NCBI GenBank assembly: GCA_947649645.1
Contig: CANSSP010000009.1
Span: forward strand, 1 to 64,000
Length of the DNA stretch: 64,000 nucleotides
Direction of reading: 5' to 3'
DNA from: an uncultured Roseburia sp.
GTDB taxonomy: Bacteria > Bacillota > Clostridia > Lachnospirales > Lachnospiraceae
The position numbers and the translations under genes are program-made. Positions 1 through 64,000 of the stretch are shown here, in pieces. The notes beneath the pieces were generated by a model. It was not told the origin of the DNA. It saw only the letters and a program-made list of their open reading frames with translations, and did no database searches. Within the stretch, counting starts at the first letter, position 1, and the number at the start of each line of letters is the position of its first letter.

Positions 1-2
1 TG

Positions 3-140
3 GATAGATTATACCATTCGTTCTACAAGTCTATCAAATGGGGTATAAGGCAAACAGGTTTTGATACAATCATGTCAATAATTAATTGTCTTGTGAGAAA
101 ATTAAAATGGGACAGAGTCAGTCCGGTCGGGAGAGACTGA
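3..140 (+). CDS. C-terminal fragment of an unrecognised protein
   Basis: An open frame enters from the left edge and stops with TGA at 138-140, giving 45 residues of a protein tail that is basic and aromatic (it begins DRLYHSFYKSIKW). There is no internal start with a ribosome site, so this is only the end of a gene whose body lies outside the window. I do not recognise the family; a transposase tail is possible given the long inverted repeat that overlaps its stop, but nothing else supports that. The last codons lie inside the stem of the hairpin at 110-154, so stop and terminator are fused. Confidence 0.35.
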   Translation, partial: DRLYHSFYKSIKWGIRQTGFDTIMSIINCLVRKLKWDRVSPVGRD

Positions 141-154
141 CTCTGTCCTGTTTT
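110..154 (+). terminator. Terminator-like perfect 13-bp inverted repeat
   Basis: GGACAGAGTCAGT (110-122) is matched exactly by ACTGACTCTGTCC (136-148) around a 13-base loop, followed by TGTTTT. This reads as an intrinsic terminator for the gene entering from the left. The perfect stem and its overlap with the stop codon would also fit the end of a small mobile or REP-like element. Confidence 0.6.
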
Positions 155-195
155 AATTGATACGGACAGGTCAGAAAGATTTTGAACAATTCTTC

Positions 196-224
196 TTTCT
201 TTTTCTGAAAAGACATGCTATAAT
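196..224 (+). promoter_or_regulatory. Promoter upstream of comM
   Basis: A perfect -10 (TATAAT, 219-224) follows a weak -35 (TTTCTT, 196-201) at 17 bp. It lies in the noncoding stretch before comM and would give a leader of about 125 nt. No other structure is visible between here and the comM ribosome site. Confidence 0.5.
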
Positions 225-356
225 GGCAACAGTTATCTGCCGTGAGTCGGTCAGGGCTGATATCTTATCTTTTTATACAAATATTCTGTTTTATCTGAAT
301 GCAGGTATATCACTGCAATTTTCCATAACTGTTCAGGAATAAAAAGGAGAGATACG

Positions 357-1886
357 TTGTATAGTATTGTATCAACAGCAATTATACAGGGCATCCGCAG
401 TATTCCCGTCTCGGTCGAGGCGGATGTGAGCGACGGAATGCCAGTGTTTGAGATGGTGGGGTTTCTTGCTTCGGAGGTGAAGGAGGCAAGGGAGCGGGTG
501 AGGACGGCGCTGCGAAATTCCGGATTTCTTCTGCCGCCCAAACGTGTGACGATTAATTTTGCTCCGGCGGATATCCGTAAATCGGGATCGGGTTTTGATC
601 TGCCGGTCGCGCTGGCAGTCCTTGCCGCTCTGGGATTTGTGCCCGGCGAAGCGCTCGAGAAAACATTTGTGATCGGGGAGGTGGGGCTGAATGGAAAGAC
701 GCAGCCGACCGGAGGTATATTGCCGATGGTTGTGGAGGCAAAAGAGTGTGGCCTGAAGCGCTGTATCGTTCCGGAGGCAAACCGGCAAGAGGCGATGATG
801 GCAGGCGGGATAGAGGTGTGTGATGTCTCATGTATAGAGGAGATGGTCTGTATTCTGAACGGAGAAGAAAAGTGGGACAGACCCCGCCCGGACAGGAAAG
901 AAAGAGAAAGAAAACGGAGGCTGTCTGACTTTTCAGATATTCACGGCCAGTATTTTGCCAGGCGGGCCTGCGAGACGGCAGTCAGTGGAATGCACAATCT
1001 CTTAATGATAGGACCTCCGGGGGCGGGGAAAACGATGATGGCCATGCGGATTCCTTCTATTTTGCCCCCGCTGCGGCATGACGAGCAGATGGAGCTGTCA
1101 AAGATATACAGTGTCAGCGGCCTCATTTCGGAGCGGGAAGATTTTATGGAGGAACGTCCTTTTCGTGCCCCGCACCACACGGTCACGGCGCAGGCAATGT
1201 CCGGCGGTGGGGTGCATCCAAGGCCGGGGGAGATTTCCCTGGCGCACAAGGGGGTACTGTTTCTTGATGAGCTGCCGGAGTTTCGGAAAGATACGCTGGA
1301 AGTGCTGCGGCAGCCGATGGAAGAGAAAAAAGTACGGCTTATCCGGCTGAAAGGAGAATGTGAGTATCCGGCCGATTTCATGCTTGTGGCGGCGATGAAT
1401 CCCTGCAGATGCGGGTATTACCCGGATCCGGTAAAATGCCGCTGCAATCCGGCTTCTGTCGAGCGATATCTTGGAAGAATCAGTTCGCCGCTTCTGGACC
1501 GTATTGATATCTGCGTGGAAGCTCTGCGGACAGAGTTTCGTGAACTGACAGCCGTCGGTCCGGAGGAAAACTCTGCAGTCATCCAGCAGAGGGTGATCAC
1601 GGTGCACCATATACAACAGGAGCGTTACAGGAGCGAGGATTTCGACTATAACAGCCAGATACCGGCTGCGCGCATCGGGGAATACTGTGCGCTTACCAGA
1701 GGGCAGCAGAATATGATGGAAGAAATTTACGGCCGGCTGAATCTGACGGCGCGCGCCTATCACAAGATATTGAAAGTGGCGCGGACGCTGGCGGATATGG
1801 AAGGTGCGGAACAAATCGGCGACAGACATTTAAACGAGGCAGTCTGTTACCGAAGCCTGGATAAAAAAATCTGGGCGCACACATAA
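357..1886 (+). CDS. comM: YifB/ComM family Mg-chelatase-like AAA+ ATPase
   Basis: A 509-residue AAA+ protein of the family that includes ComM, the hexameric branch-migration helicase used in natural transformation. The start is TTG with AAAAGGAGA eight bases upstream. The N-terminal ChlI-like domain (about 20-145) is followed by a charged linker (about 170-190), Walker A GPPGAGKT (219-226), Walker B LFLDELPEF (301-309), a Cys-rich CRCGYYPDPVKCRC insert (about 350-365), and the C-terminal Mg-chelatase lid domain. Length and order are normal for the family. It is 13 bases upstream of dprA, a frequent pairing that fits a shared role in handling incoming DNA, although many non-competent Firmicutes also carry both. 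Confidence 0.93.
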   Translation: MYSIVSTAIIQGIRSIPVSVEADVSDGMPVFEMVGFLASEVKEARERVRTALRNSGFLLPPKRVTINFAPADIRKSGSGFDLPVALAVLAALGFVPGEALEKTFVIGEVGLNGKTQPTGGILPMVVEAKECGLKRCIVPEANRQEAMMAGGIEVCDVSCIEEMVCILNGEEKWDRPRPDRKERERKRRLSDFSDIHGQYFARRACETAVSGMHNLLMIGPPGAGKTMMAMRIPSILPPLRHDEQMELSKIYSVSGLISEREDFMEERPFRAPHHTVTAQAMSGGGVHPRPGEISLAHKGVLFLDELPEFRKDTLEVLRQPMEEKKVRLIRLKGECEYPADFMLVAAMNPCRCGYYPDPVKCRCNPASVERYLGRISSPLLDRIDICVEALRTEFRELTAVGPEENSAVIQQRVITVHHIQQERYRSEDFDYNSQIPAARIGEYCALTRGQQNMMEEIYGRLNLTARAYHKILKVARTLADMEGAEQIGDRHLNEAVCYRSLDKKIWAHT

Positions 1887-1899
1887 GAGGAGGGGAACG

Positions 1900-2985
1900 G
1901 TGCAAAAGATCGATTATGCATACTGGCTTGCCAATCTTCCAGGGATCGGAAACCGGACCATACACCGCCTTCTGGCTCAGACGGGAAGTGCCAGGGAGCT
2001 TTATTTTCTCAGCGAAAAACAGGTAAAACTTCTGGATGGAATCGGAGAAAAACAGAAGGAGACCCTGCTTGCGGAGAAAAAGAAAACGGATTTTCGCGCA
2101 TATGAACAGATGAAGGAAAGGGGGATCGCATTTCTGTCGCTGGAGGAGGAGGCCTATCCGGAGAAACTCAGGAATATTCCCGATCCGCCGTTTGGAATTT
2201 ATGTCAAAGGCTCTTTGCCTGGCCCTGAACAAAGAACGGTGGCCATTGTCGGTGCGCGCAGATGTTCGGAGTATGGACGCTCGATTGCAAAAAAGCTTGG
2301 CGGGCGGCTTGCTGAGAGCGGGATCTGTGTTGTCAGCGGAATGGCGGCAGGAATCGACGGAGCCGGACATCGCGGCGCGCTGCAGAAAGGAGGCAGTGTC
2401 TGCGCCGTCCTGGGGTGCGGTGTGGATGTCTGTTATCCGCCGTCAAATCGGGGACTGTATTGTGATATTTTAAAAGAAGGTGTTTTTGTTTCGGAATATC
2501 CGCCCGAAACGGAGCCGCTGCCGGGGTATTTTCCGGCAAGAAACCGTATTATATCGGGTCTTTCGGATGCGGTGGTTGTCGTGGAGGCAAAAAACAGGAG
2601 CGGATCTCTGATCACGGCTGATCATGCCCTGGAGCAGGGACGCGATATCTATGCGGTGCCGGGGCGTATCGGCGACGTTCTGAGCGCCGGGTGCAACATG
2701 CTGATACGCCAGGGCGCGCAGATATTGATGGATGTAGAAACATTTATCAGAGATCTTTCGCCGGGCACGGTATTAGCGCCCTGTCAGGAAAGTTTCGTGC
2801 ATTTATTACTTGAAAAAGAAGAACGCTTGGTGTATAGTTGTGTAGGTTTACAGTCAAAAACGATGGAAGAGCTTATACGTGAGACAGAGCTTTCCACATC
2901 GCAGCTGGCCGATATTCTCATGCGGCTTCTGCAGAAGGGATTCATCACGGAGACATTTAAAAACTGTTATATCAGACGTCTATAA
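1900..2985 (+). CDS. dprA: DNA-processing protein DprA
   Basis: A 361-residue single-strand DNA binding protein that loads RecA during transformation. GTG start with AGAGGAGGGG just upstream. The N-terminal helix-hairpin-like segment (PGIGNRTIHRLL, IGEKQK) precedes the Rossmann-like DprA core: GARRCSEYGR, SGMAAGIDGAGH, the glycine-rich CAVLGCGVDVCYPP, ARNRIISGLSDAVVVVEA and SGSLITADHALEQGR. A C-terminal winged-helix segment ends the protein (about 300-361). It forms an operon with comM and is followed 62 bases later by topA, a common comM-dprA-topA order in Clostridia. Confidence 0.96.
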   Translation: MQKIDYAYWLANLPGIGNRTIHRLLAQTGSARELYFLSEKQVKLLDGIGEKQKETLLAEKKKTDFRAYEQMKERGIAFLSLEEEAYPEKLRNIPDPPFGIYVKGSLPGPEQRTVAIVGARRCSEYGRSIAKKLGGRLAESGICVVSGMAAGIDGAGHRGALQKGGSVCAVLGCGVDVCYPPSNRGLYCDILKEGVFVSEYPPETEPLPGYFPARNRIISGLSDAVVVVEAKNRSGSLITADHALEQGRDIYAVPGRIGDVLSAGCNMLIRQGAQILMDVETFIRDLSPGTVLAPCQESFVHLLLEKEERLVYSCVGLQSKTMEELIRETELSTSQLADILMRLLQKGFITETFKNCYIRRL

Positions 2986-3047
2986 CTAGAGGGTATTGCA
3001 GACAGTGCGATATCTGGTAAGAATGGAAGTAAGAAGGAGATGGACGA

Positions 3048-5135
3048 ATGGCTAAGTATCTTGTTATCGTGGAGTCGCCTGCGAAGGTAAAGACGATTAA
3101 AAAATTTCTTGGGAAAAATTATGAAGTTGTCGCGTCGAACGGGCACGTCAGAGACCTGCCGAAAAGCCAGATGGGGATCGACATCGAACATGATTACGAA
3201 CCAAAGTATATTACAATCCGGGGTAAGGGAGATATCCTTGCGAAGCTGCGCAAAGAGGTGAAGAAGGCGGATAAAGTTTATCTCGCAACCGACCCCGACC
3301 GCGAGGGAGAGGCGATTTCCTGGCATTTAAGCCAGGCGCTGAAGCTTGAGGACAAGAATATCAGGCGTATCAGCTTTAACGAGATCACACAGAACGCCGT
3401 CAAGGCTTCGCTGAAGGAGCCGCGTGACATCGACATGAATCTTGTGGACGCACAGCAGGCGCGCAGAATTTTAGACCGCATGGTGGGTTATGAGATCAGT
3501 CCGCTGCTCTGGGCCAAGGTAAAGAGGGGGCTGAGCGCGGGACGGGTGCAGTCAGTGGCGCTGCGCATCATCTGCGATCGGGAGGAAGAGATCAACGCGT
3601 TTATTCCGGAAGAATACTGGACGCTGGACGTTTCTCTTTCCGTTCAGGGGGAGAAGAAACCTCTGCTTGCAAAGTTTTACGGAAACGAGGCCGGAAAGCT
3701 GATTCCTTCTTCCAGGGAAGAGACGGACTATATTATAGAAGCAATAGAAAAAGAAAACTTTAAGGTACTGGAGGTAAAAAAAGGAGAACGCGTAAAAAAG
3801 GCGCCGCTTCCCTTTACGACAAGTACCATGCAGCAGGAGGCTTCCAAGACGTTAAACTTTCCGATTTCCAAGACGATGCGTATTGCACAGCAGCTATACG
3901 AGGGTGTGGATATCAAAGGGCAGGGAACGGTCGGACTGATTACTTACTTAAGGACGGATTCGGTACGCATATCGGAGGAGGCCGATCTTCTGGCAAGGGA
4001 ATATATCGAACATGCCTACGGCAAAGAATTTGTGGCAACGCAGACGGCGGAAAAAAAGGGCGGTGCAAAAATCCAGGACGCACATGAGGCGATCCGGCCT
4101 TCCGATATCAGCCGCACGCCCGTCATGGTCAAAGAGTCTTTATCGAGAGACCAGTTCCGTCTTTATCAGCTGATCTGGAAACGGTTTGCGGCGAGCCGGA
4201 TGGCACAGGCTGTTTTTGAGACGACGAGTGTGAAAATAGGCGCGGGAGAATACCGGTTTCATGTCTCGGCTTCCAAGATCGCGTTTCCTGGATTTTTAAA
4301 CGTCTATACCAGCGAGGAGGACGAGAAAGAAGACAATAATGTCCTTCTGAAAAGCATAGATGAGAATACCAGTCTGACACCGGAGGGATTTGACCCGAAG
4401 CAGCATTTTACGCAGCCCCCGGCGCATTACACAGAAGCTTCTCTGGTAAAAACACTCGAAGAGCTCGGAATCGGCCGTCCGAGTACGTATTCACCTACGA
4501 TTACGACGCTGCTCGGCCGACGCTATATTGTAAAAGAAGCCAAAAACCTGTATGTCACGGAGCTGGGCGAGGTTGTCAACCAGATCATGAAAGAGTCGTT
4601 TCCTACTATAGTAGATGAACACTTTACAGCCAATATGGAATCGCTTCTTGACAGTGTCGGAGAGGGTGATGTGAGCTGGAGGGCTGTGGTGCGCAATTTC
4701 TTTCCCGATCTGGAAGCGGCGGTGGCAGCGGCCGAAAAGGAGCTGGAAAAAGTCGAGATCGCGGACGAGGTCTCGGATGTGATCTGTGATCAGTGCGGAC
4801 GCAATATGGTGATCAAATACGGGCCGCACGGAAAGTTTCTGGCCTGTCCCGGTTTTCCGGACTGTCGCAATACAAAACCATATCTTGAGAAAATCGGAGT
4901 CGCATGCCCGAAATGTGGGAAAGAGGTCGTGCTTAAAAAGACCAGGAAGGGAAGAAAGTATTTTGGCTGCGAGGACAATCCGGACTGCGATTTTATGAGC
5001 TGGTCAAAGCCTGTGGCAGAAAAATGCCCGAAATGTGGCGGTTACATGGTAATTAAGGGAAATAAGACAGTCTGTGCCGACGCCCAGTGTGGACATGTTG
5101 AGGAGAAAAAACAGCAGGCAGAAGGGGAAGCGTAA
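3048..5135 (+). CDS. topA: DNA topoisomerase I
   Basis: A 695-residue type IA topoisomerase that relaxes negative supercoils. TOPRIM domain at the start (IVESPAKVKTI; DPDREGEA with the acidic metal ligands near residue 85), then the active-site tyrosine Y300 in LITYLRTDS. Three C-terminal zinc ribbons follow, built on CDQCGRN, CPKCGKE and CPKCGGY with their partner cysteines. ATG start behind AAGGAGAT. Full length for a Firmicutes TopA and probably cotranscribed with dprA. Confidence 0.98.
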   Translation: MAKYLVIVESPAKVKTIKKFLGKNYEVVASNGHVRDLPKSQMGIDIEHDYEPKYITIRGKGDILAKLRKEVKKADKVYLATDPDREGEAISWHLSQALKLEDKNIRRISFNEITQNAVKASLKEPRDIDMNLVDAQQARRILDRMVGYEISPLLWAKVKRGLSAGRVQSVALRIICDREEEINAFIPEEYWTLDVSLSVQGEKKPLLAKFYGNEAGKLIPSSREETDYIIEAIEKENFKVLEVKKGERVKKAPLPFTTSTMQQEASKTLNFPISKTMRIAQQLYEGVDIKGQGTVGLITYLRTDSVRISEEADLLAREYIEHAYGKEFVATQTAEKKGGAKIQDAHEAIRPSDISRTPVMVKESLSRDQFRLYQLIWKRFAASRMAQAVFETTSVKIGAGEYRFHVSASKIAFPGFLNVYTSEEDEKEDNNVLLKSIDENTSLTPEGFDPKQHFTQPPAHYTEASLVKTLEELGIGRPSTYSPTITTLLGRRYIVKEAKNLYVTELGEVVNQIMKESFPTIVDEHFTANMESLLDSVGEGDVSWRAVVRNFFPDLEAAVAAAEKELEKVEIADEVSDVICDQCGRNMVIKYGPHGKFLACPGFPDCRNTKPYLEKIGVACPKCGKEVVLKKTRKGRKYFGCEDNPDCDFMSWSKPVAEKCPKCGGYMVIKGNKTVCADAQCGHVEEKKQQAEGEA

Positions 5136-5179
5136 GATATCTGCCGTTGTGCTGATGCAGAGTGCGGCAAGGAGGAAGT

Positions 5180-6247
5180 GTGAAACGTTTTAGTACTAAA
5201 AAGGTAAAAATCGGAAACCGCGAGATCGGCGGCGGCAGTCTGATTCTGATTCAGTCCATGACAAACACAAAGACAGAAGATGTGGAAGCCACGGTGTCCC
5301 AGATCAATCGGCTTGCCGCTGCCGGATGCGATATCATCCGCTGTGCCGTGCCGTCCATGGAGGCGGCAGAGGCTATGGAAGAGATCACAGAGAGGGTTTC
5401 CATTCCGGTTGTGGCAGATATCCATTTTGATTACCGGCTTGCGATCGCCGCTATTGCACATGGCGCAGACAAAATCCGTATTAATCCGGGAAATATCGGT
5501 GACAGAGACCGTGTCCGCGCAGTTGTGGAAGCGGCGATGGAACACAATATTCCCATCCGCATCGGGGTAAACAGTGGTTCCCTGGAAAAAGAGCTGGTTG
5601 AAAAATATCACGGGGTGACGGCAGAAGGGCTTGTGGAGAGTGCGCTGGATAAGACGGCGCGGATTGAAGAGATGGGATATGATAATCTTGTCATCAGCAT
5701 CAAGTCCTCCGATGTTCTGATGTGTGTCCGTGCCCATGAGATGATCGCGGAGCGGACCGATCACCCCCTTCATATCGGTATCACGGAGGCGGGAACTCTC
5801 TTAAGCGGGAATATCAGATCGGCAGTCGGCCTGGGGGTAATTCTGCACGAGGGGATCGGGGATACCATCCGTGTGTCGCTGACGGGTGACCCGCTTGAGG
5901 AAGTGAAGTCCGCAAAGCTGATTTTAAGGACGCTGGGTCTTAGGACGGGGGGCATAGAGGTGGTATCCTGTCCGACCTGCGGCAGAACACAGATTGATCT
6001 GATTAAACTTGCAAATCAGGTTGAAAATATGGTCGCCGCATTTCCCCTCGATATCAAGGTGGCTGTTATGGGCTGCGTAGTGAACGGCCCGGGAGAAGCG
6101 AAAGAGGCCGACATCGGTATTGCAGGTGGAAACGGCGAAGGGCTTATCATAAAACGCGGAGAGGTTGTAAAGAAAGTGCCGGAGGACGGATTGCTTGAGG
6201 CGCTGCGCTTCGAGCTTGTGCACTGGGGCGAGAATAATTTTCATTGA
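5180..6247 (+). CDS. ispG: 4-hydroxy-3-methylbut-2-enyl diphosphate synthase
   Basis: IspG/GcpE, the [4Fe-4S] enzyme that converts MEcPP to HMBPP in the non-mevalonate isoprenoid pathway. The open frame extends to a GTG at 5162, but the GTG at 5180 follows AAGGAGGA directly and gives the normal family N-terminus (VKRFSTKKVKIGNREIGGG), so I place the start there (355 residues). The TIM-barrel half carries IQSMTNTKT; the C-terminal half has the cluster ligands in SCPTCGRT and GCVVNGPGE. It lies 44 bases after topA with no terminator between. Confidence 0.96.
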   Translation: MKRFSTKKVKIGNREIGGGSLILIQSMTNTKTEDVEATVSQINRLAAAGCDIIRCAVPSMEAAEAMEEITERVSIPVVADIHFDYRLAIAAIAHGADKIRINPGNIGDRDRVRAVVEAAMEHNIPIRIGVNSGSLEKELVEKYHGVTAEGLVESALDKTARIEEMGYDNLVISIKSSDVLMCVRAHEMIAERTDHPLHIGITEAGTLLSGNIRSAVGLGVILHEGIGDTIRVSLTGDPLEEVKSAKLILRTLGLRTGGIEVVSCPTCGRTQIDLIKLANQVENMVAAFPLDIKVAVMGCVVNGPGEAKEADIGIAGGNGEGLIIKRGEVVKKVPEDGLLEALRFELVHWGENNFH

Positions 6248-6272
6248 CAAATGGCATAATATATGCTACGTT
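6244..6272 (+). promoter_or_regulatory. Possible promoter for the cold-shock gene
   Basis: A perfect -35 TTGACA (6244-6249) overlaps the ispG stop codon, with a weak -10 TACGTT (6267-6272) at 17 bp. It would give an approximately 105-nt leader, typical of cold-shock genes. Confidence 0.45.
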
Positions 6273-6328
6273 TTAGTCGGGGCTGGAATGAATTACAAAG
6301 ATTAACAGTATTCCACATCCTGGTACAT

Positions 6329-6360
6329 GCAGACGCAGGTGTCTGCGAAATAAGTTTTTT
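6329..6360 (+). promoter_or_regulatory. Hairpin and T-run in the cold-shock leader
   Basis: GCAGAC (6329-6334) pairs with GTCTGC (6341-6346), followed eight bases later by TTTTTT (6355-6360) and then the ribosome site. It could terminate ispG transcripts, or act as an attenuator or temperature-sensitive leader structure for the downstream gene. Confidence 0.4.
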
Positions 6361-6384
6361 CGTATTGGAGGAGGTTTTACAGTT

Positions 6385-6588
6385 ATGCAGAAAGGAACAG
6401 TGAAATGGTTCAATGCCAAGAAAGGCTATGGATTCATTTCGGACGAGCAGGGAAGTGACATTTTCGTGCATTTTTCCGCGCTGAACATGGATGGATTCAA
6501 AGAGCTCAAGGATGGCGAGCAGGTCGAGTTTGAAGTGACGCAGGGCGAGAAGGGGCCGCAGGCAGCCAATGTAAGCCGCGTCGTATAA
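6385..6588 (+). CDS. Cold-shock protein (CspA family)
   Basis: A 67-residue single OB-fold nucleic-acid chaperone that melts RNA secondary structure. Both RNA-binding signatures are intact: KGYGFI (RNP1) and DIFVHF (RNP2). ATG start behind TTGGAGGAGG. Length and sequence are canonical (begins [18 protein letters not shown]). It is monocistronic, with a leader hairpin upstream and a strong terminator 40 bases downstream. Confidence 0.97.
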
Positions 6589-6628
6589 TACCTGCTTAAG
6601 AAGCGGGGAACAGGCCGTTCCTGAAAAA

Positions 6629-6659
6629 GGATGCCCATGGTTTTGCGGGCATCCTTTTT
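6629..6659 (+). terminator. Intrinsic terminator after the cold-shock gene
   Basis: GGATGCCC (6629-6636) pairs with GGGCATCC (6647-6654) around a 10-base loop, followed by TTTTT. A smaller GGAAC/GTTCC stem lies just upstream (about 6607-6621). Confidence 0.9.
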
Positions 6660-6692
6660 GTCATATAAAAACGCATGTAATAAGCCGAAAAG

Positions 6693-6729
6693 CCTTCCGG
6701 CAGATTGCACCTGGCCGGAGAGGTTTTTT
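6693..6729 (+). terminator. Second terminator-like hairpin, in front of the DUF4157 gene
   Basis: CCTTCCGGC pairs with GCCGGAGAGG with a one-base bulge, followed by TTTTTT. It comes after the cold-shock terminator and before the next gene, with no obvious promoter in between. It is either a backup terminator or an attenuator in the leader of the downstream gene; the opposite strand also has a short T-run. Confidence 0.55.
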
Positions 6730-6777
6730 ATTGTATAGTAAAAAATATGTCTTGTCTTTTCTGGAGGGGGGAGCGCC

Positions 6778-8307
6778 ATGTATGAAATGCTGCACAAGAG
6801 TGTGGACGACAGACACAAACGTGTCAGAGAGACGGCAAAGAAAAACAACCGGACCGGTATACCGGAACGCACAAAAGCGTATTTTGAGGATTTGTCCGGC
6901 ATGTCGTTTGATGATGTCAGAGTGCACTATGCGTCGCCGAAACCGGCTGGTTTCGGCGCGCTTGCCTATACGCAGGGAAACGACGTTTACATAGGCCCGG
7001 GACAGGAAAAACATCTGGGCCATGAGCTTTTTCATGTGGTGCAGCAGAAGCAGGGGCGTGTGCCGCCAACGGGCGAGATCGGCGGTACTCCTGTCAATAC
7101 GGATTCCGCGCTTGAGCGGGAGGCGGACCGGGCTGGCAGTCTGGCGGAGAGGAACGAACGGACTGTTTCCCGCCCGGCGCCGGCCGGCGCGGGACATGGC
7201 GGCCGGCCGGTGATACAGGGCAGGTTTCCCAGCGTAAAGATAAAGAGGAGTATTCAGAGTGCAGGCCAGGTCAGCGGACATCATATTTTTTCGCAGGCTG
7301 ATCTGGGAAGGCTGAGCGAGGCGGCACTGCGCAAAAAAAGGAGTGGCACCAGGAAAATGGAGTGGCCCGGTCTGTACGCGTTTTGTGAAGAATATTGTGA
7401 ATGCGAGGGCGGGATAGAAAATCTGGGATTCAATATTGTCGCTGGTCCGGGCAGATATATCAATAATCCCGGAGATCGGTTTGATCCGCAGACGCAGACG
7501 GCGGACATGGACGAAGGCGATGTGGAATATCTGGGTATGACGGAAGAACAGGCGGAACAGTTCGGCATGGAGAAGCGGGAGCTGACGTATGTGTCGGAGT
7601 GCATGAAAGCTGCCCATGATAAGTGTAAAGATGCAGATTATGAAAAATGGAAAGATTCGGACTGGGAAGAGATTCTGGATTCGTTTCGCAGCGCGGAAGA
7701 GGAGGCCGGGAGAGGCCCTGAGAATGTGCTTTTGCCGTGTGACGAATGGGCTGAAGAGCAGGACAGAAGTGGCAGAGATACGTATTACAGGAAGCGGCAG
7801 GGATACTTTATGAGCCGGGCGGCGTATGACGGAGTAAATAATGTTTTTTCTGTCGGCGCACAGAAAAGAAAGTACACAGATCTGGAGAATCTGGAGGTTG
7901 TGGACGGACAGAAGGAAATAACCGACGAAAGCGGAGGAACGATCCAGGTGCAGTATTCCGTTTTTCTGAAACATATTCTCGAGCGCCACAGCTTTCTCTG
8001 GTGCAGGGGAGAATTTACAGGGATCAATATTTTCTTTCCTCTGAGCATGGACGAAGATGCGATCAGAGACTGGTGTATGGCGAAGGCAGAAGCGCATATT
8101 GAAAAGGTGATCTGCCCGGCCGCAGATTCCGGTGAACTGGATTTCAGTCAGAGTGGTGTTTATGACGATGTATTCCTGATATGCAGTATTGGGTACGATG
8201 AGCCGATGAAAGTTACATTTGAGACAATGAGCATGGAGTCCGGGGGGATACAGGTAACGCAGAAGGCGTTAAAGGAAGCGTGGGATGTGTATGAAGATCA
8301 GCAATGA
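6778..8307 (+). CDS. DUF4157-domain protein with toxin-like C-terminal region
   Basis: A 509-residue protein with no signal peptide or membrane segment, ATG start behind GGAGGGGG. Residues about 30-125 are a DUF4157 domain: MSFDDVRVHY, the metalloprotease-like HELFH (82-86) and LEREAD (112-117). DUF4157 is a known marker of proteins associated with extracellular contractile injection systems and of polymorphic toxins. The middle region has GHHIF (167-171) and GFNIVAGPGRYINNPGDRFDP, arranged somewhat like GHH/AHH nucleases. A segment at about 390-450 has HILERHSF (399-406), the style of His motif seen in EndoU/BECR-type RNase toxins. Both toxin readings are weak resemblances. No injection-system genes or immunity gene lie nearby; the next gene is glycolytic. 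An inactive or stand-alone protein is possible. Confidence 0.6.
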   Translation: MYEMLHKSVDDRHKRVRETAKKNNRTGIPERTKAYFEDLSGMSFDDVRVHYASPKPAGFGALAYTQGNDVYIGPGQEKHLGHELFHVVQQKQGRVPPTGEIGGTPVNTDSALEREADRAGSLAERNERTVSRPAPAGAGHGGRPVIQGRFPSVKIKRSIQSAGQVSGHHIFSQADLGRLSEAALRKKRSGTRKMEWPGLYAFCEEYCECEGGIENLGFNIVAGPGRYINNPGDRFDPQTQTADMDEGDVEYLGMTEEQAEQFGMEKRELTYVSECMKAAHDKCKDADYEKWKDSDWEEILDSFRSAEEEAGRGPENVLLPCDEWAEEQDRSGRDTYYRKRQGYFMSRAAYDGVNNVFSVGAQKRKYTDLENLEVVDGQKEITDESGGTIQVQYSVFLKHILERHSFLWCRGEFTGINIFFPLSMDEDAIRDWCMAKAEAHIEKVICPAADSGELDFSQSGVYDDVFLICSIGYDEPMKVTFETMSMESGGIQVTQKALKEAWDVYEDQQ

Positions 8308-8367
8308 CTTCTGGTGCAGGAAAACAGGCAGAATAAGGGTGTAAATATATAATTTGTACAAAAAAAG

Positions 8368-8397
8368 TTTCCCTAAAGGCGAAAATTGTGTTATTAT
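8368..8397 (+). promoter_or_regulatory. Weak promoter before the phosphofructokinase gene
   Basis: -10 TATTAT (8392-8397) with -35 TTTCCC (8368-8373) at 18 bp, in the 131-base gap after the DUF4157 gene. The -35 is a poor match. Confidence 0.3.
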
Positions 8398-8438
8398 GGA
8401 GAAGGGTTATAAAAAATTTATCGGGAGGTATTCTTTTT

Positions 8439-9671
8439 ATGGTGGGGAATGTAATCGTAGGACAGTCGGGCGGACCGACTGCGGTGATCAATTCAAGTCT
8501 CGCAGGGGTTTATAAGACGGCGAAGGATCTGGGCGCCGGGACGGTGTACGGTATGAGACACGGCATCCAGGGATTTCTGGAAAAAAAGATTGTGGATATG
8601 GACGAGAAAATCCGCTCCGATATGGATCTGGAGCTTCTTAAGAGGACGCCGTCCGCGTTTCTGGGCTCCTGCAGGTATAAGCTGCCCGAGATCGGCGACG
8701 ACAGGGAGCTGTACGACAGGATTTTTGAAATATTAAATGAGTATGATATCACTGCATTTTTTTACATCGGCGGAAATGATTCCATGGACACGATCAAAAA
8801 GCTGTCGGATTATGCCATTATTATCAACAGTGATATCCGCTTTATCGGTGTTCCAAAGACCATTGACAACGACCTGGCCGTGACGGATCATACGCCGGGG
8901 TTTGGCAGCGCTGCAAAATTTATCGCTTCCGTCTCCAAGGAGATTATAAGGGACGGTCTTGTCTATGATGTCAAAAATGTGACGATCGTCGAAATAATGG
9001 GGCGGAATGCCGGATGGCTGACAGGAGCGGCGGCGCTTGCAAAATGTGAGGATTGCGAGGGCGTCGATCTTTTGTACCTTCCGGAGATTCCGTTTGATGT
9101 GGATGCTTTTGTGGAAAAAGTCGGCAGACTGCTTGAGGAGAAGAATTCGATTGTGGTCGCCGTCTCCGAGGGAATCCGGACGGCGGACGGCAGATATGTG
9201 TTTGAACTCACAAATCATACGGAATATGTCGATGCGTTCGGCCACAAGCAGCTCAGCGGCACGGCGCGCTATCTCTCGATGCTGGTCAGCGGGAAGTTTG
9301 GCTGTAAGTCCAGATCGATAGAACTCGCCACGCTTCAGAGATGCGCCGGACATCTGACTTCCCGCGTTGATATCACGGAGGCGTATCAGGTGGGAGGATC
9401 GGCTGTCAAAGCGGCATTCGAAGGAGAAACCGGAAAGATGGTGATTTTAAAAAGGGTGTCCAGTGATCCTTATATCTGCACGACGGATCTCTATGACGTA
9501 CATAAGATCGCCAATGTCGAGAAAAAAGTGCCGTCTGAGTGGATCATTGACGACGGTACGAATGTGAGTCAGAAGCTTGTCAGTTACATCAGGCCGCTGA
9601 TTCAGGCGGAGCTCACACCGATTATGATTACGGGCCAGCCGCGTCATATCGTCATCGACATGGAGTCGTAA
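8439..9671 (+). CDS. pfp: Pyrophosphate-dependent 6-phosphofructokinase
   Basis: A 410-residue phosphofructokinase that transfers phosphate to fructose 6-phosphate in glycolysis. The frame opens earlier (8388), but the ATG at 8439 behind TCGGGAGG gives the standard N-terminus MVGNVIVGQSGGPT. The nucleotide/PPi loop reads GGNDS (111-115): D114 replaces the glycine of ATP-dependent enzymes (GGDGS), the known marker of PPi use. The catalytic base is D143 in PKTIDNDLAVTDHTPGFGS. PPi use makes the step reversible and saves ATP, common in anaerobic Clostridia. Donor choice is inferred from the motif only. Confidence 0.9.
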   Translation: MVGNVIVGQSGGPTAVINSSLAGVYKTAKDLGAGTVYGMRHGIQGFLEKKIVDMDEKIRSDMDLELLKRTPSAFLGSCRYKLPEIGDDRELYDRIFEILNEYDITAFFYIGGNDSMDTIKKLSDYAIIINSDIRFIGVPKTIDNDLAVTDHTPGFGSAAKFIASVSKEIIRDGLVYDVKNVTIVEIMGRNAGWLTGAAALAKCEDCEGVDLLYLPEIPFDVDAFVEKVGRLLEEKNSIVVAVSEGIRTADGRYVFELTNHTEYVDAFGHKQLSGTARYLSMLVSGKFGCKSRSIELATLQRCAGHLTSRVDITEAYQVGGSAVKAAFEGETGKMVILKRVSSDPYICTTDLYDVHKIANVEKKVPSEWIIDDGTNVSQKLVSYIRPLIQAELTPIMITGQPRHIVIDMES

Positions 9672-9824
9672 AACGGGTGCGCTGATCGTCACTCCGGAAG
9701 AAGTTATCAGCTGCTTTCCTGGAATTGCGGATTAGTGTCAGTGAACCTGCTTCATGGCTCCGACGGGGAGAAATGAGCATCAGAATATCAGTTTAGGAAA
9801 GCAAATTTAGAAGGCGGGGTTTTT

Positions 9825-11645
9825 ATGAAAGAGAAAACAGTAAATGAGATGCAGAAGACGAGAGGGATTCACAGTCTGACGTTTATGCTGATCCTGACGA
9901 TCTGCGTCATGGTTTCCATTCCCACAGTCGGCCTGGCGTGTCTGGGTGTTTACTATCTGCGCCAGTCGATGGCTGAGTCGGTTGAGTCGTATGAAGAGTC
10001 CATGAGAGACGGCTATTCGATGGAAATCAAATCCCAGGTTCAGGGAGCACTGTCCGTGATTCAGAGTTTCTATGACAGGAGTCAGAGCGGCGAGATAACA
10101 GAAGAAGAAGCTAAGAAAATGGCGGCGGAGGCTGTCCGGGCCATGCGTTACAGGGATGATGCATCGGGGTATATCTGGATTGACGGGGAAGATTATATCC
10201 TGGTCATGCATCCGATCCTGACAGAGCAGGAGGGCAGCAACCGGTATGACCTGACGGATCAGAACGGCGTCAAAGTCACGCAGAGCGTTGTATCTGCGGC
10301 AAAGGGCGGAGGCGGATACAATGAATTTTACTTTACAAAATCAGACGGTGTGACGGTTGCGCCCAAGGTAGCCTATGCGCAGATGTTTGAACCCTGGGGC
10401 TGGGCGGTTGCGACCGGAAACTATGTAGATGAGATGAATGAAAAGATCGAGAGCAGAAAAGTCTCGATCGAGAACGATTTTTCGAAAATGCTGATGTTTT
10501 ACAGTGTTGCAGCGGTTGTGATGCTGGTTCTGGCACTGATTATATCCACGTTGATCGGGCTGAAGATTACAGGGGGCATTAAGCTGGTGGAGGCAAATCT
10601 CCGTCAGGCGGCGATGGGCGACTTGAGTTTTACCGTGAATCCCGCGCTGATGAGGCGGAGCGATGAGATCGGCGCAATGGCACGTTCTCTGGAAAACGTC
10701 CGCCAGTCCCTTGCGGGCATGCTCGGCAGTGTGCTTCACACCGGCGAGGCTCTGAATCAGAGCAGCGAAAAATTCAGCGAGAAATTCGGGCACATTTCAG
10801 ACAGCATTCGTAACACCAATCAGGCGATTGAAGATCTTGCGCTGGGAGCGACTAACCAGGCAAACGAGACCGAGACAGTGAATGCGAAGATTGTGGAGCT
10901 GGGAGAGGTCATCGAAATCGAAGAGAACGGCGTACATCGGCTGGAGAAAGCCGTATCCGCCATGGCAGAACATTCGGCGGGTGCCGCTGCGTGCATAAAA
11001 GAGCTTGATCATATTACAAAGACGACGATTGAGACCATCGATATCGTTTCCACACAGACGAATAAAAACAATGATTCGGCTGCCGATATCAATAAGACGA
11101 TTGAAATCATCAAAGGTCTGGCTTCCCAGACCAATCTGCTCTCTCTGAATGCCAGCATAGAGGCGGCCAGAGCGGGGGAAGCGGGCAGAGGATTTGCCGT
11201 TGTGGCAGAAGAGATCAGAAATCTTTCCGAGGAATCCTCCGGCAATGCCCAGGAGATTGAGGGAATTGTAAAAGAGCTGGTGAACAATGTGGAGGTTTCA
11301 GTCAGTAAGATGCAGGAAGTGACACGCAATGTACAGGAACAGCAGCGATGCCTGGATAAGACCAGGGAAGCATTCGGGTATTTAAAGAATGAGGTTGCCC
11401 TGGTGGAGGAAGTTACGAAAGAAATCGGCGGTCAGACCCAGATTTTAAATTCTCTCAAGCAGATCGTCACAGATTCCGTCAATAGTCTGGCGAGTGTGGT
11501 GGAAGAAAATGCGGCGTCCACGGAAGAGACAAGTGCCAGCATGATGCTTCTTTCCCAGACAATCGGCGAGTGCTCTTCGGATACGCAGGGACTGGTAGAG
11601 CTGAGCCGGCGGCAGAATGAGCAGGCAAGTAAATTTCAGTTGTAA
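9825..11645 (+). CDS. Methyl-accepting chemotaxis protein with Cache domain
   Basis: A 606-residue chemoreceptor. TM1 (about 18-40) and TM2 (about 223-246) enclose a periplasm-side Cache domain, with the sCache/dCache_2 signature [12 protein letters not shown] followed by VMHP and, later, [15 protein letters not shown]. This subfamily often binds small organic acids, but the ligand cannot be read here. A HAMP domain (about 247-300) leads into the cytoplasmic signalling coiled coil, with the hairpin tip [20 protein letters not shown] and [21 protein letters not shown] start behind AAGGCGGGG. No che or flagellar genes are in the window. The 153-base gap upstream shows no clear promoter. Confidence 0.95.
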
Positions 11646-11658
11646 AGTGAAAAAAGAA

Positions 11659-11692
11659 GGTCTCTGTCATGTTATCATGGCAGGGCCTTTTT
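11659..11692 (+). terminator. Terminator after the chemoreceptor gene
   Basis: GGTCTCTGTCATG (11659-11671) pairs with CATGGCAGGGCC (11676-11687), including G-U pairs, around a TTAT loop, followed by TTTTT. It isolates the chemoreceptor from the operon that follows. Confidence 0.85.
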
Positions 11693-11848
11693 GTCTGGTA
11701 ATGGCGAAAACTGTGTCAGGGGATTCACGGGAAAGTATCTGTCTTTCCCATGAAACAAACGTCCTTCAGACAGGAGCACATTGTGTCGGGGACAGCAGGA
11801 AAATCAGATTACAGCAGAAGTTAAATTCCGGAAAAGCGACAAAGCAGA

Positions 11849-11877
11849 TTGTCCTTCCGATATATATCGTGTATAAT
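11849..11877 (+). promoter_or_regulatory. Promoter of the six-gene accessory operon
   Basis: -35 TTGTCC (11849-11854), 17-bp spacer, perfect -10 TATAAT (11872-11877). Transcription would begin near 11884, about 68 bases before the GTG start of the DUF2971 gene. No further promoter of this quality is seen before 21779, so the six genes to 21719 probably depend on it. Confidence 0.7.
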
Positions 11878-11951
11878 GATTGTTGTCGATAAAAGGGATA
11901 ATTTGTCATATCTGGAGTGCTGAGTTATGCCCGGAAGGAGGGACGGATGCT

Positions 11952-14429
11952 GTGGAGTTTCTGAATGAGAAAAGAGTTTTAAGAAACGGAAAACCGATAG
12001 AGACAGATGATGCGTTACTGGAGGAACAAATCCGGTTTGTTGAGCAGAAGATGGAAGCGTTAAAGGAAAGATGTGTCAGGCTGTATGCACATCACTACTA
12101 TGAGCGGAAAATGGATCATTATGACAAAAATATGAGGGAGGCGGAACGTCTCTGGTCCGATATCCGTTGTTGCAGATGGAGTGAACATACACAGATTCTG
12201 AATCTGTTTCAGGCAAAGGCGGATTGCATGTTCGGAAGTGTTTTTGTGGGAAAGCAGGATTATGACGAGGCGTTGTCTTACCTGGCCGAAGGAAAAGACC
12301 GGATAGAAAAGGACACGCTGCAATATCTTATACCGGAATATTATGTCAGAGCGGCGATTGAAATGGCAAAATGCTATATAGAAAAACACAGCCCGGCCAG
12401 TGTTCTTGACGATTGTCTGAAGAAAGCGGAAGAGGTGCTTACGGCGCAAAAACAGGAGATCTGTGCAAATTATGAGGCGTTTTATTACGATAAATTGTCA
12501 TTGGAACTGAAGTTTCAGAGGCTTTATGCCGTGATGGACAAATATACATTTGAACAGGAGGGAAGTGCCGGGAAAGCCTGGAAGATTCTTGAGGACGTCA
12601 TAAAACAGTATGAACAGCTTCCTGTATCCGCCAGTTTTCATACGGACTGTTATTTTTCTTACACTGACTGGAAAAGGAAGCAGGATGTTTCACTGCGGAC
12701 GACAAAGGGAGAATTTTTCAAAAATCTGTATTTTGCTGTCGGAGAAGGGATAAGGCTGGTAAAAAAGCAGAGTACGGCGAATCTTCCTCCCATTGTCGCC
12801 GGCCTGTGGGAGAATGTGAAGCAGGAAGCCTTTCTGGACCGCAAGGGGTGCGGTGCCGGAGAAGCGGGGATATGTCAGCTTCCGGCAGCTGACTGGGATA
12901 AGACAGAGAAAAAAGACTGGAGCGAAGAAGAACTGCGGAAACTGCAGAGATATTTTCTTGAGCTGACATTTTCTGTTTTTGCGCAGACCATAAAAGAATA
13001 TCCTGCAAATACGATCTGTCTGGACGATCTTGCGGCGCTGCTTTATGATTATAAGGACGGAGATAAAACAGATCAGAAAAAGCAATTTCTGCTTTATCTG
13101 ATTGAGAAATATCTGAGCAGAGACTACCAGAAAGAAACCGTCGAACAGTCGATAGAAGCGATCCTGGACAGAGTACTGGAAATTGAGAGAACAAACATGT
13201 TTGCCTTAAGCATCAGGGCGGAGATGGCAATGACCGATCCTGTCTCGGAAAGGATTGACGATTACCCGGCTCTGCGGCAGTATTCGTTAAAAAAGTGGTT
13301 TTCCAGCATGCTCAAAAGCGGTGTTCCCACCGGGCCGTTCCAGGAGATTGAGATCGCACTGCTTCAGCTATACCGATATGTGACCTGGTTTATGAACCGG
13401 GCGATCATCGACTGGAAGAAAGAGAAATGGGAGCATCTGGAAGTAGGACATTATACCAGAATGGCTGTGCTTCCTAAGCTGTACAATAAAAATCAGGATA
13501 CAAGGCTCAGGCTTCACAATGTGCATCACCTGAATGATCCTCTTGAGGGCGTGCTTCTGATCAACCGGCTGAGGGAAGCGGTTCCGGTGGAAGCGGATTC
13601 GCTGATTCAGACCCTGTGGGACAAATACAATTCGGACGAGGGCGGCGCGGTGCGCAATATGGTATATATGGGCAGTTTTACCAGCCGCCTGGATCATCTG
13701 AACATGTGGGACCGGTATGGAGACCGCCAGAAAGGGGTTGCGCTTTGTTTTGACGGTAAAGAATATTTTGACAAGGAGGCAAAGATATCTTTTGCGAAAA
13801 TGTCTACGAGCGGAAGTTATGGACGTTATAAGCTGGAAGATATCAGGTATCCGCTCTATATGGTTCTCTATCTGCCCGAGGAGAACAGAGGAGGGCTGGA
13901 GAAAGCAGAAGAGTATGCAAGTCACAGAAAAGCTGCTGCGAAGGCGGGGAATGATAAAAAAGAGGAAAGCTGGTGGGGGATGCAGGCGGATCTGATCCGT
14001 GATCTGATCCGCCTGGAAAAAAAGATCAGAGAATGTCTGGAAAAGATGCAGAAGGTTCTTAGGGAGATAGAAGAGGACGGCCGCGGGACAGAAGCGGAAT
14101 GCAGGATGTGCGAAAGGCTTAAGGATGAACTCTGCCATGCGATCATGGTGATACTTGACCTGGTCCGGTTTCTGATCAAAAGCGATAAATACCGGGATGA
14201 ACGCGAATTTCGTGTGATTCAGTATTCGGATGACCCGGAATGCGAAGGGGAAGGGACGGAGGTACCAAGGCTGTATATCCCGATTGAAAAAGAGCTGATC
14301 TACAAAAGAGTCTGTTTTGGGCCTCTTGTCAAGGATTTTGAGTCAAAGGCGGCTTATGTCCTGAATATCAAGAGAAATGGTGCAGATGTGGAAGTGCAGA
14401 AATCCGCCATCTCATTTAAAGAAGGATGA
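11952..14429 (+). CDS. Large helical-repeat protein with C-terminal DUF2971 domain
   Basis: About 825 residues. The frame opens upstream, but the GTG at 11952 follows GGAAGGAGGG at a normal distance. Residues 1-470 are mostly helical and charged, TPR-like in feel (paired helices around YDEALSYLAEGKDRIEKD), without a catalytic motif I recognise. The C-terminal part matches DUF2971: GHYTRM (H500, Y501), LNDPLEG, SFTSRLDHLNMWDRYG (S575, W586), GVALCFDG, REFRVIQY (E752) and a final KRVCFGP. The H-Y / S-F-T / E order recalls ADP-ribosyltransferase-type folds, but that is inference. Function unknown; DUF2971 proteins often sit in defence or accessory loci. It leads an operon whose next gene starts 13 bases downstream. 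It looks slightly more AT-rich than the genes behind it. Confidence 0.6.
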   Translation: MEFLNEKRVLRNGKPIETDDALLEEQIRFVEQKMEALKERCVRLYAHHYYERKMDHYDKNMREAERLWSDIRCCRWSEHTQILNLFQAKADCMFGSVFVGKQDYDEALSYLAEGKDRIEKDTLQYLIPEYYVRAAIEMAKCYIEKHSPASVLDDCLKKAEEVLTAQKQEICANYEAFYYDKLSLELKFQRLYAVMDKYTFEQEGSAGKAWKILEDVIKQYEQLPVSASFHTDCYFSYTDWKRKQDVSLRTTKGEFFKNLYFAVGEGIRLVKKQSTANLPPIVAGLWENVKQEAFLDRKGCGAGEAGICQLPAADWDKTEKKDWSEEELRKLQRYFLELTFSVFAQTIKEYPANTICLDDLAALLYDYKDGDKTDQKKQFLLYLIEKYLSRDYQKETVEQSIEAILDRVLEIERTNMFALSIRAEMAMTDPVSERIDDYPALRQYSLKKWFSSMLKSGVPTGPFQEIEIALLQLYRYVTWFMNRAIIDWKKEKWEHLEVGHYTRMAVLPKLYNKNQDTRLRLHNVHHLNDPLEGVLLINRLREAVPVEADSLIQTLWDKYNSDEGGAVRNMVYMGSFTSRLDHLNMWDRYGDRQKGVALCFDGKEYFDKEAKISFAKMSTSGSYGRYKLEDIRYPLYMVLYLPEENRGGLEKAEEYASHRKAAAKAGNDKKEESWWGMQADLIRDLIRLEKKIRECLEKMQKVLREIEEDGRGTEAECRMCERLKDELCHAIMVILDLVRFLIKSDKYRDEREFRVIQYSDDPECEGEGTEVPRLYIPIEKELIYKRVCFGPLVKDFESKAAYVLNIKRNGADVEVQKSAISFKEG

Positions 14430-14442
14430 AGAGGAGGCCTGG

Positions 14443-15162
14443 ATGCGGGAAGGAAATAAAATATTAATCACGGGGAGCACACACGGCATCGGAAAAGCTG
14501 CGGCGGAAAAGTTTCTCAGAGCAGGCTGGGAGGTATATGGCTGCGGAAGCAACCGCGATGATAAAAGAGGTCCGAAGATGGAAATGGACTATCCGCTGTT
14601 TCATTTTCAGTATGCGGATATTTCCGTCGAAGAGGAAGTGAGGACGCTCTTTGACTGGTGCAGCGAAGTGAATGCGGCTTTTAACAACGCCGGGACAGGT
14701 TGTGCCCCGGCGCCGGCGCACCGCATGGATTCTGGTGCGGCAAGGCGGATTCTGGAAGTGAATCTGCTCGGAACAGCGCTTTGCATGAAATACGAGTGTG
14801 CGCGGATGCTGCAGAAGGGCGGTGTGATCGTAAATAATTCGTCTGTGGCTGCGTTTCGGGCAGATACCGGGGCAGACCCTGTTTATGCCGCGGCGAAAGC
14901 GGGGATTCTGCGCCTTGCGGCGGAGGCGGCTGTCAGACCGGAGTACAGAGGCCGGATTCGTTTTTTTACCGTCATCCCCGGATGGATTGAAACGCGCATG
15001 ACGGCAGTGGATGACAAGAGTGAATGGGAGAAAAAGCTGCCCGGTGGGCGCGCGGGTACGCCGCAGGAGGTGGCGGAGCTGGTTTATCGGGTGATAACAG
15101 AACAGGACTGTTTTGATTCCGGGCAGGAATTTCACGTCAACGGAGGAGGGATTCTGGTGTGA
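14443..15162 (+). CDS. Short-chain dehydrogenase/reductase
   Basis: A 239-residue NAD(P)-dependent SDR. The frame extends 22 codons upstream, but the ATG at 14443 follows GAAGAGGAGG and begins just before the Rossmann strand. Signature elements are intact: ITGSTHGIG (cofactor loop), NNAG, the serine of VNNSSVAAF, and YAAAKAG (catalytic Y and K). A C-terminal FHVNGG segment is typical of classical SDRs. It overlaps the next gene by four bases (GTGA), so the two are translationally coupled. The substrate is unknown; in this context a sugar or polyol oxidation is plausible. Confidence 0.85.
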   Translation: MREGNKILITGSTHGIGKAAAEKFLRAGWEVYGCGSNRDDKRGPKMEMDYPLFHFQYADISVEEEVRTLFDWCSEVNAAFNNAGTGCAPAPAHRMDSGAARRILEVNLLGTALCMKYECARMLQKGGVIVNNSSVAAFRADTGADPVYAAAKAGILRLAAEAAVRPEYRGRIRFFTVIPGWIETRMTAVDDKSEWEKKLPGGRAGTPQEVAELVYRVITEQDCFDSGQEFHVNGGGILV

Positions 15163-17735
15163 GCGAAAGAAGAGCAGACAGGCAAAAACGAGTCAGCGGC
15201 GTCCTTATGGCATTAAGCTGTCTGCCGGGGGCTTATGGCATCGGAGATCTGGGAAAGGAAGCCAGGTGCGCGGCAGACTGGATGAAACGGGCCGGATTTA
15301 CACAGTGGTCGCTTCTTCCTCTGAATCCGACCAGCTATGGGGACAGTCCGTATCAGAGTCCCAGTGCATTTGCCGGAAGTATCAACTACATCTCGCCGGA
15401 GCTTCTGGGAGAGGACGGGCTGCTGGAGCCGGAGGAATTAAAACAGGCTGTTTCGGAGACGGACGGCAGGGTGGATTACGGCGAGCTGTTTGTGACGCGG
15501 CCGAAGCTTCTGCGCTGTGCTTTCCGGCATTTTACGGAGCAGGGAGGCCGTCAGCGGGCAGATTATCTGAAATTCAGCCGGGAAAATGAGGACTGGCTGA
15601 ATGATTATGCGGCCTTTATGGCGATTAAGGAAAAGATGGACTATCGTCCCTGGCAGCAGTGGCCCGAGGCGCTGGCTCACCGGAAAGAGCCGGAATATAC
15701 CCGGTACTTAATGCAGCGGAAAGAGGATATAACGTTCTGGAAATTTACCCAGTATCTTTTTTTCAGCCAGTGGATGCGGCTTAAGGAGTATGTCAACGCA
15801 CAGGGAATCGGACTGATCGGCGATATGCCTTTTTATGTCGCGCATGACAGCGCCGATGTCTGGAGCCACAGAGAGCTGTTCGCCGTGAGCCGGAAGACTG
15901 GAAGAACAGTGATGTGGGCCGGGGTTCCCGCAGACTGTTTTTCGGGCCGCGACCGCAACTGGGGAAATCCGGTCTATGCGTGGGAAGGCCATGAGGCGGA
16001 AAATTACCGGTGGTTCAGAAGGCGGATACAGGTCAGCGGGACGATGTATGACGGACTGCGGATCGATCATGTGATCGCGGCAAGACGCTATTTCGGGATC
16101 CGGGACGGGGAGAAAACAGGGGCGTGGTATGACGGTCCGGACCTAAACGGGAATCAGTTTACCCAGGCAATCCAGGAGGAGGCGAAACAGGCCGGACTGT
16201 CTGTGATTGCGGAAGATCTGGGGGAGATTCCGCCGGGCTTAAGAGAGCGGATGCATGAGATCGGATGGCCGGGGATGCGTGTCTTACAATTTGCTTTTAC
16301 GGGTGCATACGGGCCTAAAAGCAATCACCTTCCGTTTTACCACGATAAGGAGATGGTGGTCTATACCGGAACACACGACCACCCGACGCTGAAAACATTT
16401 CTGGAAAAGAAAACAGACGCAGAGCTGCAGTATATGAAATGGTGGACCGGGGAGCACGCGCGCGAGGCACTCAGATGGGCGCTGATTGAGGAGGCGTATA
16501 AGTCGGTGGCCAGTCAGGTGATTCTTCCGGTCCAGGACATACTGGGGTATGGGGATGAGGCCCGGCTGGTCTTTACGGAGGAACCGGAGCGCTCCTGGAA
16601 GTGGAGACTGAAAAGTCTGTCTGCGTTCTCGGAAGAAGCGGCCCGCAGGATGAAAAAAACGGCAGTCCTTACGGGAAGGTATGACGATACAGAAGACGCG
16701 CCGGAAAGCACGGCAAAGGACCGGACTGTCATACTGGTCACGGGCGCTTCCGGTTTTATCGGGACGAATCTGACCGGATGGCTTTTAAAAGAAGGGTATG
16801 CCGTGATCGCAGTGGACACGGAAAGGCCGCAGATTTCCTATGAGGGGTACCGGCAGAGCACGGGCATCGGAACGGATGTCTGTGCGTTTGATCTTCTGAC
16901 GGTAAACGGAGATATCGGGGATGAAAAGCTTCTGGACGGGATTTTCCGGTATGAGATCGGATATGTAATCCATCTGGCTGCGATTTCGACAATCCAGCTT
17001 GGGGCTGTCAGCTATGAGAAAACGATGCGCGTGAATGTGGAGGGTACGCGGGGGCTACTTCGGGCGGTGGAGAAAGCGGGCGGTGTGAAAGGATTTGTCT
17101 ATGCGTCGACCGACAAGGTTTACGGAGAGATGAAGGCGCAGGCGTATACGGAGGAGATGCCGCTGCAACCATCTGTTTCCCCGTATGATCTTTCAAAAGC
17201 ACAGGCGGACGAACTGGTGCGAAGGTGGTCGAAAGAGCGCGGAGGGCACGGGATTGTACTTCGTTTCTGCAATATTTACGGGAAATACGACCGGAAAGCG
17301 ACACGTATTGTTCCCGCAACGATGCAGGCTCTGCTGAAAAACCAGGGTTGTGTGCTTCGGATGTTCCGCGATGAAAAAGGACATGTCCGCAATTTCAGGC
17401 GGGATTTTCTGTATGTGGATGATCTGTGCGGGGCGATCTGTGACATATTAAAGAAACTGGAAACGTGGAATCGGGAAAAGGCAGACGCGATGTGGGGGGA
17501 GGCATTTAATCTCGGAACAAAGCAGTCCTGCCCCATGGATGAGGTGATTTATAAGATGCAGATGCTGACCGGCATCCATACGCTTCCGCGGATAGAACTG
17601 ACGGAAGCGGGAGGAGAGGTCATGCAGCAATGTATGGATTATTCCAGGGCGCGGAATGTTTTTGGGTTTGTGCCGCAGACATCTCTTGATGAGGGACTTG
17701 CGGCCGTTGCGGAATGGTGGAAAGGAAATCTATGA
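15159..17735 (+). CDS. Fusion: GH77 4-alpha-glucanotransferase and NAD-dependent sugar epimerase
   Basis: An unbroken 858-residue frame joining two enzymes. Residues about 10-490 are a GH77 amylomaltase-like domain with all three catalytic acids in place: D303 (LRIDH), E352 (IAEDLG) and D407 (THDH). These lie about ten residues later than in the 500-residue Thermus enzyme, so the domain is full length. The usual FRG after RIDH is replaced by VIAARRYFGI. A charged linker (about 490-522) leads to an extended SDR epimerase/dehydratase: TGASGFIG (528-535), YASTDKVYGE and the catalytic Y676-K680 (YDLSK), then RFCNIYG. GTG start behind CGGAGGAGGG. It overlaps the SDR gene and the next gene by four bases each. 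I know of no standard protein with this pairing. Confidence 0.88.
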   Translation: MSERRADRQKRVSGVLMALSCLPGAYGIGDLGKEARCAADWMKRAGFTQWSLLPLNPTSYGDSPYQSPSAFAGSINYISPELLGEDGLLEPEELKQAVSETDGRVDYGELFVTRPKLLRCAFRHFTEQGGRQRADYLKFSRENEDWLNDYAAFMAIKEKMDYRPWQQWPEALAHRKEPEYTRYLMQRKEDITFWKFTQYLFFSQWMRLKEYVNAQGIGLIGDMPFYVAHDSADVWSHRELFAVSRKTGRTVMWAGVPADCFSGRDRNWGNPVYAWEGHEAENYRWFRRRIQVSGTMYDGLRIDHVIAARRYFGIRDGEKTGAWYDGPDLNGNQFTQAIQEEAKQAGLSVIAEDLGEIPPGLRERMHEIGWPGMRVLQFAFTGAYGPKSNHLPFYHDKEMVVYTGTHDHPTLKTFLEKKTDAELQYMKWWTGEHAREALRWALIEEAYKSVASQVILPVQDILGYGDEARLVFTEEPERSWKWRLKSLSAFSEEAARRMKKTAVLTGRYDDTEDAPESTAKDRTVILVTGASGFIGTNLTGWLLKEGYAVIAVDTERPQISYEGYRQSTGIGTDVCAFDLLTVNGDIGDEKLLDGIFRYEIGYVIHLAAISTIQLGAVSYEKTMRVNVEGTRGLLRAVEKAGGVKGFVYASTDKVYGEMKAQAYTEEMPLQPSVSPYDLSKAQADELVRRWSKERGGHGIVLRFCNIYGKYDRKATRIVPATMQALLKNQGCVLRMFRDEKGHVRNFRRDFLYVDDLCGAICDILKKLETWNREKADAMWGEAFNLGTKQSCPMDEVIYKMQMLTGIHTLPRIELTEAGGEVMQQCMDYSRARNVFGFVPQTSLDEGLAAVAEWWKGNL

Positions 17736-18928
17736 TCAGTAAAGTGGTAAAACGATTGTTCGATTATATAGAAGAGGGACTGCCACAGAAAACGGCGCCG
17801 CTGCGCACCTTAAACGCTGTTGGCAGTTATCCGCTGGCCTACCGGACGTTTGGCGGACAGACGCGTGGAAACGGTGATCTGGACGATGCGGTGATGGAGA
17901 GGGCATTTGGCAGTCACTATCTGCTGACGATGCTTTGTTCCGGCGCCGTGATCCGGCGGATTTTGTACCGGGAACCGGAATCATGCCACAGTCTCTATTG
18001 CGACGGAATGACGCTTCGCTTTCTCGACCGCCATGGTCTGGCGGAGCATGGCGTATGGGACCGGCTGGACCATGCGGCGCTGGATGAAAATATTACGATG
18101 GAAAATGTCGACCACCGCATTTACTATTCCGCAGCCAAACCGTTTGCGCTGCTTAAAGAAGGGGAAATCGCGGGAGAAAGCGGGATTCCGGTCCTGTTTG
18201 TGGACGCCGATCTTATTTTAAAAAAACGGCATGATGTGCTCCTGCGGCATCCTGAAACAATACGGGCTGCATACGGGCATCTGGAAGCGGTCGGGACGCC
18301 CTGCTATCCGGACTTTGCGGGACTTCATTTTCCGGATGGATATCGGCTGCCGCCGTACCGCACGGATCTTCCGGCCGTCAACACCTGTCTGATGTACTTT
18401 CGCGACCTGGAGCTGATGGCGGAGTGGAGCTGTTTTTTTAAAGATCTTTTCCTGGACAACTGGATTGGGACAAAGCTGGATGACATCACAATTTCAAGGC
18501 AGCTTCTGGGCATCGACCAGCGCACGTTTCCGATGGTTGCGGACAGTCATGGATACTGGGAGAACGGGCAGGTGGAAGCGTTTCTTGATCTTGTCTGGGA
18601 TCCGCCGTATTTTCGCCACAGCAGAACCGGGGAGAGCAGGGAGTGGCATTATTACACGCTGGAACATCACCCGGAACATGCGGACTGGCTGCAGGATATC
18701 ACACATACCTGGATAAACAAGCGGAATATCGAGCGTGATATTTCGTACCGGAATTACCAGGGCTGCATGATGCTGGAAATGATCCTGGAACTGGAGCCGG
18801 GCATGGAACCGTATCTGACTTCGTTTGAGAGTCTGAAACCGTATTTTGATCTGAGAAAACAGTACGGGACGATGGAAGCCATGCTTTTATCCGGCGCGGT
18901 GAGGGACCGGCTGGACAAGGAATGCTGA
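17732..18928 (+). CDS. Glycosyltransferase-like protein (DUF6734 type)
   Basis: About 398 residues. I prefer the ATG at 17732, which overlaps the upstream stop as ATGA behind GGAAAGGAAA, over the ATG at 17714. The protein shows the layout of DUF6734-type glycosyltransferase-like proteins: an LCSG...YCDG...FLDRHGL segment, then PVLFVDADLILKK with a DxD-like metal/sugar-nucleotide motif (about 155-165), and a later conserved NTCLMYF. No membrane segment is visible. By context it could use a sugar supplied by the fused epimerase. The family match is from recalled pattern and is moderate; the donor and acceptor are unknown. Confidence 0.55.
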   Translation: MISKVVKRLFDYIEEGLPQKTAPLRTLNAVGSYPLAYRTFGGQTRGNGDLDDAVMERAFGSHYLLTMLCSGAVIRRILYREPESCHSLYCDGMTLRFLDRHGLAEHGVWDRLDHAALDENITMENVDHRIYYSAAKPFALLKEGEIAGESGIPVLFVDADLILKKRHDVLLRHPETIRAAYGHLEAVGTPCYPDFAGLHFPDGYRLPPYRTDLPAVNTCLMYFRDLELMAEWSCFFKDLFLDNWIGTKLDDITISRQLLGIDQRTFPMVADSHGYWENGQVEAFLDLVWDPPYFRHSRTGESREWHYYTLEHHPEHADWLQDITHTWINKRNIERDISYRNYQGCMMLEMILELEPGMEPYLTSFESLKPYFDLRKQYGTMEAMLLSGAVRDRLDKEC

Positions 18929-18950
18929 GACAGAAGACGGGAGGTAGGAG

Positions 18951-20237
18951 ATGCCGCGGGAAACGCAAAATGAAAACAGCCGGCTGCTGGAGGAACTGGG
19001 CAGATATCTGCCCGCGGGCTGTATCAGAGCGAAAGACCCTGTCCCGGTAAGCGGGAGTGGAAGTTTTTATATCGACGCGCAGGGGAAAGAATACCTGGAT
19101 TTTTCTTCCGGTATTTTTACCAATTCGTTCGGCCACGGGTGTGAGCGTCTGAACCGGGCGGGATATGAACAGGCGGGGCGGCTTGCCAATATCCACGGCA
19201 GGCATTGCGTGGCGGAGCTTACGTTTTACCGCCGGCTGTCTGCGTATCTTCCGGCGAAAGATTACAAGGCCATTCCATACAACGACGGCGGGTATACGAT
19301 TGACCGTGGATTGTCGGATGTGATTAATCACTATGGAAAGCAGCGTATCGGGATTGCGGCGTACCGGAACGGGTTTCACGGAAAAACGCAGGCGGTAAAG
19401 CTTCTGATCAACGAGACCCGGAAGGCGGCGCTCTACGACAATTTCCAGATCGATTTTCCGGACTGCTACCGTTGCCCATGGAAAAAAGAGAGGGCATCCT
19501 GCGACATGGAGTGTGAAAAAGAGGCGTGCAGAAAGTTGCGGGAAAAAGAAGCCAGGGCGCTCATATTTGAGCCGGTGCAGGGGGCCGGGATTTATGTTCC
19601 GCCCCCGGGCTATTGGAAGGCGATGGAAAAATTCTGTAAAGAACAGGGGATTCTTCTGTTTGCCGATGAGGTGCTGACCGGAGGCGGACGGACGGGAGAG
19701 TATCTTGCCTGTACGCATTTCGGTATTGTGCCCGATCTGATTGCACTCACAAAAGGGCTTGCCAACGGAAAGCCGCTTTCCGTGCTGCTGGAGCGTGAGT
19801 ATCTCACAAAAAACAAATATGCGTCGAGGCCGATGGAGCGCGCGTCTACGTTCGCCGCACATCCGGAGGCGCTGGCGGTTGCCGGGGAACTGCTTTTGAT
19901 GCTTAAGGAGGGAGATGTTCTTTCGCATGTAAAACGGTGCGGAAAACTGCTCGCGGAGGGGCTTGCGGAGCTGCCGGAACGCTTTTTACAGGTCGGTGAC
20001 GCAAGGAGCTTTGGATGTATGGCTGCGGTTGAGTTTGTGCGGGATAAGACGTCAAAAGAGCCGGATCCTGCATTTTCCATGCGCGTCTTTGACCGGTGCA
20101 GGGAAAACGGTCTGGAGACGATCGGAGGAGGCCATATTCTCCGCCTGGCGCCGCCGCTTAATATCACAAAAGCCGATCTGCTGCGGGGACTTGCCATTCT
20201 TGCGAAAAGTATCGCAGAAATACAGCGGGAGGGATGA
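18951..20237 (+). CDS. Class III PLP-dependent aminotransferase
   Basis: A 428-residue fold-type I, class III aminotransferase, related to the 4-aminobutyrate/acetylornithine/glutamate-semialdehyde group. ATG behind GGGAGGTAGGAG. Motifs: LDFSSGIFTNSFGHG, the FADEVLTGGGRTGEYLA aspartate loop that holds the PLP ring, and K268 in LTKGLANGKPLS as the Schiff-base lysine. A Cys-rich insert (PDCYRCPWKKERASCDMEC) lies before EPVQGAGIY; similar inserts occur in some bacterial GABA-type transaminases. It is 22 bases after the glycosyltransferase gene and 3 bases before the radical SAM gene. In this operon it may aminate a keto-sugar or other carbonyl intermediate; this is inference. Confidence 0.85.
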   Translation: MPRETQNENSRLLEELGRYLPAGCIRAKDPVPVSGSGSFYIDAQGKEYLDFSSGIFTNSFGHGCERLNRAGYEQAGRLANIHGRHCVAELTFYRRLSAYLPAKDYKAIPYNDGGYTIDRGLSDVINHYGKQRIGIAAYRNGFHGKTQAVKLLINETRKAALYDNFQIDFPDCYRCPWKKERASCDMECEKEACRKLREKEARALIFEPVQGAGIYVPPPGYWKAMEKFCKEQGILLFADEVLTGGGRTGEYLACTHFGIVPDLIALTKGLANGKPLSVLLEREYLTKNKYASRPMERASTFAAHPEALAVAGELLLMLKEGDVLSHVKRCGKLLAEGLAELPERFLQVGDARSFGCMAAVEFVRDKTSKEPDPAFSMRVFDRCRENGLETIGGGHILRLAPPLNITKADLLRGLAILAKSIAEIQREG

Positions 20238-20240
20238 AGA

Positions 20241-21719
20241 TTGAACAGGTACTATTGTATGCGTTTTTATGTCACTTACCGGTGCAATTCCAGATGCCGC
20301 TACTGTAATGTCTGGCAGGAGGAGTGTTTTCGCGATGTAAAAGAGCTTGCACCAGAGGAGGCGGAGGAACTGATAAGGCAATGCCATGCGGCAGGGGTCC
20401 GTTATATCGACTTTACCGGAGGCGAACCGACGCTGTATCCACATCTGGCCAGGCTGGTGCGGTATGCCAGACGTCTGGGGATCAAAACGGAAGTCACGAC
20501 AAATGCGATCTTAAACGATCACGGACGGATGCGGGAGATCGCCGGGTGTGTCGATAAATGGAATCTCTCTCTGGATACCTTAAACCCTGACACTTACCGG
20601 AAGATCAGAGGCGTGGACTGTTTTGATGCGGTGATGGAGACATTGCAGGAAACAGTTAAAGTCCGGCGCCCGAAAATCATGACGGTAGTCTCCCGTGAGA
20701 ACAGTCAGGAGCTGGACGGGCTGATTTTGTTTGCGCAGCGCAGCGGGGCCGAGATTTACTTAAATCCGGTTTTTTCTTACGCCGGCACAAAGCAGGCGGA
20801 AGATACGGCGGAATTTTCACGGCAGATTCTTGCGCGGATTTATCGGCCCTATACGGTTGTCATGCTGCATTTCCTGGAATTTTACCGGGACGGCGCCTGC
20901 AGGCCTCCCTGCTCGGCCAATGTGCGGACGCTGACTTTTGCGCCTGACGGGGCGCTTATGCTTCCCTGTTACCATGCCGTGCAGGAAGTGGCCGCGTGGA
21001 GCGGAAACCTTAAAAAAATGCTTTCGGGCGGGACGTTTCAGTCGTATGCCGCGCAGACGAAGCGTGCCTGCTGCAGGAACTGTAATGTGGTTCCCTATTT
21101 CGGAATCTCATTTAATTACTGGCTGGATTCCTGCTTTCTGATACAGTCTTACTCGGAAAAGTTAAATCACTTAAAACGTGATTTTTTAAACGGGATTACC
21201 GGATGGCAGCAGGAGGAAGAGCGGCTCCACCTTCATCTGCGGGAGCTTCTTTCGATTGTGCGCTCCCTGCATATTGAAAGGGAGCCGGGCGAAGAATGGC
21301 TCTATCGGGCGGATTGGACCGGGGCGGGGTATGAGACAAAAGTATACCGGGAAGCCCTGGATGAGGCTGTTTATTCAGGAGAACGGAAGGCACAGGACTG
21401 CTGGCAGCTTACGCTGGTTCCACATTATGATTTTGACCGGATATATGAGAGCGTTTACCGGAAGCTTTACTGGGGCATAAAGACAGGGGCTTACGGGGGG
21501 GAGGCTGTCCGGCTCTTAAATGAGGCGGCGGAATTTCAGCTCCGGTGGTGGAAATGGTATGTGGGCAAATATATGAATGTCACGGTGAAGTGTTTCCCGG
21601 ATAAGGAGGCAGGGTGGATTTCTGCATATTTACAGCGGATCGCTGCATGGGGAGGCGCGCAGGGAGACGGGGAGATTGTACAGACAGCCGAAGAACTTTC
21701 TTCCATGCTGACGCCATGA
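20241..21719 (+). CDS. Radical SAM enzyme with auxiliary cysteine cluster
   Basis: A 492-residue radical SAM protein with a TTG start seven bases after GGGAGGGA, three bases after the aminotransferase stop. The SAM-cluster motif is C15-x3-C19-x2-C22, followed by DFTGGEPTLYPHL. A second cysteine group (CRPPCSAN, MLPCYH, ACCRNC) at about 215-290 resembles a SPASM or twitch-type auxiliary cluster, found in peptide-modifying enzymes and in dehydrogenases of the BtrN kind. The C-terminal 180 residues are rich in Trp/Tyr and have no motif I know. No small precursor-peptide gene is visible nearby, so a small-molecule or sugar substrate is at least as likely as a peptide. Confidence 0.8.
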   Translation: MNRYYCMRFYVTYRCNSRCRYCNVWQEECFRDVKELAPEEAEELIRQCHAAGVRYIDFTGGEPTLYPHLARLVRYARRLGIKTEVTTNAILNDHGRMREIAGCVDKWNLSLDTLNPDTYRKIRGVDCFDAVMETLQETVKVRRPKIMTVVSRENSQELDGLILFAQRSGAEIYLNPVFSYAGTKQAEDTAEFSRQILARIYRPYTVVMLHFLEFYRDGACRPPCSANVRTLTFAPDGALMLPCYHAVQEVAAWSGNLKKMLSGGTFQSYAAQTKRACCRNCNVVPYFGISFNYWLDSCFLIQSYSEKLNHLKRDFLNGITGWQQEEERLHLHLRELLSIVRSLHIEREPGEEWLYRADWTGAGYETKVYREALDEAVYSGERKAQDCWQLTLVPHYDFDRIYESVYRKLYWGIKTGAYGGEAVRLLNEAAEFQLRWWKWYVGKYMNVTVKCFPDKEAGWISAYLQRIAAWGGAQGDGEIVQTAEELSSMLTP

Positions 21720-21778
21720 AACGCGTAAAATGAGTGCGGCGGAAAAGGCACGGGATCTGACTGTGAGCGGATTTCTGA

Positions 21779-21806
21779 TTGTAAATTCCGGATGGTCTGT
21801 TATAAT
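21779..21806 (+). promoter_or_regulatory. Promoter before the helicase gene
   Basis: -35 TTGTAA (21779-21784), 16-bp spacer, perfect -10 TATAAT (21801-21806), 60 bases before the helicase start. It marks the boundary between the accessory operon and the next group. Confidence 0.6.
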
Positions 21807-21866
21807 AGCAGTAGGATTTGTGCCGGTGCCACAAAATCAATCAGATATGGTAAAAGAGTAGGGATT

Positions 21867-24248
21867 ATGGAGCAAAAAGAAACGATCCGGATTTCAGTCC
21901 GGAATCTGGTGGAGTTCATTCTGCGAGAAGGGGACATTGATAATCGTTACGGAAAAATGGCTCCGCCGCAGGCGATGCAGGAGGGAAGCCGGATCCATCG
22001 GAAAATCCAGAAGCGTATGGGGGCGGATTATCACGCGGAGGTGCCGCTGAAGATCGCCGTTGAGCAGGAGCGTTATGTTCTGGTGGTGGAAGGCCGGGCG
22101 GACGGAATCGTGACGGCTGCGGGAAAAGATGTGATGATCGACGAGATCAAGGGCGTTTACCGCAGGCTGGATATGCTGGAGGGGCCGGTCGGCGTTCACC
22201 GGGCGCAGGCGATGTGCTATGCCTGGATTTATGCCTCGCAGCATGTTCTGGACGAAATCGACGTGCAGCTGACGTACTGTAATCTGGACACGGAGGAAAT
22301 CCGCACATTCAAGGAGCATTTTTCATTTCCCGCGCTGGCGGAATGGGCTGAGGCGCTGGTCGAAGAATACCGGAAATGGGCGGATTTTCAGTTTTTCTGG
22401 CGGGAGTGCAGACAGGCGTCCATCAGGGCTCTCACGTTTCCGTACGAGTACCGCAGAGGACAGAAGGAGCTGGCCGTAGATGTCTACCGCACGATCAGCC
22501 GGAAGAAAATATTATTTGTACAGGCTCCGACCGGCGTCGGGAAGACGATTTCCACGGTGTTTCCTGCGGTGAAGGCGGTCGGCGAAGGACTTCTGGACCG
22601 GATTTTTTATCTGACGGCAAAGACGATCACAGGGACAGTGGCGCGGGAAGCGTTTGCGCTGCTGCAGAAACAGGGATACCGGGCGAAGATCGTTTTGATT
22701 ACGGCAAAGGAGAAGCTCTGCCGCTGTGAGGTCATGGACTGTAATCCGGTGCATTGTCCCTATGCACAAGGCCATTTCGACCGGGTGAACGATGCGGTGT
22801 ATGATCTGCTGATGAAGGAGGATCTGTTTACGCGGGAAGTGTTCCTGAAGCAGGCGGAAAAATATCGGGTGTGCCCGTTTGAGCTCTGCCTGGATACGGC
22901 GTCCTGGGCGGATGCGATTATCTGCGATTACAATTATGTGTTTGATCCGAATGTATATCTGAAGCGTTTTTTTGCGGAGGGGGCGAAGGGCGACTTTGTT
23001 TTTCTCGTGGACGAGGCGCACAATCTGGTGGAGCGCAGCCGGGAAATGTACAGTGCGCAGCTGTACAAGGAAGATTTCCTTGCGATGAAAAAAATTGTAA
23101 AAAAATACGATGGAAAGCTGGCAGCCGATTTTGAAAAATGCAACCGGATTCTGCTCGGATATAAGCGGGAATGTGAGACATATGTGATCTACGATACCAT
23201 CGGAAATCTGGTGTACGCGCTTGCGCGGCTGGGAGAGAATCTGGACGAATTTCTGCAGAAAGCGGCGGAATTTCCGGAACGGCGGGAAGTCACGGATTTT
23301 TATTTCCGGCTCAGGGATTTCAGGAATGTCTGTGATCTGCTTGACGAACATTATGTGATTTATTCGGAACACGAGGAGGATGGGCGGTTTAAATTGAAGC
23401 TTTACTGTGTGGATCCCTCCAGGAATCTGCAGGAGCGCATCGACAAGGGAAAGGCGGCTGTCTTTTTCTCGGCCACGCTTCTTCCGATTCATTATTATAA
23501 AAGCCTGCTTTCGACCCGGACTGACAATTATGCCGTATACGCGCAGAGTGCGTTTTCCGAGGAGCAGCGGCTTCTTTTGCTGGCAAATGACGTCAGCAGC
23601 CGTTACACAAGGAGGAATAGTGCGGAGTACGGGCGGATGGCGGAGTATATCTTAGGGACGGCGCTTGCAAAAAAAGGAAATTATATGGCCTTTTTCCCTT
23701 CTTATAAGATGATGGAGCAGGTCCATGAAGCATTCCGGACGCTTGCGGGAGCAGAGCGGACGGAGAGCATACTGCAGCAGCCGGGGATGCAGGAGGAGGA
23801 AAGAGAATCTTTTCTCGCCGCATTTTCGGCGGAAGCATCCTTAGGCAGGGAAAAATCGTTCGTGGCATTCTGTGTCCTTGGCGGGATATTCGGAGAGGGA
23901 ATCGACCTTAAGAACGAGCAGCTGATCGGAACGGTCATTGCAGGGACCGGGCTTCCGCAGATCGGCAACGAACGCGAGATTCTGAAGGATTACTATGACA
24001 GGCGTTCGGGAGAGGGATTTGATTTTGCCTACCGGTATCCGGGGATGAATAAGGTGCTGCAGGCGGCGGGACGTGTTATCCGGACGGCGGAGGATGTGGG
24101 CGTGATCGTGCTTCTGGACGATCGTTTTTTGCAGAGCGACTACCAGAGACTGTTTCCGCGAGAATGGGAGAAACGCGCGGTGTGCAGAATCGGAACGTTT
24201 CGGGGGTATCTGCAGGAATTCTGGGAGGAAAAATATGACAGAGACTGA
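21867..24248 (+). CDS. DinG/XPD-type DNA helicase with N-terminal PD-(D/E)XK nuclease
   Basis: A 793-residue protein. The frame opens at 21792, but the ATG at 21867 gives a natural N-terminus. Residues about 1-170 form a Cas4/RecB-like nuclease domain: D79 (GRADG), E93-x-K95 (DEIKG) and a following QAMCYA. An SF2 XPD/DinG-like helicase follows, with Walker A APTGVGKT (K226), four candidate Fe-S cysteines between CRCEVMDC and CPFELC, DEAH in VDEAHNLVE, and late motifs GEGIDL and QAAGRVIR. It probably combines 5'-3' unwinding with strand cleavage in DNA repair. It overlaps the next gene by 14 bases. Confidence 0.88.
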   Translation: MEQKETIRISVRNLVEFILREGDIDNRYGKMAPPQAMQEGSRIHRKIQKRMGADYHAEVPLKIAVEQERYVLVVEGRADGIVTAAGKDVMIDEIKGVYRRLDMLEGPVGVHRAQAMCYAWIYASQHVLDEIDVQLTYCNLDTEEIRTFKEHFSFPALAEWAEALVEEYRKWADFQFFWRECRQASIRALTFPYEYRRGQKELAVDVYRTISRKKILFVQAPTGVGKTISTVFPAVKAVGEGLLDRIFYLTAKTITGTVAREAFALLQKQGYRAKIVLITAKEKLCRCEVMDCNPVHCPYAQGHFDRVNDAVYDLLMKEDLFTREVFLKQAEKYRVCPFELCLDTASWADAIICDYNYVFDPNVYLKRFFAEGAKGDFVFLVDEAHNLVERSREMYSAQLYKEDFLAMKKIVKKYDGKLAADFEKCNRILLGYKRECETYVIYDTIGNLVYALARLGENLDEFLQKAAEFPERREVTDFYFRLRDFRNVCDLLDEHYVIYSEHEEDGRFKLKLYCVDPSRNLQERIDKGKAAVFFSATLLPIHYYKSLLSTRTDNYAVYAQSAFSEEQRLLLLANDVSSRYTRRNSAEYGRMAEYILGTALAKKGNYMAFFPSYKMMEQVHEAFRTLAGAERTESILQQPGMQEEERESFLAAFSAEASLGREKSFVAFCVLGGIFGEGIDLKNEQLIGTVIAGTGLPQIGNEREILKDYYDRRSGEGFDFAYRYPGMNKVLQAAGRVIRTAEDVGVIVLLDDRFLQSDYQRLFPREWEKRAVCRIGTFRGYLQEFWEEKYDRD

Positions 24249-25512
24249 CGTAGCGGTGCTCGGCGGCGGCGCCGCGGGACTTATGGCGGCGATTGCCGCG
24301 GCCGGAAGTGGCGCAGAGACCGTGGTGATTGAACATACGGACCGTGTCGGTAAAAAGATTCTTTCCACCGGCAACGGAAAATGCAATTATACAAATGCAC
24401 TGCAGGGTGTTTCCTTTTACCGGGGGAATGACCCTGCATTTGTGTTGCCGGTACTGGAACAATTTGGCCTTGCGGAGACGCTTTTCTTTTTTCAGAAGCT
24501 TGGCATCAGGCCAAGAGAAAAAAACGGTTTTTATTATCCGGCCAGCGGACAGGCTTCTTCCGTGCTCGACGTACTGCGGATGGAAGCAGATTTCAGGGGG
24601 GTCAGGACGGTTACGTCCTGTCAGATCGGACAGATACGGCGCAGAGGGGACAGATTTCTTTTGTCCGCGGATAAAAACACATTTCTGGCAAAGACGGTTA
24701 TTTTTGCCACGGGACTCCTCGCCGCTCCCAAAACGGGCAGTGACGGAAGCGCTATTTTGCTGATGAAAAAGCTCGGACATCATTTTGTCGACGTTGTGCC
24801 TGCGCTTGTGCCGCTTGAAGGAAAACAACATTTTTTTAAGGCGCTGGCCGGTGTGCGCACACTGGCTTCCGTTGTTCTTTACACAGAAAAGTCTGCCGGG
24901 TGCGGGAAGTATGAAAAGGCTGCTTTCGACACAGGAGAGCTACAGCTGACTGCGTACGGGATTTCGGGGATTCCGGTTTTCCAGGTCAGCCGCTATGCGT
25001 CCAGGGCGCTCTCGGAAAAAAAGCGGGTATACGCCCTGCTTGACTTTGCGCCGGACTGTACGGACGCAGAGCTGGGAGAGCAGATACGGGCCCGCTTCGG
25101 GGCCTGCGCAGGGAGGAAGACGGCAGGCGAAGCGATGATCGGCCTGTTCGACAAGAAGTTAAACGTCGTTCTGCTAAAAGAGGCCGGAATCAGCCCTTCT
25201 GCAGAGGCCGGAACAATTCAAGCCGCCCGGCAGAAGAAGCTGTCTGAGACGATCCGGCGTCTCAGGGTGGACGTGACGGCGACAAAGGGATTTGAGGCTG
25301 CGCAGGTCTGCGCCGGCGGGATCGATACTGCGGAGATTCGCGCTGAGACGATGGAATCCAGGATTGTGCCGGGCATTTTTTTTGCCGGGGAAGTCGTTGA
25401 CATAGACGGCGCCTGCGGCGGTTACAACCTGCAGTGGGCGTGGTCGAGCGGGACCGTGGCGGGCCGGTGTGCCGCACGGCGCGCGGGACGCCAGGCCTGC
25501 GCCGGTGGATGA
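24235..25512 (+). CDS. HI0933-family flavoprotein
   Basis: A 425-residue FAD protein of the HI0933/YhiN/BaiN family. ATG behind GGGAGGAAAAA, inside the end of the helicase gene. The FAD-binding GGGAAGLMAAIAAA begins near residue 10, followed by the family signature GKKILSTGNGKCNYTN; the C-terminal GEVVDIDGACGGYNLQWAWSSG closes the FAD site. The family's physiological substrate is mostly unknown; a relative (BaiN) has been linked to bile-acid reduction in gut Clostridia, but the match here is only to the broad family. Confidence 0.88.
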   Translation: MTETDVAVLGGGAAGLMAAIAAAGSGAETVVIEHTDRVGKKILSTGNGKCNYTNALQGVSFYRGNDPAFVLPVLEQFGLAETLFFFQKLGIRPREKNGFYYPASGQASSVLDVLRMEADFRGVRTVTSCQIGQIRRRGDRFLLSADKNTFLAKTVIFATGLLAAPKTGSDGSAILLMKKLGHHFVDVVPALVPLEGKQHFFKALAGVRTLASVVLYTEKSAGCGKYEKAAFDTGELQLTAYGISGIPVFQVSRYASRALSEKKRVYALLDFAPDCTDAELGEQIRARFGACAGRKTAGEAMIGLFDKKLNVVLLKEAGISPSAEAGTIQAARQKKLSETIRRLRVDVTATKGFEAAQVCAGGIDTAEIRAETMESRIVPGIFFAGEVVDIDGACGGYNLQWAWSSGTVAGRCAARRAGRQACAGG

Positions 25513-25572
25513 TTCAGAACAGTCAGATTTTTATGGCTTTGCGCAGAACAGGGCGCAGGAAAGAGGAAAGAT

Positions 25573-27168
25573 ATGATTCGTATCAGTCAGATCAGACTGC
25601 AGATCCGGCATACAAAAGCGGAGCTGGAGCAGAAGATCTATAAGATTTTGAAATTAAAGGAAGAGACACCGTTTTCGTTCCGGATTGTAAAGAAATCCAT
25701 TGATGCACGCAAAAAACCGGAATTATTTTATTCTTACACCGTCGACATTGAGATGGCAGGCGAAGACGCGGTTTTAAGGAGGGTGAACGACCGGAATGTG
25801 ACAAAAGTGGCGGAAAAAACGTACCGGCTTTTAACGTGCGGGACGAAGAGAAGGGACGACGGGCTGCCTGTCGTGATTGCAGGGGCGGGGCCGGCCGGAC
25901 TTTTCTGCGCCTACGCGCTTGCACAGCGCGGTATTGTGCCCGTTGTGGCCGAGCGCGGAAAGCGGGTAGAGGAGCGGATGCGCGACGTCGCCTTATTCTG
26001 GGAGACCGGAGTTTTAAATCCGGCTTCAAATGTGCAGTTCGGCGAGGGCGGGGCGGGAACTTTTTCGGACGGAAAGCTCAATACGCTGGTGAAAGATCCG
26101 GCTGGCAGAAACCGGTTTGTGCTGGAAACTTTTGTAAAATTCGGGGCGCCGGAAGAGATTTTATATGAGAGCAGGCCGCATATCGGGACAGATGTGCTCT
26201 CCGGCGTGATCCGGCGGATGCGTAAGGCAATGGAGGAGATGGGGGTTGTTTTCCGGTTTGAGACGTGCCTTACGGATTATCGGGCGAAAGACGGGAAGCT
26301 GACGGAGATTGAGCTTAATCACAATGAGTGGATGCCGGCCGGGTGTCTCATCCTCGCAATCGGGCACAGCGCGCGGGATACATTCCGGATGCTTGAGGCG
26401 AAAGGAGAGCTTGCGATGGAGGCAAAGCCGTTTGCCGTGGGATTGCGCGTGGAGCATCCGCAGGAGCAGATCAATATCGGGCAGTACGGCCCCGTTCATG
26501 CGGCGGAACTGCCCGCAGCGCTTTATAAACTGACAGCGTCTGCAAAAGACGGGAGAGGTGTTTATACGTTCTGTATGTGTCCGGGCGGTTATGTTGTCAA
26601 TGCCTCGTCGGAGGAGGGAAGGCTTGCCGTAAACGGTATGAGTTACTCCGGCAGAACCGGGAAAAATGCCAACAGTGCGGTGATCGTTACCGTCACGCCG
26701 GAGGACTTTTTCAGGGCTGGCGGCTCCGGTGCGCTCGCCGGCATTCGTTTTCAGCAGACTTTAGAGGAGCGCGCCTATGCGCTTTCTGGCGGAAAGATAC
26801 CGCAGCAGTTGTTCGGGGACTACTGTGCGGGCCGGGCTTCGGCATATTACGGGGAGTTTGAGAGTGAGACAAAGGGAGAACGGGCTATGGGGAATCTGAG
26901 AGGCCTCCTTCCTGTCCCGCTTGAAAATGCTTTTATCGAGGGAATGCACCGGTTTTCCCGCCAGATCAGCAATTTTGACCGGTATGATGCGATTTTATCC
27001 GGAGTGGAATCGCGGACCTCTTCTCCGGTGCGGATTCCGAGAAAAGAAGACTTTATGTCGGATGTCGCGGGAATTTATCCCTGCGGGGAAGGCGCCGGGT
27101 ACGCGGGGGGAATTATGTCTGCGGCCATGGACGGTCTGAAGGTCGCAGAAGCCGTCTGCGCACTCTGA
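25573..27168 (+). CDS. FAD-dependent dehydrogenase (COG2509 type)
   Basis: A 531-residue flavoprotein with an N-terminal ferredoxin-like extension of about 95 residues before the dinucleotide site GAGPAGLFCAYALAQRG. Conserved family blocks follow: NVQFGEGGAGTFSDGKLNT, SRPHIGTDVL, AIGHSARDTF and GEGAGYAGGIMSAAMDG. ATG behind AGAGGAAAGAT. It belongs to the large uncharacterised FAD-dependent dehydrogenase family found next to other housekeeping flavoproteins in Clostridia. It is 60 bases after the HI0933-type gene and probably cotranscribed with it; the electron partner is unknown. Confidence 0.85.
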   Translation: MIRISQIRLQIRHTKAELEQKIYKILKLKEETPFSFRIVKKSIDARKKPELFYSYTVDIEMAGEDAVLRRVNDRNVTKVAEKTYRLLTCGTKRRDDGLPVVIAGAGPAGLFCAYALAQRGIVPVVAERGKRVEERMRDVALFWETGVLNPASNVQFGEGGAGTFSDGKLNTLVKDPAGRNRFVLETFVKFGAPEEILYESRPHIGTDVLSGVIRRMRKAMEEMGVVFRFETCLTDYRAKDGKLTEIELNHNEWMPAGCLILAIGHSARDTFRMLEAKGELAMEAKPFAVGLRVEHPQEQINIGQYGPVHAAELPAALYKLTASAKDGRGVYTFCMCPGGYVVNASSEEGRLAVNGMSYSGRTGKNANSAVIVTVTPEDFFRAGGSGALAGIRFQQTLEERAYALSGGKIPQQLFGDYCAGRASAYYGEFESETKGERAMGNLRGLLPVPLENAFIEGMHRFSRQISNFDRYDAILSGVESRTSSPVRIPRKEDFMSDVAGIYPCGEGAGYAGGIMSAAMDGLKVAEAVCAL

Positions 27169-27184
27169 ATGCGAAAAAATGAGG

Positions 27185-27213
27185 TTGATTAAAAGTCGGG
27201 GAACGGCTATAAT
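27185..27213 (+). promoter_or_regulatory. Promoter of mutSL
   Basis: -35 TTGATT (27185-27190), 17-bp spacer, perfect -10 TATAAT (27208-27213), about 50 bases before the mutS GTG start. Confidence 0.8.
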
Positions 27214-27263
27214 AGCCACAGTAGTAATAACAGGACAGAACAAAAGAAACTGAGGAAAAATAC

Positions 27264-29918
27264 GTGGCAGAGTACACACCAATGATGCAGCAATATCTGC
27301 AGACAAAGGAAGAATACAGGGACTGCATTCTTTTTTACCGTCTCGGGGATTTTTACGAGATGTTTTTTGAGGATGCACAGATTGTCTCAAAAGAGCTGGA
27401 ACTGACGCTGACCGGAAAAAACTGCGGAATGGAGGAGCGTGCTCCTATGTGCGGCGTTCCGTTTCACGCAGCGGAGGGGTATTTAAACAGGCTGGTGGCA
27501 AACGGGCACAAGGTTGCGATCTGCGAACAGGTGGAAGACCCGAAGCTGGCGAAAGGGCTGGTAAAACGCGAGGTGATCCGCATCGTCACACCGGGAACCA
27601 ACATGGATGTGCAGGCGCTCGACGAGTCGAAAAATAACTATATCATGTGTATTGTCTATCTCGCCGATAAGTACGGTATCTCCCTGGCGGATGTGTCGAC
27701 GGGAGATTATTTTGTGACGGAGGCTGACAGCGAGCGCAGGCTGGTGGACGAGATCACAAAGTTTGCCCCCTCCGAGATCATATGCAGCGAAAGCTTTTAT
27801 ATGAGCGGCATGGATTTTGAGGACCTGAAGCAGCGGCTTCACATTACTGTCTATGCGCTGGATGCGTGGTACTTTGAGGATGACCTGGCAAAAAAGACGC
27901 TGACGGAGCATTTTAAGGTGAAAAGCCTGGAGGGGCTGGGGCTGGCGGATTATGACTGCGGCGTGATCGCGGCCGGGGCGCTTTTAAAATATCTGTATGA
28001 GACGCAGAAGAACAGCCTGGATCATATTTCCGCCATCCACCCGTATTCCACCGGAAAATATATGATTATCGACAGTTCGACCAGGCGGAATCTGGAGCTG
28101 GTGGAGACATTAAGGGAAAAGCAGAAACGCGGTTCGCTGCTGTGGGTTCTGGATAAGACGAAAACCGCGATGGGGGCAAGGCTTCTCCGCTCTTATGTGG
28201 AGCAGCCGCTGATCGATAAGGCGGAGATTGAAAGGCGCCAGGAGGCCATCTGCGAACTGAACAGTCATGTCATTACGCGGGAGGAGCTGCGGGAGTATTT
28301 AAACCCGATTTATGACCTGGAACGTCTCATCACCCGTGTCACCTATCTGACGGCCAGTCCCAGGGATCTGATTGCGTTTCGCAATTCCATCGGGATGCTG
28401 CCGCCGATACGGGCCCTTCTGGATGAATTTGACAGCGCGCTGTTGAAAAAAATCCGGGAAGATATGGATACGCTGGAAGAGCTGTACGACCTGATCGACG
28501 CGTCCGTTCTGGAGGACGCGCCGATATCCGTCAGAGACGGCGGGCTGATCAAAGAGGGGTATCACGAGGAAGTGGACCGCTGCCGCAATGCACGGACGGA
28601 GGGCAAAACCTGGCTGGCAGACTTAGAGGCGAAGGAGCGGGAAAAGACCGGGATCAAAAATCTGAAAATCAGATACAACAAGGTTTTCGGTTATTATCTG
28701 GAAGTCACAAATTCCTACAAAAACATGGTTCCGGATTATTATACCAGAAAGCAGACGCTCGCCAACGCCGAGCGCTATATCACGCCGGAATTAAAAGAGC
28801 TGGAAGATATGATTCTGGGCGCGGAAGATAAGCTTGTCACGCTGGAATACGATCTGTTCTGTGAAGTGAGGGAAAAAATCGCGGCGCAGGTGGTGCGCAT
28901 CCAGCGGACGGCAAAGGCTGTCGCCTGTCTGGATGTGTTTGTCTCCCTGGCTCTCGTTGCAGAGCAGAACAATTACTGCCGCCCGAAGATCAGTGAGAAC
29001 GGTGTGATCGACATTAAAAACGGGCGTCATCCGGTTGTGGAAAAAATGATCGCAAACGACCTGTTCATCGACAACGACACTTTTCTGGACAATGGAAACA
29101 ACCGCATTTCCATTATCACAGGCCCGAATATGGCCGGGAAATCAACGTACATGCGGCAGACGGCCCTTATCGTGCTGATGGCCCAGATCGGCAGCTATGT
29201 CCCTGCCACATCGGCAAAGATCGGCATCGTGGACCGCATTTTTACCCGTGTCGGCGCGTCGGATGATCTCGCAAGCGGCCAGAGCACGTTTATGGTTGAG
29301 ATGAACGAGGTTGCCAATATCCTGCGCAACGCCACGGCCAGCTCCCTTCTGATCTTAGACGAGATCGGGCGCGGGACGAGTACGTTTGACGGTTTAAGTA
29401 TCGCCTGGGCTGTGGTGGAACATATCAGCAATCCGAGGCTGCTCGGCGCAAAAACCCTTTTTGCAACGCATTACCACGAGCTGACGGAGCTGGAAGGCAA
29501 GCTTGGCAACGTAAACAATTACTGCATCGCCGTCAAAGAAAAAGGCGACGATATCGTTTTTCTGCGCAAGATCGTAAAAGGCGGGGCAGACAAAAGTTAT
29601 GGTATTCAGGTCGCGAAGCTGGCCGGGGTGCCGGATTCCGTCATCGAACGTGCAAAAGAGATTGTGGAAGAGCTGGCCGCAAACGATATCACCGGCGCGG
29701 CGCGCACCATCTCCGTGCACCGCGGAGCGAAAAAGAAAAAAGAGCGTCTCGACGAAGTTGACTTAAGGCAGATGTCGCTGTTTGACACGGTAAAAGACAA
29801 CGATATCATTGAGGAGCTGCGGAATACGGATCTGGGCCATCTGACGCCGATTGAGGCGCTCAATAAGCTCTATGAGCTGCAGAATAAAGTAAAAAACCGA
29901 TGGCAGGGCCGGGTATGA
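27264..29918 (+). CDS. mutS: DNA mismatch repair protein MutS
   Basis: An 884-residue MutS that recognises mismatches and starts repair with MutL. GTG start behind GAGG. The mismatch-reading F30-x-E32 sits in LGDFYEMF. The clamp and lever domains occupy the middle, and the ATPase has Walker A TGPNMAGKST, Walker B LLILDEIGRGTSTFDG and TLFATHYHEL. A helix-turn-helix dimer region ends the protein. Full length. mutL follows 60 bases later. Confidence 0.98.
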   Translation: MAEYTPMMQQYLQTKEEYRDCILFYRLGDFYEMFFEDAQIVSKELELTLTGKNCGMEERAPMCGVPFHAAEGYLNRLVANGHKVAICEQVEDPKLAKGLVKREVIRIVTPGTNMDVQALDESKNNYIMCIVYLADKYGISLADVSTGDYFVTEADSERRLVDEITKFAPSEIICSESFYMSGMDFEDLKQRLHITVYALDAWYFEDDLAKKTLTEHFKVKSLEGLGLADYDCGVIAAGALLKYLYETQKNSLDHISAIHPYSTGKYMIIDSSTRRNLELVETLREKQKRGSLLWVLDKTKTAMGARLLRSYVEQPLIDKAEIERRQEAICELNSHVITREELREYLNPIYDLERLITRVTYLTASPRDLIAFRNSIGMLPPIRALLDEFDSALLKKIREDMDTLEELYDLIDASVLEDAPISVRDGGLIKEGYHEEVDRCRNARTEGKTWLADLEAKEREKTGIKNLKIRYNKVFGYYLEVTNSYKNMVPDYYTRKQTLANAERYITPELKELEDMILGAEDKLVTLEYDLFCEVREKIAAQVVRIQRTAKAVACLDVFVSLALVAEQNNYCRPKISENGVIDIKNGRHPVVEKMIANDLFIDNDTFLDNGNNRISIITGPNMAGKSTYMRQTALIVLMAQIGSYVPATSAKIGIVDRIFTRVGASDDLASGQSTFMVEMNEVANILRNATASSLLILDEIGRGTSTFDGLSIAWAVVEHISNPRLLGAKTLFATHYHELTELEGKLGNVNNYCIAVKEKGDDIVFLRKIVKGGADKSYGIQVAKLAGVPDSVIERAKEIVEELAANDITGAARTISVHRGAKKKKERLDEVDLRQMSLFDTVKDNDIIEELRNTDLGHLTPIEALNKLYELQNKVKNRWQGRV

Positions 29919-29978
29919 GAGCGGATGGGAAGACGGGACATTGACGGGCTGTTTTGTCTGTAAGGGAGGGAGACTGCA

Positions 29979-32063
29979 ATGCCTGAAATTACAGTATTAA
30001 GTCAGGAGACGATTGACAAAATTGCGGCCGGAGAAGTGGTGGAGCGCCCCTCTTCGGTCGTAAAAGAACTGGTGGAAAATGCAATTGACGCGACGGCGAC
30101 GGCGGTCACGGTAGAGATCCGGGAGGGCGGCATTTCTTTTATCCGCATCACCGATAACGGCTGCGGCATTGCGCGACCGCAGGTTCCGGTCGCGTTTCTG
30201 CGTCATTCCACCAGCAAAATCAAAAGCGTGGAGGATCTGTTTCACGTCACATCTTTAGGGTTCCGCGGCGAGGCGCTCTCAAGTATCGCAGCCGTCGCGC
30301 AGGTGGAGTTAATCACCAGGACATACAGCGAACTTACGGGAACGCGCTATGTCATAGAAGGTTCCAGGGAAAAAGAAAACGAAGAAATCGGGGCGCCGGA
30401 CGGAACCACTTTTATCGTCCGCAATCTCTTCTATAATACGCCGGCCAGACGGAAGTTTTTAAAAACGGCACAGACGGAGGGAAATTATGTCAATGATCTG
30501 ATGGAGCGTCTGGCTTTGTCCCATCCGGATGTCTCTTTTAAGTTTATAAACAACGGTCAGACGAAACTGCATACTTCCGGAAATTCCAACAAAAAAGATC
30601 TGATTTATCATATATATGGACGGGAAATCACGTCGTCCCTTCTGCCGGTCGAGGCGGAGTCAGCGTTTTTTTCGATAAAGGGTTTTATCGGAAAACCGTC
30701 GGTGTCGCGCGGCAACCGGAATTTTGAAAACTATTTTGTCAATGGCCGGTATATAAAGAGCAATCTGCTCTCCAAAGCGACAGAGGAAGCTTACAAGGGG
30801 TTTCTGATGCAGCGTCAGTATCCGTTCTGTGTGCTTTACCTTGATATGGATAAGGAGCTTCTGGACGTAAATGTGCATCCGACCAAGATGGAACTGCGCT
30901 TTTCACGGAGTGAGGAAATTTTTCGGGAACTCTGCCGCCTGATAAAAGGTGCGCTGACGCAGAGGGAGCTGATACCGGAAGTTCCGGTGGAAGAGGAAAA
31001 AGAAGAGAAGCGTCCTGCTGTCAGAACGTCCGTTCCGGAGCCGTTTGAGAAGAAACGGCTTGACGGGATCCGCAGCGCTGTGGCGAAAGACAGCCCTTAT
31101 CAGAAAAAGTACCCGCAACGGGAAGAAGGCAGGAACGGGAAGCCGGAGCCGGGTGCGTCGGGGCGTTTTTTTGAGAAACTGACGCCGCAGCGGGCGGAAA
31201 AGGAGCGGGCGGAAACCGCAAACCATAAAGACATACGGCGGGAGCAGCCGGAATTGCCGCAGAGAACAAAGACACAGACGATGAGAGCGGAATTTAAGTC
31301 TGCGGACGCAGTAGGAGAATCGGAGATGTATATGGAAGATCCGACGGCGGCTTCTGCTTCAGGCCAGGCTGCGCCCGTGGCGGAACAGCCGGTGGATGTA
31401 GGAAGAAAGGAGCCGGAGCCCTGCAGGAAAAGTTACGATCAGCAGACGTTTCTCACCAGAGAGAATGGTTTTCTCACAGAAAGCGCCGTCAGAAAGCACA
31501 GGATCATCGGACAGTTGTTCGACACATACTGGCTGGTTGAATATGAGGATAAGCTTTTTGTTATCGATCAGCACGCCGCTCATGAAAAAGTCCTCTACGA
31601 AAAAATGATGGCGCGGTTGAAAAACAGGGAATTTGCGTCGCAGGCGGTGAGCCCGCCAGTGATTCTGACGCTGGGGATCAAAGAGCAGGAGATGCTCGAA
31701 AAATATGGAGAACATATCAGGACGTTCGGCTATGAGATCGAGCCGTTCGGCGGAAAGGAGTATGCCATCAAAGCCGTTCCGGCGGATTTTGACGGGGTTG
31801 ACAAAAAAAGTATGTTTCTTGAGCTGCTCGACGACTTTTCCGGTCTGGGCGGGAAGGCGCCGGAGCAGATTCTTGAAAAGACGGCGTCTATGTCCTGCAA
31901 GGCTGCCGTAAAAGGAAGCCAGCGCTTAAGCCGTCCGGAGATGGAAGAGCTGATTGGCGAACTTCTGTCTCTCGACAATCCGTATCACTGCCCACACGGC
32001 CGGCCGACCATAATCTCAATGAGCCGGTATGAGATTGAGAAAAAATTTAAACGTATCGTATAG
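29979..32063 (+). CDS. mutL: DNA mismatch repair endonuclease MutL
   Basis: A 694-residue MutL. The N-terminal GHKL ATPase has VENAIDA, DNGCGI, TSKI and GFRGEAL. A long polar linker (about 320-495) leads to a dimerisation domain with the nicking-endonuclease motif DQHAAHE (530-536) in DQHA-x2-E-x4-E spacing, plus SCKAAVKGS and CPHGRPT. This is the MutH-less form, in which MutL itself nicks the new strand. ATG behind GGGAGGGAG. Cotranscribed with mutS. Confidence 0.97.
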   Translation: MPEITVLSQETIDKIAAGEVVERPSSVVKELVENAIDATATAVTVEIREGGISFIRITDNGCGIARPQVPVAFLRHSTSKIKSVEDLFHVTSLGFRGEALSSIAAVAQVELITRTYSELTGTRYVIEGSREKENEEIGAPDGTTFIVRNLFYNTPARRKFLKTAQTEGNYVNDLMERLALSHPDVSFKFINNGQTKLHTSGNSNKKDLIYHIYGREITSSLLPVEAESAFFSIKGFIGKPSVSRGNRNFENYFVNGRYIKSNLLSKATEEAYKGFLMQRQYPFCVLYLDMDKELLDVNVHPTKMELRFSRSEEIFRELCRLIKGALTQRELIPEVPVEEEKEEKRPAVRTSVPEPFEKKRLDGIRSAVAKDSPYQKKYPQREEGRNGKPEPGASGRFFEKLTPQRAEKERAETANHKDIRREQPELPQRTKTQTMRAEFKSADAVGESEMYMEDPTAASASGQAAPVAEQPVDVGRKEPEPCRKSYDQQTFLTRENGFLTESAVRKHRIIGQLFDTYWLVEYEDKLFVIDQHAAHEKVLYEKMMARLKNREFASQAVSPPVILTLGIKEQEMLEKYGEHIRTFGYEIEPFGGKEYAIKAVPADFDGVDKKSMFLELLDDFSGLGGKAPEQILEKTASMSCKAAVKGSQRLSRPEMEELIGELLSLDNPYHCPHGRPTIISMSRYEIEKKFKRIV

Positions 32064-32076
32064 CAGAAAAATTACA

Positions 32077-32123
32077 GGCCTCTGCTTTCCTCCCTGGCGA
32101 CGCCGGGAAGGAAAGCAGAGGCC
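32077..32123. terminator. Long bidirectional terminator between mutL and the DUF5050 gene
   Basis: The left arm (32077-32094, GGCCTCTGCTTTCC...) pairs almost perfectly with the right arm (32105-32123), with T-rich flanks on both sides. It separates two converging genes. Confidence 0.85.
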
Positions 32124-32129
32124 CGTTGT

Positions 32130-33152
32130 TTATTTTTCTTCTTCTGCGCCCGGATTAAAGATATTGACCATTCCTCCCGGTGTGATGCTGGTGTAGTACA
32201 TGGTTCCGTTTGAGAAATCGCTGAAATACACATAGCGCGAGGTGGTGTTGATATCAGTGTAATTGCCTTCTGCGATCACTGCATATTCCGTTCCGTCCGT
32301 GCGCATCCTGCAGAGCGCCGGGGAGGCGGGATCATTTTTCTGGAAGAAAATATAGTTGTCTGCGATATTAAAGCAGTCCACCCTGTCTCTTGTGAGCAGT
32401 GTCACGCTGCCGTCGATGAGATTTGCCCGCGCGAGCGCATAATTATTGTCGCAGTCCAGAAAATAGGCATCGTTTCCGATGACGATGGGCATCCAGCAGT
32501 TTCCGTTGTAGATCATGCGTGAAGTGTCGGTGGCGGTATCGTGCGCCCAGATATAATGGTCGCTTGTGATGCCGTTGTGATAGAAATACTGTCCGTTTGT
32601 CGAGCAGGTGAAAAACGGCTGATCGCTGACCTGTTCTCTTCCGGAAGCATCAATTTTTACTTTGTAAAGCGTGGAAGCCGTCTCTTTTTCATATCGGACA
32701 TAGTAGATATAGTCTCCGAGCAGTGAGGCGTACATGCTGGGTTCCTGGTCTAAAATTACTTCGGATCTGCCGTTTTCACGATTGACGCGGCAGAGACTGT
32801 CCGTGGCGGAATCAAGAAACGCGTACTGGTGGGTTGCCCTTGGGTTGGTGCGGATATAATAGACGTAATGTTCGTCCACGTTGATGTAAGTCACGACATC
32901 GTCGGACAGCTTTTTCAGGTCAGTACCGTTTATCCCCATGGAATAGAGCCTGTGTCCGTCCGAGGGATTGGCAAAAAAGATGGTTCCGTTATTTTCACAG
33001 AAGAGGCCGGTGTTGTAGAGGTTTCCGGCCGTGTTTCCGTTGACATAGGAATGGTTGAACTTTGTCCTGCTGTTCCACAGAAAGAATGCGCCGGCGCCCA
33101 CCGCACAGAGCAGCAGCGTTATAATTACAATCAGTGGTATGTGCTTTTTCAT
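32130..33152 (-). CDS. Membrane-anchored DUF5050 protein
   Basis: A 340-residue protein with one N-terminal membrane segment (about 5-26) and the rest outside. The body is built from repeated strands of the type ...YVYYIR..., ...YIYYVRYE..., ...YFYHNG..., ...YIFFQKND..., ...YVYFSDF..., as expected of the DUF5050 beta-propeller family. No Cys suitable for a lipobox directly follows the segment, so an uncleaved anchor is likely. Function is unknown; such propellers usually bind surface polymers or proteins. ATG behind GGAGG. It is alone between two plus-strand genes and has an unusual structured leader. Confidence 0.7.
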   Translation of the reverse strand: MKKHIPLIVIITLLLCAVGAGAFFLWNSRTKFNHSYVNGNTAGNLYNTGLFCENNGTIFFANPSDGHRLYSMGINGTDLKKLSDDVVTYINVDEHYVYYIRTNPRATHQYAFLDSATDSLCRVNRENGRSEVILDQEPSMYASLLGDYIYYVRYEKETASTLYKVKIDASGREQVSDQPFFTCSTNGQYFYHNGITSDHYIWAHDTATDTSRMIYNGNCWMPIVIGNDAYFLDCDNNYALARANLIDGSVTLLTRDRVDCFNIADNYIFFQKNDPASPALCRMRTDGTEYAVIAEGNYTDINTTSRYVYFSDFSNGTMYYTSITPGGMVNIFNPGAEEEK

Positions 33153-33194
33153 AAAAATCCTCCATGCCGGAGCCGGTTTTGGGAAGGCATTGCA

Positions 33195-33282
33195 CCCGAA
33201 AATCAGATTTCGGGCTGCATCCGGATTTGTGGCTCCGATAAAAATCCGGGTGTGAAAAAACAGTCAGGCTGATTTTTCACAC
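33195..33282 (-). promoter_or_regulatory. Structured leader with three consecutive hairpins
   Basis: Between the DUF5050 promoter and its start codon lie three inverted repeats: GTGTGAAAAA/TTTTTCACAC (33250-33259 with 33273-33282), CCGGATTT/AAATCCGG (33221-33228 with 33242-33249) and CCCGAAA/TTTCGGG (33195-33201 with 33208-33214). All stems are perfect. I do not recognise a known riboswitch. Confidence 0.5.
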
Positions 33283-33308
33283 GAACTCCCTCTTTCATTT
33301 ATAAACAG

Positions 33309-33338
33309 ATTATAACATTTCTGCCCATGAACTTGCAA
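33309..33338 (-). promoter_or_regulatory. Promoter of the DUF5050 gene
   Basis: Minus strand -35 TTGCAA (33338-33333), 18-bp spacer, perfect -10 TATAAT (33314-33309). The leader is about 150 nt long and holds three hairpins. It is back to back with the pheA promoter. Confidence 0.6.
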
Positions 33339-33345
33339 GGGTTAC

Positions 33346-33374
33346 TTGCCATCGGCATTTGGATGTAATATAGT
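33346..33374 (+). promoter_or_regulatory. Promoter of pheA
   Basis: -35 TTGCCA (33346-33351), 17-bp spacer, -10 TATAGT (33369-33374). The leader is about 65 nt, too short for a T-box. Confidence 0.65.
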
Positions 33375-33445
33375 ATTACTGTCGGGGTAATGTTAAAAAA
33401 AGCGGCATGGAAGTATAGAGGAGCTGAGATCGGAAGCGGAAAGGC

Positions 33446-34588
33446 ATGGTTTATAATATGAGGGATTTAACGGAACTGAGAGAAGAAATCGACGCCATCG
33501 ACAGCCAGGTTGCGTCGCTGTACGAGAGACGGATGAAAATTGCGGAGGAGGTTGCGGAGTACAAGCTTTCGGTGGGGAAAAAAGTATCTGACAGGGCGCG
33601 CGAGACAGCAAAGCTGGACCATCTGACGTCGCTGATGCCGACGCCGTTTTTAAAGACCGGGATTTACGAGCTGTATGAACAGATTATGGCGGTCAGCAGA
33701 AAGAGGCAATACCAGCTTATGACGGAAAAAGGTATCTGTGAAAAGCCGGATTTTGCGGAGACGGACGCGCTTGATTATAAAAATGCGAGAACGGTCTTTC
33801 AGGGGGCGGAGGGGGCCTACGCGCAGCTTGCGCTTAAGGAATATTTCGGGGCGGACACCGTCAGCCGCCATGTAGAAACGTGGCGGGATGCGATGGAAGC
33901 GATTCGGACAGGAGAGGCGGACTACGCCGTTCTGCCGATTGAAAATTCGTCTGCGGGGATTGTGTCGGAGAATTATGATCTTCTGGTTGAATATGACAAC
34001 TGTATCGTCGGGGAGCAGATTATACGGATTGAACATGCGCTTTTAGGGCAGCGTGGGGCGAAGCTGTCCGATATTACGGATGTTTATTCACATCCGCAGG
34101 CGCTGATGCAGTGCAGCCGGTATCTGGAGGAGCATCGGTCGTGGGAGAGGCACAGTCTTAAAAATACTGCTGTGGCGGCCAGAAAGGTAAAAGAGGATGC
34201 AAAGGCCGGTGAGGCGGCGATTGCAAGCCGCCTTACGGCGGAGATTTACGGGCTGGACGTCTTAAAAGAGTGTATTCAGAATAATCAGACCAATGCCACA
34301 CGTTTTCTGGTCGTGACGGGGCGGCGTATTTTTGTGAAGGATGCGAAAAAAATCAGCATCTGTTTTGAGATTCCGCATGAAAGCGGTTCCCTGTACCGTA
34401 TGCTTTCCCATTTTATTTACAATGGCCTGAATATGAATCACATTGAGTCCAGGCCGATTCAGGGAAAAAACTGGGAATATCGGTTTTTTGTCGACTTTGA
34501 GGGCAATCTTGGCGATGCCGCCGTGTTAAATGCGCTTCGCGGGCTTCGCGAAGAGACAACCCGTTTTAAGATTCTGGGGAATTATTAA
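33446..34588 (+). CDS. pheA: Bifunctional chorismate mutase / prephenate dehydratase
   Basis: A 380-residue P-protein making phenylpyruvate from chorismate for phenylalanine synthesis. An AroQ chorismate mutase domain (about 5-90: LREEIDAIDSQV...RRMKIAEEVAEYK) precedes the dehydratase domain (about 110-295: GAEGAYAQLALKEYFG, NQTNATRFLVV with the catalytic TRF) and a C-terminal ACT domain (about 305-380) with the ESRP phenylalanine-binding motif, so feedback inhibition by Phe is expected. ATG at 33446 behind CGGAAG; a second ATG four codons on is possible. Confidence 0.95.
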   Translation: MVYNMRDLTELREEIDAIDSQVASLYERRMKIAEEVAEYKLSVGKKVSDRARETAKLDHLTSLMPTPFLKTGIYELYEQIMAVSRKRQYQLMTEKGICEKPDFAETDALDYKNARTVFQGAEGAYAQLALKEYFGADTVSRHVETWRDAMEAIRTGEADYAVLPIENSSAGIVSENYDLLVEYDNCIVGEQIIRIEHALLGQRGAKLSDITDVYSHPQALMQCSRYLEEHRSWERHSLKNTAVAARKVKEDAKAGEAAIASRLTAEIYGLDVLKECIQNNQTNATRFLVVTGRRIFVKDAKKISICFEIPHESGSLYRMLSHFIYNGLNMNHIESRPIQGKNWEYRFFVDFEGNLGDAAVLNALRGLREETTRFKILGNY

Positions 34589-34620
34589 AAGACAGGCGGA
34601 TGCCGCAAATCTGCATCATG

Positions 34621-34652
34621 GCCGGGGATGAAATCCCGGGCGTGGCGTTTTT
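34621..34652 (+). terminator. Probable terminator after pheA
   Basis: GCCGGGGAT (34621-34629) pairs with ATCCCGGGC (34633-34641) with one mismatch, followed a few bases later by TTTTT (34648-34652). Confidence 0.5.
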
Positions 34653-34683
34653 AGCTGCTCTGGCAAAGGCATAGGAGGAAGTT

Positions 34684-35976
34684 ATGAAAAGCATAAAAAA
34701 TCTCATTCTGTATCGTGATTTTGAACATGAAAAATTATTTCATGATCTCACCTGGGTTATGGAAAATTTTAAGGATGGGTATTATAATAGAGAGGATATC
34801 GGGGCACTTTTTTATGAATGTGTCAATCGCCTTGTAAAACTGGCGGCAGACTATGGTTTTGAGGGAAACCTGTGGCAGAGCTTTGTCGCGTTTCTGCTTG
34901 TAAACAATGAAAATCCATATAGCTGTGCCTGCGAGTTAAGAGAAGGCGCTTCCGGTTCGATCAATGACATTGCAATGCACGATTTTGCGATTATAAGAGT
35001 GTATTTTAATTTTGATCTGAGTGAGGCCGGCAGGTATTTCGGCGTGGAGTGTATGGATTCCATCCTTCGATACAAGGGGTCGGAAAGTGACGGGGCCGTT
35101 TTTAACCGTCGTATCAGAGACCGGATCGGGGAGCTTGCGTCTCACCTCAGGGAGGCCGTGGACACGGAGGCGTTTGGCGCGGCCGTGACTGCCTTTTACA
35201 GAGAGTTCGGAGTCGGAAAGCTCGGGCTGCACAAGGCTTTCCGCATACGGGCGGGAGGGGCGCAGGCGCAGATTGTTCCGATCACCAATATTGCCCACGT
35301 CAGGCTGAATGATCTTGTCGGTTACGAGCTGGCGAAACAGAAACTGACCGAAAATACCGAAGCATTTGTGAGCGGGCGTGCGGCGAACAACTGTCTGCTT
35401 TACGGTGACGCGGGTACCGGAAAGTCATCCAGCATCAAGGCGATTGCAAACCAATATTACGACAGGGGACTTCGCCTGATTGAGGTGTACCGTCATCAGT
35501 TCTGCGATCTGAATGATGTGATCGCACAGATAAAAAACCGGCATTACAAGTTTATCATCTATATGGATGATCTGTCATTTGAGGAATTTGAGACGGAATA
35601 CAAATATCTGAAAGCTGTCATCGAGGGCGGTCTGGAGAAGAAGCCGGACAATGTGCTCATCTATGCCACCTCGAACCGCCGTCATCTGATCCGGGAAAAT
35701 TATTCGGACAAAGAGGAGATCAGAGAGGACATGCATACGTCCGACACCGTACAGGAAAAATTATCGCTGTATGCACGTTTTGGCGTGACGATTTACTTCG
35801 GGGCGCCGGATAAAAAGGAATTTAAGCAGATTGTGGCAGCGCTGGCTAAAAGGCATGGAATCGCGATGGAGGAAGAAACGCTTTTTGCCGAGGCGAATAA
35901 GTGGGAGCTCTCCCACGGCGGACTCTCCGGCAGAACGGCGCAGCAGTTTATCGACCATCTGCTTGGAACGGAATAA
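34684..35976 (+). CDS. DUF815-family AAA+ ATPase
   Basis: A 430-residue protein with a helical N-terminal half and a DUF815 AAA+ core. Walker A GDAGTGKSS lies near residue 240, Walker B-like IIYMDDLSF follows, and the sensor region contains IYATSNRRHLIREN and FGVTIYFGAP. ATG behind GGAGGAAG. The family is widespread but uncharacterised; members resemble clamp-loader or remodelling ATPases. It is 21 bases before a Ppx/GppA-HD gene and then ppk1, so a link to polyphosphate or stress metabolism is suggested by context only. Confidence 0.85.
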   Translation: MKSIKNLILYRDFEHEKLFHDLTWVMENFKDGYYNREDIGALFYECVNRLVKLAADYGFEGNLWQSFVAFLLVNNENPYSCACELREGASGSINDIAMHDFAIIRVYFNFDLSEAGRYFGVECMDSILRYKGSESDGAVFNRRIRDRIGELASHLREAVDTEAFGAAVTAFYREFGVGKLGLHKAFRIRAGGAQAQIVPITNIAHVRLNDLVGYELAKQKLTENTEAFVSGRAANNCLLYGDAGTGKSSSIKAIANQYYDRGLRLIEVYRHQFCDLNDVIAQIKNRHYKFIIYMDDLSFEEFETEYKYLKAVIEGGLEKKPDNVLIYATSNRRHLIRENYSDKEEIREDMHTSDTVQEKLSLYARFGVTIYFGAPDKKEFKQIVAALAKRHGIAMEEETLFAEANKWELSHGGLSGRTAQQFIDHLLGTE

Positions 35977-35997
35977 AGAGAGAAAGGGGTGCAGGCC

Positions 35998-37539
35998 GTG
36001 AGCATACATACATTTGCGGCGATTTATATCGGTTCATATGAGGTGAGCTTAAAAATTTTTGAGGTTTCCGCCAAGAAAAAAATCCGGGGAGTCGATTATG
36101 TCAGGACCAGGATTGAGCTTGGAAAAGACGCATATTCCAAAGGGAGTATCGGCTACGAGCTCGTCGAGGCGCTCTGTGACACGCTCGGAGCGTTTACGCG
36201 CATTATGAAAGAGTACCGGGTGGAACAGTATGAGGCATATGCTGCAGCCGTTTTGCGCGACGCGGCCAACGAGCTGTTTATCTTAGACCAGATCCGCATC
36301 CGCACCGGTATCCGTGTCCACGTTTTAAGCAATTCCGAGCATCGTTTTATCAGCTATAAATCCGTGGCGATGCGGGAAGAATTTGAGGCAATGATTCAGA
36401 AAAGCGCGGCGGTTGTGGACGTTGGCGGCGCCGGTCTTCAGATTACGATATTTTCCGGCGGGGAAGTGATCACGACGCAGCACCTGGGTCTTGGAACGAT
36501 GCGCATGAGAGAGCAGCTTTCCAAAAAGAGCAGCAATCTCTTACAGTATGAGGCGCAGATTGAGGAACTGGTCATCAAAGAGCTGGAAGCTTTTAAGGCG
36601 ATGTATTTAAACGGAGAGACGATCGATTTTCTGATTATTGTCGGCGATTATATTACGGAGCTGGTGCGGCGCGTGGAAAAAGGGCGCAATGAGTACACAG
36701 TCAATATTCCCAGATTTGTCCGCTATCTGGAAAAACTGGGAAAGAAGAGCCTGGAAGAACTGACGGACGAGCTTGGACTTTCCAACGGGAGTGACGCTTT
36801 GATTGTACCGTATATGATGATATTTAAGTGCATGGCCAAGGAGCTGGGAGCGGATGCGCTCTGGGCGCCGGGTGTTATGATCAGCGACGGGATTGCCTGT
36901 GATTATGCGGAGAAAAACCGGATATATAAAGTGCCTCACAGTTTTGACGCGGATATCCTTTCCGCGGCCAAAAATATGTCAAAGCGTTATATGAGTTATT
37001 CGCCGCACATTGAGACGCTGGCACAGGTCTGTGTGCACATTTTTGACACGATGAAGAAAATACACGGACTTGAGAAGAGGGACCGCCTGCTCTTACAGAC
37101 GGCGGCCATTCTGCACGACTGCGGGAAGTATATCAGTTTTGCCAACGGGCCGCAGGCGGCTTACGATATGATTATGTCCTCGGAGATTATGGGGCTGTCG
37201 CATATCGAGAGAGAGATCGTCGCCAGCACGGTGCTCTACAATGCCTATCCGCTTCCGCCGTATGACGAGGCGGCGGACCGCCTTGACCATGAGGGTTATC
37301 TGAAGGTGGCGAAATTGTCGGCAATCCTGCGTGTGACGAGCGCAATGGACCGCAGTCATAAACAGAAGCTGAAAAATGTCCGCGCCGCCATCAGAGGAAA
37401 GGAACTGGTCATCACGATTGAGACCGGGGAGGATGTCGCGCTGGAAAAAGCGCTGTTTGACGCAAAGACGGCTGATTTTGAGCATATTTTCAGCATAAGG
37501 CCCGTCATAAAAGAAAAGAGACTGACGTTCGCGAATTAA
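35998..37539 (+). CDS. Ppx/GppA phosphatase with C-terminal HD domain
   Basis: About 513 residues. I choose the GTG at 35998, preceded by GAAAGGGG, over the GTG at 35989. An actin-like Ppx/GppA fold fills the first 300 residues, with the phosphate-binding block VVDVGGAGLQ near residue 140 and HLGLGTMRM. The C-terminal half has an HD metal-phosphohydrolase motif (ILHDCGKYI) and a later helical bundle. It is predicted to hydrolyse polyphosphate and/or pppGpp. Ten bases separate it from ppk1, so a synthesis/degradation pair is cotranscribed. Confidence 0.9.
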   Translation: MSIHTFAAIYIGSYEVSLKIFEVSAKKKIRGVDYVRTRIELGKDAYSKGSIGYELVEALCDTLGAFTRIMKEYRVEQYEAYAAAVLRDAANELFILDQIRIRTGIRVHVLSNSEHRFISYKSVAMREEFEAMIQKSAAVVDVGGAGLQITIFSGGEVITTQHLGLGTMRMREQLSKKSSNLLQYEAQIEELVIKELEAFKAMYLNGETIDFLIIVGDYITELVRRVEKGRNEYTVNIPRFVRYLEKLGKKSLEELTDELGLSNGSDALIVPYMMIFKCMAKELGADALWAPGVMISDGIACDYAEKNRIYKVPHSFDADILSAAKNMSKRYMSYSPHIETLAQVCVHIFDTMKKIHGLEKRDRLLLQTAAILHDCGKYISFANGPQAAYDMIMSSEIMGLSHIEREIVASTVLYNAYPLPPYDEAADRLDHEGYLKVAKLSAILRVTSAMDRSHKQKLKNVRAAIRGKELVITIETGEDVALEKALFDAKTADFEHIFSIRPVIKEKRLTFAN

Positions 37540-37549
37540 GGGGTAGACT

Positions 37550-39691
37550 ATGGATAAGAAAAAAGATTTTCATCTTCCGGAATATTTTGAAAACAGGGAA
37601 CTGAGCTGGCTGAAATTTAATGGAAGAGTGTTAAACGAGGCACGGGATAAAAAGATTCCACTGCTGGAACGATTGAAATTTGTCAGCATCACATCTTCGA
37701 ACCTCGATGAATTTTTTATGGTGCGCGTCGCATCTTTAAAGGATATGGTGTATGCAAATTATAAAAAGAGAGACATCGCGGGCATGACGGCGCAGGAACA
37801 GCTTGCTGCGGTCAATGCGAGGACGCGGGAGCTGGTGGAGCTTGAGTACAGCACGTATAACCGCTCGCTGATGCCGCTTTTAAACACAGAGCATATTTTT
37901 ATCATCGATGCATTTGAAGATCTGAACGAGAAACAACAGCAGTTTGTGGACCGGTATTTTGAGGACAGCGTGTATCCGGTGCTCACGCCGATGGCGGTGG
38001 ATGCGTCGCGTCCGTTTCCGCTGATCCGGAATAAGACGTTAAACATCGCGGCGCTTCTTGCGAAAAAGAAAGAGAAAAAAGGGGCGAAGGAAACCGTCGA
38101 ATTTGCAACCGTACAGGTGCCGGGTGTGCTGCCGCGGCTCGTGGAGATACCGTCCGCGTTTCCGGAGGATAAGACGTTTATCCTGCTCGAGCAGATCATT
38201 GAGAAAAACATTGACAAGCTGTTTTTAAATTACCGGGTGCTCTGCGCTTATCCGTATCGTGTCATGCGCAACGCCGATATGACGATCGACGAGGATGAAG
38301 CGGCGGATCTGCTCAAAGAGATTGAGAAACAGTTAAAGATGCGCCAGTGGGGCGAGGTCATACGGCTTGAGGTAGAGGAAAAGATCGACAAAAAACTTCT
38401 GCGCTTTTTAAAAGAGGAGTTAAAGGTTGCGGAGGAAGATATATTTAAGATATCGGGTCCGATCGATCTGACCTTTCTGATGAAGATGTATGGCCTTTCG
38501 GGGTGTGATCATCTGCGCTATTCGTCCCACACCCCGCGGAGAGTGCCGCAGATTGAGCCGGGGGAGGATATTTTTGCGGCGATCCGCAACGGAGATATTC
38601 TTCTGCACCATCCGTATCAGACATTTGATCCGGTTGTGCATTTTATCCGGCAGGCGTCAAACGATCCGGATGTGCTTGCGATCAAGCAGACGCTCTACCG
38701 CGTCAGCGGCAATTCGCCCATTATCGCGTCGCTGGCACAGGCGGCGGAAAACGGAAAACAGGTGTCCGTGCTTGTGGAGTTAAAGGCCCGCTTTGACGAG
38801 GAAAACAATATTGTATGGGCGAAAAAGCTGGAGCAGGCGGGATGCCATGTGATCTACGGGCTCGTCGGGTTAAAGACACACAGTAAGATCGCCCTTGTCG
38901 TCCGCAGAGAAGAAGACGGCATAAGACGGTATGTACATCTGGGAACGGGAAATTACAATGATTCGACGGCAAAGCTGTACACGGACTGCGGTATTTTTAC
39001 ATGCCATGAGGCCATCGGGGAGGATGCGACTGCCGTGTTTAACATGCTCTCCGGTTACTCCGAGCCGCTTTCCTGGAATGAGCTTGCTTTGGCGCCGCTG
39101 TGGCTGCGCTCGAAGTTTGTGCATCTGATTGAGCGGGAGACGACGCACGCGAGAGACGGAAAGCCCGCAAGGATCGTTGCAAAGATGAATTCTTTGTGTG
39201 ACGAAGGCATCATTGCGGCCCTCTACGAGGCGTCCGCCGCCGGGGTAAAGATTGACCTGGTCGTGAGGGGAATCTGCTGTCTGAAGGTGGGGATTCCCGA
39301 TGTCAGCGAAAACATCACCGTGCGCTCCATCGTCGGGAATTTCCTGGAACACAGCCGCATATTCTATTTTTTCAACGACGGAGAAGAAGAAGTATATATG
39401 GGGAGCGCGGACTGGATGCCGCGCAATCTTGACCGGAGAGTGGAGATTCTTTTTCCTGTCCTGGATGACGGCATCAGAGAGCAGCTGAAGCATATTCTCG
39501 CCGTTGAGCTTGCCGATAATACAAAAGCGCATGTGCTCGGTGCGGACGGAAATTATGAGAAAATCGATAAGCGCGGAAAGGCGCTCGTTGATTCCCAGAA
39601 GCAGTTTTGTGATGAGGCGGATGAAGCCCTGCCGAAGGCAGATCACGTCTACCGTGAGCGGGTGTTTATCCCTGCGGAGCCGGCAGAGTAA
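37550..39691 (+). CDS. ppk1: Polyphosphate kinase 1
   Basis: A 713-residue PPK1, which polymerises the ATP gamma-phosphate into polyphosphate. The N-terminal block FENRELSWLKFNGRVL, the central ASNDPDVLAIKQTLYR, and the catalytic histidine blocks KTHSKIALVVRRE and YVHLGTGNYND (phospholipase D-like fold) are all present, as is the C-terminal YMGSADWMPRNLDRR. ATG behind AAGGGG. Full length and intact. Confidence 0.97.
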   Translation: MDKKKDFHLPEYFENRELSWLKFNGRVLNEARDKKIPLLERLKFVSITSSNLDEFFMVRVASLKDMVYANYKKRDIAGMTAQEQLAAVNARTRELVELEYSTYNRSLMPLLNTEHIFIIDAFEDLNEKQQQFVDRYFEDSVYPVLTPMAVDASRPFPLIRNKTLNIAALLAKKKEKKGAKETVEFATVQVPGVLPRLVEIPSAFPEDKTFILLEQIIEKNIDKLFLNYRVLCAYPYRVMRNADMTIDEDEAADLLKEIEKQLKMRQWGEVIRLEVEEKIDKKLLRFLKEELKVAEEDIFKISGPIDLTFLMKMYGLSGCDHLRYSSHTPRRVPQIEPGEDIFAAIRNGDILLHHPYQTFDPVVHFIRQASNDPDVLAIKQTLYRVSGNSPIIASLAQAAENGKQVSVLVELKARFDEENNIVWAKKLEQAGCHVIYGLVGLKTHSKIALVVRREEDGIRRYVHLGTGNYNDSTAKLYTDCGIFTCHEAIGEDATAVFNMLSGYSEPLSWNELALAPLWLRSKFVHLIERETTHARDGKPARIVAKMNSLCDEGIIAALYEASAAGVKIDLVVRGICCLKVGIPDVSENITVRSIVGNFLEHSRIFYFFNDGEEEVYMGSADWMPRNLDRRVEILFPVLDDGIREQLKHILAVELADNTKAHVLGADGNYEKIDKRGKALVDSQKQFCDEADEALPKADHVYRERVFIPAEPAE

Positions 39692-39716
39692 AGCGGGTGC
39701 AGGTATCCCGAAACGA

Positions 39717-39745
39717 TTGATTTTTTGAGGAAGTCCGGGTATAAT
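39717..39745 (+). promoter_or_regulatory. Promoter of the radical SAM/RNase G group
   Basis: -35 TTGATT (39717-39722), 17-bp spacer, perfect -10 TATAAT (39740-39745), 36 bases before the next start codon. Confidence 0.8.
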
Positions 39746-39780
39746 TGCAGCGATAGCTGTACACAGGGAGGAAAATAAGC

Positions 39781-41667
39781 ATGGCATCATGGGATGGGAA
39801 TCGAAAACTGGCGTTAAGTGACAAAATTCTGATGCGCGTCGAGAAACCGGCCCGCTATATCGGCGGCGAGGTAAACGCGGTCATGAAGGATCCTTCCGAA
39901 GTGGATATCCGGTTTGCATTCTGCTTTCCGGACGTGTATGAGATCGGCATGTCGCATCTGGGCATACAGATTTTGTATGATATGTTTAACCGCAGGGAGG
40001 ATGTCTGGTGTGAGCGCGTTTATTCTCCGTGGCCCGATCTGCATCAGGTGATGAAGGAGGAGAATATACCGCTGTTTGCGCTGGAGTCCCAGGAGCCGGT
40101 CCGGCGGATGGATTTTCTGGGGATTACGCTTCAATATGAGATGTGTTATACAAACATACTGCAGGTTCTTGATTTAAGCGGTATACCGCTGTCTGCGTCC
40201 GGGCGCGGCGAGGAGGATCCGATTGTGATCGGCGGCGGCCCCTGCGCCTACAATCCGGAACCGGTTGCAGAATTTTTTGATCTGTTTTATATCGGAGAGG
40301 GGGAGACACAGTATGACGCGCTTTTTGATCTCTATAAGGAAATGCGTTCCAGAGGGGCGGGAAGAAAGGCGTTTTTAAGGGAGGCCGCCTGCATTCCGGG
40401 TATTTATGTCCCGTCACTTTATGAAGCGGTTTACGGGCCGGATGGTACAATCGCACAGTTTCATCCGACGGAGGAAGGCGTTCCCGGTACGGTCAGAAAG
40501 CAGGTCGTGGCGGATATGGAAGATGTTGTCTATCCGGAGCGTCCCGTTGTTCCGTTTCTGAAAGCCACGCAGGACCGCGTCGTTCTTGAGATTCAGCGCG
40601 GCTGTATCCGTGGCTGTCGTTTCTGCCAGGCGGGGATGATCTACCGGCCCGTCCGGGAAAAGAGTGTGGAGCGCCTTAAGGAACTGGCGGTTACAATGTT
40701 AAAGTCTACCGGGCATGAGGAGATTTCCCTGAGCTCCCTGAGCTCTTCCGATTACAGCGGACTCGACGGGCTTGTGACGTTTCTGGTGGAAGAGTGCAGG
40801 AAATCCGGCGTCAATATTTCCCTGCCGTCCCTGCGGATTGACGCGTTTTCCCTGGATGTCATGAGTAAAGTGCAGGATGTGAGAAAAAGCAGCCTTACCT
40901 TTGCGCCGGAGGCGGGATCGCAGCGGCTTCGGGATGTGATCAACAAAGGGCTGACAGAAGATGTGATTTTAGACGGTGCGCAGATGGCTTTTGAGGGCGG
41001 ATGGAACAAGGTAAAATTCTACTTTATGCTGGGACTGCCGACCGAGACGGAGGAAGATATGCGCGCTATCGCAAGGCTTGCTGACGCGACGGCAGCGCGG
41101 TATTATGAGACGGTTCCCAAAGAAAAACGAAACGGCAGATGTCAGATTACAATCTCCACTTCGTTTTTCGTTCCCAAGCCGTTTACGCCGTTTCAGTGGG
41201 CGCGGATGTATCCGCCAGAGGACTATATCGGGAGGGCGCGGGTCGTAAACAATGCAGTGAAGGAGCAGTTAAACCGCAAGAGCATCCGCTATAACTGGCA
41301 TGAGGCGGATATAGCCGTACTGGAAGGCGTATTTGCACGGGGAGACCGGCGCGTCGGGCAGGTAATCCGGCGGGCGTATGAAAAGGGCGCCATCTTTGAC
41401 GCGTGGTCTGAGTTTTTTGACTACGGGCGCTGGCAGGAAGCATTTGCGGATTGTGGGGTTGACCCGGATTTTTATGTGATGCGCGAACGTGCGTCGGATG
41501 AAATCTTTCCGTGGGATTTTATCGACGCGGGCGTGAAAAAAGAATTTCTGAAGCGGGAATGGAAAAACGCGATGGAAGGCGTTGTCACGCCCAACTGCCG
41601 GGTGCAGTGCCAGGGCTGCGGGGCAAATCAGTTTGGCGGGGGTGTCTGTTATGAAAATCAGGATTAA
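39781..41667 (+). CDS. B12-binding-type radical SAM protein, TIGR03960 family
   Basis: A 628-residue radical SAM protein. The N-terminal Rossmann-like part (PDVYEIGMSHLGIQIL, VIGGGPCAYNPEP, FFDLFYIGEGE) resembles the cobalamin-binding half of methylthiotransferase-like enzymes. The radical SAM core has RGCIRGCRFCQAG with the CX3CX2C motif. The tail carries extra cysteines (CRVQCQGCG). The reaction is unknown; the family consistently pairs with the DUF2344 protein and RNase E/G, exactly as here, and is suspected to act on RNA or ribosomal components. Confidence 0.85.
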   Translation: MASWDGNRKLALSDKILMRVEKPARYIGGEVNAVMKDPSEVDIRFAFCFPDVYEIGMSHLGIQILYDMFNRREDVWCERVYSPWPDLHQVMKEENIPLFALESQEPVRRMDFLGITLQYEMCYTNILQVLDLSGIPLSASGRGEEDPIVIGGGPCAYNPEPVAEFFDLFYIGEGETQYDALFDLYKEMRSRGAGRKAFLREAACIPGIYVPSLYEAVYGPDGTIAQFHPTEEGVPGTVRKQVVADMEDVVYPERPVVPFLKATQDRVVLEIQRGCIRGCRFCQAGMIYRPVREKSVERLKELAVTMLKSTGHEEISLSSLSSSDYSGLDGLVTFLVEECRKSGVNISLPSLRIDAFSLDVMSKVQDVRKSSLTFAPEAGSQRLRDVINKGLTEDVILDGAQMAFEGGWNKVKFYFMLGLPTETEEDMRAIARLADATAARYYETVPKEKRNGRCQITISTSFFVPKPFTPFQWARMYPPEDYIGRARVVNNAVKEQLNRKSIRYNWHEADIAVLEGVFARGDRRVGQVIRRAYEKGAIFDAWSEFFDYGRWQEAFADCGVDPDFYVMRERASDEIFPWDFIDAGVKKEFLKREWKNAMEGVVTPNCRVQCQGCGANQFGGGVCYENQD

Positions 41668-42382
41668 ATTTCGAAAATATGGCGCGATGAAGTTTATCGG
41701 ACATCTGGATATGATGCGGTATTTTCAGAAAGCGATGCGCCGGGCCGATATTGATATCTGTTATTCGGAAGGATTTTCACCGCATCAGATTATGTCGTTT
41801 GCCGCGCCTCTGGGCGTGGGTGTGACGAGTGACGGGGAATATCTGGACATTGAGGTGCGCACATCAAAGACGGGCAGAGAGGCCATTCGCGATTTAAATG
41901 CAGTGATGGCGGACGGCGTTGAGATCTCCGGATACTGGAAGCTGCCGGATAACGCGAAAGCGGCAATGTCGGTGGTAGCTGCCGCCGACTACGATCTTTT
42001 TTTTAAAGAGGAATATCCCGCGCCGGCGTCCGTCGGGCAGTTTGAAGAAGGGATCGAGTCTTTTTTTGTCCGCCCGTCTGAGGTTCTGGTTACAAAGACA
42101 ACCAAAAAGAGCGAGAAGACGATGGATTTAAAGAAGCTGGTCTATGATTTCAGGGTAAGAGAAGAAGGCGGACGTCCTGTTTTTTATCTGATGCTGTCGA
42201 CGGGAAGCGTTGACAATGTAAAGCCGGAGCTGGTTTTTGAGGCGCTGCTTGCCTCCATGGGACTTGCCTTTGAACCGGATGCGGTGCAGATTCACCGGCG
42301 GGATGTCTATTCAGCGCGGCCTTCCCTGGATGACGACGGTTCTTATTTCTGTTCGCTGGGAGAAATGGGAGAGACGGTATGA
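41651..42382 (+). CDS. Radical SAM-associated protein, TIGR03936/DUF2344 family
   Basis: A 243-residue protein. The ATG at 41651 lies inside the end of the radical SAM gene (17-base overlap) behind GGCGGGGG. The N-terminus shows the family block FRKYGAMKFIGHLDMMRYFQKAMRRA and EGFSPHQIMSFAAPLGVG. The overlap and constant pairing suggest it is a partner subunit or substrate-handling protein of the radical SAM enzyme. Confidence 0.85.
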   Translation: MKIRIKFRKYGAMKFIGHLDMMRYFQKAMRRADIDICYSEGFSPHQIMSFAAPLGVGVTSDGEYLDIEVRTSKTGREAIRDLNAVMADGVEISGYWKLPDNAKAAMSVVAAADYDLFFKEEYPAPASVGQFEEGIESFFVRPSEVLVTKTTKKSEKTMDLKKLVYDFRVREEGGRPVFYLMLSTGSVDNVKPELVFEALLASMGLAFEPDAVQIHRRDVYSARPSLDDDGSYFCSLGEMGETV

Positions 42383-42409
42383 AAAATAAGCCTGACTGCA
42401 TTCAGCAAT

Positions 42410-42487
42410 CCCGATCGGTGTCAGAACCGCAGGCTGCTATCGGGGTCCGGAATTTCAGTGCCCGGTTGAAGGCCTTCGCGCAACCGG
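42410..42487 (+). promoter_or_regulatory. Two hairpins in the leader of the RNase G gene
   Basis: CCCGAT/ATCGGG (42410-42415 with 42439-42444) and CCGGTTG/CAACCGG (42462-42468 with 42481-42487), the second ending ten bases before the ribosome site. No T-run follows either, so they are not terminators; RNase E genes elsewhere are autoregulated through leader structures. Confidence 0.4.
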
Positions 42488-42506
42488 CTCCGGTATGGAG
42501 GATTTT

Positions 42507-43772
42507 ATGAATCGCTGTGTAATCACAAACGAAGAGATCAGAGGGCGGGAGTATCTTATCTCCGCCCTTTACGATGAGACCGGAAAGATGATCGAGCTGT
42601 TTCCGGAGTCCGCTGATGGCCGTCGTGTGCGCCTCGGTGATATCTATGTCGGAAGGGTGGAAAAGATCCTTCCCAATTTAAACGCTGCTTTCGTCCGGGT
42701 CGGTCCGGAAGAGAGCTGTTATTTTTCACTCGAAAATCTGAAAAACCCCATTTTTGTCAGAAAATACTCCGTGAAAAAAGAGATTGCCGCCGGGGACGAA
42801 CTGCTTGTACAGGTGGAAAAAGAGGCTGCGAAGAAAAAACAGGCTTCCGTTACGGCAAATTTAAATTTTTCCGGAACTTATGTGATCGTGACAACCGGAA
42901 ACAGGAAGTATGGCGTTTCCGCAAAACTTTCCAGAGGGCAGCGTGCGCATTTTATGGAACTTCTGACGGAGCACTGCGGCCCGGAGGGAACGGGAGAGTA
43001 CGGCGTGATCGTCCGCACAAATGCTGCGGGGACCGAAGACGGACGCATTCTCGCGGAGCTGGAAATGCTTAAGAAATACTGCATGAGTATTCTTGCCAAT
43101 GCAAATCACCGGACCTGCTTTAGTCTGGTGCACAAAGAGCCGCCTTTTTATCTGAAGCATATCGCTGGCATCCGCCGGGACACGCTGGGTGAGATTGTGA
43201 CGGATGACGCGGCAGTTTTTCATACGCTGTGTGAAACATATCATATTCCTCCGGAAAAGCTGCACACGGAAGGAAGCAGATCCGTTCCGGTCAATGAGGT
43301 GGAGACGGAAAACGGTATCCGGCTCAGGCTGTACACGGATGAAATAGTGTCGCTGTCTGCACTCTGCAGTGTCAGAAGCAATATTGAAAACGCGGTGAAT
43401 GAGCGCGTATGGTTAAAGTCCGGCGCATATCTTGTCATACAGCCGACAGAAGCGCTTACGGTGATCGATGTCAATACCGGAAAAAATACGGCAAAGAAAA
43501 ATGTACAGGAAAATTTTCTGAGAGTGAATAAGGAGGCGGCCCTGGAAATTGCGCGCCAGCTGAGGCTTCGGAATATTTCGGGGATCGTGATCGTTGATTT
43601 TATCAATCTGGCGTCAAAAGAAGCAGAGGAGGAACTGCGCAGTGTGTTCCGGCAGGCATTAAAGGAGGACCCGGTGACGGCTAATGTAATCGATATGACA
43701 AAACTGGGGCTGATGGAGGTGACGCGGAAAAAAGTGAGAAAACCGCTGCAGGAAATACTTGCCGGCGTCTGA
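42507..43772 (+). CDS. rng: Ribonuclease G/E family endonuclease
   Basis: A 421-residue RNase E/G catalytic domain that cleaves single-stranded RNA from 5'-monophosphate ends. I place the start at the ATG at 42507, ten bases after GGAGG; the ATG at 42495 overlaps that site. An S1-like region (about 37-115) precedes the catalytic block VIQPTEALTVIDVNTGKN, with metal-binding aspartates here and in IVIVDFINLAS. It is shorter than E. coli RNase G (489), and the CPxC zinc link is absent. Ribosomal L21/L27 genes, which often follow, are not here. Confidence 0.92.
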   Translation: MNRCVITNEEIRGREYLISALYDETGKMIELFPESADGRRVRLGDIYVGRVEKILPNLNAAFVRVGPEESCYFSLENLKNPIFVRKYSVKKEIAAGDELLVQVEKEAAKKKQASVTANLNFSGTYVIVTTGNRKYGVSAKLSRGQRAHFMELLTEHCGPEGTGEYGVIVRTNAAGTEDGRILAELEMLKKYCMSILANANHRTCFSLVHKEPPFYLKHIAGIRRDTLGEIVTDDAAVFHTLCETYHIPPEKLHTEGSRSVPVNEVETENGIRLRLYTDEIVSLSALCSVRSNIENAVNERVWLKSGAYLVIQPTEALTVIDVNTGKNTAKKNVQENFLRVNKEAALEIARQLRLRNISGIVIVDFINLASKEAEEELRSVFRQALKEDPVTANVIDMTKLGLMEVTRKKVRKPLQEILAGV

Positions 43773-43858
43773 AAGATATGGACTGTGGATCCGCTGGCAA
43801 AAGCGCGCAGAGCTTGAAATGGTCTGTATATGTTTTGAAAGAAATACACCGCACCCCC

Positions 43859-43888
43859 TTGAAATTATTTGCCGGGTTAAGATATAAT
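43859..43888 (+). promoter_or_regulatory. Promoter of the hydrogenase gene
   Basis: -35 TTGAAA (43859-43864), 18-bp spacer, perfect -10 TATAAT (43883-43888), about 80 bases before the start codon. Confidence 0.75.
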
Positions 43889-43968
43889 AACCTGGATAGT
43901 TAATTTATTAACAAACTGCGTAACATTTGGTAGTTTCAAAATTAAGAGAAAAGAGCGAGGTAAACACG

Positions 43969-45417
43969 ATGTATGCTGATGAAAATGTAATTAAAATCAA
44001 GCATGATGTGCTCCACGAGGTAGCGAAGCTGGCATTTGCCGGGGAGCTGGACGCCAGAAGGGATCACATTGCGCTGGAACTGATTCCAGGCCCGACGCCG
44101 CAGTTTCGTTGTTGTATCTACAAAGAAAGAGAAATTATCAGACAGAGGGTCCGCCTGGCGGAAGGCAAAGCGCCGGGTCCGGTGGACGATGGAAATGTAA
44201 TACAGGTCATCAGCTCGGCCTGTGAGGACTGTCCGATTTCCAGTTACACAGTCACGGAAAACTGTCAGAACTGTATTGGAAAAGCGTGTATCAATGCATG
44301 TAAATTCGGCGCCATTGAATCCGGAAGAGAACGCTCCCATATCGACGCGTCCAAGTGTAAAGAGTGTGGAAAGTGCGCGCAGGCATGTCCTTACAATGCG
44401 ATTGCACATTTAAAAAGGCCGTGCAAATATAGCTGTCCCGTAAATGCAATTACATACGATGAGCATGGGATTTCCATTATTGACAAGGATAAATGTATCC
44501 GTTGCGGAAAATGTATTCACAGCTGTCCGTTTGGCGCTATCGGCACAAAGACCTGGATTGTGGATGTCGTGGAGGCGTTGAAATCGGGTAAGAAAGTGTA
44601 TGCGATGGCGGCTCCGGCGACGGAGGGACAGTTCGGCCCGGACATCACGATGGCGAGCTGGCGGAAAGCGATGAAGGAAGTCGGATTTGATGACTTTTAC
44701 GATGTCGGACTCGGCGGCGATATGACATCGGCGTATGAAGCGGAAGAGTGGGCCCAGGCATACCGCGAGGGCAGGAAGAAAGTGACGTCCTGCTGCCCGG
44801 CTTTTGTCAATATGGTCCGCATGCATTACCCGGAACTGGCAGAATGTGTGTCCACCACAGTTTCCCCGATGTGCGCGGTATCCCGTCTGATCAAGGCGAA
44901 AGAGCCGGATGCCGTGACCGTATTTATCGGGCCGTGCATGGCGAAGAAATCTGAGGTTACAGACCAGAAGATTCCGGGAAATGCAGATTATGTTCTTACA
45001 TACAGCGAGATCCGCGCTATCATGAAGGCAAAAAATGTAAATTTACAGCCGTGCCCGAACGACGACCAGATTGCGTCTGTTTATGGAAAGCGGTTTGCAA
45101 ATTCCGGCGGTGTCACTGCGGCAGTGCTGCAGAGTTTAAAAGAGGCTGAGGATGAAATCGACGCAAAGGTGTGCAGGGCAAACGGAGCCGCAGACTGCAA
45201 AAAGGCGCTTCTCCTTCTGAAAGCGGCCAGACTTCCGGAAGATTTTGTGGAAGGTATGATCTGTGACGGCGGCTGCGTCGGCGGACCAAGTGCGTTTAAT
45301 GACCAGTTCTCGTCCAGGAAAAACCGCGACGCCCTGATTGCACAGGCGGACGGCCGCGGAATCCATGAAAATCTTAACAATTACGATATGAGCAGCTTTT
45401 CCATGCATCGTGAATAG
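43969..45417 (+). CDS. [FeFe] hydrogenase, group B type
   Basis: About 482 residues. The ATG at 43969 follows GAGCGAGG; an upstream GTG (43927) is less likely. An N-terminal cysteine-rich segment and several ferredoxin-type CxxCxxCxxxC motifs (about 85-195) feed electrons to the H-cluster domain. H-cluster ligands: TSCCP (273-277), GPCMAKKSE (C323) and ICDGGCVGG (C432, C436). TSCCPAF instead of TSCCPMW and the VGGP ending are features of group B enzymes, which are little studied and possibly ferredoxin-dependent hydrogen producers in gut Clostridia. Maturases HydEFG are not in the window. The 3' end runs into a 20-bp tandem repeat. Confidence 0.9.
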   Translation: MYADENVIKIKHDVLHEVAKLAFAGELDARRDHIALELIPGPTPQFRCCIYKEREIIRQRVRLAEGKAPGPVDDGNVIQVISSACEDCPISSYTVTENCQNCIGKACINACKFGAIESGRERSHIDASKCKECGKCAQACPYNAIAHLKRPCKYSCPVNAITYDEHGISIIDKDKCIRCGKCIHSCPFGAIGTKTWIVDVVEALKSGKKVYAMAAPATEGQFGPDITMASWRKAMKEVGFDDFYDVGLGGDMTSAYEAEEWAQAYREGRKKVTSCCPAFVNMVRMHYPELAECVSTTVSPMCAVSRLIKAKEPDAVTVFIGPCMAKKSEVTDQKIPGNADYVLTYSEIRAIMKAKNVNLQPCPNDDQIASVYGKRFANSGGVTAAVLQSLKEAEDEIDAKVCRANGAADCKKALLLLKAARLPEDFVEGMICDGGCVGGPSAFNDQFSSRKNRDALIAQADGRGIHENLNNYDMSSFSMHRE

Positions 45418-45452
45418 ATGCATTGCATCGCGAATAGATGCATTGCATCGCG
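45405..45452. repeat. 20-bp tandem repeat at the hydrogenase stop codon
   Basis: GCATCGTGAATAGATGCATT (45405-45424) is repeated with one change at 45425-45444, and a partial third copy follows. The first copy contains the end of the hydrogenase reading frame and its TAG stop. Confidence 0.85.
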
Positions 45453-45479
45453 CGCGGACAGGGGGCGGTTCTGGCAGAC

Positions 45480-45848
45480 AGGGGAAGATATTGCCTCTGC
45501 GAAGCTTAAAAACAATATCAGCCGCTTTTGCCAGTTCATTGGAGTGGGGAACGGCCACGCTGCTGCTGGCCTCCGGACAGCTTTAACACGCTTCGTGTGG
45601 ATTCTTCCGGCGTAAGTCCCGGCTGCTAAAGGATCGGCAAAGGCGGCAGTTCCTCGCACTGACAGATGATCTGACCGCTGGCCGGGCTGTCCAGACCGCC
45701 CGGCAGAGAGAGCAGCGTTGTTTTCCCACACCCGGAGGGACCTGGAATCGCGTACATTCTGCCTGGTTCCAGCTGGGTGCTGACGCTCTGCAGCACAATA
45801 TGTTTTCCATTAAGCATATCTGATGTTTTTCATCTCTAAAATCGGCAT
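45480..45848 (-). pseudogene. Decayed MacB-type ABC transporter ATPase
   Basis: Read on the minus strand from an ATG at 45848, the sequence gives MPILEMKNIRYA, then a stop caused by a frameshift. In the next frame it resumes as NGKHIVLQSVS and [13 protein letters not shown] (Walker A), then SGQI. Further on, SGGQQQR (ABC signature, about 45557-45577) and ADIVFKLRRGNIF (normal C-terminal strand) appear in other frames. The distance from Walker A to the signature is far too short, so there is an internal deletion as well as frameshifts. No permease partner remains. The stretch 45849-46009 shows nothing I can identify. Confidence 0.75.
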
Positions 45849-46009
45849 ATTCAAATTCTTCTTAACTCATTCTGACAGGATTTCATTTGGTTTCATTTTC
45901 ATAACCGGAACGCTTGCAGCACCGACAGAAAGCAGGGCGATCAGCCATTATCACACCATATTTTTGCGCCATGTCGCGGCATACCGGCAGATAGGTCAGC
46001 GTCTGGTGG

Positions 46010-47380
46010 TCAGGCATTTTCCGTATTCGAAAGGCGCCTGAAATATTGACAGACCATCGGAACAGCCAGAAGAAATGACAGTACATCCGCAACCGGACCT
46101 GCCATCTGCATCCCGGTCAGCCCGAATGGTCCCGGCAGGATAAGGAGCGCGGGAATGTAAAAGACAAGCTGACGGCTGAAAATCAGAATGCTGCTCGGGA
46201 GTGGTTTTCCCACAACCTGAAACAAGGTGTTGGCGCTCTGCATATAATTGATGAGCGGAAGCGTCAGACAGATCAGGCGAAGTGCCGTTGCGCCCACACG
46301 GATTACCTCGGGGTCATCCCTGAAGATGCCGATCAGATACGGCGCCAGAAGGATACCTGCCATGCCGAACACACACATGCTGACGGCGCTGACTTTTACG
46401 GCGTACCGAAAACCGTCCTTCACGCGCGCATAATTTTTCATCCCGTGCGCGTAACCGATAACCGGCTGGCTTCCCTGGTTCATACCGGTTGAGACGGCAT
46501 TGGAAAGGTACATCAGACGGCCGCAGATGCTCATCGCAGCGATCGCCGCATCCCCCCATTTTGCGGCAACCGTATTGAGCAGGACATTTGCGATCATGTT
46601 GCAGCCATGACGGCACAGGCTCGGTGAGCCGATGGAAAACAAGCGGACATACTCCTGTGGATGTCTGGAAATATTTCGAAAAGACAGTCGTACCTGTGTC
46701 AGGCCCTGCACATAGTAGCGCATCATTAAGGCCCAGGCGATAAACTGGCTTATTCCCGTCGCAATGGCCGCCCCGCGGATGCCCATCTGAAGACCGAAAA
46801 TAAATAAGGGGTCTAAGACCATATTTAAAACGCCGCCGGTCACTTGTCCGATCATGCTTTCTTTACTCCTGCCTTCCGCCCGCAGACACTGGCTTAAGGC
46901 CAGACTGCTGGCGGCAAAAGGAGCCGCAGGCAGCAGAAAGCGGCTGTAGTCCAGTGCGTACGGGACAATGGTATCCGTGGCGCCGAGCAGCCGCATCAAG
47001 GGTTCGCCGCCTGCAATACCAAAAGCGGCCACGATGATTCCGAACGCAAAGGAGAGAAAGAACGCTGTGCTGACGACGGCGTCCGCTTTCTGGTTTTCCT
47101 TTGCGCCAAGAAGGCTGGACACAAGCGTGGAACCGCCCGTTCCCACCCAGAAGCCAAGTGCCGTCAGTACCATCATAATGGAAAAAACGACGCCGACGGC
47201 AGCCGTCGCGCTGGTTCCGATTTTTCCGACGAAAAAAGTGTCCGCAAGATTGTAGATACTGGTGACAAGTGTAGTGACCATGCTTGGGACTGCCAGGGAG
47301 AGAATCAGCGGACCCACGGGGGCTGTTGTCATATGTTCATATTGTTCCTGTTGTTCCTGCCGCATTTTTTCGTTATTCAT
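46010..47380 (-). CDS. MATE family efflux transporter
   Basis: About 456 residues with twelve hydrophobic segments in two homologous halves; the N-half carries PSMVTTLVTSIYNLADTFFVG, a typical MATE entry. The ATG at 47380 follows GGAGG inside an upstream in-frame ATG (47398) that lacks a ribosome site. It is predicted to export cationic drugs or metabolites by sodium or proton antiport. It lies 82 bases downstream of the LysR gene in the same direction, with a hairpin (CCTGCGAAAG/CTTTCGGGCAGG) between, so cotranscription is possible. Confidence 0.92.
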   Translation of the reverse strand: MNNEKMRQEQQEQYEHMTTAPVGPLILSLAVPSMVTTLVTSIYNLADTFFVGKIGTSATAAVGVVFSIMMVLTALGFWVGTGGSTLVSSLLGAKENQKADAVVSTAFFLSFAFGIIVAAFGIAGGEPLMRLLGATDTIVPYALDYSRFLLPAAPFAASSLALSQCLRAEGRSKESMIGQVTGGVLNMVLDPLFIFGLQMGIRGAAIATGISQFIAWALMMRYYVQGLTQVRLSFRNISRHPQEYVRLFSIGSPSLCRHGCNMIANVLLNTVAAKWGDAAIAAMSICGRLMYLSNAVSTGMNQGSQPVIGYAHGMKNYARVKDGFRYAVKVSAVSMCVFGMAGILLAPYLIGIFRDDPEVIRVGATALRLICLTLPLINYMQSANTLFQVVGKPLPSSILIFSRQLVFYIPALLILPGPFGLTGMQMAGPVADVLSFLLAVPMVCQYFRRLSNTENA

Positions 47381-47462
47381 CGTTTCCTCCATGTTCATTG
47401 ATATATGAAAGTGTCTGTTGTTCCTGCGAAAGAAAAATCTTTCGGGCAGGATTGTACTCTTT

Positions 47463-48350
47463 TTATGTGATGGCCGGAAGCAGTTTTAAAAAAGCTTCCG
47501 TGGATTGTGTCAGCGGCAGCGTCGGATTGATGGCGGCGACCATCTGTCTGGACGGCAGCATTTCTTTTGTTTTTACGATAAAAAGCTCTTGAGATTCCCG
47601 ATTGAGACAGTAGTCGGGAACGAAGGCGATGCCCAGTCCGATTCTGGCAAGGTCAATGAGGAGATCATTGCTGCTGAGTTCAATCTGTGGCAGCAGTTCA
47701 AGCTGGTGCTGTAAAAACAGGTTGTGCAGAAATTCACTGGTGGTGCTTTTGCGGTCAAGCATCAGAATCGGGTACTGCAGCAGCTCCTCGAAAGAGATCT
47801 GGTGCTGTTTAAGGTCAAAAAATGCCGGGTTGGCGATGAAGACATCAGTAAAACTGCAAAGGATGTTCCGGATGTAGGAGTGATTTAATCTGGAGTTGGG
47901 AAAATTTGTGACCGCCAGGTCTATTTTTCCCTGATCGAGCAGTTCGACGCAGCTTAAGGAAGTTGCATTCGTAACCTTGATGGGAATATCGGGAAAACGT
48001 TTGTGGAACTGCTCGAGATAAGGTACCAGAAAATAGCGGCAGATGGTGTCGCTTGCACCGATGTGGAGCTGTCCGGATCCGGACAGGCCGGAATCGAGCA
48101 ATTGGTTTTCGCCGCGCCGTATCAGATTCATGGCAGGTTCAATATGTTTTAAAAGCAGTGTTCCGGCTGGCGTCAGCCGCACCTTTTTGGTACTGCGTAT
48201 GAAAAGCGGCTGCCCGAGCCTGTGCTCTAAAGTCTTGATGGACTGACTGACGGCCGACTGTGAGATATACAGTTGTCTGCTGGCTTCAGAAAAACTTAAA
48301 GACGACGCGACAAAATAAAAAACTTTATACAGTTCGTAGTTGATATCCAT
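47463..48350 (-). CDS. LysR-type transcriptional regulator
   Basis: A 295-residue LTTR. The start ATG at 48350 follows AAGGAGAT; the frame continues upstream without a ribosome site. N-terminal winged HTH (about 1-60): FSEASRQLYISQSAVSQSIKTLEHRLGQPLF. The effector-binding domain fills the rest (GASDTICRYFLVPYLEQFHKRFP). Its own promoter is a perfect consensus overlapped by a palindromic T-N11-A box, and the cobW genes diverge from it, so it probably represses itself and activates them. Confidence 0.93.
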   Translation of the reverse strand: MDINYELYKVFYFVASSLSFSEASRQLYISQSAVSQSIKTLEHRLGQPLFIRSTKKVRLTPAGTLLLKHIEPAMNLIRRGENQLLDSGLSGSGQLHIGASDTICRYFLVPYLEQFHKRFPDIPIKVTNATSLSCVELLDQGKIDLAVTNFPNSRLNHSYIRNILCSFTDVFIANPAFFDLKQHQISFEELLQYPILMLDRKSTTSEFLHNLFLQHQLELLPQIELSSNDLLIDLARIGLGIAFVPDYCLNRESQELFIVKTKEMLPSRQMVAAINPTLPLTQSTEAFLKLLPAIT

Positions 48351-48416
48351 CGTATCTCCTTTCTGACCCCTGCGCTGCAAAAACAGTCCGGGCAGATGTC
48401 ATTACACTGTGATCAT

Positions 48417-48445
48417 ATTATAAGCTGTACTTATAGATATGTCAA
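48417..48445 (-). promoter_or_regulatory. Consensus promoter of the lysR gene
   Basis: Minus strand TTGACA (48445-48440), 17-bp spacer, TATAAT (48422-48417): both hexamers are perfect. Confidence 0.85.
48419..48435. promoter_or_regulatory. LysR box (perfect palindrome)
   Basis: TATAAG-CTGTA-CTTATA is a perfect inverted repeat of T-N11-A form. It overlaps the -10 and spacer of the lysR promoter and is centred about 62 bases upstream of the predicted cobW transcription start, the classical activating position. Confidence 0.7.
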
Positions 48446-48453
48446 ATTGAAGG

Positions 48454-48482
48454 TTGCAAAGAAAAGGAAAATCGAGTAAGAT
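48454..48482 (+). promoter_or_regulatory. Promoter of the cobW genes
   Basis: -35 TTGCAA (48454-48459), 17-bp spacer, -10 TAAGAT (48477-48482). Both hexamers are imperfect, as expected for an activator-dependent promoter. Confidence 0.6.
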
Positions 48483-48551
48483 ACATAAAAGGCAGCCGTC
48501 TGACTGCACAAAAAACGTGCGCAGAGCGCAAGAAAGTGCATGGAGGTAAAT

Positions 48552-49727
48552 ATGACAAAGATTGATATTATTTCGGGATTTTTAGGAGCGGGAAAGACTA
48601 CTTTTATCAAGAAAATGCTTGACGAGATATTTAAAGGAGAAAAAATCGTACTGATTGAGAATGAATTTGGGGAGGTCGGCATCGACGGCGGGTTTTTAAA
48701 AGACGCCGGAATTGAGATAAGCGAGATGAATTCCGGTTGTATCTGCTGTTCGCTGGTAGGTGATTTTGGGAAGAATCTGCACGAAGTGATTGGTAAATTT
48801 CATCCGGACCGGATTCTGATCGAGCCGTCTGGTGTCGGCAAACTGTCCGATGTCATGAAATCCGTGATCGATGTGGAAAAAGAGGAAGACGTAAAATTAA
48901 ACGGAATTGTCACTGTTGTGAACGCGCTGAAAGCGGGCAAGCAGATGAAAGCATTCGGTGAGTTTTTCAACAATCAGATTGCTTATGCAACTACGATTGT
49001 ATTGAGCCGGACACAGAGTGCGGCGCCGGAACAGCTGGAATTGTGTGTAAAACAGATTCGCTCCCTGAACGAAAAGGCTGCCGTGATCACGACGCCGTGG
49101 GATGCCATCCGTGGCGATCAGATATTAAAAGTCATGGAAGGGCAGGATTCTCTTGAAAGCAGGCTTCTGGCAGAGCAGCACGCGGGAGAAGGGCACGATC
49201 ACCATGACCATGACCACTGCCATGAAGAAAACCACGGGCATGATCATCACCACGACCACTGCCACGGGGAAAATCATGAGCATGAACATGGCCACGGGGA
49301 AAACCATGACCATCATCACGAACACTGTCATGAGGAAGACCACGGGCATGATCATCACCACAGTCACGAGACAGGCCATGAACATGGCCATCACCACGAG
49401 CACGATGAGAACTGCACCTGCGGTTGTCATGATCATCATCACCACCACGCTGATGAAATTTTTGCGAGCTGGGGCAGGGAGACGCCTCACAGGTTTACAC
49501 ACGAGAAAATTGAAAGCGTGTTGAAGGTGCTCTGCGAGACGGAGGAGTATGGTACGATTCTCCGCGCGAAAGGCATGGTGGAGGCCGAAAACGGCTCCTG
49601 GATTTACTTTGATATGGTTCCGGGCGAATATGAGCTCAGAGAGGGAGAGCCGGATTATACCGGACGGCTCTGCGTGATCGGAACAGATATGGACGAGCGT
49701 CGGCTGGACGAGCTGTTTGGACTTTGA
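48552..49727 (+). CDS. CobW/G3E-family GTPase with histidine-rich insert
   Basis: A 391-residue metallochaperone-type GTPase. The ATG at 48552 follows GGAGG; the ATG at 48540 is part of that site. Walker A GFLGAGKTT (9-17), the metal-binding CxCC motif C63-I-C65-C66 (SGCICCSL) and EPSGVGKLSDV are intact. Residues about 210-300 hold roughly 42 histidines with Asp, Glu and a CTCGC, a strong metal store (Zn, Ni or Co), followed by the CobW C-terminal domain. No cobalamin or urease genes lie near, and the window's hydrogenase is Fe-only, so a zinc or nickel homeostasis role is inferred. Confidence 0.9.
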   Translation: MTKIDIISGFLGAGKTTFIKKMLDEIFKGEKIVLIENEFGEVGIDGGFLKDAGIEISEMNSGCICCSLVGDFGKNLHEVIGKFHPDRILIEPSGVGKLSDVMKSVIDVEKEEDVKLNGIVTVVNALKAGKQMKAFGEFFNNQIAYATTIVLSRTQSAAPEQLELCVKQIRSLNEKAAVITTPWDAIRGDQILKVMEGQDSLESRLLAEQHAGEGHDHHDHDHCHEENHGHDHHHDHCHGENHEHEHGHGENHDHHHEHCHEEDHGHDHHHSHETGHEHGHHHEHDENCTCGCHDHHHHHADEIFASWGRETPHRFTHEKIESVLKVLCETEEYGTILRAKGMVEAENGSWIYFDMVPGEYELREGEPDYTGRLCVIGTDMDERRLDELFGL

Positions 49728-49841
49728 CAGAGGTGGCAGACGGAGCTGCCATCTCTGTCGCCCTTTGGGAAGACGCACACGATTTTTTGAATGCTGAGTC
49801 TGTGTTCGTATACAGCAAAAATTGGCGGAAAGGAAGTAGCA

Positions 49842-50783
49842 ATGGACGAAATACCAATTTATTTATTTACCGGTTTTATGGACAGCGGAAAGACGACGCT
49901 GATTAAGGAGACGCTTCTGGAAAATGGCTTTGCAGACCAGGGAAAGAGTCTGATCATCTGTTGTGAAGATGGAGAGAACGAATACGACGAGGAAGAGCTG
50001 GGAGAAATCAACGCAAAGCTGGTCATGGTGGAAAAGGAGGAAGACTTCACCGGGACATTTTTAAATGAGGTAAATCTGCAGTATCTTCCGGATCAGATTT
50101 TCCTGGAATATAACGGGACCTGGGCAATGGACACATTGATGGAGACACCGCTGCCCGAGGGCTGGACGATTATCCAGGTGCTGGCGACAGTAGATGCAAC
50201 GACATTCGATATGTATCTTGCAAATATGCGTGCCATGATGATGGAACAGCTTTTCCCGGCGGATGTCGTGATATTTAACCGCTGTGACGACAGCACGGAC
50301 AAAGGAAAATACCGGCGCAATGTAAAGGCGCAGAACCGTAAGGCGCAGATTGTCTATGAGCGGGCGGACGGAACGCTTGACGAGAGAGAGGAAGAACTGC
50401 CGTTTGATATATCGGGAGAAGAGCTGGACATCACAGATGCAGATTATGCCATCTGGTATATGGACTGTATGGAAAATCCGAAGAAGTATGTCGGCAAGAA
50501 GGTGACTTTTCTGGCGCTGGTCTATAACCCCGGGAAGCTGAAAAAAGGGGTATTTGTTCCGGGCCGCTTTGCAATGACCTGCTGCGTGGAAGATGTGACG
50601 TTCATTGGATTTAAGTGCCGGTACCCGGAGGAAGACAAAATTCCGCACAAATCGTGGATTCAGATTACGGCTGAGGTCCGGCTTGAATTTGCCGCTGAGT
50701 ACAAAGGAAAGGGACCGGTGCTTTATCCCGTATCCATCTCACCTGCCCAGGCGCCGGCGGACGAACTGGTCTATTTTTCATAG
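49842..50783 (+). CDS. CobW-like GTPase fused to a YcgQ/TIGR03943-like domain
   Basis: A 313-residue protein. The ATG at 49842 follows GGAAAGGAAG. The N-terminal half is a G3E GTPase (TGFMDSGKTT, 10-19), but the usual CxCC is missing; a C40-C41 pair followed by acidic residues (CCEDGENEYDEEE) sits nearby. The C-terminal part (about 205-313: KYVGKKVTFLALVY, GRFAMTCCVEDV, SWIQITAEV) matches the extracytoplasmic-type domain of YcgQ/TIGR03943 proteins, normally a separate protein paired with a permease and often under zinc control. It lies 114 bases after the first cobW gene and is presumably cotranscribed with it. Confidence 0.75.
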   Translation: MDEIPIYLFTGFMDSGKTTLIKETLLENGFADQGKSLIICCEDGENEYDEEELGEINAKLVMVEKEEDFTGTFLNEVNLQYLPDQIFLEYNGTWAMDTLMETPLPEGWTIIQVLATVDATTFDMYLANMRAMMMEQLFPADVVIFNRCDDSTDKGKYRRNVKAQNRKAQIVYERADGTLDEREEELPFDISGEELDITDADYAIWYMDCMENPKKYVGKKVTFLALVYNPGKLKKGVFVPGRFAMTCCVEDVTFIGFKCRYPEEDKIPHKSWIQITAEVRLEFAAEYKGKGPVLYPVSISPAQAPADELVYFS

Positions 50784-50787
50784 GCTC

Positions 50788-51684
50788 TCACATGGTAATC
50801 TGGCAGGTTTCTCTGGAAAAGTAGTAGACGTGATCGGAGAGGATTTCTTCCGCCGAGAGCTGTGAGAGGTTTACATCTTTCACCATTCCGGAAAGGTCTG
50901 TGGCAGAAGCCCCGCCGCAGACCGGAAGCAGGAGAACCTCGTGGACGCTGCTCGGCAGGATATAGAGATCGCTGTTCAGACGATCGGCAAATTCTTTCAG
51001 GAGATCCCGGTATAGAATACAGCCGGAGCCGTTTCGCCGGCTCTGGTTGGAGAGTACATAGATGGGGGAGGCATGACCGGTATCGGGCAGGACATCCGGA
51101 AGCATGTTCTGGCCTGTGAGATCTCTCAGGAGATCGGCCATATCCGTAAGTTCGTAGGACAGAAGCCGGGGAGTATTCTCGCGGGCGAGCGCGGAGAGCT
51201 CATCCGGTGTGATGCTCCAGAACTGCAGGTGGCGGTTGTGAATAAGAATCGTGGCGCTGGTAAACGGACCGGAGTCAAGAAGACAGCAGAAAATGACGGC
51301 GAGATCCAGAAATCGGAAGTGAGGCACGTCCGAAAGCCGCTCGCGGTTGCTCTCATAGTTGACGAGCTGAAAGACGATTCTCGATTTCACTTTGTCATAG
51401 TCGGTAAAAAAAGAAACGTCAATACTGCCGGAAGGGCGGTATTTTAAATAGACAGACAGGATGTCAGAGCAGATATCGTCGAGACATCGTCCCGCCTGGT
51501 ACTGTCGAAAATAAGGATTCAGATAGATCGTGGGTGAAAAATTACATGAGCCGGAAAGTACAGTCAGTCCGTCCAGATGTGTATCGTTGTTTTTGGTGAT
51601 GTCCTGGACCGCGATTCTGGCGTCCGGGCCGAGATGATCCTGCATAGTGCGGCAGATGTGTGTGATAAATTCCTGATAATTCAT
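50788..51684 (-). CDS. DUF5688 family protein
   Basis: A 298-residue soluble protein. The ATG at 51684 is seven bases after GGAGG; an earlier in-frame ATG is too close to it. The sequence has the family's typical blocks: an N-terminal basic/acidic start (MNYQEFITHICRTMQDHLG), YLNPYFRQYQAG, a central FQLVNYESNRERL and PHFRFLDLAVIF, and C-terminal SSVHEVLLLPV. No catalytic motif is evident. The family is common in Lachnospiraceae and often multi-copy; its function is unknown. It converges on the CobW-YcgQ fusion gene, with only four bases between. Confidence 0.75.
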   Translation of the reverse strand: MNYQEFITHICRTMQDHLGPDARIAVQDITKNNDTHLDGLTVLSGSCNFSPTIYLNPYFRQYQAGRCLDDICSDILSVYLKYRPSGSIDVSFFTDYDKVKSRIVFQLVNYESNRERLSDVPHFRFLDLAVIFCCLLDSGPFTSATILIHNRHLQFWSITPDELSALARENTPRLLSYELTDMADLLRDLTGQNMLPDVLPDTGHASPIYVLSNQSRRNGSGCILYRDLLKEFADRLNSDLYILPSSVHEVLLLPVCGGASATDLSGMVKDVNLSQLSAEEILSDHVYYFSRETCQITM

Positions 51685-51817
51685 AATCATTCCTCCGGAT
51701 CTGCGGCAGACGCCGCAGAGATGCGGGGGAATTTTGCTCCGATCAATGCAAACGGGGAAGGATGCATGTGAAATATGCGTGGGATTACTTTAGCATAGTC
51801 TTTTTGAAAAAGCAAGC

Positions 51818-52903
51818 TTATTCTGACTTTAATTTTTTCCAGAGGTAACTGTAGAGAGCTGTCGTATCCTGCCCGAACTGCCGGAATACTTCGCAGTTTG
51901 CAAGAATTTCCGGTGTGGGAAAGATGGTTGCGTCCATAAGGGTCTCTTCGTCGAGCGCTTCTTTTACTCTGAGATTGGGCGTACCGTACCAGACATATTC
52001 AAAATTCAGCATCGCCGTGTCCTCACGGCAGAGGAAATCGAGGAATTTTTCTGCGTTTTCCTGATTTTTACAGCTTTTTGGGATAAACCAGGAATCGATC
52101 CAGAGGTTGGAACCCTCTTCCGGAACGCTGTAAGCCAGATCTTCGTTCAGTTCTTTCGCATAGGCAGCCTCCCCGGAATAGACGAGCGCCATCGCTGCGT
52201 TTCCGGCGGCCATTTCGTCGGCAGTTTCATCCACATAGTAGGCATAGACGATCGGTTTCTGACGGATCAGGAGATCTGCGGCGGCAGAGAGTTCGTCGGG
52301 GTTTTCGGTGTTAATATCAGAGCCTGAAAGGCGCAGCGCGGGCACAAAAGTATCGCGCACGGAATTCTGCATAATAATAGAATCCTGGTAGGTTTCATCC
52401 CAGAGGATATTCCAGGTCGTCACTTCTTCCGGGGAAACGATGGTTGTATCATAGAGAATGCCAAGCGTTCCATAGAAATAGGGCAGGGCATATTTTGTTT
52501 CCGGGTCAAATGTTTTTGTCGCTTCGATAATTTCCGGATCCAGATTTTTATAATAAGTAAAACGTGAAAAATCAATTTCGTTTGCCTCTCCCTCGCTGAT
52601 CAGACGTTCCACCATATATTCTGACGTGCAGACGACATCATAGGCGATGGAGCCGGCCTTGAATTTTGTGTACATTTCTTCGGGACTTTCATATTCTTCC
52701 AGCTTCACGTCGATGCCCGTCTCTTCTTCAAACATCTGAATGACGGTCTCATCCAGATATTTTCCATAATTGAGCACGACGAGAGCGTCGTTTTCCTGTG
52801 CCGTTGAATCTTTTGGGCCGTCCGCCCCCCGGGCACAGCCACATGCGCTCAGACAGAGCACTGTGAGGGACAAAACGACAGAACGGAGAGAAAATCGTTT
52901 CAT
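51818..52903 (-). CDS. potD: Spermidine/putrescine-binding lipoprotein
   Basis: A 361-residue type 1 polyamine-binding protein. A signal peptide ends in the lipobox LSAC (Cys at about 21), so it is anchored outside the membrane. The mature part starts with LVVLNYGKYLDETVIQMFEEETGI, as in PotD, and has the solute-binding blocks VVCTSEYMVERLI and IPKSCKNQENAEKFLDFLC. ATG behind CAGGAGGT, one base after the potC stop. Last gene of the operon. Confidence 0.94.
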   Translation of the reverse strand: MKRFSLRSVVLSLTVLCLSACGCARGADGPKDSTAQENDALVVLNYGKYLDETVIQMFEEETGIDVKLEEYESPEEMYTKFKAGSIAYDVVCTSEYMVERLISEGEANEIDFSRFTYYKNLDPEIIEATKTFDPETKYALPYFYGTLGILYDTTIVSPEEVTTWNILWDETYQDSIIMQNSVRDTFVPALRLSGSDINTENPDELSAAADLLIRQKPIVYAYYVDETADEMAAGNAAMALVYSGEAAYAKELNEDLAYSVPEEGSNLWIDSWFIPKSCKNQENAEKFLDFLCREDTAMLNFEYVWYGTPNLRVKEALDEETLMDATIFPTPEILANCEVFRQFGQDTTALYSYLWKKLKSE

Positions 52904-52904
52904 T

Positions 52905-53705
52905 TTATTCTGACCTCCTGATGACGGTGGGATGGTGGCGCAGCTCCCTGTCAGACTGATAGTTCATGACGAGCAGGAGTGAAAACGCCAGCAAAAAAAG
53001 CAGGGTGGAGAGGGCATAGAGCTCGGGCCGTATTCCTTTGCGCAGTTCCGTGTAGAGCATCGTGGAAAGCGTGTTGACGCCGGCGCCTTTTGTAAAAAAA
53101 GTGATGGAAAAGTCATCGAGCGACATCGTGACGGCCATCAGAAAACCGGAAAACACGCCGGATTTGATCTCGGGCCAGGTAATCTTATAAAACGCATAGA
53201 GCGGTGAAGCGCCCAGATCCAGCGCGGCTTCGTAGGTATAGCGGTTCGCCTGGTTGATTTTCGGGAGTACGTTTAAAATCACATAGGGAATGTTGAAGGT
53301 AATGTGCGCAATCAGCACCGTTACAAACCCCAGATTTGTAAATCTGACGAACAAAAGCATCAGAGATATTCCGGTCACGATATCTGCATTTAAAAGAGGG
53401 ATATTCGTGGCGCCGAGCATAATGGCACGATGTTTTTTTTTCATCGCACTGATGCCGATAGCAGCAAGCGTTCCGATCAGCGTCGAAAGCACGGCCGATA
53501 CGACCGTTATTTTCAGCGTCATCGTCAGCGCGTTCATAATCGTTTCATCCTGAAAACAGGAGAAATACCACTTCAGCGTGAAGCCGCCCCACAGTACCCT
53601 TGATTTTGAGTCATTGAAGGAGAGGACAATCAGCACGAGGATCGGAAGATACAAAAATAAAAAAATAACTGTCAGATAACATCTTGAAACCGTTTTTTTC
53701 ACCAT
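52905..53705 (-). CDS. potC: Spermidine/putrescine ABC permease PotC
   Basis: A 266-residue inner-membrane permease with six predicted membrane segments; the coupling loop EAALDLGASPLYAFYKITWPEIKSG is the standard EAA motif. ATG behind GGAGG; it overlaps the end of potB by seven bases. Confidence 0.94.
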   Translation of the reverse strand: MVKKTVSRCYLTVIFLFLYLPILVLIVLSFNDSKSRVLWGGFTLKWYFSCFQDETIMNALTMTLKITVVSAVLSTLIGTLAAIGISAMKKKHRAIMLGATNIPLLNADIVTGISLMLLFVRFTNLGFVTVLIAHITFNIPYVILNVLPKINQANRYTYEAALDLGASPLYAFYKITWPEIKSGVFSGFLMAVTMSLDDFSITFFTKGAGVNTLSTMLYTELRKGIRPELYALSTLLFLLAFSLLLVMNYQSDRELRHHPTVIRRSE

Positions 53706-54520
53706 ACTGCGGCTCCTCCGTCTTTATCAAAAATATTCATAAGCGCCATGCTCGCGATGACAAAGATCATCAGCACGACGGAAAGTCCGGAACCAAGATT
53801 CCAGTTTGTTCCCTGCATAAATTCCTGTTCGATGACGTTTCCGATCAGCAGAACTTTTCCGCCGCCCAGGAGATCGGATATCACAAAGGAGGTCAAAGCC
53901 GGCACAAAAACCATGATCACGCCGCTGATAATGCCGGAGAGCGTGAGCGGCACAATGATCTTTATCAGGATGGTCAGACGATTGGCGCCCAGATCCTTTG
54001 CGGCTTCGATGATATCATCCTTAATCCGGGTCATCGAATTGTAGATGGGCAGGATCATAAAGGGCAGAAAATCATATACCATGCCGAAAACAACGCTCGC
54101 CGGGGTATTTAACATTTTCACACGTCCGATGCCGGTCCACTCCAGAAACGTGTTGATCAGTCCGTTGTTTGACAGAAGCAGGCGCCAGGATAGAATGCGC
54201 AGCATAAAATTCATCCACATCGGCAGGATGAAAAGAAAGACGACAAAGCTCTGATGGCGGAATTTAAAACTGCTTAAAATCATGGCAAGCGGGTAGGCCA
54301 GCAGAAGGCAGACCAGGGTACAGGAAAAACCGAGCTTTAAGGAGAGCACGATGGATTTCACATGTACCGGGTCTGCGATCGCGGCGATATTTTTAAGGGT
54401 AAAGCTGTCCGTATCCGATGTAAACGCGTAATATAAAATAACGGCGACGGGCAGAAGGATAAAGCCGATAATCCATACAATGTATGGTCCGGCCAGAAGC
54501 TGTCTCATCAGTCTACGCAT
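53699..54520 (-). CDS. potB: Spermidine/putrescine ABC permease PotB
   Basis: About 273 residues with six membrane segments and the EAA-type loop [26 protein letters not shown] choose the ATG at 54520, which overlaps the potA stop by eight bases and has GAGGAGG upstream; an in-frame ATG at 54541 would add seven residues. It pairs with PotC to form the channel. Confidence 0.93.
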
Positions 54521-55586
54521 CGATTTCCACTGCCTCCTCATCTTCCGATTCCGGTTTGTTCATAATCTGGATGTTAAACGGAATCACCTGTATTCCCACA
54601 TGGGTACCGACGGTATAAAACTTTGTCGTGTGTACCAGCCATTCAAAGTCGTTCGCAAGAATTTCCAGCTCATAGTGGACGCCTTTAAAGATGACAGACG
54701 TGATTGTTCCTGCCATAAAACCTTCTTCGGGCGCCGTGATCTCCACGTCTTCCGGGCGGATAACGACATCCACAGGCCTGTTCGTGCCAAATCCCTCATC
54801 CACACAGGGGATTTTCGTGCCCAGGATTTCCACGGTTTTATCACAGATCATCGTGCCGTGTATGATATTGCTGTCCCCGATGAAATCGGCCACAAAGGCG
54901 TTGACCGGTTCGTTGTAAATCATTTCGGGCGTGCCGATCTGCTGGATATATCCCTGGTTCATGACGACAATGGTGTCCGACATGGTAAGGGCTTCCTCCT
55001 GGTCGTGCGTGACGTAGACAAAAGTAATTCCCAGTTCGTTCTTCAGACGGATCAGCTCATACTGCATATCCTGGCGCAGTTTTAAGTCGAGCGCGCCCAG
55101 CGGCTCGTCCAGAAGAAGTACTTTCGGTTCGTTTACAATGGCGCGGGCGATTGCGATACGCTGCTGCTGTCCGCCGCTTAAGGAGTCGATCGTGCGGCTG
55201 CCAAAGCCGTCGAGATTTACCAGCTTCAGCGCATAATTTATTTTATCGTCAATATAAGCCTTGCTTTTCTTTTTGATTTTCAGCCCGAAAGCGATATTTT
55301 CCGCAATCGACATATGGGGAAAAAGGGCATATTTCTGAAATACGGTGTTCAGGTTCCGCTCATTGGGGGGAAGGGATGTGATGTCTTTTCCGTCAAAAAT
55401 AATCTGTCCTTCGTCGGGTGTTTCAAATCCGCCCAGAAGGCGCAGTGTCGTTGTCTTTCCACAGCCGGAGGGACCGAGCAGCGTGATAAATTCATTTTCC
55501 CGGACATAAAGATTTAATTTGTCAAGGACGACATTGTCGCCGTAAGATTTGGTGATATCAATAAAATGAATTAATTTCTTGCTCAT
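54513..55586 (-). CDS. potA: Spermidine/putrescine ABC ATPase PotA
   Basis: A 357-residue ATPase: Walker [11 protein letters not shown]-loop [10 protein letters not shown], signature [14 protein letters not shown], Walker [13 protein letters not shown], switch THD, and a C-terminal TOBE regulatory region (RPEDVEI). ATG behind AAAGGA. First transporter gene after the regulator. Confidence 0.96.
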
Positions 55587-55628
55587 AGGTATTCATCCTT
55601 TCGTATGTTTCGTGACCAGCCCCGGATA

Positions 55629-56168
55629 TCAGAAAGTAGGCGGGGTGGATACCCAGATCAGCACGGCGTCCCGGCTGCCGGTATTTTCGATATAGTGACG
55701 TTTGCCTGCGCGAAAATAAAAGGTTTCTCCGGCGTGAACGGAATGGGACTTACCGCCGTAGCTGACCCGGACAGTGCCTTTTAAGACATATCCGAATTCT
55801 TCACCCTCATGGGGAAGATCAATGTCGGAGGAACCGCCCGGTTTTAAAGTGAGCCGCACCGGTTCCATGGCGTCTTTCTGTGCGTTCGGAACAACCCATT
55901 CGATGATCCGCTTTTTTTCCTCGTCTTCTTTGACGAAATAATCTTCTTTGCCAAATACGATCTGTTCCGGTTCTTCGTCTGCAAAAAATTCGGCGGGCGT
56001 GGTGCCAAGGCATTGTATAATGTCTAAAAGCGTGCCGACGGAAGGGGTGTTCTGGTTCCGTTCGAGTTGTGAGATAAAGCCCTTGGTCAGCTCGGAGCGG
56101 TCTGCCAGTTCCTGCTGTGTCAGACCGTACTGCGTTCTCAGTTCTTTCATTCGTTTTCCGATATCCAT
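55629..56168 (-). CDS. XRE-family regulator with cupin domain (PuuR-like)
   Basis: A 179-residue regulator: helix-turn-helix (about 7-61, YGLTQQELADRSELTKGFISQLERN) and a C-terminal cupin (about 105-177, LPHEGEEFGYVLKGTVRV, HAGETFYFRAGKRHYIENTG). Regulators of this design control polyamine uptake or breakdown genes and often sense the ligand in the cupin. It leads potABCD, 42 bases upstream, so it is likely the operon's polyamine-responsive autoregulator. Confidence 0.9.
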   Translation of the reverse strand: MDIGKRMKELRTQYGLTQQELADRSELTKGFISQLERNQNTPSVGTLLDIIQCLGTTPAEFFADEEPEQIVFGKEDYFVKEDEEKKRIIEWVVPNAQKDAMEPVRLTLKPGGSSDIDLPHEGEEFGYVLKGTVRVSYGGKSHSVHAGETFYFRAGKRHYIENTGSRDAVLIWVSTPPTF

Positions 56169-56238
56169 GCAATCCGTCCTTTCCGCAATAGGTCAGCCAG
56201 AGTGGCTTGTGTATCTGAAGTTTATATATGGTGTTATC

Positions 56239-56266
56239 ATCTTAAAAATATATCATATGTTTACAA
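56239..56266 (-). promoter_or_regulatory. Promoter of the regulator-potABCD operon
   Basis: Minus strand -35 TTGTAA (56266-56261), 16-bp spacer, -10 TAAGAT (56244-56239), about 65 bases before the regulator start. The surrounding DNA is very AT-rich. Confidence 0.5.
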
Positions 56267-56341
56267 ACAATAAACTGATTTTATGATATTTACAGAAAAA
56301 GTCAATAGTTTTTTTGGAAAAAAAAATTTTTAAAAAAAGTG

Positions 56342-56369
56342 TTGCATTTTCCAGAAATTCCGCTATAAT
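56342..56369 (+). promoter_or_regulatory. Promoter of the tRNA-Thr gene
   Basis: -35 TTGCAT (56342-56347), 16-bp spacer, perfect -10 TATAAT (56364-56369), about 30 bases before the tRNA. Confidence 0.75.
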
Positions 56370-56400
56370 ATCATTTGTGGCCGCGAGTTGCGGTACATAA

Positions 56401-56473
<73 letters not shown>

Positions 56474-56497
56474 TTTCGGATTTTATGAAATACAGAA

Positions 56498-56523
56498 AGG
56501 GTGCTTGAGAAAGCGCCCTTTTT
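56498..56523 (+). terminator. Terminator between tRNA-Thr and udk
   Basis: AGGGTGCTT (56498-56506) pairs with AAGCGCCCT (56511-56519) around GAGA, with one G-U pair, followed by a T-run. Confidence 0.85.
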
Positions 56524-56574
56524 GTATTATCATCAGAGATAAAAGAGAGAAATCCAGAAAAGGAGAAGGTACGA

Positions 56575-57195
56575 ATGAATACGATACTGATAGGAATTGC
56601 AGGCGGGACAGGCAGTGGAAAGACAACGCTGGCAAATCGTCTGGTGGAGAGTTTTGGCAGCGATGAAGTAAGTATTCTGCGCCATGATAATTATTACAAG
56701 CGCCACGACGAGATTGGTTATGAAGAGCGCACAAAGTTAAATTATGATCATCCGGACGCCTTTGACACAGAACTGCTCTGTGGTCATATCTGTGCGTTAA
56801 AGGCCGGAAAGTCCGTTCCGATGCCGGTCTATGATTATTCCGCGCATAACCGCTCCGATGCGACCATACCGGTCAGTCCCGCCCCGGTCATCGTGCTTGA
56901 GGGTATTATGATCTTTGCGGATAGCAAGCTCTGTGAACTGATGGATATCAAGGTTTTTGTGGATACGGATGCAGACGTGCGCATTCTGCGCAGGATTATC
57001 CGCGACGTCAAAGAGCGCGGGCGCTCCCTGGACAGCGTAATCGATCAGTATCTGACAACGGTAAAGCCGATGCATGAGCAGTTTGTCGAGCCGAGTAAGC
57101 GGCGCGCGGATATTATCATACCCGAAGGCGGCAATAATCCGGTTGCGCTTGATATGCTGATTCAGCGGGTGAAAAAACACCTTAACGGCGAATAG
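56575..57195 (+). CDS. udk: Uridine kinase
   Basis: A 206-residue P-loop kinase that phosphorylates uridine and cytidine in pyrimidine salvage. Walker A GGTGSGKTT (10-18), RHDNYYK, and DHPDAFD with PVYDYSAHNR are family hallmarks; the lid region VKERGRSLDSVIDQYL follows. ATG behind AAAAGGAGAAGG. Confidence 0.93.
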   Translation: MNTILIGIAGGTGSGKTTLANRLVESFGSDEVSILRHDNYYKRHDEIGYEERTKLNYDHPDAFDTELLCGHICALKAGKSVPMPVYDYSAHNRSDATIPVSPAPVIVLEGIMIFADSKLCELMDIKVFVDTDADVRILRRIIRDVKERGRSLDSVIDQYLTTVKPMHEQFVEPSKRRADIIIPEGGNNPVALDMLIQRVKKHLNGE

Positions 57196-57205
57196 GAGGA
57201 AGCGG

Positions 57206-57421
57206 ATGTTCCGGAAAAAGAAAAAGGAGCCTTCTCATATTTTTGATCCGTCAGATCAGAAAGCAGTGATAAAATGCAGCATCTGTACGGGAGAGCAGGT
57301 TGCGGGATTTAAAGATATTCACACGGGAAAGTTTGAAGAGGTCATGCTGATTCGAAATGACAGGGATCTGGATGTGTTTAAAAAGACTTACGGCGTCGGC
57401 GATGTGACAAAAGAATATTAG
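57206..57421 (+). CDS. Small conserved protein with CSICTGEQVAGF motif
   Basis: A 71-residue basic protein starting ten bases after udk, ATG behind AGGAGGAAG. It carries a CxxC (CSICTGEQVAGFKD) and KFEEVMLIRND. I recall very similar short proteins in many Lachnospiraceae genomes, but no known function; a redox or metal role of the CxxC is possible. Confidence 0.7.
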   Translation: MFRKKKKEPSHIFDPSDQKAVIKCSICTGEQVAGFKDIHTGKFEEVMLIRNDRDLDVFKKTYGVGDVTKEY

Positions 57422-57424
57422 AGA

Positions 57425-57453
57425 TTGCGGTCGATCTTTTTATCTGCTAGAAT
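57425..57453 (+). promoter_or_regulatory. Promoter of the trpB2 gene
   Basis: -35 TTGCGG (57425-57430), 17-bp spacer, -10 TAGAAT (57448-57453), about 50 bases before the start. Confidence 0.6.
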
Positions 57454-57505
57454 ACCAGAGGACAAAAGAAAGAGGGAAGAGACCGTTGAAAAGGAGAGGA
57501 GTGCC

Positions 57506-58891
57506 ATGAGCAGCAAAGAAATACCTTATAAAATTTATCTCGAAGAGCAGGAGATGCCGGAAAAGTGGTATAACGTCCGCGCCGATATGAAAAAGAAGCC
57601 GTCGCCGCTGCTGAACCCGGAGACATTAAAACCGATGACGTATGAAGATTTGCAGCCGGTGTTCTGTGACGAGCTGATCCGCCAGGAGCTGGACGATACG
57701 ACACCTTATATAGAGATTCCGCAGGAAATCCGCGATTTTTATAAAATGTACCGGCCGTCGCCGCTGGTGAGAGCGTATTGTCTGGAGAAAAAGCTGGATA
57801 CCCCGGCAAAGATTTATTACAAGTTTGAGGGAAACAATACGAGCGGCAGCCACAAGCTCAATTCTGCCATCGCACAGGCTTTTTATGCGAAAAAGCAGGG
57901 ATTAAAAGGTGTGACGACGGAGACGGGGGCAGGACAGTGGGGGACGGCGCTCTCGATGGCGTGTTCCTATTTTGACCTGGACTGCAGAGTTTATATGGTA
58001 AAGGTCTCTTATGAGCAGAAGCCGTTCCGCCGGGAGGTCATGCGCACTTACGGCGCTTCGGTGACACCTTCTCCGTCAGAGACGACAGAGGTGGGAAAAA
58101 AGATTCTGGCGGCTCATCCGGGAACCACGGGAAGCCTTGGCTGCGCGATTTCGGAAGCGGTGGAGGCGGCCACGCACAGGCAGGGGTATCGATATGTGCT
58201 CGGAAGCGTGCTAAACCAGGTTCTGTTACACCAGTCCGTGATCGGCCTTGAGACGAAGACGGCGATGGACAAATATGGCATCCGGCCGGATATCATTATC
58301 GGCTGTGCCGGAGGCGGTTCCAATCTCGGCGGCCTGATATCTCCGTTTATGGGAGAAAAGTTAAAAGGAAACGCGGATTACCGGTTTATCGCGGTGGAAC
58401 CCGCGTCGTGTCCGAGCCTCACACGTGGAAAATACGCCTATGATTTCTGCGATACGGGGATGGTCTGTCCGCTGATGAAAATGTATACGCTTGGGAGCGG
58501 TTTTATCCCGTCGGCAAACCATGCCGGAGGGCTCCGCTATCACGGTATGAGTTCTGTCGTTTCTGAGCTCTATGATCAGGGACTGATGGAGGCGAGGAGC
58601 GTCGGGCAGACAGCTGTATTTGAGGCGGCCGAGCAGTTTGCCAGAGTCGAAGGAATCCTGCCGGCGCCGGAGAGCAGCCATGCCATCCGCGTTGCGATCG
58701 ACGAAGCGCTCCGCTGTAAAGAAACGGGAGAAGAAAAGACAATTCTTTTCGGACTGACCGGAACGGGTTATTTTGATATGGTTGCATATGAAAAATTCCA
58801 CAACGGGGAAATGACGGACTACATACCGGACGATGCGGATCTTAAGGCCGGGTTTGACGGTATTCCGAAGTTTTCGGGGAATATGGAATAA
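57506..58891 (+). CDS. TrpB2-type tryptophan synthase beta chain
   Basis: A 461-residue PLP enzyme of the TrpB2 branch. The ATG at 57506 follows AAAAGGAGAGG; the frame opens earlier without a ribosome site. The PLP lysine lies in NNTSGSHKLNSA; GAGQWGTALSMAC, GCAGGGSNLGG (phosphate loop) and AVEPASCPSLTRGKY are typical of TrpB2, which is longer than TrpB1 and lacks the usual TrpA contact. No trpA or other trp gene lies near, so it may condense free indole with serine, or act on another indole-like substrate. Confidence 0.93.
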   Translation: MSSKEIPYKIYLEEQEMPEKWYNVRADMKKKPSPLLNPETLKPMTYEDLQPVFCDELIRQELDDTTPYIEIPQEIRDFYKMYRPSPLVRAYCLEKKLDTPAKIYYKFEGNNTSGSHKLNSAIAQAFYAKKQGLKGVTTETGAGQWGTALSMACSYFDLDCRVYMVKVSYEQKPFRREVMRTYGASVTPSPSETTEVGKKILAAHPGTTGSLGCAISEAVEAATHRQGYRYVLGSVLNQVLLHQSVIGLETKTAMDKYGIRPDIIIGCAGGGSNLGGLISPFMGEKLKGNADYRFIAVEPASCPSLTRGKYAYDFCDTGMVCPLMKMYTLGSGFIPSANHAGGLRYHGMSSVVSELYDQGLMEARSVGQTAVFEAAEQFARVEGILPAPESSHAIRVAIDEALRCKETGEEKTILFGLTGTGYFDMVAYEKFHNGEMTDYIPDDADLKAGFDGIPKFSGNME

Positions 58892-58907
58892 GGAAGAGGC
58901 GATATGA

Positions 58908-58941
58908 AGCGGGGCGGATGCGTTATTCTGTCCCGCTTTTT
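58908..58941 (+). terminator. Terminator after trpB2
   Basis: AGCGGG (58908-58913) pairs with CCCGCT (58932-58937), followed by TTTT. The loop is long (18 bases). Confidence 0.6.
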
Positions 58942-59082
58942 CTGGTTTATGGCAGAACTTCCGGCAGCCTGCAGTCAGAGAGACGTACTCTGTAACCGAT
59001 CCGGCCTGCGGAAGGATAAGGCTGCCCGGGAAAAAGGTCTGGTTCCCCGGGTGCCCAAACCTGCAGGATCTGGTCCGGATCC

Positions 59083-59138
59083 TGTAAGAAATCCGTAAGA
59101 TTTTTCCCCGTGCTTTTGTAAGGATTGCCCGGTAAGAT
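59083..59138 (+). promoter_or_regulatory. GTAAG direct-repeat operator block before the response regulator
   Basis: TGTAAGAAATCCGTAAGATT (59083-59102) holds two GTAAG sites 11 bp apart, the spacing used by OmpR/PhoB-type regulators. A second part, TGTAAGGATT...GGTAAGAT (59117-59138), begins 34 bp after the first. The same block with the same 34-bp offset occurs before the kinase gene. Confidence 0.7.
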
Positions 59139-59169
59139 GCAGACAGACCGTAAAAGGAGAGTGGATTCG

Positions 59170-59895
59170 ATGAAAAACGAACAGATACTGGTGGTGGACG
59201 ACGACAGGGAGATTGTAAAGGCGCTTGCGATCCTGCTTGAACAGGAAGGATACGAGGTGCTGAAAGCTTACGACGGGATGCAGGCGCTCGATCTGCTCAC
59301 ATCAAATTCCGTCCGGCTCGTGTTAATCGATGTGATGATGCCAAGGCTTGACGGGCTGTCGGCCGTCATGAAAATCAGAGAGCGACAGAATATACCGATT
59401 ATTGTCTTAAGTGCCAAGAGCGAGGAGACGGACAAGGTGTTAGGGCTTTCCATGGGGGCTGACGATTATGTCGCAAAACCATATAATCCCAGGGAGCTGG
59501 CGGCGAGAGTCAGGAGTCATCTGCGGCGCTACACCAGTCTTGGGGATATCAATGCCAGTCCGGCTGCAGGGGAGATCCGGAACGGCAGACTTATGTACCG
59601 CACCGATGAGCGTGTTTTGTACGCGGACGACGAGCCGGTCCGGCTGACGGCGACGGAGACAAAGATCATGGATCTTCTGATGCGCAATCCGGGCAGGATA
59701 TTTCCGGCGGAAGAGATTTACCGCCGTGTCTGGGAAGAGGAGAGCTTTGCGCCGGAAAATACGGTGATGGTACATATCCGGCGTATCCGCGAAAAAATCG
59801 AACTCAATCCGAAAGAGCCGGAGTATTTAAAGGTGGTCTGGGGAATCGGATATAAAATCGAAAAGATGGAGAATTTAAGGCGCAGCGGCGTATGA
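59170..59895 (+). CDS. OmpR-family response regulator
   Basis: A 241-residue regulator. The ATG at 59170 follows AAAAGGAGAG; the in-frame ATG at 59125 lies in the operator block. Receiver domain with acidic pocket D10-D12, phosphorylation site D54 (LIDVMMP) and the switch lysine in LSAK. The C-terminal winged helix (about 145-237) ends VWGIGYKIE. It is VanR/PhoB-like. A terminator separates it from its kinase gene, and each has the same operator block, so the pair probably autoregulates two promoters. Confidence 0.93.
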   Translation: MKNEQILVVDDDREIVKALAILLEQEGYEVLKAYDGMQALDLLTSNSVRLVLIDVMMPRLDGLSAVMKIRERQNIPIIVLSAKSEETDKVLGLSMGADDYVAKPYNPRELAARVRSHLRRYTSLGDINASPAAGEIRNGRLMYRTDERVLYADDEPVRLTATETKIMDLLMRNPGRIFPAEEIYRRVWEEESFAPENTVMVHIRRIREKIELNPKEPEYLKVVWGIGYKIEKMENLRRSGV

Positions 59896-59971
59896 GAGCC
59901 AGGGAATAACAGCCGCATCGTCACTGTCAGAGGACGGTTCTGTCTGCATATTTTCAGGCATATCTGTAAGG

Positions 59972-60005
59972 CCTGCCTGCCATCCGGCGGGCAGGTCTGT
60001 TTTTT
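59972..60005 (+). terminator. Terminator between response regulator and kinase
   Basis: CCTGCCTGCC (59972-59981) pairs with GGCGGGCAGG (59986-59995) with one G-U pair around a 4-base loop, followed by TCTGTTTTTT. Confidence 0.85.
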
Positions 60006-60041
60006 ATCCCGTAAATATCATGGCCAGAACTCGCAGATTTT

Positions 60042-60097
60042 TGTAAGAAATCCGTAAGATTCTGCTCTGCACTTTTGTAAGGATTACCGGATAAGAT
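60042..60097 (+). promoter_or_regulatory. GTAAG direct-repeat operator block before the kinase
   Basis: A second copy of the block at 59083-59138: the 20-bp first part (60042-60061) is identical, and the second part, TGTAAGGATTACCGGATAAGAT (with two changes), follows at the same 34-bp offset. A GATAAT (60095-60100) could serve as the -10. Confidence 0.7.
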
Positions 60098-60142
60098 AAT
60101 TTCAGGCTGAATAGCCGGAATATAGAAAGGTGGTGTAGGGAA

Positions 60143-62461
60143 TTGGACACAAAAGTAAAAAAACAAAGAATCATCGTCAGTTTTGTATCTTTTTTTCTTG
60201 GGGTGAGTTTTCTGCTCACAAGCGGGGCGGCATTGCTCCGCCAGAGTATTGTAGCAGGCTGGTCGGGCGACGGGTGGGCAAGGCTGCGGGAAACGGATTA
60301 TCAGAATACAATGGACTTCCGGGAGTATGTGCAGAACCGTCTGTTTATCTTTCTGGTGATGGCGACAGGAGGGGAAATCAGTGGATATTATGGGCCGGAC
60401 GGCTATTACAGGAACACCTATGACGACGTCTTTTATGGAACAGGGACAGATACCGTGACGGAGGATTTTTTTCTGGAAGCGGGGGCGACAACCGGAGAGT
60501 TATATGAGACGGAGCAGCAGGCGGCGACAGAGGCTTCGAAAAAGAAGACGAAGAAGGAAAACGAGGCCGATGCAAAGGCATACCATGAAGCCATCAGGGA
60601 AAACAAAAATCTGCGTTACCGTATCGTCTGCGACGGAAAAGAGAAGTTTTCGAATATGGACGATCTCGTGTGGGACAAAGAGCGGGCATCGCTTCCGGAC
60701 GGCTACAATTTTTATCTTTTTTTTGATGGAGAGAAAGTAACGATCATGAAGGACGGGACCGAAGTGGATGTCTATGGGGACGGCTATTTCCGCGACAATT
60801 CGCAGTGGTATGTTCCGGGGTATCAGAATTTTGTAGTGGATACCGATCTGGAAAAAGTGGAGATCACCATACTGGCAGCAAAAGAACCTGTTTATTATTC
60901 TTATGTGAAATACGGGGAAGAAGGCTATATCCGCACGGAGAGCAGACTCTTTTCCATTGCAGAAGATTTAAGGCAGGGCAGAGATGAACTATGCCGGGGT
61001 GTCACCGGTATTTTCTTTGGCATTGTTTTTCTGGCAGTCTGCTTTTTTTTGCGCAGGGAGAAAAAAGAGGCTGACTTTATGATCGGCCTCTTTACCGGAA
61101 AAATCTGGATGGAAGCAAAGATACCGGTATTTTTGTTTTTTCTGGCGGGACTGCGCCGGATTCTGCGAAATGCATTCCTGATGGATGTAGCGACGGCATA
61201 TTCCTTTGGTTCTGTCTGGGAGGAGACGGCGTGGGCTGAAATGGGTTATTCCGTGTCGGAAGTGTGGTATACCCTGTGTGATTACGCGGCAGAACATCCT
61301 GTTTTTCTGCTTGCCTGTTTCTGGACGGCATGGCTGGTTTTCAATGACATACGCAAAAATCGCAGTCGATTTTTCCACGGCCTGTTTACACGGCTGGTGC
61401 AGACGGTGCGTACGGCAGAGTTAAAGCAGCCGTTTTCCGTACAGGCGGTGCACCGTTTTCTGCTGATTGTATCTGTGAGTTTCCTGTTTGTCGTTCTGTT
61501 TTTCGCACTCTGTATATCCGCGGGAGAGGGTATCACGAACGATGTGGAAACAATACTGACCGGTCTGTTTCTGTTCGCGGTTTTTCTGGGGGTGTGTTAT
61601 CACTGTCTTTATAGGACAAGGCGCCAGGCGGCCGAACTGGATATTCTGGCGGACTATCTTACAGCCGTCCACAACGGGGATTATTCCGAAAAGGACGGAT
61701 TGCCGGAAGACTCTGCGCTAAAGCCATTGTATGATCAGATTGCGGGAATCGGACAGGGGATGGAGAAGGCGGTGGGAGAGCAGCTTCGGAGTGAGCGCAT
61801 GAAGGTAGAGCTCGTCGCAAATGTTTCCCATGATATCCGGACGCCGCTGACCTCTATTATCAGTTATGTCCAGTTTTTAAAGCAGGAAGAAGGCCTGCCG
61901 GAACACGTAAGGGATTATATCCACATTCTGGACGAGAAATCGGAGCGGCTCAACAATATGGTACAGGATGTATTCGCCGTCAGCAAAGCGGCATCCGGGC
62001 AGCTTCCTGTGGAATTAAAAGAGCTCGATTTCGGAAAACTTCTGCGGCAGACGCTGGCGGATATGACAGAACAGATACAAAAGAGCGCGGTTACGGTAAA
62101 GGCGGAGATCCCGGAATATGCCGTACATATCGTGGCAGACGGCGGACGGATGTACCGGGTGTTCCAGAATCTTATTTTAAACGCGTTGAAGTATTCGCTC
62201 GACGGCTCGCGCGTGTTTGTGACCCTGAGGGAGGAAGAGGGAGAGGCTGTGGCGTGTGTGAAAAATACATCCAGGCAGGAATTATATGCCGTGAGTGGTT
62301 TTACAGAGCGGTTTGTGCGCGGCGATGAGAGCCGGACAGACGGCGGAACAGGTCTGGGGCTCTCGATTGCCAAAAGTTTTACAGAGGCGTGTGGCGGAAT
62401 ATTTGCCCTGGAGACAAACGCGGATCTGTTTGTGGTTACGGTGAGATTTTCAAAAAGGTAA
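60143..62461 (+). CDS. Membrane sensor histidine kinase
   Basis: A 772-residue kinase with a TTG start. TM1 (about 12-32) is followed by a large extracytoplasmic domain (about 33-285) with a Lys/Glu-rich stretch (about 125-155), then about five further membrane segments (between 290 and 490). The cytoplasmic part has a HAMP-like linker, the H-box SHDIRTPL with phospho-acceptor H563, N-box NLILNALKYS and G-box GGTGLGLSIAKS. The many-pass layout suggests cell-envelope sensing, as with kinases responding to antimicrobial peptides; the ligand is unknown. It overlaps the converging DUF6179 gene by 12 bases. Confidence 0.92.
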   Translation: MDTKVKKQRIIVSFVSFFLGVSFLLTSGAALLRQSIVAGWSGDGWARLRETDYQNTMDFREYVQNRLFIFLVMATGGEISGYYGPDGYYRNTYDDVFYGTGTDTVTEDFFLEAGATTGELYETEQQAATEASKKKTKKENEADAKAYHEAIRENKNLRYRIVCDGKEKFSNMDDLVWDKERASLPDGYNFYLFFDGEKVTIMKDGTEVDVYGDGYFRDNSQWYVPGYQNFVVDTDLEKVEITILAAKEPVYYSYVKYGEEGYIRTESRLFSIAEDLRQGRDELCRGVTGIFFGIVFLAVCFFLRREKKEADFMIGLFTGKIWMEAKIPVFLFFLAGLRRILRNAFLMDVATAYSFGSVWEETAWAEMGYSVSEVWYTLCDYAAEHPVFLLACFWTAWLVFNDIRKNRSRFFHGLFTRLVQTVRTAELKQPFSVQAVHRFLLIVSVSFLFVVLFFALCISAGEGITNDVETILTGLFLFAVFLGVCYHCLYRTRRQAAELDILADYLTAVHNGDYSEKDGLPEDSALKPLYDQIAGIGQGMEKAVGEQLRSERMKVELVANVSHDIRTPLTSIISYVQFLKQEEGLPEHVRDYIHILDEKSERLNNMVQDVFAVSKAASGQLPVELKELDFGKLLRQTLADMTEQIQKSAVTVKAEIPEYAVHIVADGGRMYRVFQNLILNALKYSLDGSRVFVTLREEEGEAVACVKNTSRQELYAVSGFTERFVRGDESRTDGGTGLGLSIAKSFTEACGGIFALETNADLFVVTVRFSKR

Positions 62462-63316
62462 CAGAGTGCTGCCGACGTCTTCGTCCAACGGGAAAATCAC
62501 GTGAAGCTGTCCGTTCTGTACCGCCGTATGAATACGCACTGCGATGTTTCGGGCATCGCAGCAGAGATAGGATAAAAGGCCGGGATCGCTGTCATAAAAT
62601 TGTCCGACCAGAGCCTTCGTAAATCGGATTACCATATGCTCTGTCGCTGAAACAGATTCCGGCCCAAAGATTTCGGATAAAAGATCATGATCTTCCCTTT
62701 GGAAACCCACGCTGCCGTATGGTTTTCGAAGAGCGATGTGGCCGATGGCATTCTGCAGTACAAGATCGCAGATATTTTCATACATGTCTTCGTATGTGGG
62801 AGTATACTGCCGTAAAATCTGTGTCACACAGTTTGTGCCAAAGAAATTCAGAAAATGCTGTTCTGTCCGGATGGCGTCGAGGTAGAAATCAACTGCGTCG
62901 GCGCCTTTCATGGAACTGTGGTCGGACAGCAGTGGATAATCCAGTGTCAGAAGAGTATCCTGGGGGCGAAACGTGGCGTCATACCATTTTAAAAATGCGG
63001 GAATGCCTTTCTGCACCGTGTCGGAAAGGCATTTGACGCCATAGTCTTCGAATATAGGCGAGAGCGTATTAAAATTATGCCTTATGCGGTCTGTTTTTTC
63101 GAGGACGAGCCGTAAGCCAGTCTGATACTGTTCTTTTACAGAGATTTCTTTCGGGGCGGGAGCCAGGGAGGAGTGGCGGTATTCCTCCAGACAATACAGC
63201 ACGGCTTCCATCAGGCTCTGTGCCGTTTCATAGGAGACAGATGTGCTTTCTCCTCTGGTGTATCTGTGCGCCAGCGCAGAAACAAGCGGGAGCAGATCTT
63301 CCATTTTTTCATCCAT
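62450..63316 (-). CDS. DUF6179 family protein
   Basis: A 288-residue soluble, largely helical protein; ATG behind GGAGGT. The blocks SYETAQSLMEAVLYCLEEY, FFGTNCVTQILRQYTP and a C-terminal LHVIFPLDED fit DUF6179 as I remember it. No catalytic motif is visible. It directly follows a DUF6323 gene, five bases apart; the two families travel together in Lachnospiraceae, implying a shared but unknown function. Confidence 0.7.
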   Translation of the reverse strand: MDEKMEDLLPLVSALAHRYTRGESTSVSYETAQSLMEAVLYCLEEYRHSSLAPAPKEISVKEQYQTGLRLVLEKTDRIRHNFNTLSPIFEDYGVKCLSDTVQKGIPAFLKWYDATFRPQDTLLTLDYPLLSDHSSMKGADAVDFYLDAIRTEQHFLNFFGTNCVTQILRQYTPTYEDMYENICDLVLQNAIGHIALRKPYGSVGFQREDHDLLSEIFGPESVSATEHMVIRFTKALVGQFYDSDPGLLSYLCCDARNIAVRIHTAVQNGQLHVIFPLDEDVGSTLLPF

Positions 63317-63321
63317 ACGTA

Positions 63322-63858
63322 TTACCTCCAGCAGAGATCGCGCAGAGCGGTAAGATATAGTTCATAGTCCCATCTCCGGACAATATCGAATGCTTCAGAC
63401 TGTCCCTTTGCCTGTGTCTTCTGATATCCCCTGTAACCTGCCCGGATGGCCTGTGCGAAGATATCAAGACATGTTCCTTCCAGATAGCTGAGATCTCCAT
63501 AGCAGACTGTCTCGAACTGTTCCCGCATGAAATTCAGAAGTTCATCATCGGTAATTTCGTCCAGCATTTCATTTTTATAGAGATAAAAGATTTCCTGCAG
63601 CCGTGACAATGTTTCGACATAGTTGTCCTGCGACAGAAAAGAAGAGTCGCAGAAAGCATAGATGATCTGCGGCAGGATGCCCGGCCCGAATTCCACACGC
63701 CGTTCTTCTCTGAGAACACGTTTTTTTTCCTCAAGAAGAAGTGCTGTATCCTGTTCCGATAAGGTCAGGCCATATTTTAAAGTATACTCGTTTGTTTCCT
63801 GCACCTGTTTCATCCATGTCTGATTGCTTAACAGTTCCAGCCAGTTCTGCTTATTCAT
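63322..63858 (-). CDS. DUF6323 family protein
   Basis: A 178-residue helical protein. The ATG at 63858 follows GGAGGTGTCT; the frame continues upstream without a ribosome site. Family blocks: NEYTLKYGLTLSEQDTALLLEEK, RVEFGPGILPQIIYAFCDS, LQEIFYLYKNEMLDEITDDELL. First gene of the pair with DUF6179; function unknown. Confidence 0.7.
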   Translation of the reverse strand: MNKQNWLELLSNQTWMKQVQETNEYTLKYGLTLSEQDTALLLEEKKRVLREERRVEFGPGILPQIIYAFCDSSFLSQDNYVETLSRLQEIFYLYKNEMLDEITDDELLNFMREQFETVCYGDLSYLEGTCLDIFAQAIRAGYRGYQKTQAKGQSEAFDIVRRWDYELYLTALRDLCWR

Positions 63859-63966
63859 AGACACCTCCGTTTTATTGCGTGATCGTCTGATATCCGGCTG
63901 CATTCTCCCTGTTTACATTCCGGTATGGTTTCATGCAGTGTGTCGGGGAGTGCAGGGACAAAGGGA

Positions 63967-63995
63967 ATAATACACTTATTTCGAAAAAGGGACAA
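63967..63995 (-). promoter_or_regulatory. Promoter of the DUF6323-DUF6179 pair
   Basis: Minus strand -35 TTGTCC (63995-63990), 17-bp spacer, -10 TATTAT (63972-63967), about 110 bases before the DUF6323 start. This places the whole transcription unit inside the window. Confidence 0.7.
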
Positions 63996-64000
63996 GTCTT

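Follow-up and report, generated by a model that had tools for sequence, protein, structure and literature searches.

A rare, conserved six-gene cassette of gut-type bacteria, with a possible amino-sugar and maltodextrin product

The window (the whole stretch of DNA analysed, 64,000 nt, from an uncultured Roseburia sp.) carries at 11952-21719 a row of six genes, g1-g6, whose combination raises the question of whether they act together and, if so, what they make. The genes and the signals around them are as follows.

11662..11685, + strand: terminator-like hairpin 3' of the upstream chemotaxis gene (stop at 11645); pattern only
11849..11877, + strand: sigma-70-like promoter, 10/12 match; pattern only
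11952..14429, + strand: g1, 825 aa, with a C-terminal DUF2971 domain (Pfam profile)
14443..15162, + strand: g2, short-chain dehydrogenase/reductase (SDR), 239 aa (profile matches)
15159-17735, + strand: g3, GH77-epimerase fusion
15159..16700, + strand: N-terminal domain of g3, GH77 4-alpha-glucanotransferase of a cassette-specific group
16701..17735, + strand: C-terminal domain of g3, NDP-sugar 4,6-dehydratase/epimerase type (STDK, YxxxK)
17732..18928, + strand: g4, divergent DUF6734 relative, DxD at residues 158-160
18951..20237, + strand: g5, class III aminotransferase (profile match; groups with an enzyme of an acarbose-type cluster)
20241 (TTG)..21719, + strand: g6, radical SAM protein with an unusual C-terminal region
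21779-21806: promoter-like site 3' of the cassette, 10/12, TG before the second hexamer

Layout and signals

The layout given in the original prediction, six genes on the plus strand with intergenic gaps of 13, -4, -4, 22 and 3 bases, was confirmed. As to the promoter that it placed after a terminator and the one near 21779 that it took to close the row, both sites are present, as is the hairpin; however, 10 promoter-like sites were observed in 10500-23000 against a shuffled mean of 10.1, and since this count is no higher than in shuffled sequence, the promoter matches alone are no proof. On the plus strand, the listing has no terminator-like site in the stretch from 21719 to the gene that follows. 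The listed open reading frame of g1 begins with TTG at 11880; we took GTG at 11952 as the start, because the homologue in the related contig L006 begins with MEFLNEKR... and AAGGAGGG lies at 11935-11942, 5' of this GTG. The predicted products (DUF2971 protein, SDR, GH77 plus epimerase, class III aminotransferase and radical SAM protein) were recovered, except that gene 4 has no match in Pfam or NCBIfam and no credible match among PDB sequences.

Conservation and distribution

The six genes are a rare, conserved cassette. Their order is identical in two further MAG contigs, L005 and L006, one from Roseburia and the other unclassified, and a third relative, L007, keeps the order SDR, GH77, epimerase, gene 4, after which its contig ends. 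The idea of one conserved unit had been made to depend on finding this order in relatives, and it survives. The fusion of GH77 with the epimerase, in turn, holds for the window and L005 but not for L006 and L007, where the two are separate genes. Gene 4 starts with a 4-base overlap with the preceding gene in the window, L005 and L006, and after a 1-base gap in L007. Between L006 and the window, the enzymes are 57-72% identical and the DUF2971 protein 43-51% (g2 reaches 67-68% in L006 and L007), and the flanks of the L006 copy differ from those of the window. The dN/dS ratio against L005 is 0.08-0.19 for each cassette gene (against L006, dS was not computable for three of five genes), and the cassette is, as judged from sequence comparison, under purifying selection.

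These observations bear on one alternative, namely that genes of catabolism or storage (glycogen/maltodextrin and amino-acid metabolism) share one transcript and have no joint product. Most of the enzymes, taken singly, do resemble common families, and the GH77 domain is nearest to ordinary amylomaltases; however, the set and its order persist at the above identity of the enzymes in different flanks and under purifying selection, and the genome already has a second, separate MalQ (full-length also in the genome of L006, in pieces in those of L005 and L007). We consider this explanation very improbable.

The DUF2971 domain of g1 is matched at 30 bits, above the cut-off of 22. Homologues of g1 were found in L006 and L005 (in the latter, the end only), and the L006 homologue is the sole one with a TPR match, below the cut-off. 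In L007 two other genes, encoding proteins of 199 and 327 aa, take its place, so the DUF2971 gene accompanies the cassette without being a constant component of it. The two L007 proteins, considered as cryptic DUF2971 relatives, were rejected, having no similarity. For an ADP-ribosyltransferase fold of DUF2971, the PDB sequence search gave nothing credible. Plasmid-borne relatives of the DUF2971 protein were found on two Streptococcus plasmids only, at 23-25%.

The occurrence of the cassette among hosts is patchy. This, together with the matches of g1 to the PADLOC candidate PDC-S31 (2.8e-8) and to a functionally uncharacterised phage family (6e-13) and with the macro-domain gene adjoining the L006 copy, is consistent with a role in defence or conflict: the enzymes would produce a small molecule, and the DUF2971 protein would serve as sensor or effector. 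However, g2, g4 and g5 have no PADLOC match (the scan left out g3), g6 matches viperin models over the radical SAM core only, just as it matches many other radical SAM families, and the L007 cassette has no DUF2971 gene; we regard a defence function as quite improbable. In the viral contigs scanned, relatives of the cassette were absent. In an empty-site check of 17 regions 5' of the helicase gene in members of the genus (2.5-9.2 kb each), the helicase start was present in 16 of the 17, and cassette genes in none at 1e-15. The upstream neighbours of the window were missing from these regions, except for weak matches of the chemotaxis protein in two, and for this reason a clean empty site could not be defined.

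Relatives of the enzymes and a Streptomyces gene cluster

In a search of 72,556 plasmid records, g5 matched 1,874, the top one being NZ_CP107895.1 of Streptomyces sp. NBC_00467 (38.3%, 2e-78), while the second of the best eight reached 32.5% (4e-48). The same record heads the 369 that match g6 (32.1% over 94%, 5e-69; the next listed match covers 58%, 3e-32) and is the only one of them with at least 80% of g6 covered; none of the 13 matching phage records exceeds 80% of the protein. The two relatives lie within ~20 kb of each other in a co-directional gene row, annotated with sedoheptulose 7-phosphate cyclase, dTDP-glucose 4,6-dehydratase and malQ, which we read as an acarbose-type cluster from the annotated products and their order. 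The amino-sugar and glucan theme of the original prediction gains from this sharing of one cluster. The SDR, gene 4 and the DUF2971 protein have no match at 1e-3 in the 49.8-kb Streptomyces stretch, and the best plasmid matches of the SDR, among those listed, lie outside the cluster.

In one comparison g5 scored 271 bits against the Streptomyces enzyme and at most 183 against 18 other non-cassette sequences. In a tree of 28 rows the Streptomyces aminotransferase and three cassette enzymes were grouped with a support of 100/99, and again with 100/99 in 26 rows, after two long ones had been dropped, the placement of the Streptomyces enzyme being flagged by the tree program as unsure because its branch is long and its composition deviant. 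L007 does not figure there, because its contig ends before that gene. The NDGG stretch conserved in the cassette aminotransferases is not common to the Streptomyces one, and the PDB sequences nearest to g5 belong to a BioA-annotated enzyme, an amino-acid racemase and GABA aminotransferases.

As to g6, cysteines C15/C19/C22 (CxxxCxxC) and C224/C243/C278/C281 are invariant in three cassette sequences and the Streptomyces relative, so that all seven Fe-S cysteines align. The four further cysteines form what appears to be a twitch-like pattern, which is in line with the BtrN-type chemistry named in the original prediction. BtrN oxidises an alcohol, and four cysteines hold its auxiliary cluster, according to PMC9012708. 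This enzyme of the butirosin pathway resembles g6 in having CxxxCxxC plus four more conserved cysteines, as for one auxiliary cluster, and a partner aminotransferase, but the cassette lacks a 2-deoxy-scyllo-inosose synthase and g6 has a long extra C-terminal region; BtrN was not found among 20 PDB sequence matches of g6.

The GH77 domain (454 bits, above the cut-off of 25) keeps the catalytic motifs RIDH, EDLG and THD in all four cassette sequences, in an alignment from which the MalQ row of genome G480, being in a wrong frame, was left out. It is 28% identical to malQ of the Streptomyces plasmid over 417 aligned positions and far closer to ordinary amylomaltases; for GH77 and dehydratase alike, 28-29% to the Streptomyces counterparts means likeness at the family level. 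The C-terminal domain of g3 keeps GxxGxxG, Thr-Asp and YxxxK and has Lys for Glu (STDK) in the three aligned cassette sequences. A Lys probably stands at the Glu place of Thr-Asp-(Glu) in CDP-glucose 4,6-dehydratases too; our literature search brought up nothing on this point.

With acarbose-type clusters (acb, sct) the cassette shares, at the family level, GH77 and a 4,6-dehydratase-type enzyme; for the NZ_CP107895.1 cluster only, the grouping of the aminotransferases and a radical SAM protein related over nearly the full length were shown as well. Unlike these clusters, the cassette has no sedoheptulose cyclase, cyclitol kinase, nucleotidyltransferase, GT5-like AcbI/AcbS (the GT5 profile matches none of the six genes) or transporter, its GH77 comes from another group, and it has a DUF6734-like protein and an SDR instead. 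No sugar-phosphate cyclase or DHQ-synthase-family gene is among the six. Because a cyclase is lacking, the cassette encodes neither the full acarbose pathway nor an aminocyclitol route, and both were rejected. Among five genomes searched with PF01761, the window's own and those of G480, L006 and L007 have one strong gene each (presumed AroB), which for the own, L006 and L007 genomes is a further point against an aminocyclitol route; the own genome has in addition a partial match of 26 bits, barely above the cut-off, and G252 (61% complete) a sub-cut-off match only.

Gene 4 aligned with DUF6734 (PF20508) in a profile-profile comparison over 262 columns (probability 97.9, E 3e-13), the DxD included. 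This kinship, seen by profile-profile comparison alone, is distant, g4 being ~100 residues longer, and the Pfam DUF6734 profile itself had no match in the window or in L012. Relatives of g4 were absent from the plasmids, and its AlphaFold model (pLDDT 33) was unusable. We regard g4 as a putative GT-A-type glycosyltransferase. A DxD glycosyltransferase-like protein with NDP-sugar enzymes is a common combination in glycosylation loci, and the cassette has it; moreover, the slot upstream varies between hosts. The DUF6734-like protein might, then, put an amino-sugar on a cell-surface glycan or on a protein, for which the DUF2971 protein or the two proteins that replace it in L007 are candidates, with GH77 only supplying glucose units. 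However, flippase, polymerase and ABC exporter are missing among the six genes, a dedicated GH77 would be unexpected, and the aminotransferase and radical SAM protein have their relatives in a cluster for a small-molecule oligosaccharide, all of which makes surface or protein glycosylation unlikely.

A possible product

The joint presence of g5 and g6 relatives in an acarbose-like cluster suggests an amino-sugar on starch-like sugars. We suppose that the product of the cassette is an amino-deoxysugar on maltodextrin and that a BtrN-like radical SAM enzyme tailors the sugar, a proposal which we hold to be about evenly balanced between right and wrong. It would be a biosynthetic cassette similar to the amino-sugar arm of acarbose-type pathways, minus the cyclitol arm. 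For the amino-sugar arm, PMC8234114 describes the making of dTDP-4-amino-4,6-dideoxyglucose by AcbA, AcbB and AcbV, and PMC9200736 its transfer to maltose by AcbI; the latter also reports AcbQ, the GH77 of acarbose clusters, as not required for acarbose formation.

We infer the product, the glycosyltransferase role and any role of the DUF2971 protein as follows. The epimerase/dehydratase domain would convert dTDP-glucose to a 4-keto-6-deoxysugar, RmlA being provided from elsewhere in the genome (its profile is over the cut-off in the own genome and those of L006 and L007, and not inside the cassette). Judging by the supported grouping, g5 would aminate this sugar, and the DUF6734-like g4 might move it onto a malto-oligosaccharide, which is the weakest step. 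The malto-oligosaccharide would be supplied or extended by the cassette's own GH77, which differs from the housekeeping MalQ. At some stage the radical SAM enzyme, with its BtrN-like four-Cys auxiliary site, may oxidise a ring hydroxyl, with the SDR adjusting it. The DUF2971 protein would be a separate partner, possibly (this is a guess) a sensor, target or means of self-protection.

More broadly, some Lachnospiraceae of the gut type might produce a hitherto undescribed class of amino-sugar-bearing maltodextrins, cyclitol-free mimics of acarbose-type inhibitors, made by a radical SAM dehydrogenase together with a DUF6734-type transferase; these compounds would serve to block or read gut alpha-glucan metabolism. 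We find this somewhat unlikely. If the proposal for the cassette is right, gut-type anaerobes have a compact route to an amino-sugar on starch-like oligosaccharides, akin to the one that yields a drug given in diabetes to inhibit the digestion of starch. A DUF6734-type protein would gain a function, a radical SAM enzyme would be tied to acarbose-type chemistry, and there would be a source, open to testing, of new alpha-glucan mimics. Since the aminotransferase and the radical SAM protein are common to both clusters, the idea can be tested one enzyme at a time. Our literature search found no paper naming radical SAM and acarbose together. The analogy with acarbose had been formed before the match to the Streptomyces plasmid was found.

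Gene packing and conservation of the cassette

11952-21719, plus strand: six genes, encoding a DUF2971 protein, an SDR, a GH77-epimerase/dehydratase fusion, a DUF6734-like DxD protein (gene 4), a class III aminotransferase and a radical SAM protein

As first described, the six genes, the gaps between them and the promoter-like and terminator-like sites were all borne out by re-inspection of the window. Since promoter-like sites near the cassette (10, shuffled mean 10.1) are no commoner than by chance, the case for an operon rests on how closely the genes are packed and on their conservation. Family scans with Pfam and NCBIfam left gene 4 without a match in either and assigned the others to DUF2971, SDR, GH77 plus epimerase, class III aminotransferase and radical SAM. 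Elsewhere in the window, between gcpE and a phosphofructokinase gene, lies 6778-8307, whose 509-aa product has an eCIS core domain (PF13699, 1.6e-11).

A scan of genome contigs with gene 4 as the marker found the pattern in 22 stretches, three of which were confirmed, and the gene order proved to be kept in relatives. In the Roseburia MAG contig L005 (79-90% identity to the window), the end of the DUF2971 gene is followed by the five enzyme genes, including the same fusion, and the adjoining helicase is shared. L006, titled uncultured bacterium (enzymes 57-72%, DUF2971 43-51%), has the entire set in order with different flanks; its GH77 and epimerase are two separate genes, and its DUF2971 gene is two overlapping frames. 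L007 (Lachnospiraceae) has the SDR, GH77, epimerase and gene 4, with 199-aa and 327-aa genes in the upstream slot of DUF2971. Three of the four cassettes thus include the genes for the aminotransferase and the radical SAM protein; in the fourth, L007, the contig ends after gene 4. Between the window and L005, dN/dS was 0.08-0.19 for each cassette gene and 0.09 for the helicase; against L006 it was 0.07 and 0.12 for two genes, dS being beyond computing in three of the five tried. Next to the L006 cassette are a macro-domain protein directly 3' (14143-15489), whose second half is long and hydrophobic-looking, and, just upstream, a large protein with many degenerate repeats (1-3471).

Gene 4 and motifs of the cassette enzymes

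At E <= 0.001, gene 4 had matches in 2/62 genus genomes (own and that of L005), 3/200 family genomes (own and two weak matches), 5/392 order genomes (own, one strong at 3.7e-118, three weak) and 1/398 phylum genomes (own), these draws overlapping. Three weak relatives tested are DUF6734 proteins, of which gene 4 is a distant relative over 262 columns of a profile comparison; a literature search returned no paper naming this family. The strong match among the order genomes (42% identity) stands in locus L012, where the 16.4 kb fetched around it held no other cassette gene.

The L012 relative adjoins a 362-aa gene (8058-9146), 29% identical to the 327-aa gene of L007 (5677-6660), so that one protein family adjoins gene 4 or the cassette in two distant hosts. 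This family has no Pfam or NCBIfam match and was matched in 2/295 order genomes (that of L012 and one weak match). Also near the lone gene 4, at L012:13070-15155, a 161-aa gene and a leucine-rich-repeat Ser/Thr kinase gene overlap.

The cassette GH77s resemble one another at 57-85%, and the housekeeping MalQs encoded in the own genome and that of L006 at 36-39%. They retain the RIDH, EDLG and THD motifs, with HVIAxxR instead of HFRGF after the nucleophile. The dehydratase domain of the fusion retains Thr-Asp and YxxxK, the usual Glu being Lys. For the DUF2971 protein, PADLOC gave a defence candidate (2.8e-8), and a phage family of unknown function also matched; one paper in the literature searched names this domain.

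Likeness to a Streptomyces cluster

Comparison with acarbose was prompted by the position of GH77 beside sugar-nucleotide and amino-transfer enzymes, and was raised before the aminotransferase was searched in plasmids. AcbA, AcbB and AcbV make dTDP-4-amino-4,6-dideoxyglucose (PMC8234114), AcbI attaches this to maltose, and AcbQ is dispensable for acarbose itself (PMC9200736). AcbQ is described as a putative amylomaltase which may modify acarbose.

Among 72,556 plasmid records, 1,874 matched the aminotransferase, and Streptomyces sp. NBC_00467 (NZ_CP107895.1) ranked first of them (38.3%, 2e-78; next of the eight rows listed 4e-48). Its cluster is annotated with sedoheptulose 7-phosphate cyclase, dTDP-glucose 4,6-dehydratase, glucose-1-phosphate thymidylyltransferase, ABC transporter, glycosyltransferase, nucleotidyltransferase and malQ, and from these products we read it as acarbose-type. 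In a midpoint-rooted tree of 28 class III rows (3 cassette, 1 Streptomyces cluster, 16 order-genome, 8 listed plasmid matches), the cassette and Streptomyces aminotransferases form one side of a branch (support 100/99). The grouping was recovered in a 26-row tree with two long rows removed. The tree program flagged the Streptomyces row as long and deviant in composition.

Searched independently, the radical SAM protein gave the same plasmid record first (32.1% over 94%, 5e-69), the sole one of 369 with at least 80% of the query covered. This relative is the last gene of the co-directional row holding the aminotransferase relative, within about 20 kb. The alignment of the two proteins spans the radical SAM core, the four additional Cys and a large part of the unusual C-terminal region; the reverse search, started from the Streptomyces radical SAM protein, gave no other record at 80% coverage among 270. 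At 1e-20 the radical SAM profile matched 13/392 order genomes, but in all except the own genome the matches were confined to positions 1-245 of 490. The cassette protein has C15/C19/C22 and C224/C243/C278/C281; in BtrN, the butirosin dehydrogenase, a four-Cys auxiliary cluster accompanies alcohol oxidation (PMC9012708, PMC6231123). The GH77 and dehydratase resemble their Streptomyces counterparts at family level only, and SDR, gene 4 and DUF2971 had no match at 1e-3 in the cluster stretch. On the same plasmid, the C-terminal region of the radical SAM protein is matched once more over a short length at L109:5860-6135 (31.5% over 92 aa), next to and ahead of a transposase gene, resembling a remnant copy.

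The cyclase and the predicted chemistry

No cyclase is among the six cassette genes. The DHQ-synthase family gave one strong match each in the own genome (with an additional partial match of 26 bits), the further genome G480 and those of L006 and L007, whereas that of L005 (61% complete) had only a match below cut-off. On this gene content the product would be expected to be neither acarbose itself nor an aminocyclitol of the 2-deoxystreptamine type. The cassette is best called predicted amino-deoxysugar/maltodextrin chemistry without the cyclitol arm, otherwise related to known chemistry; among open-licence papers, "radical SAM" and "acarbose" were found together in none. RmlA, the source of dTDP-glucose, was above cut-off in four of five genomes, the exception being that of L005.
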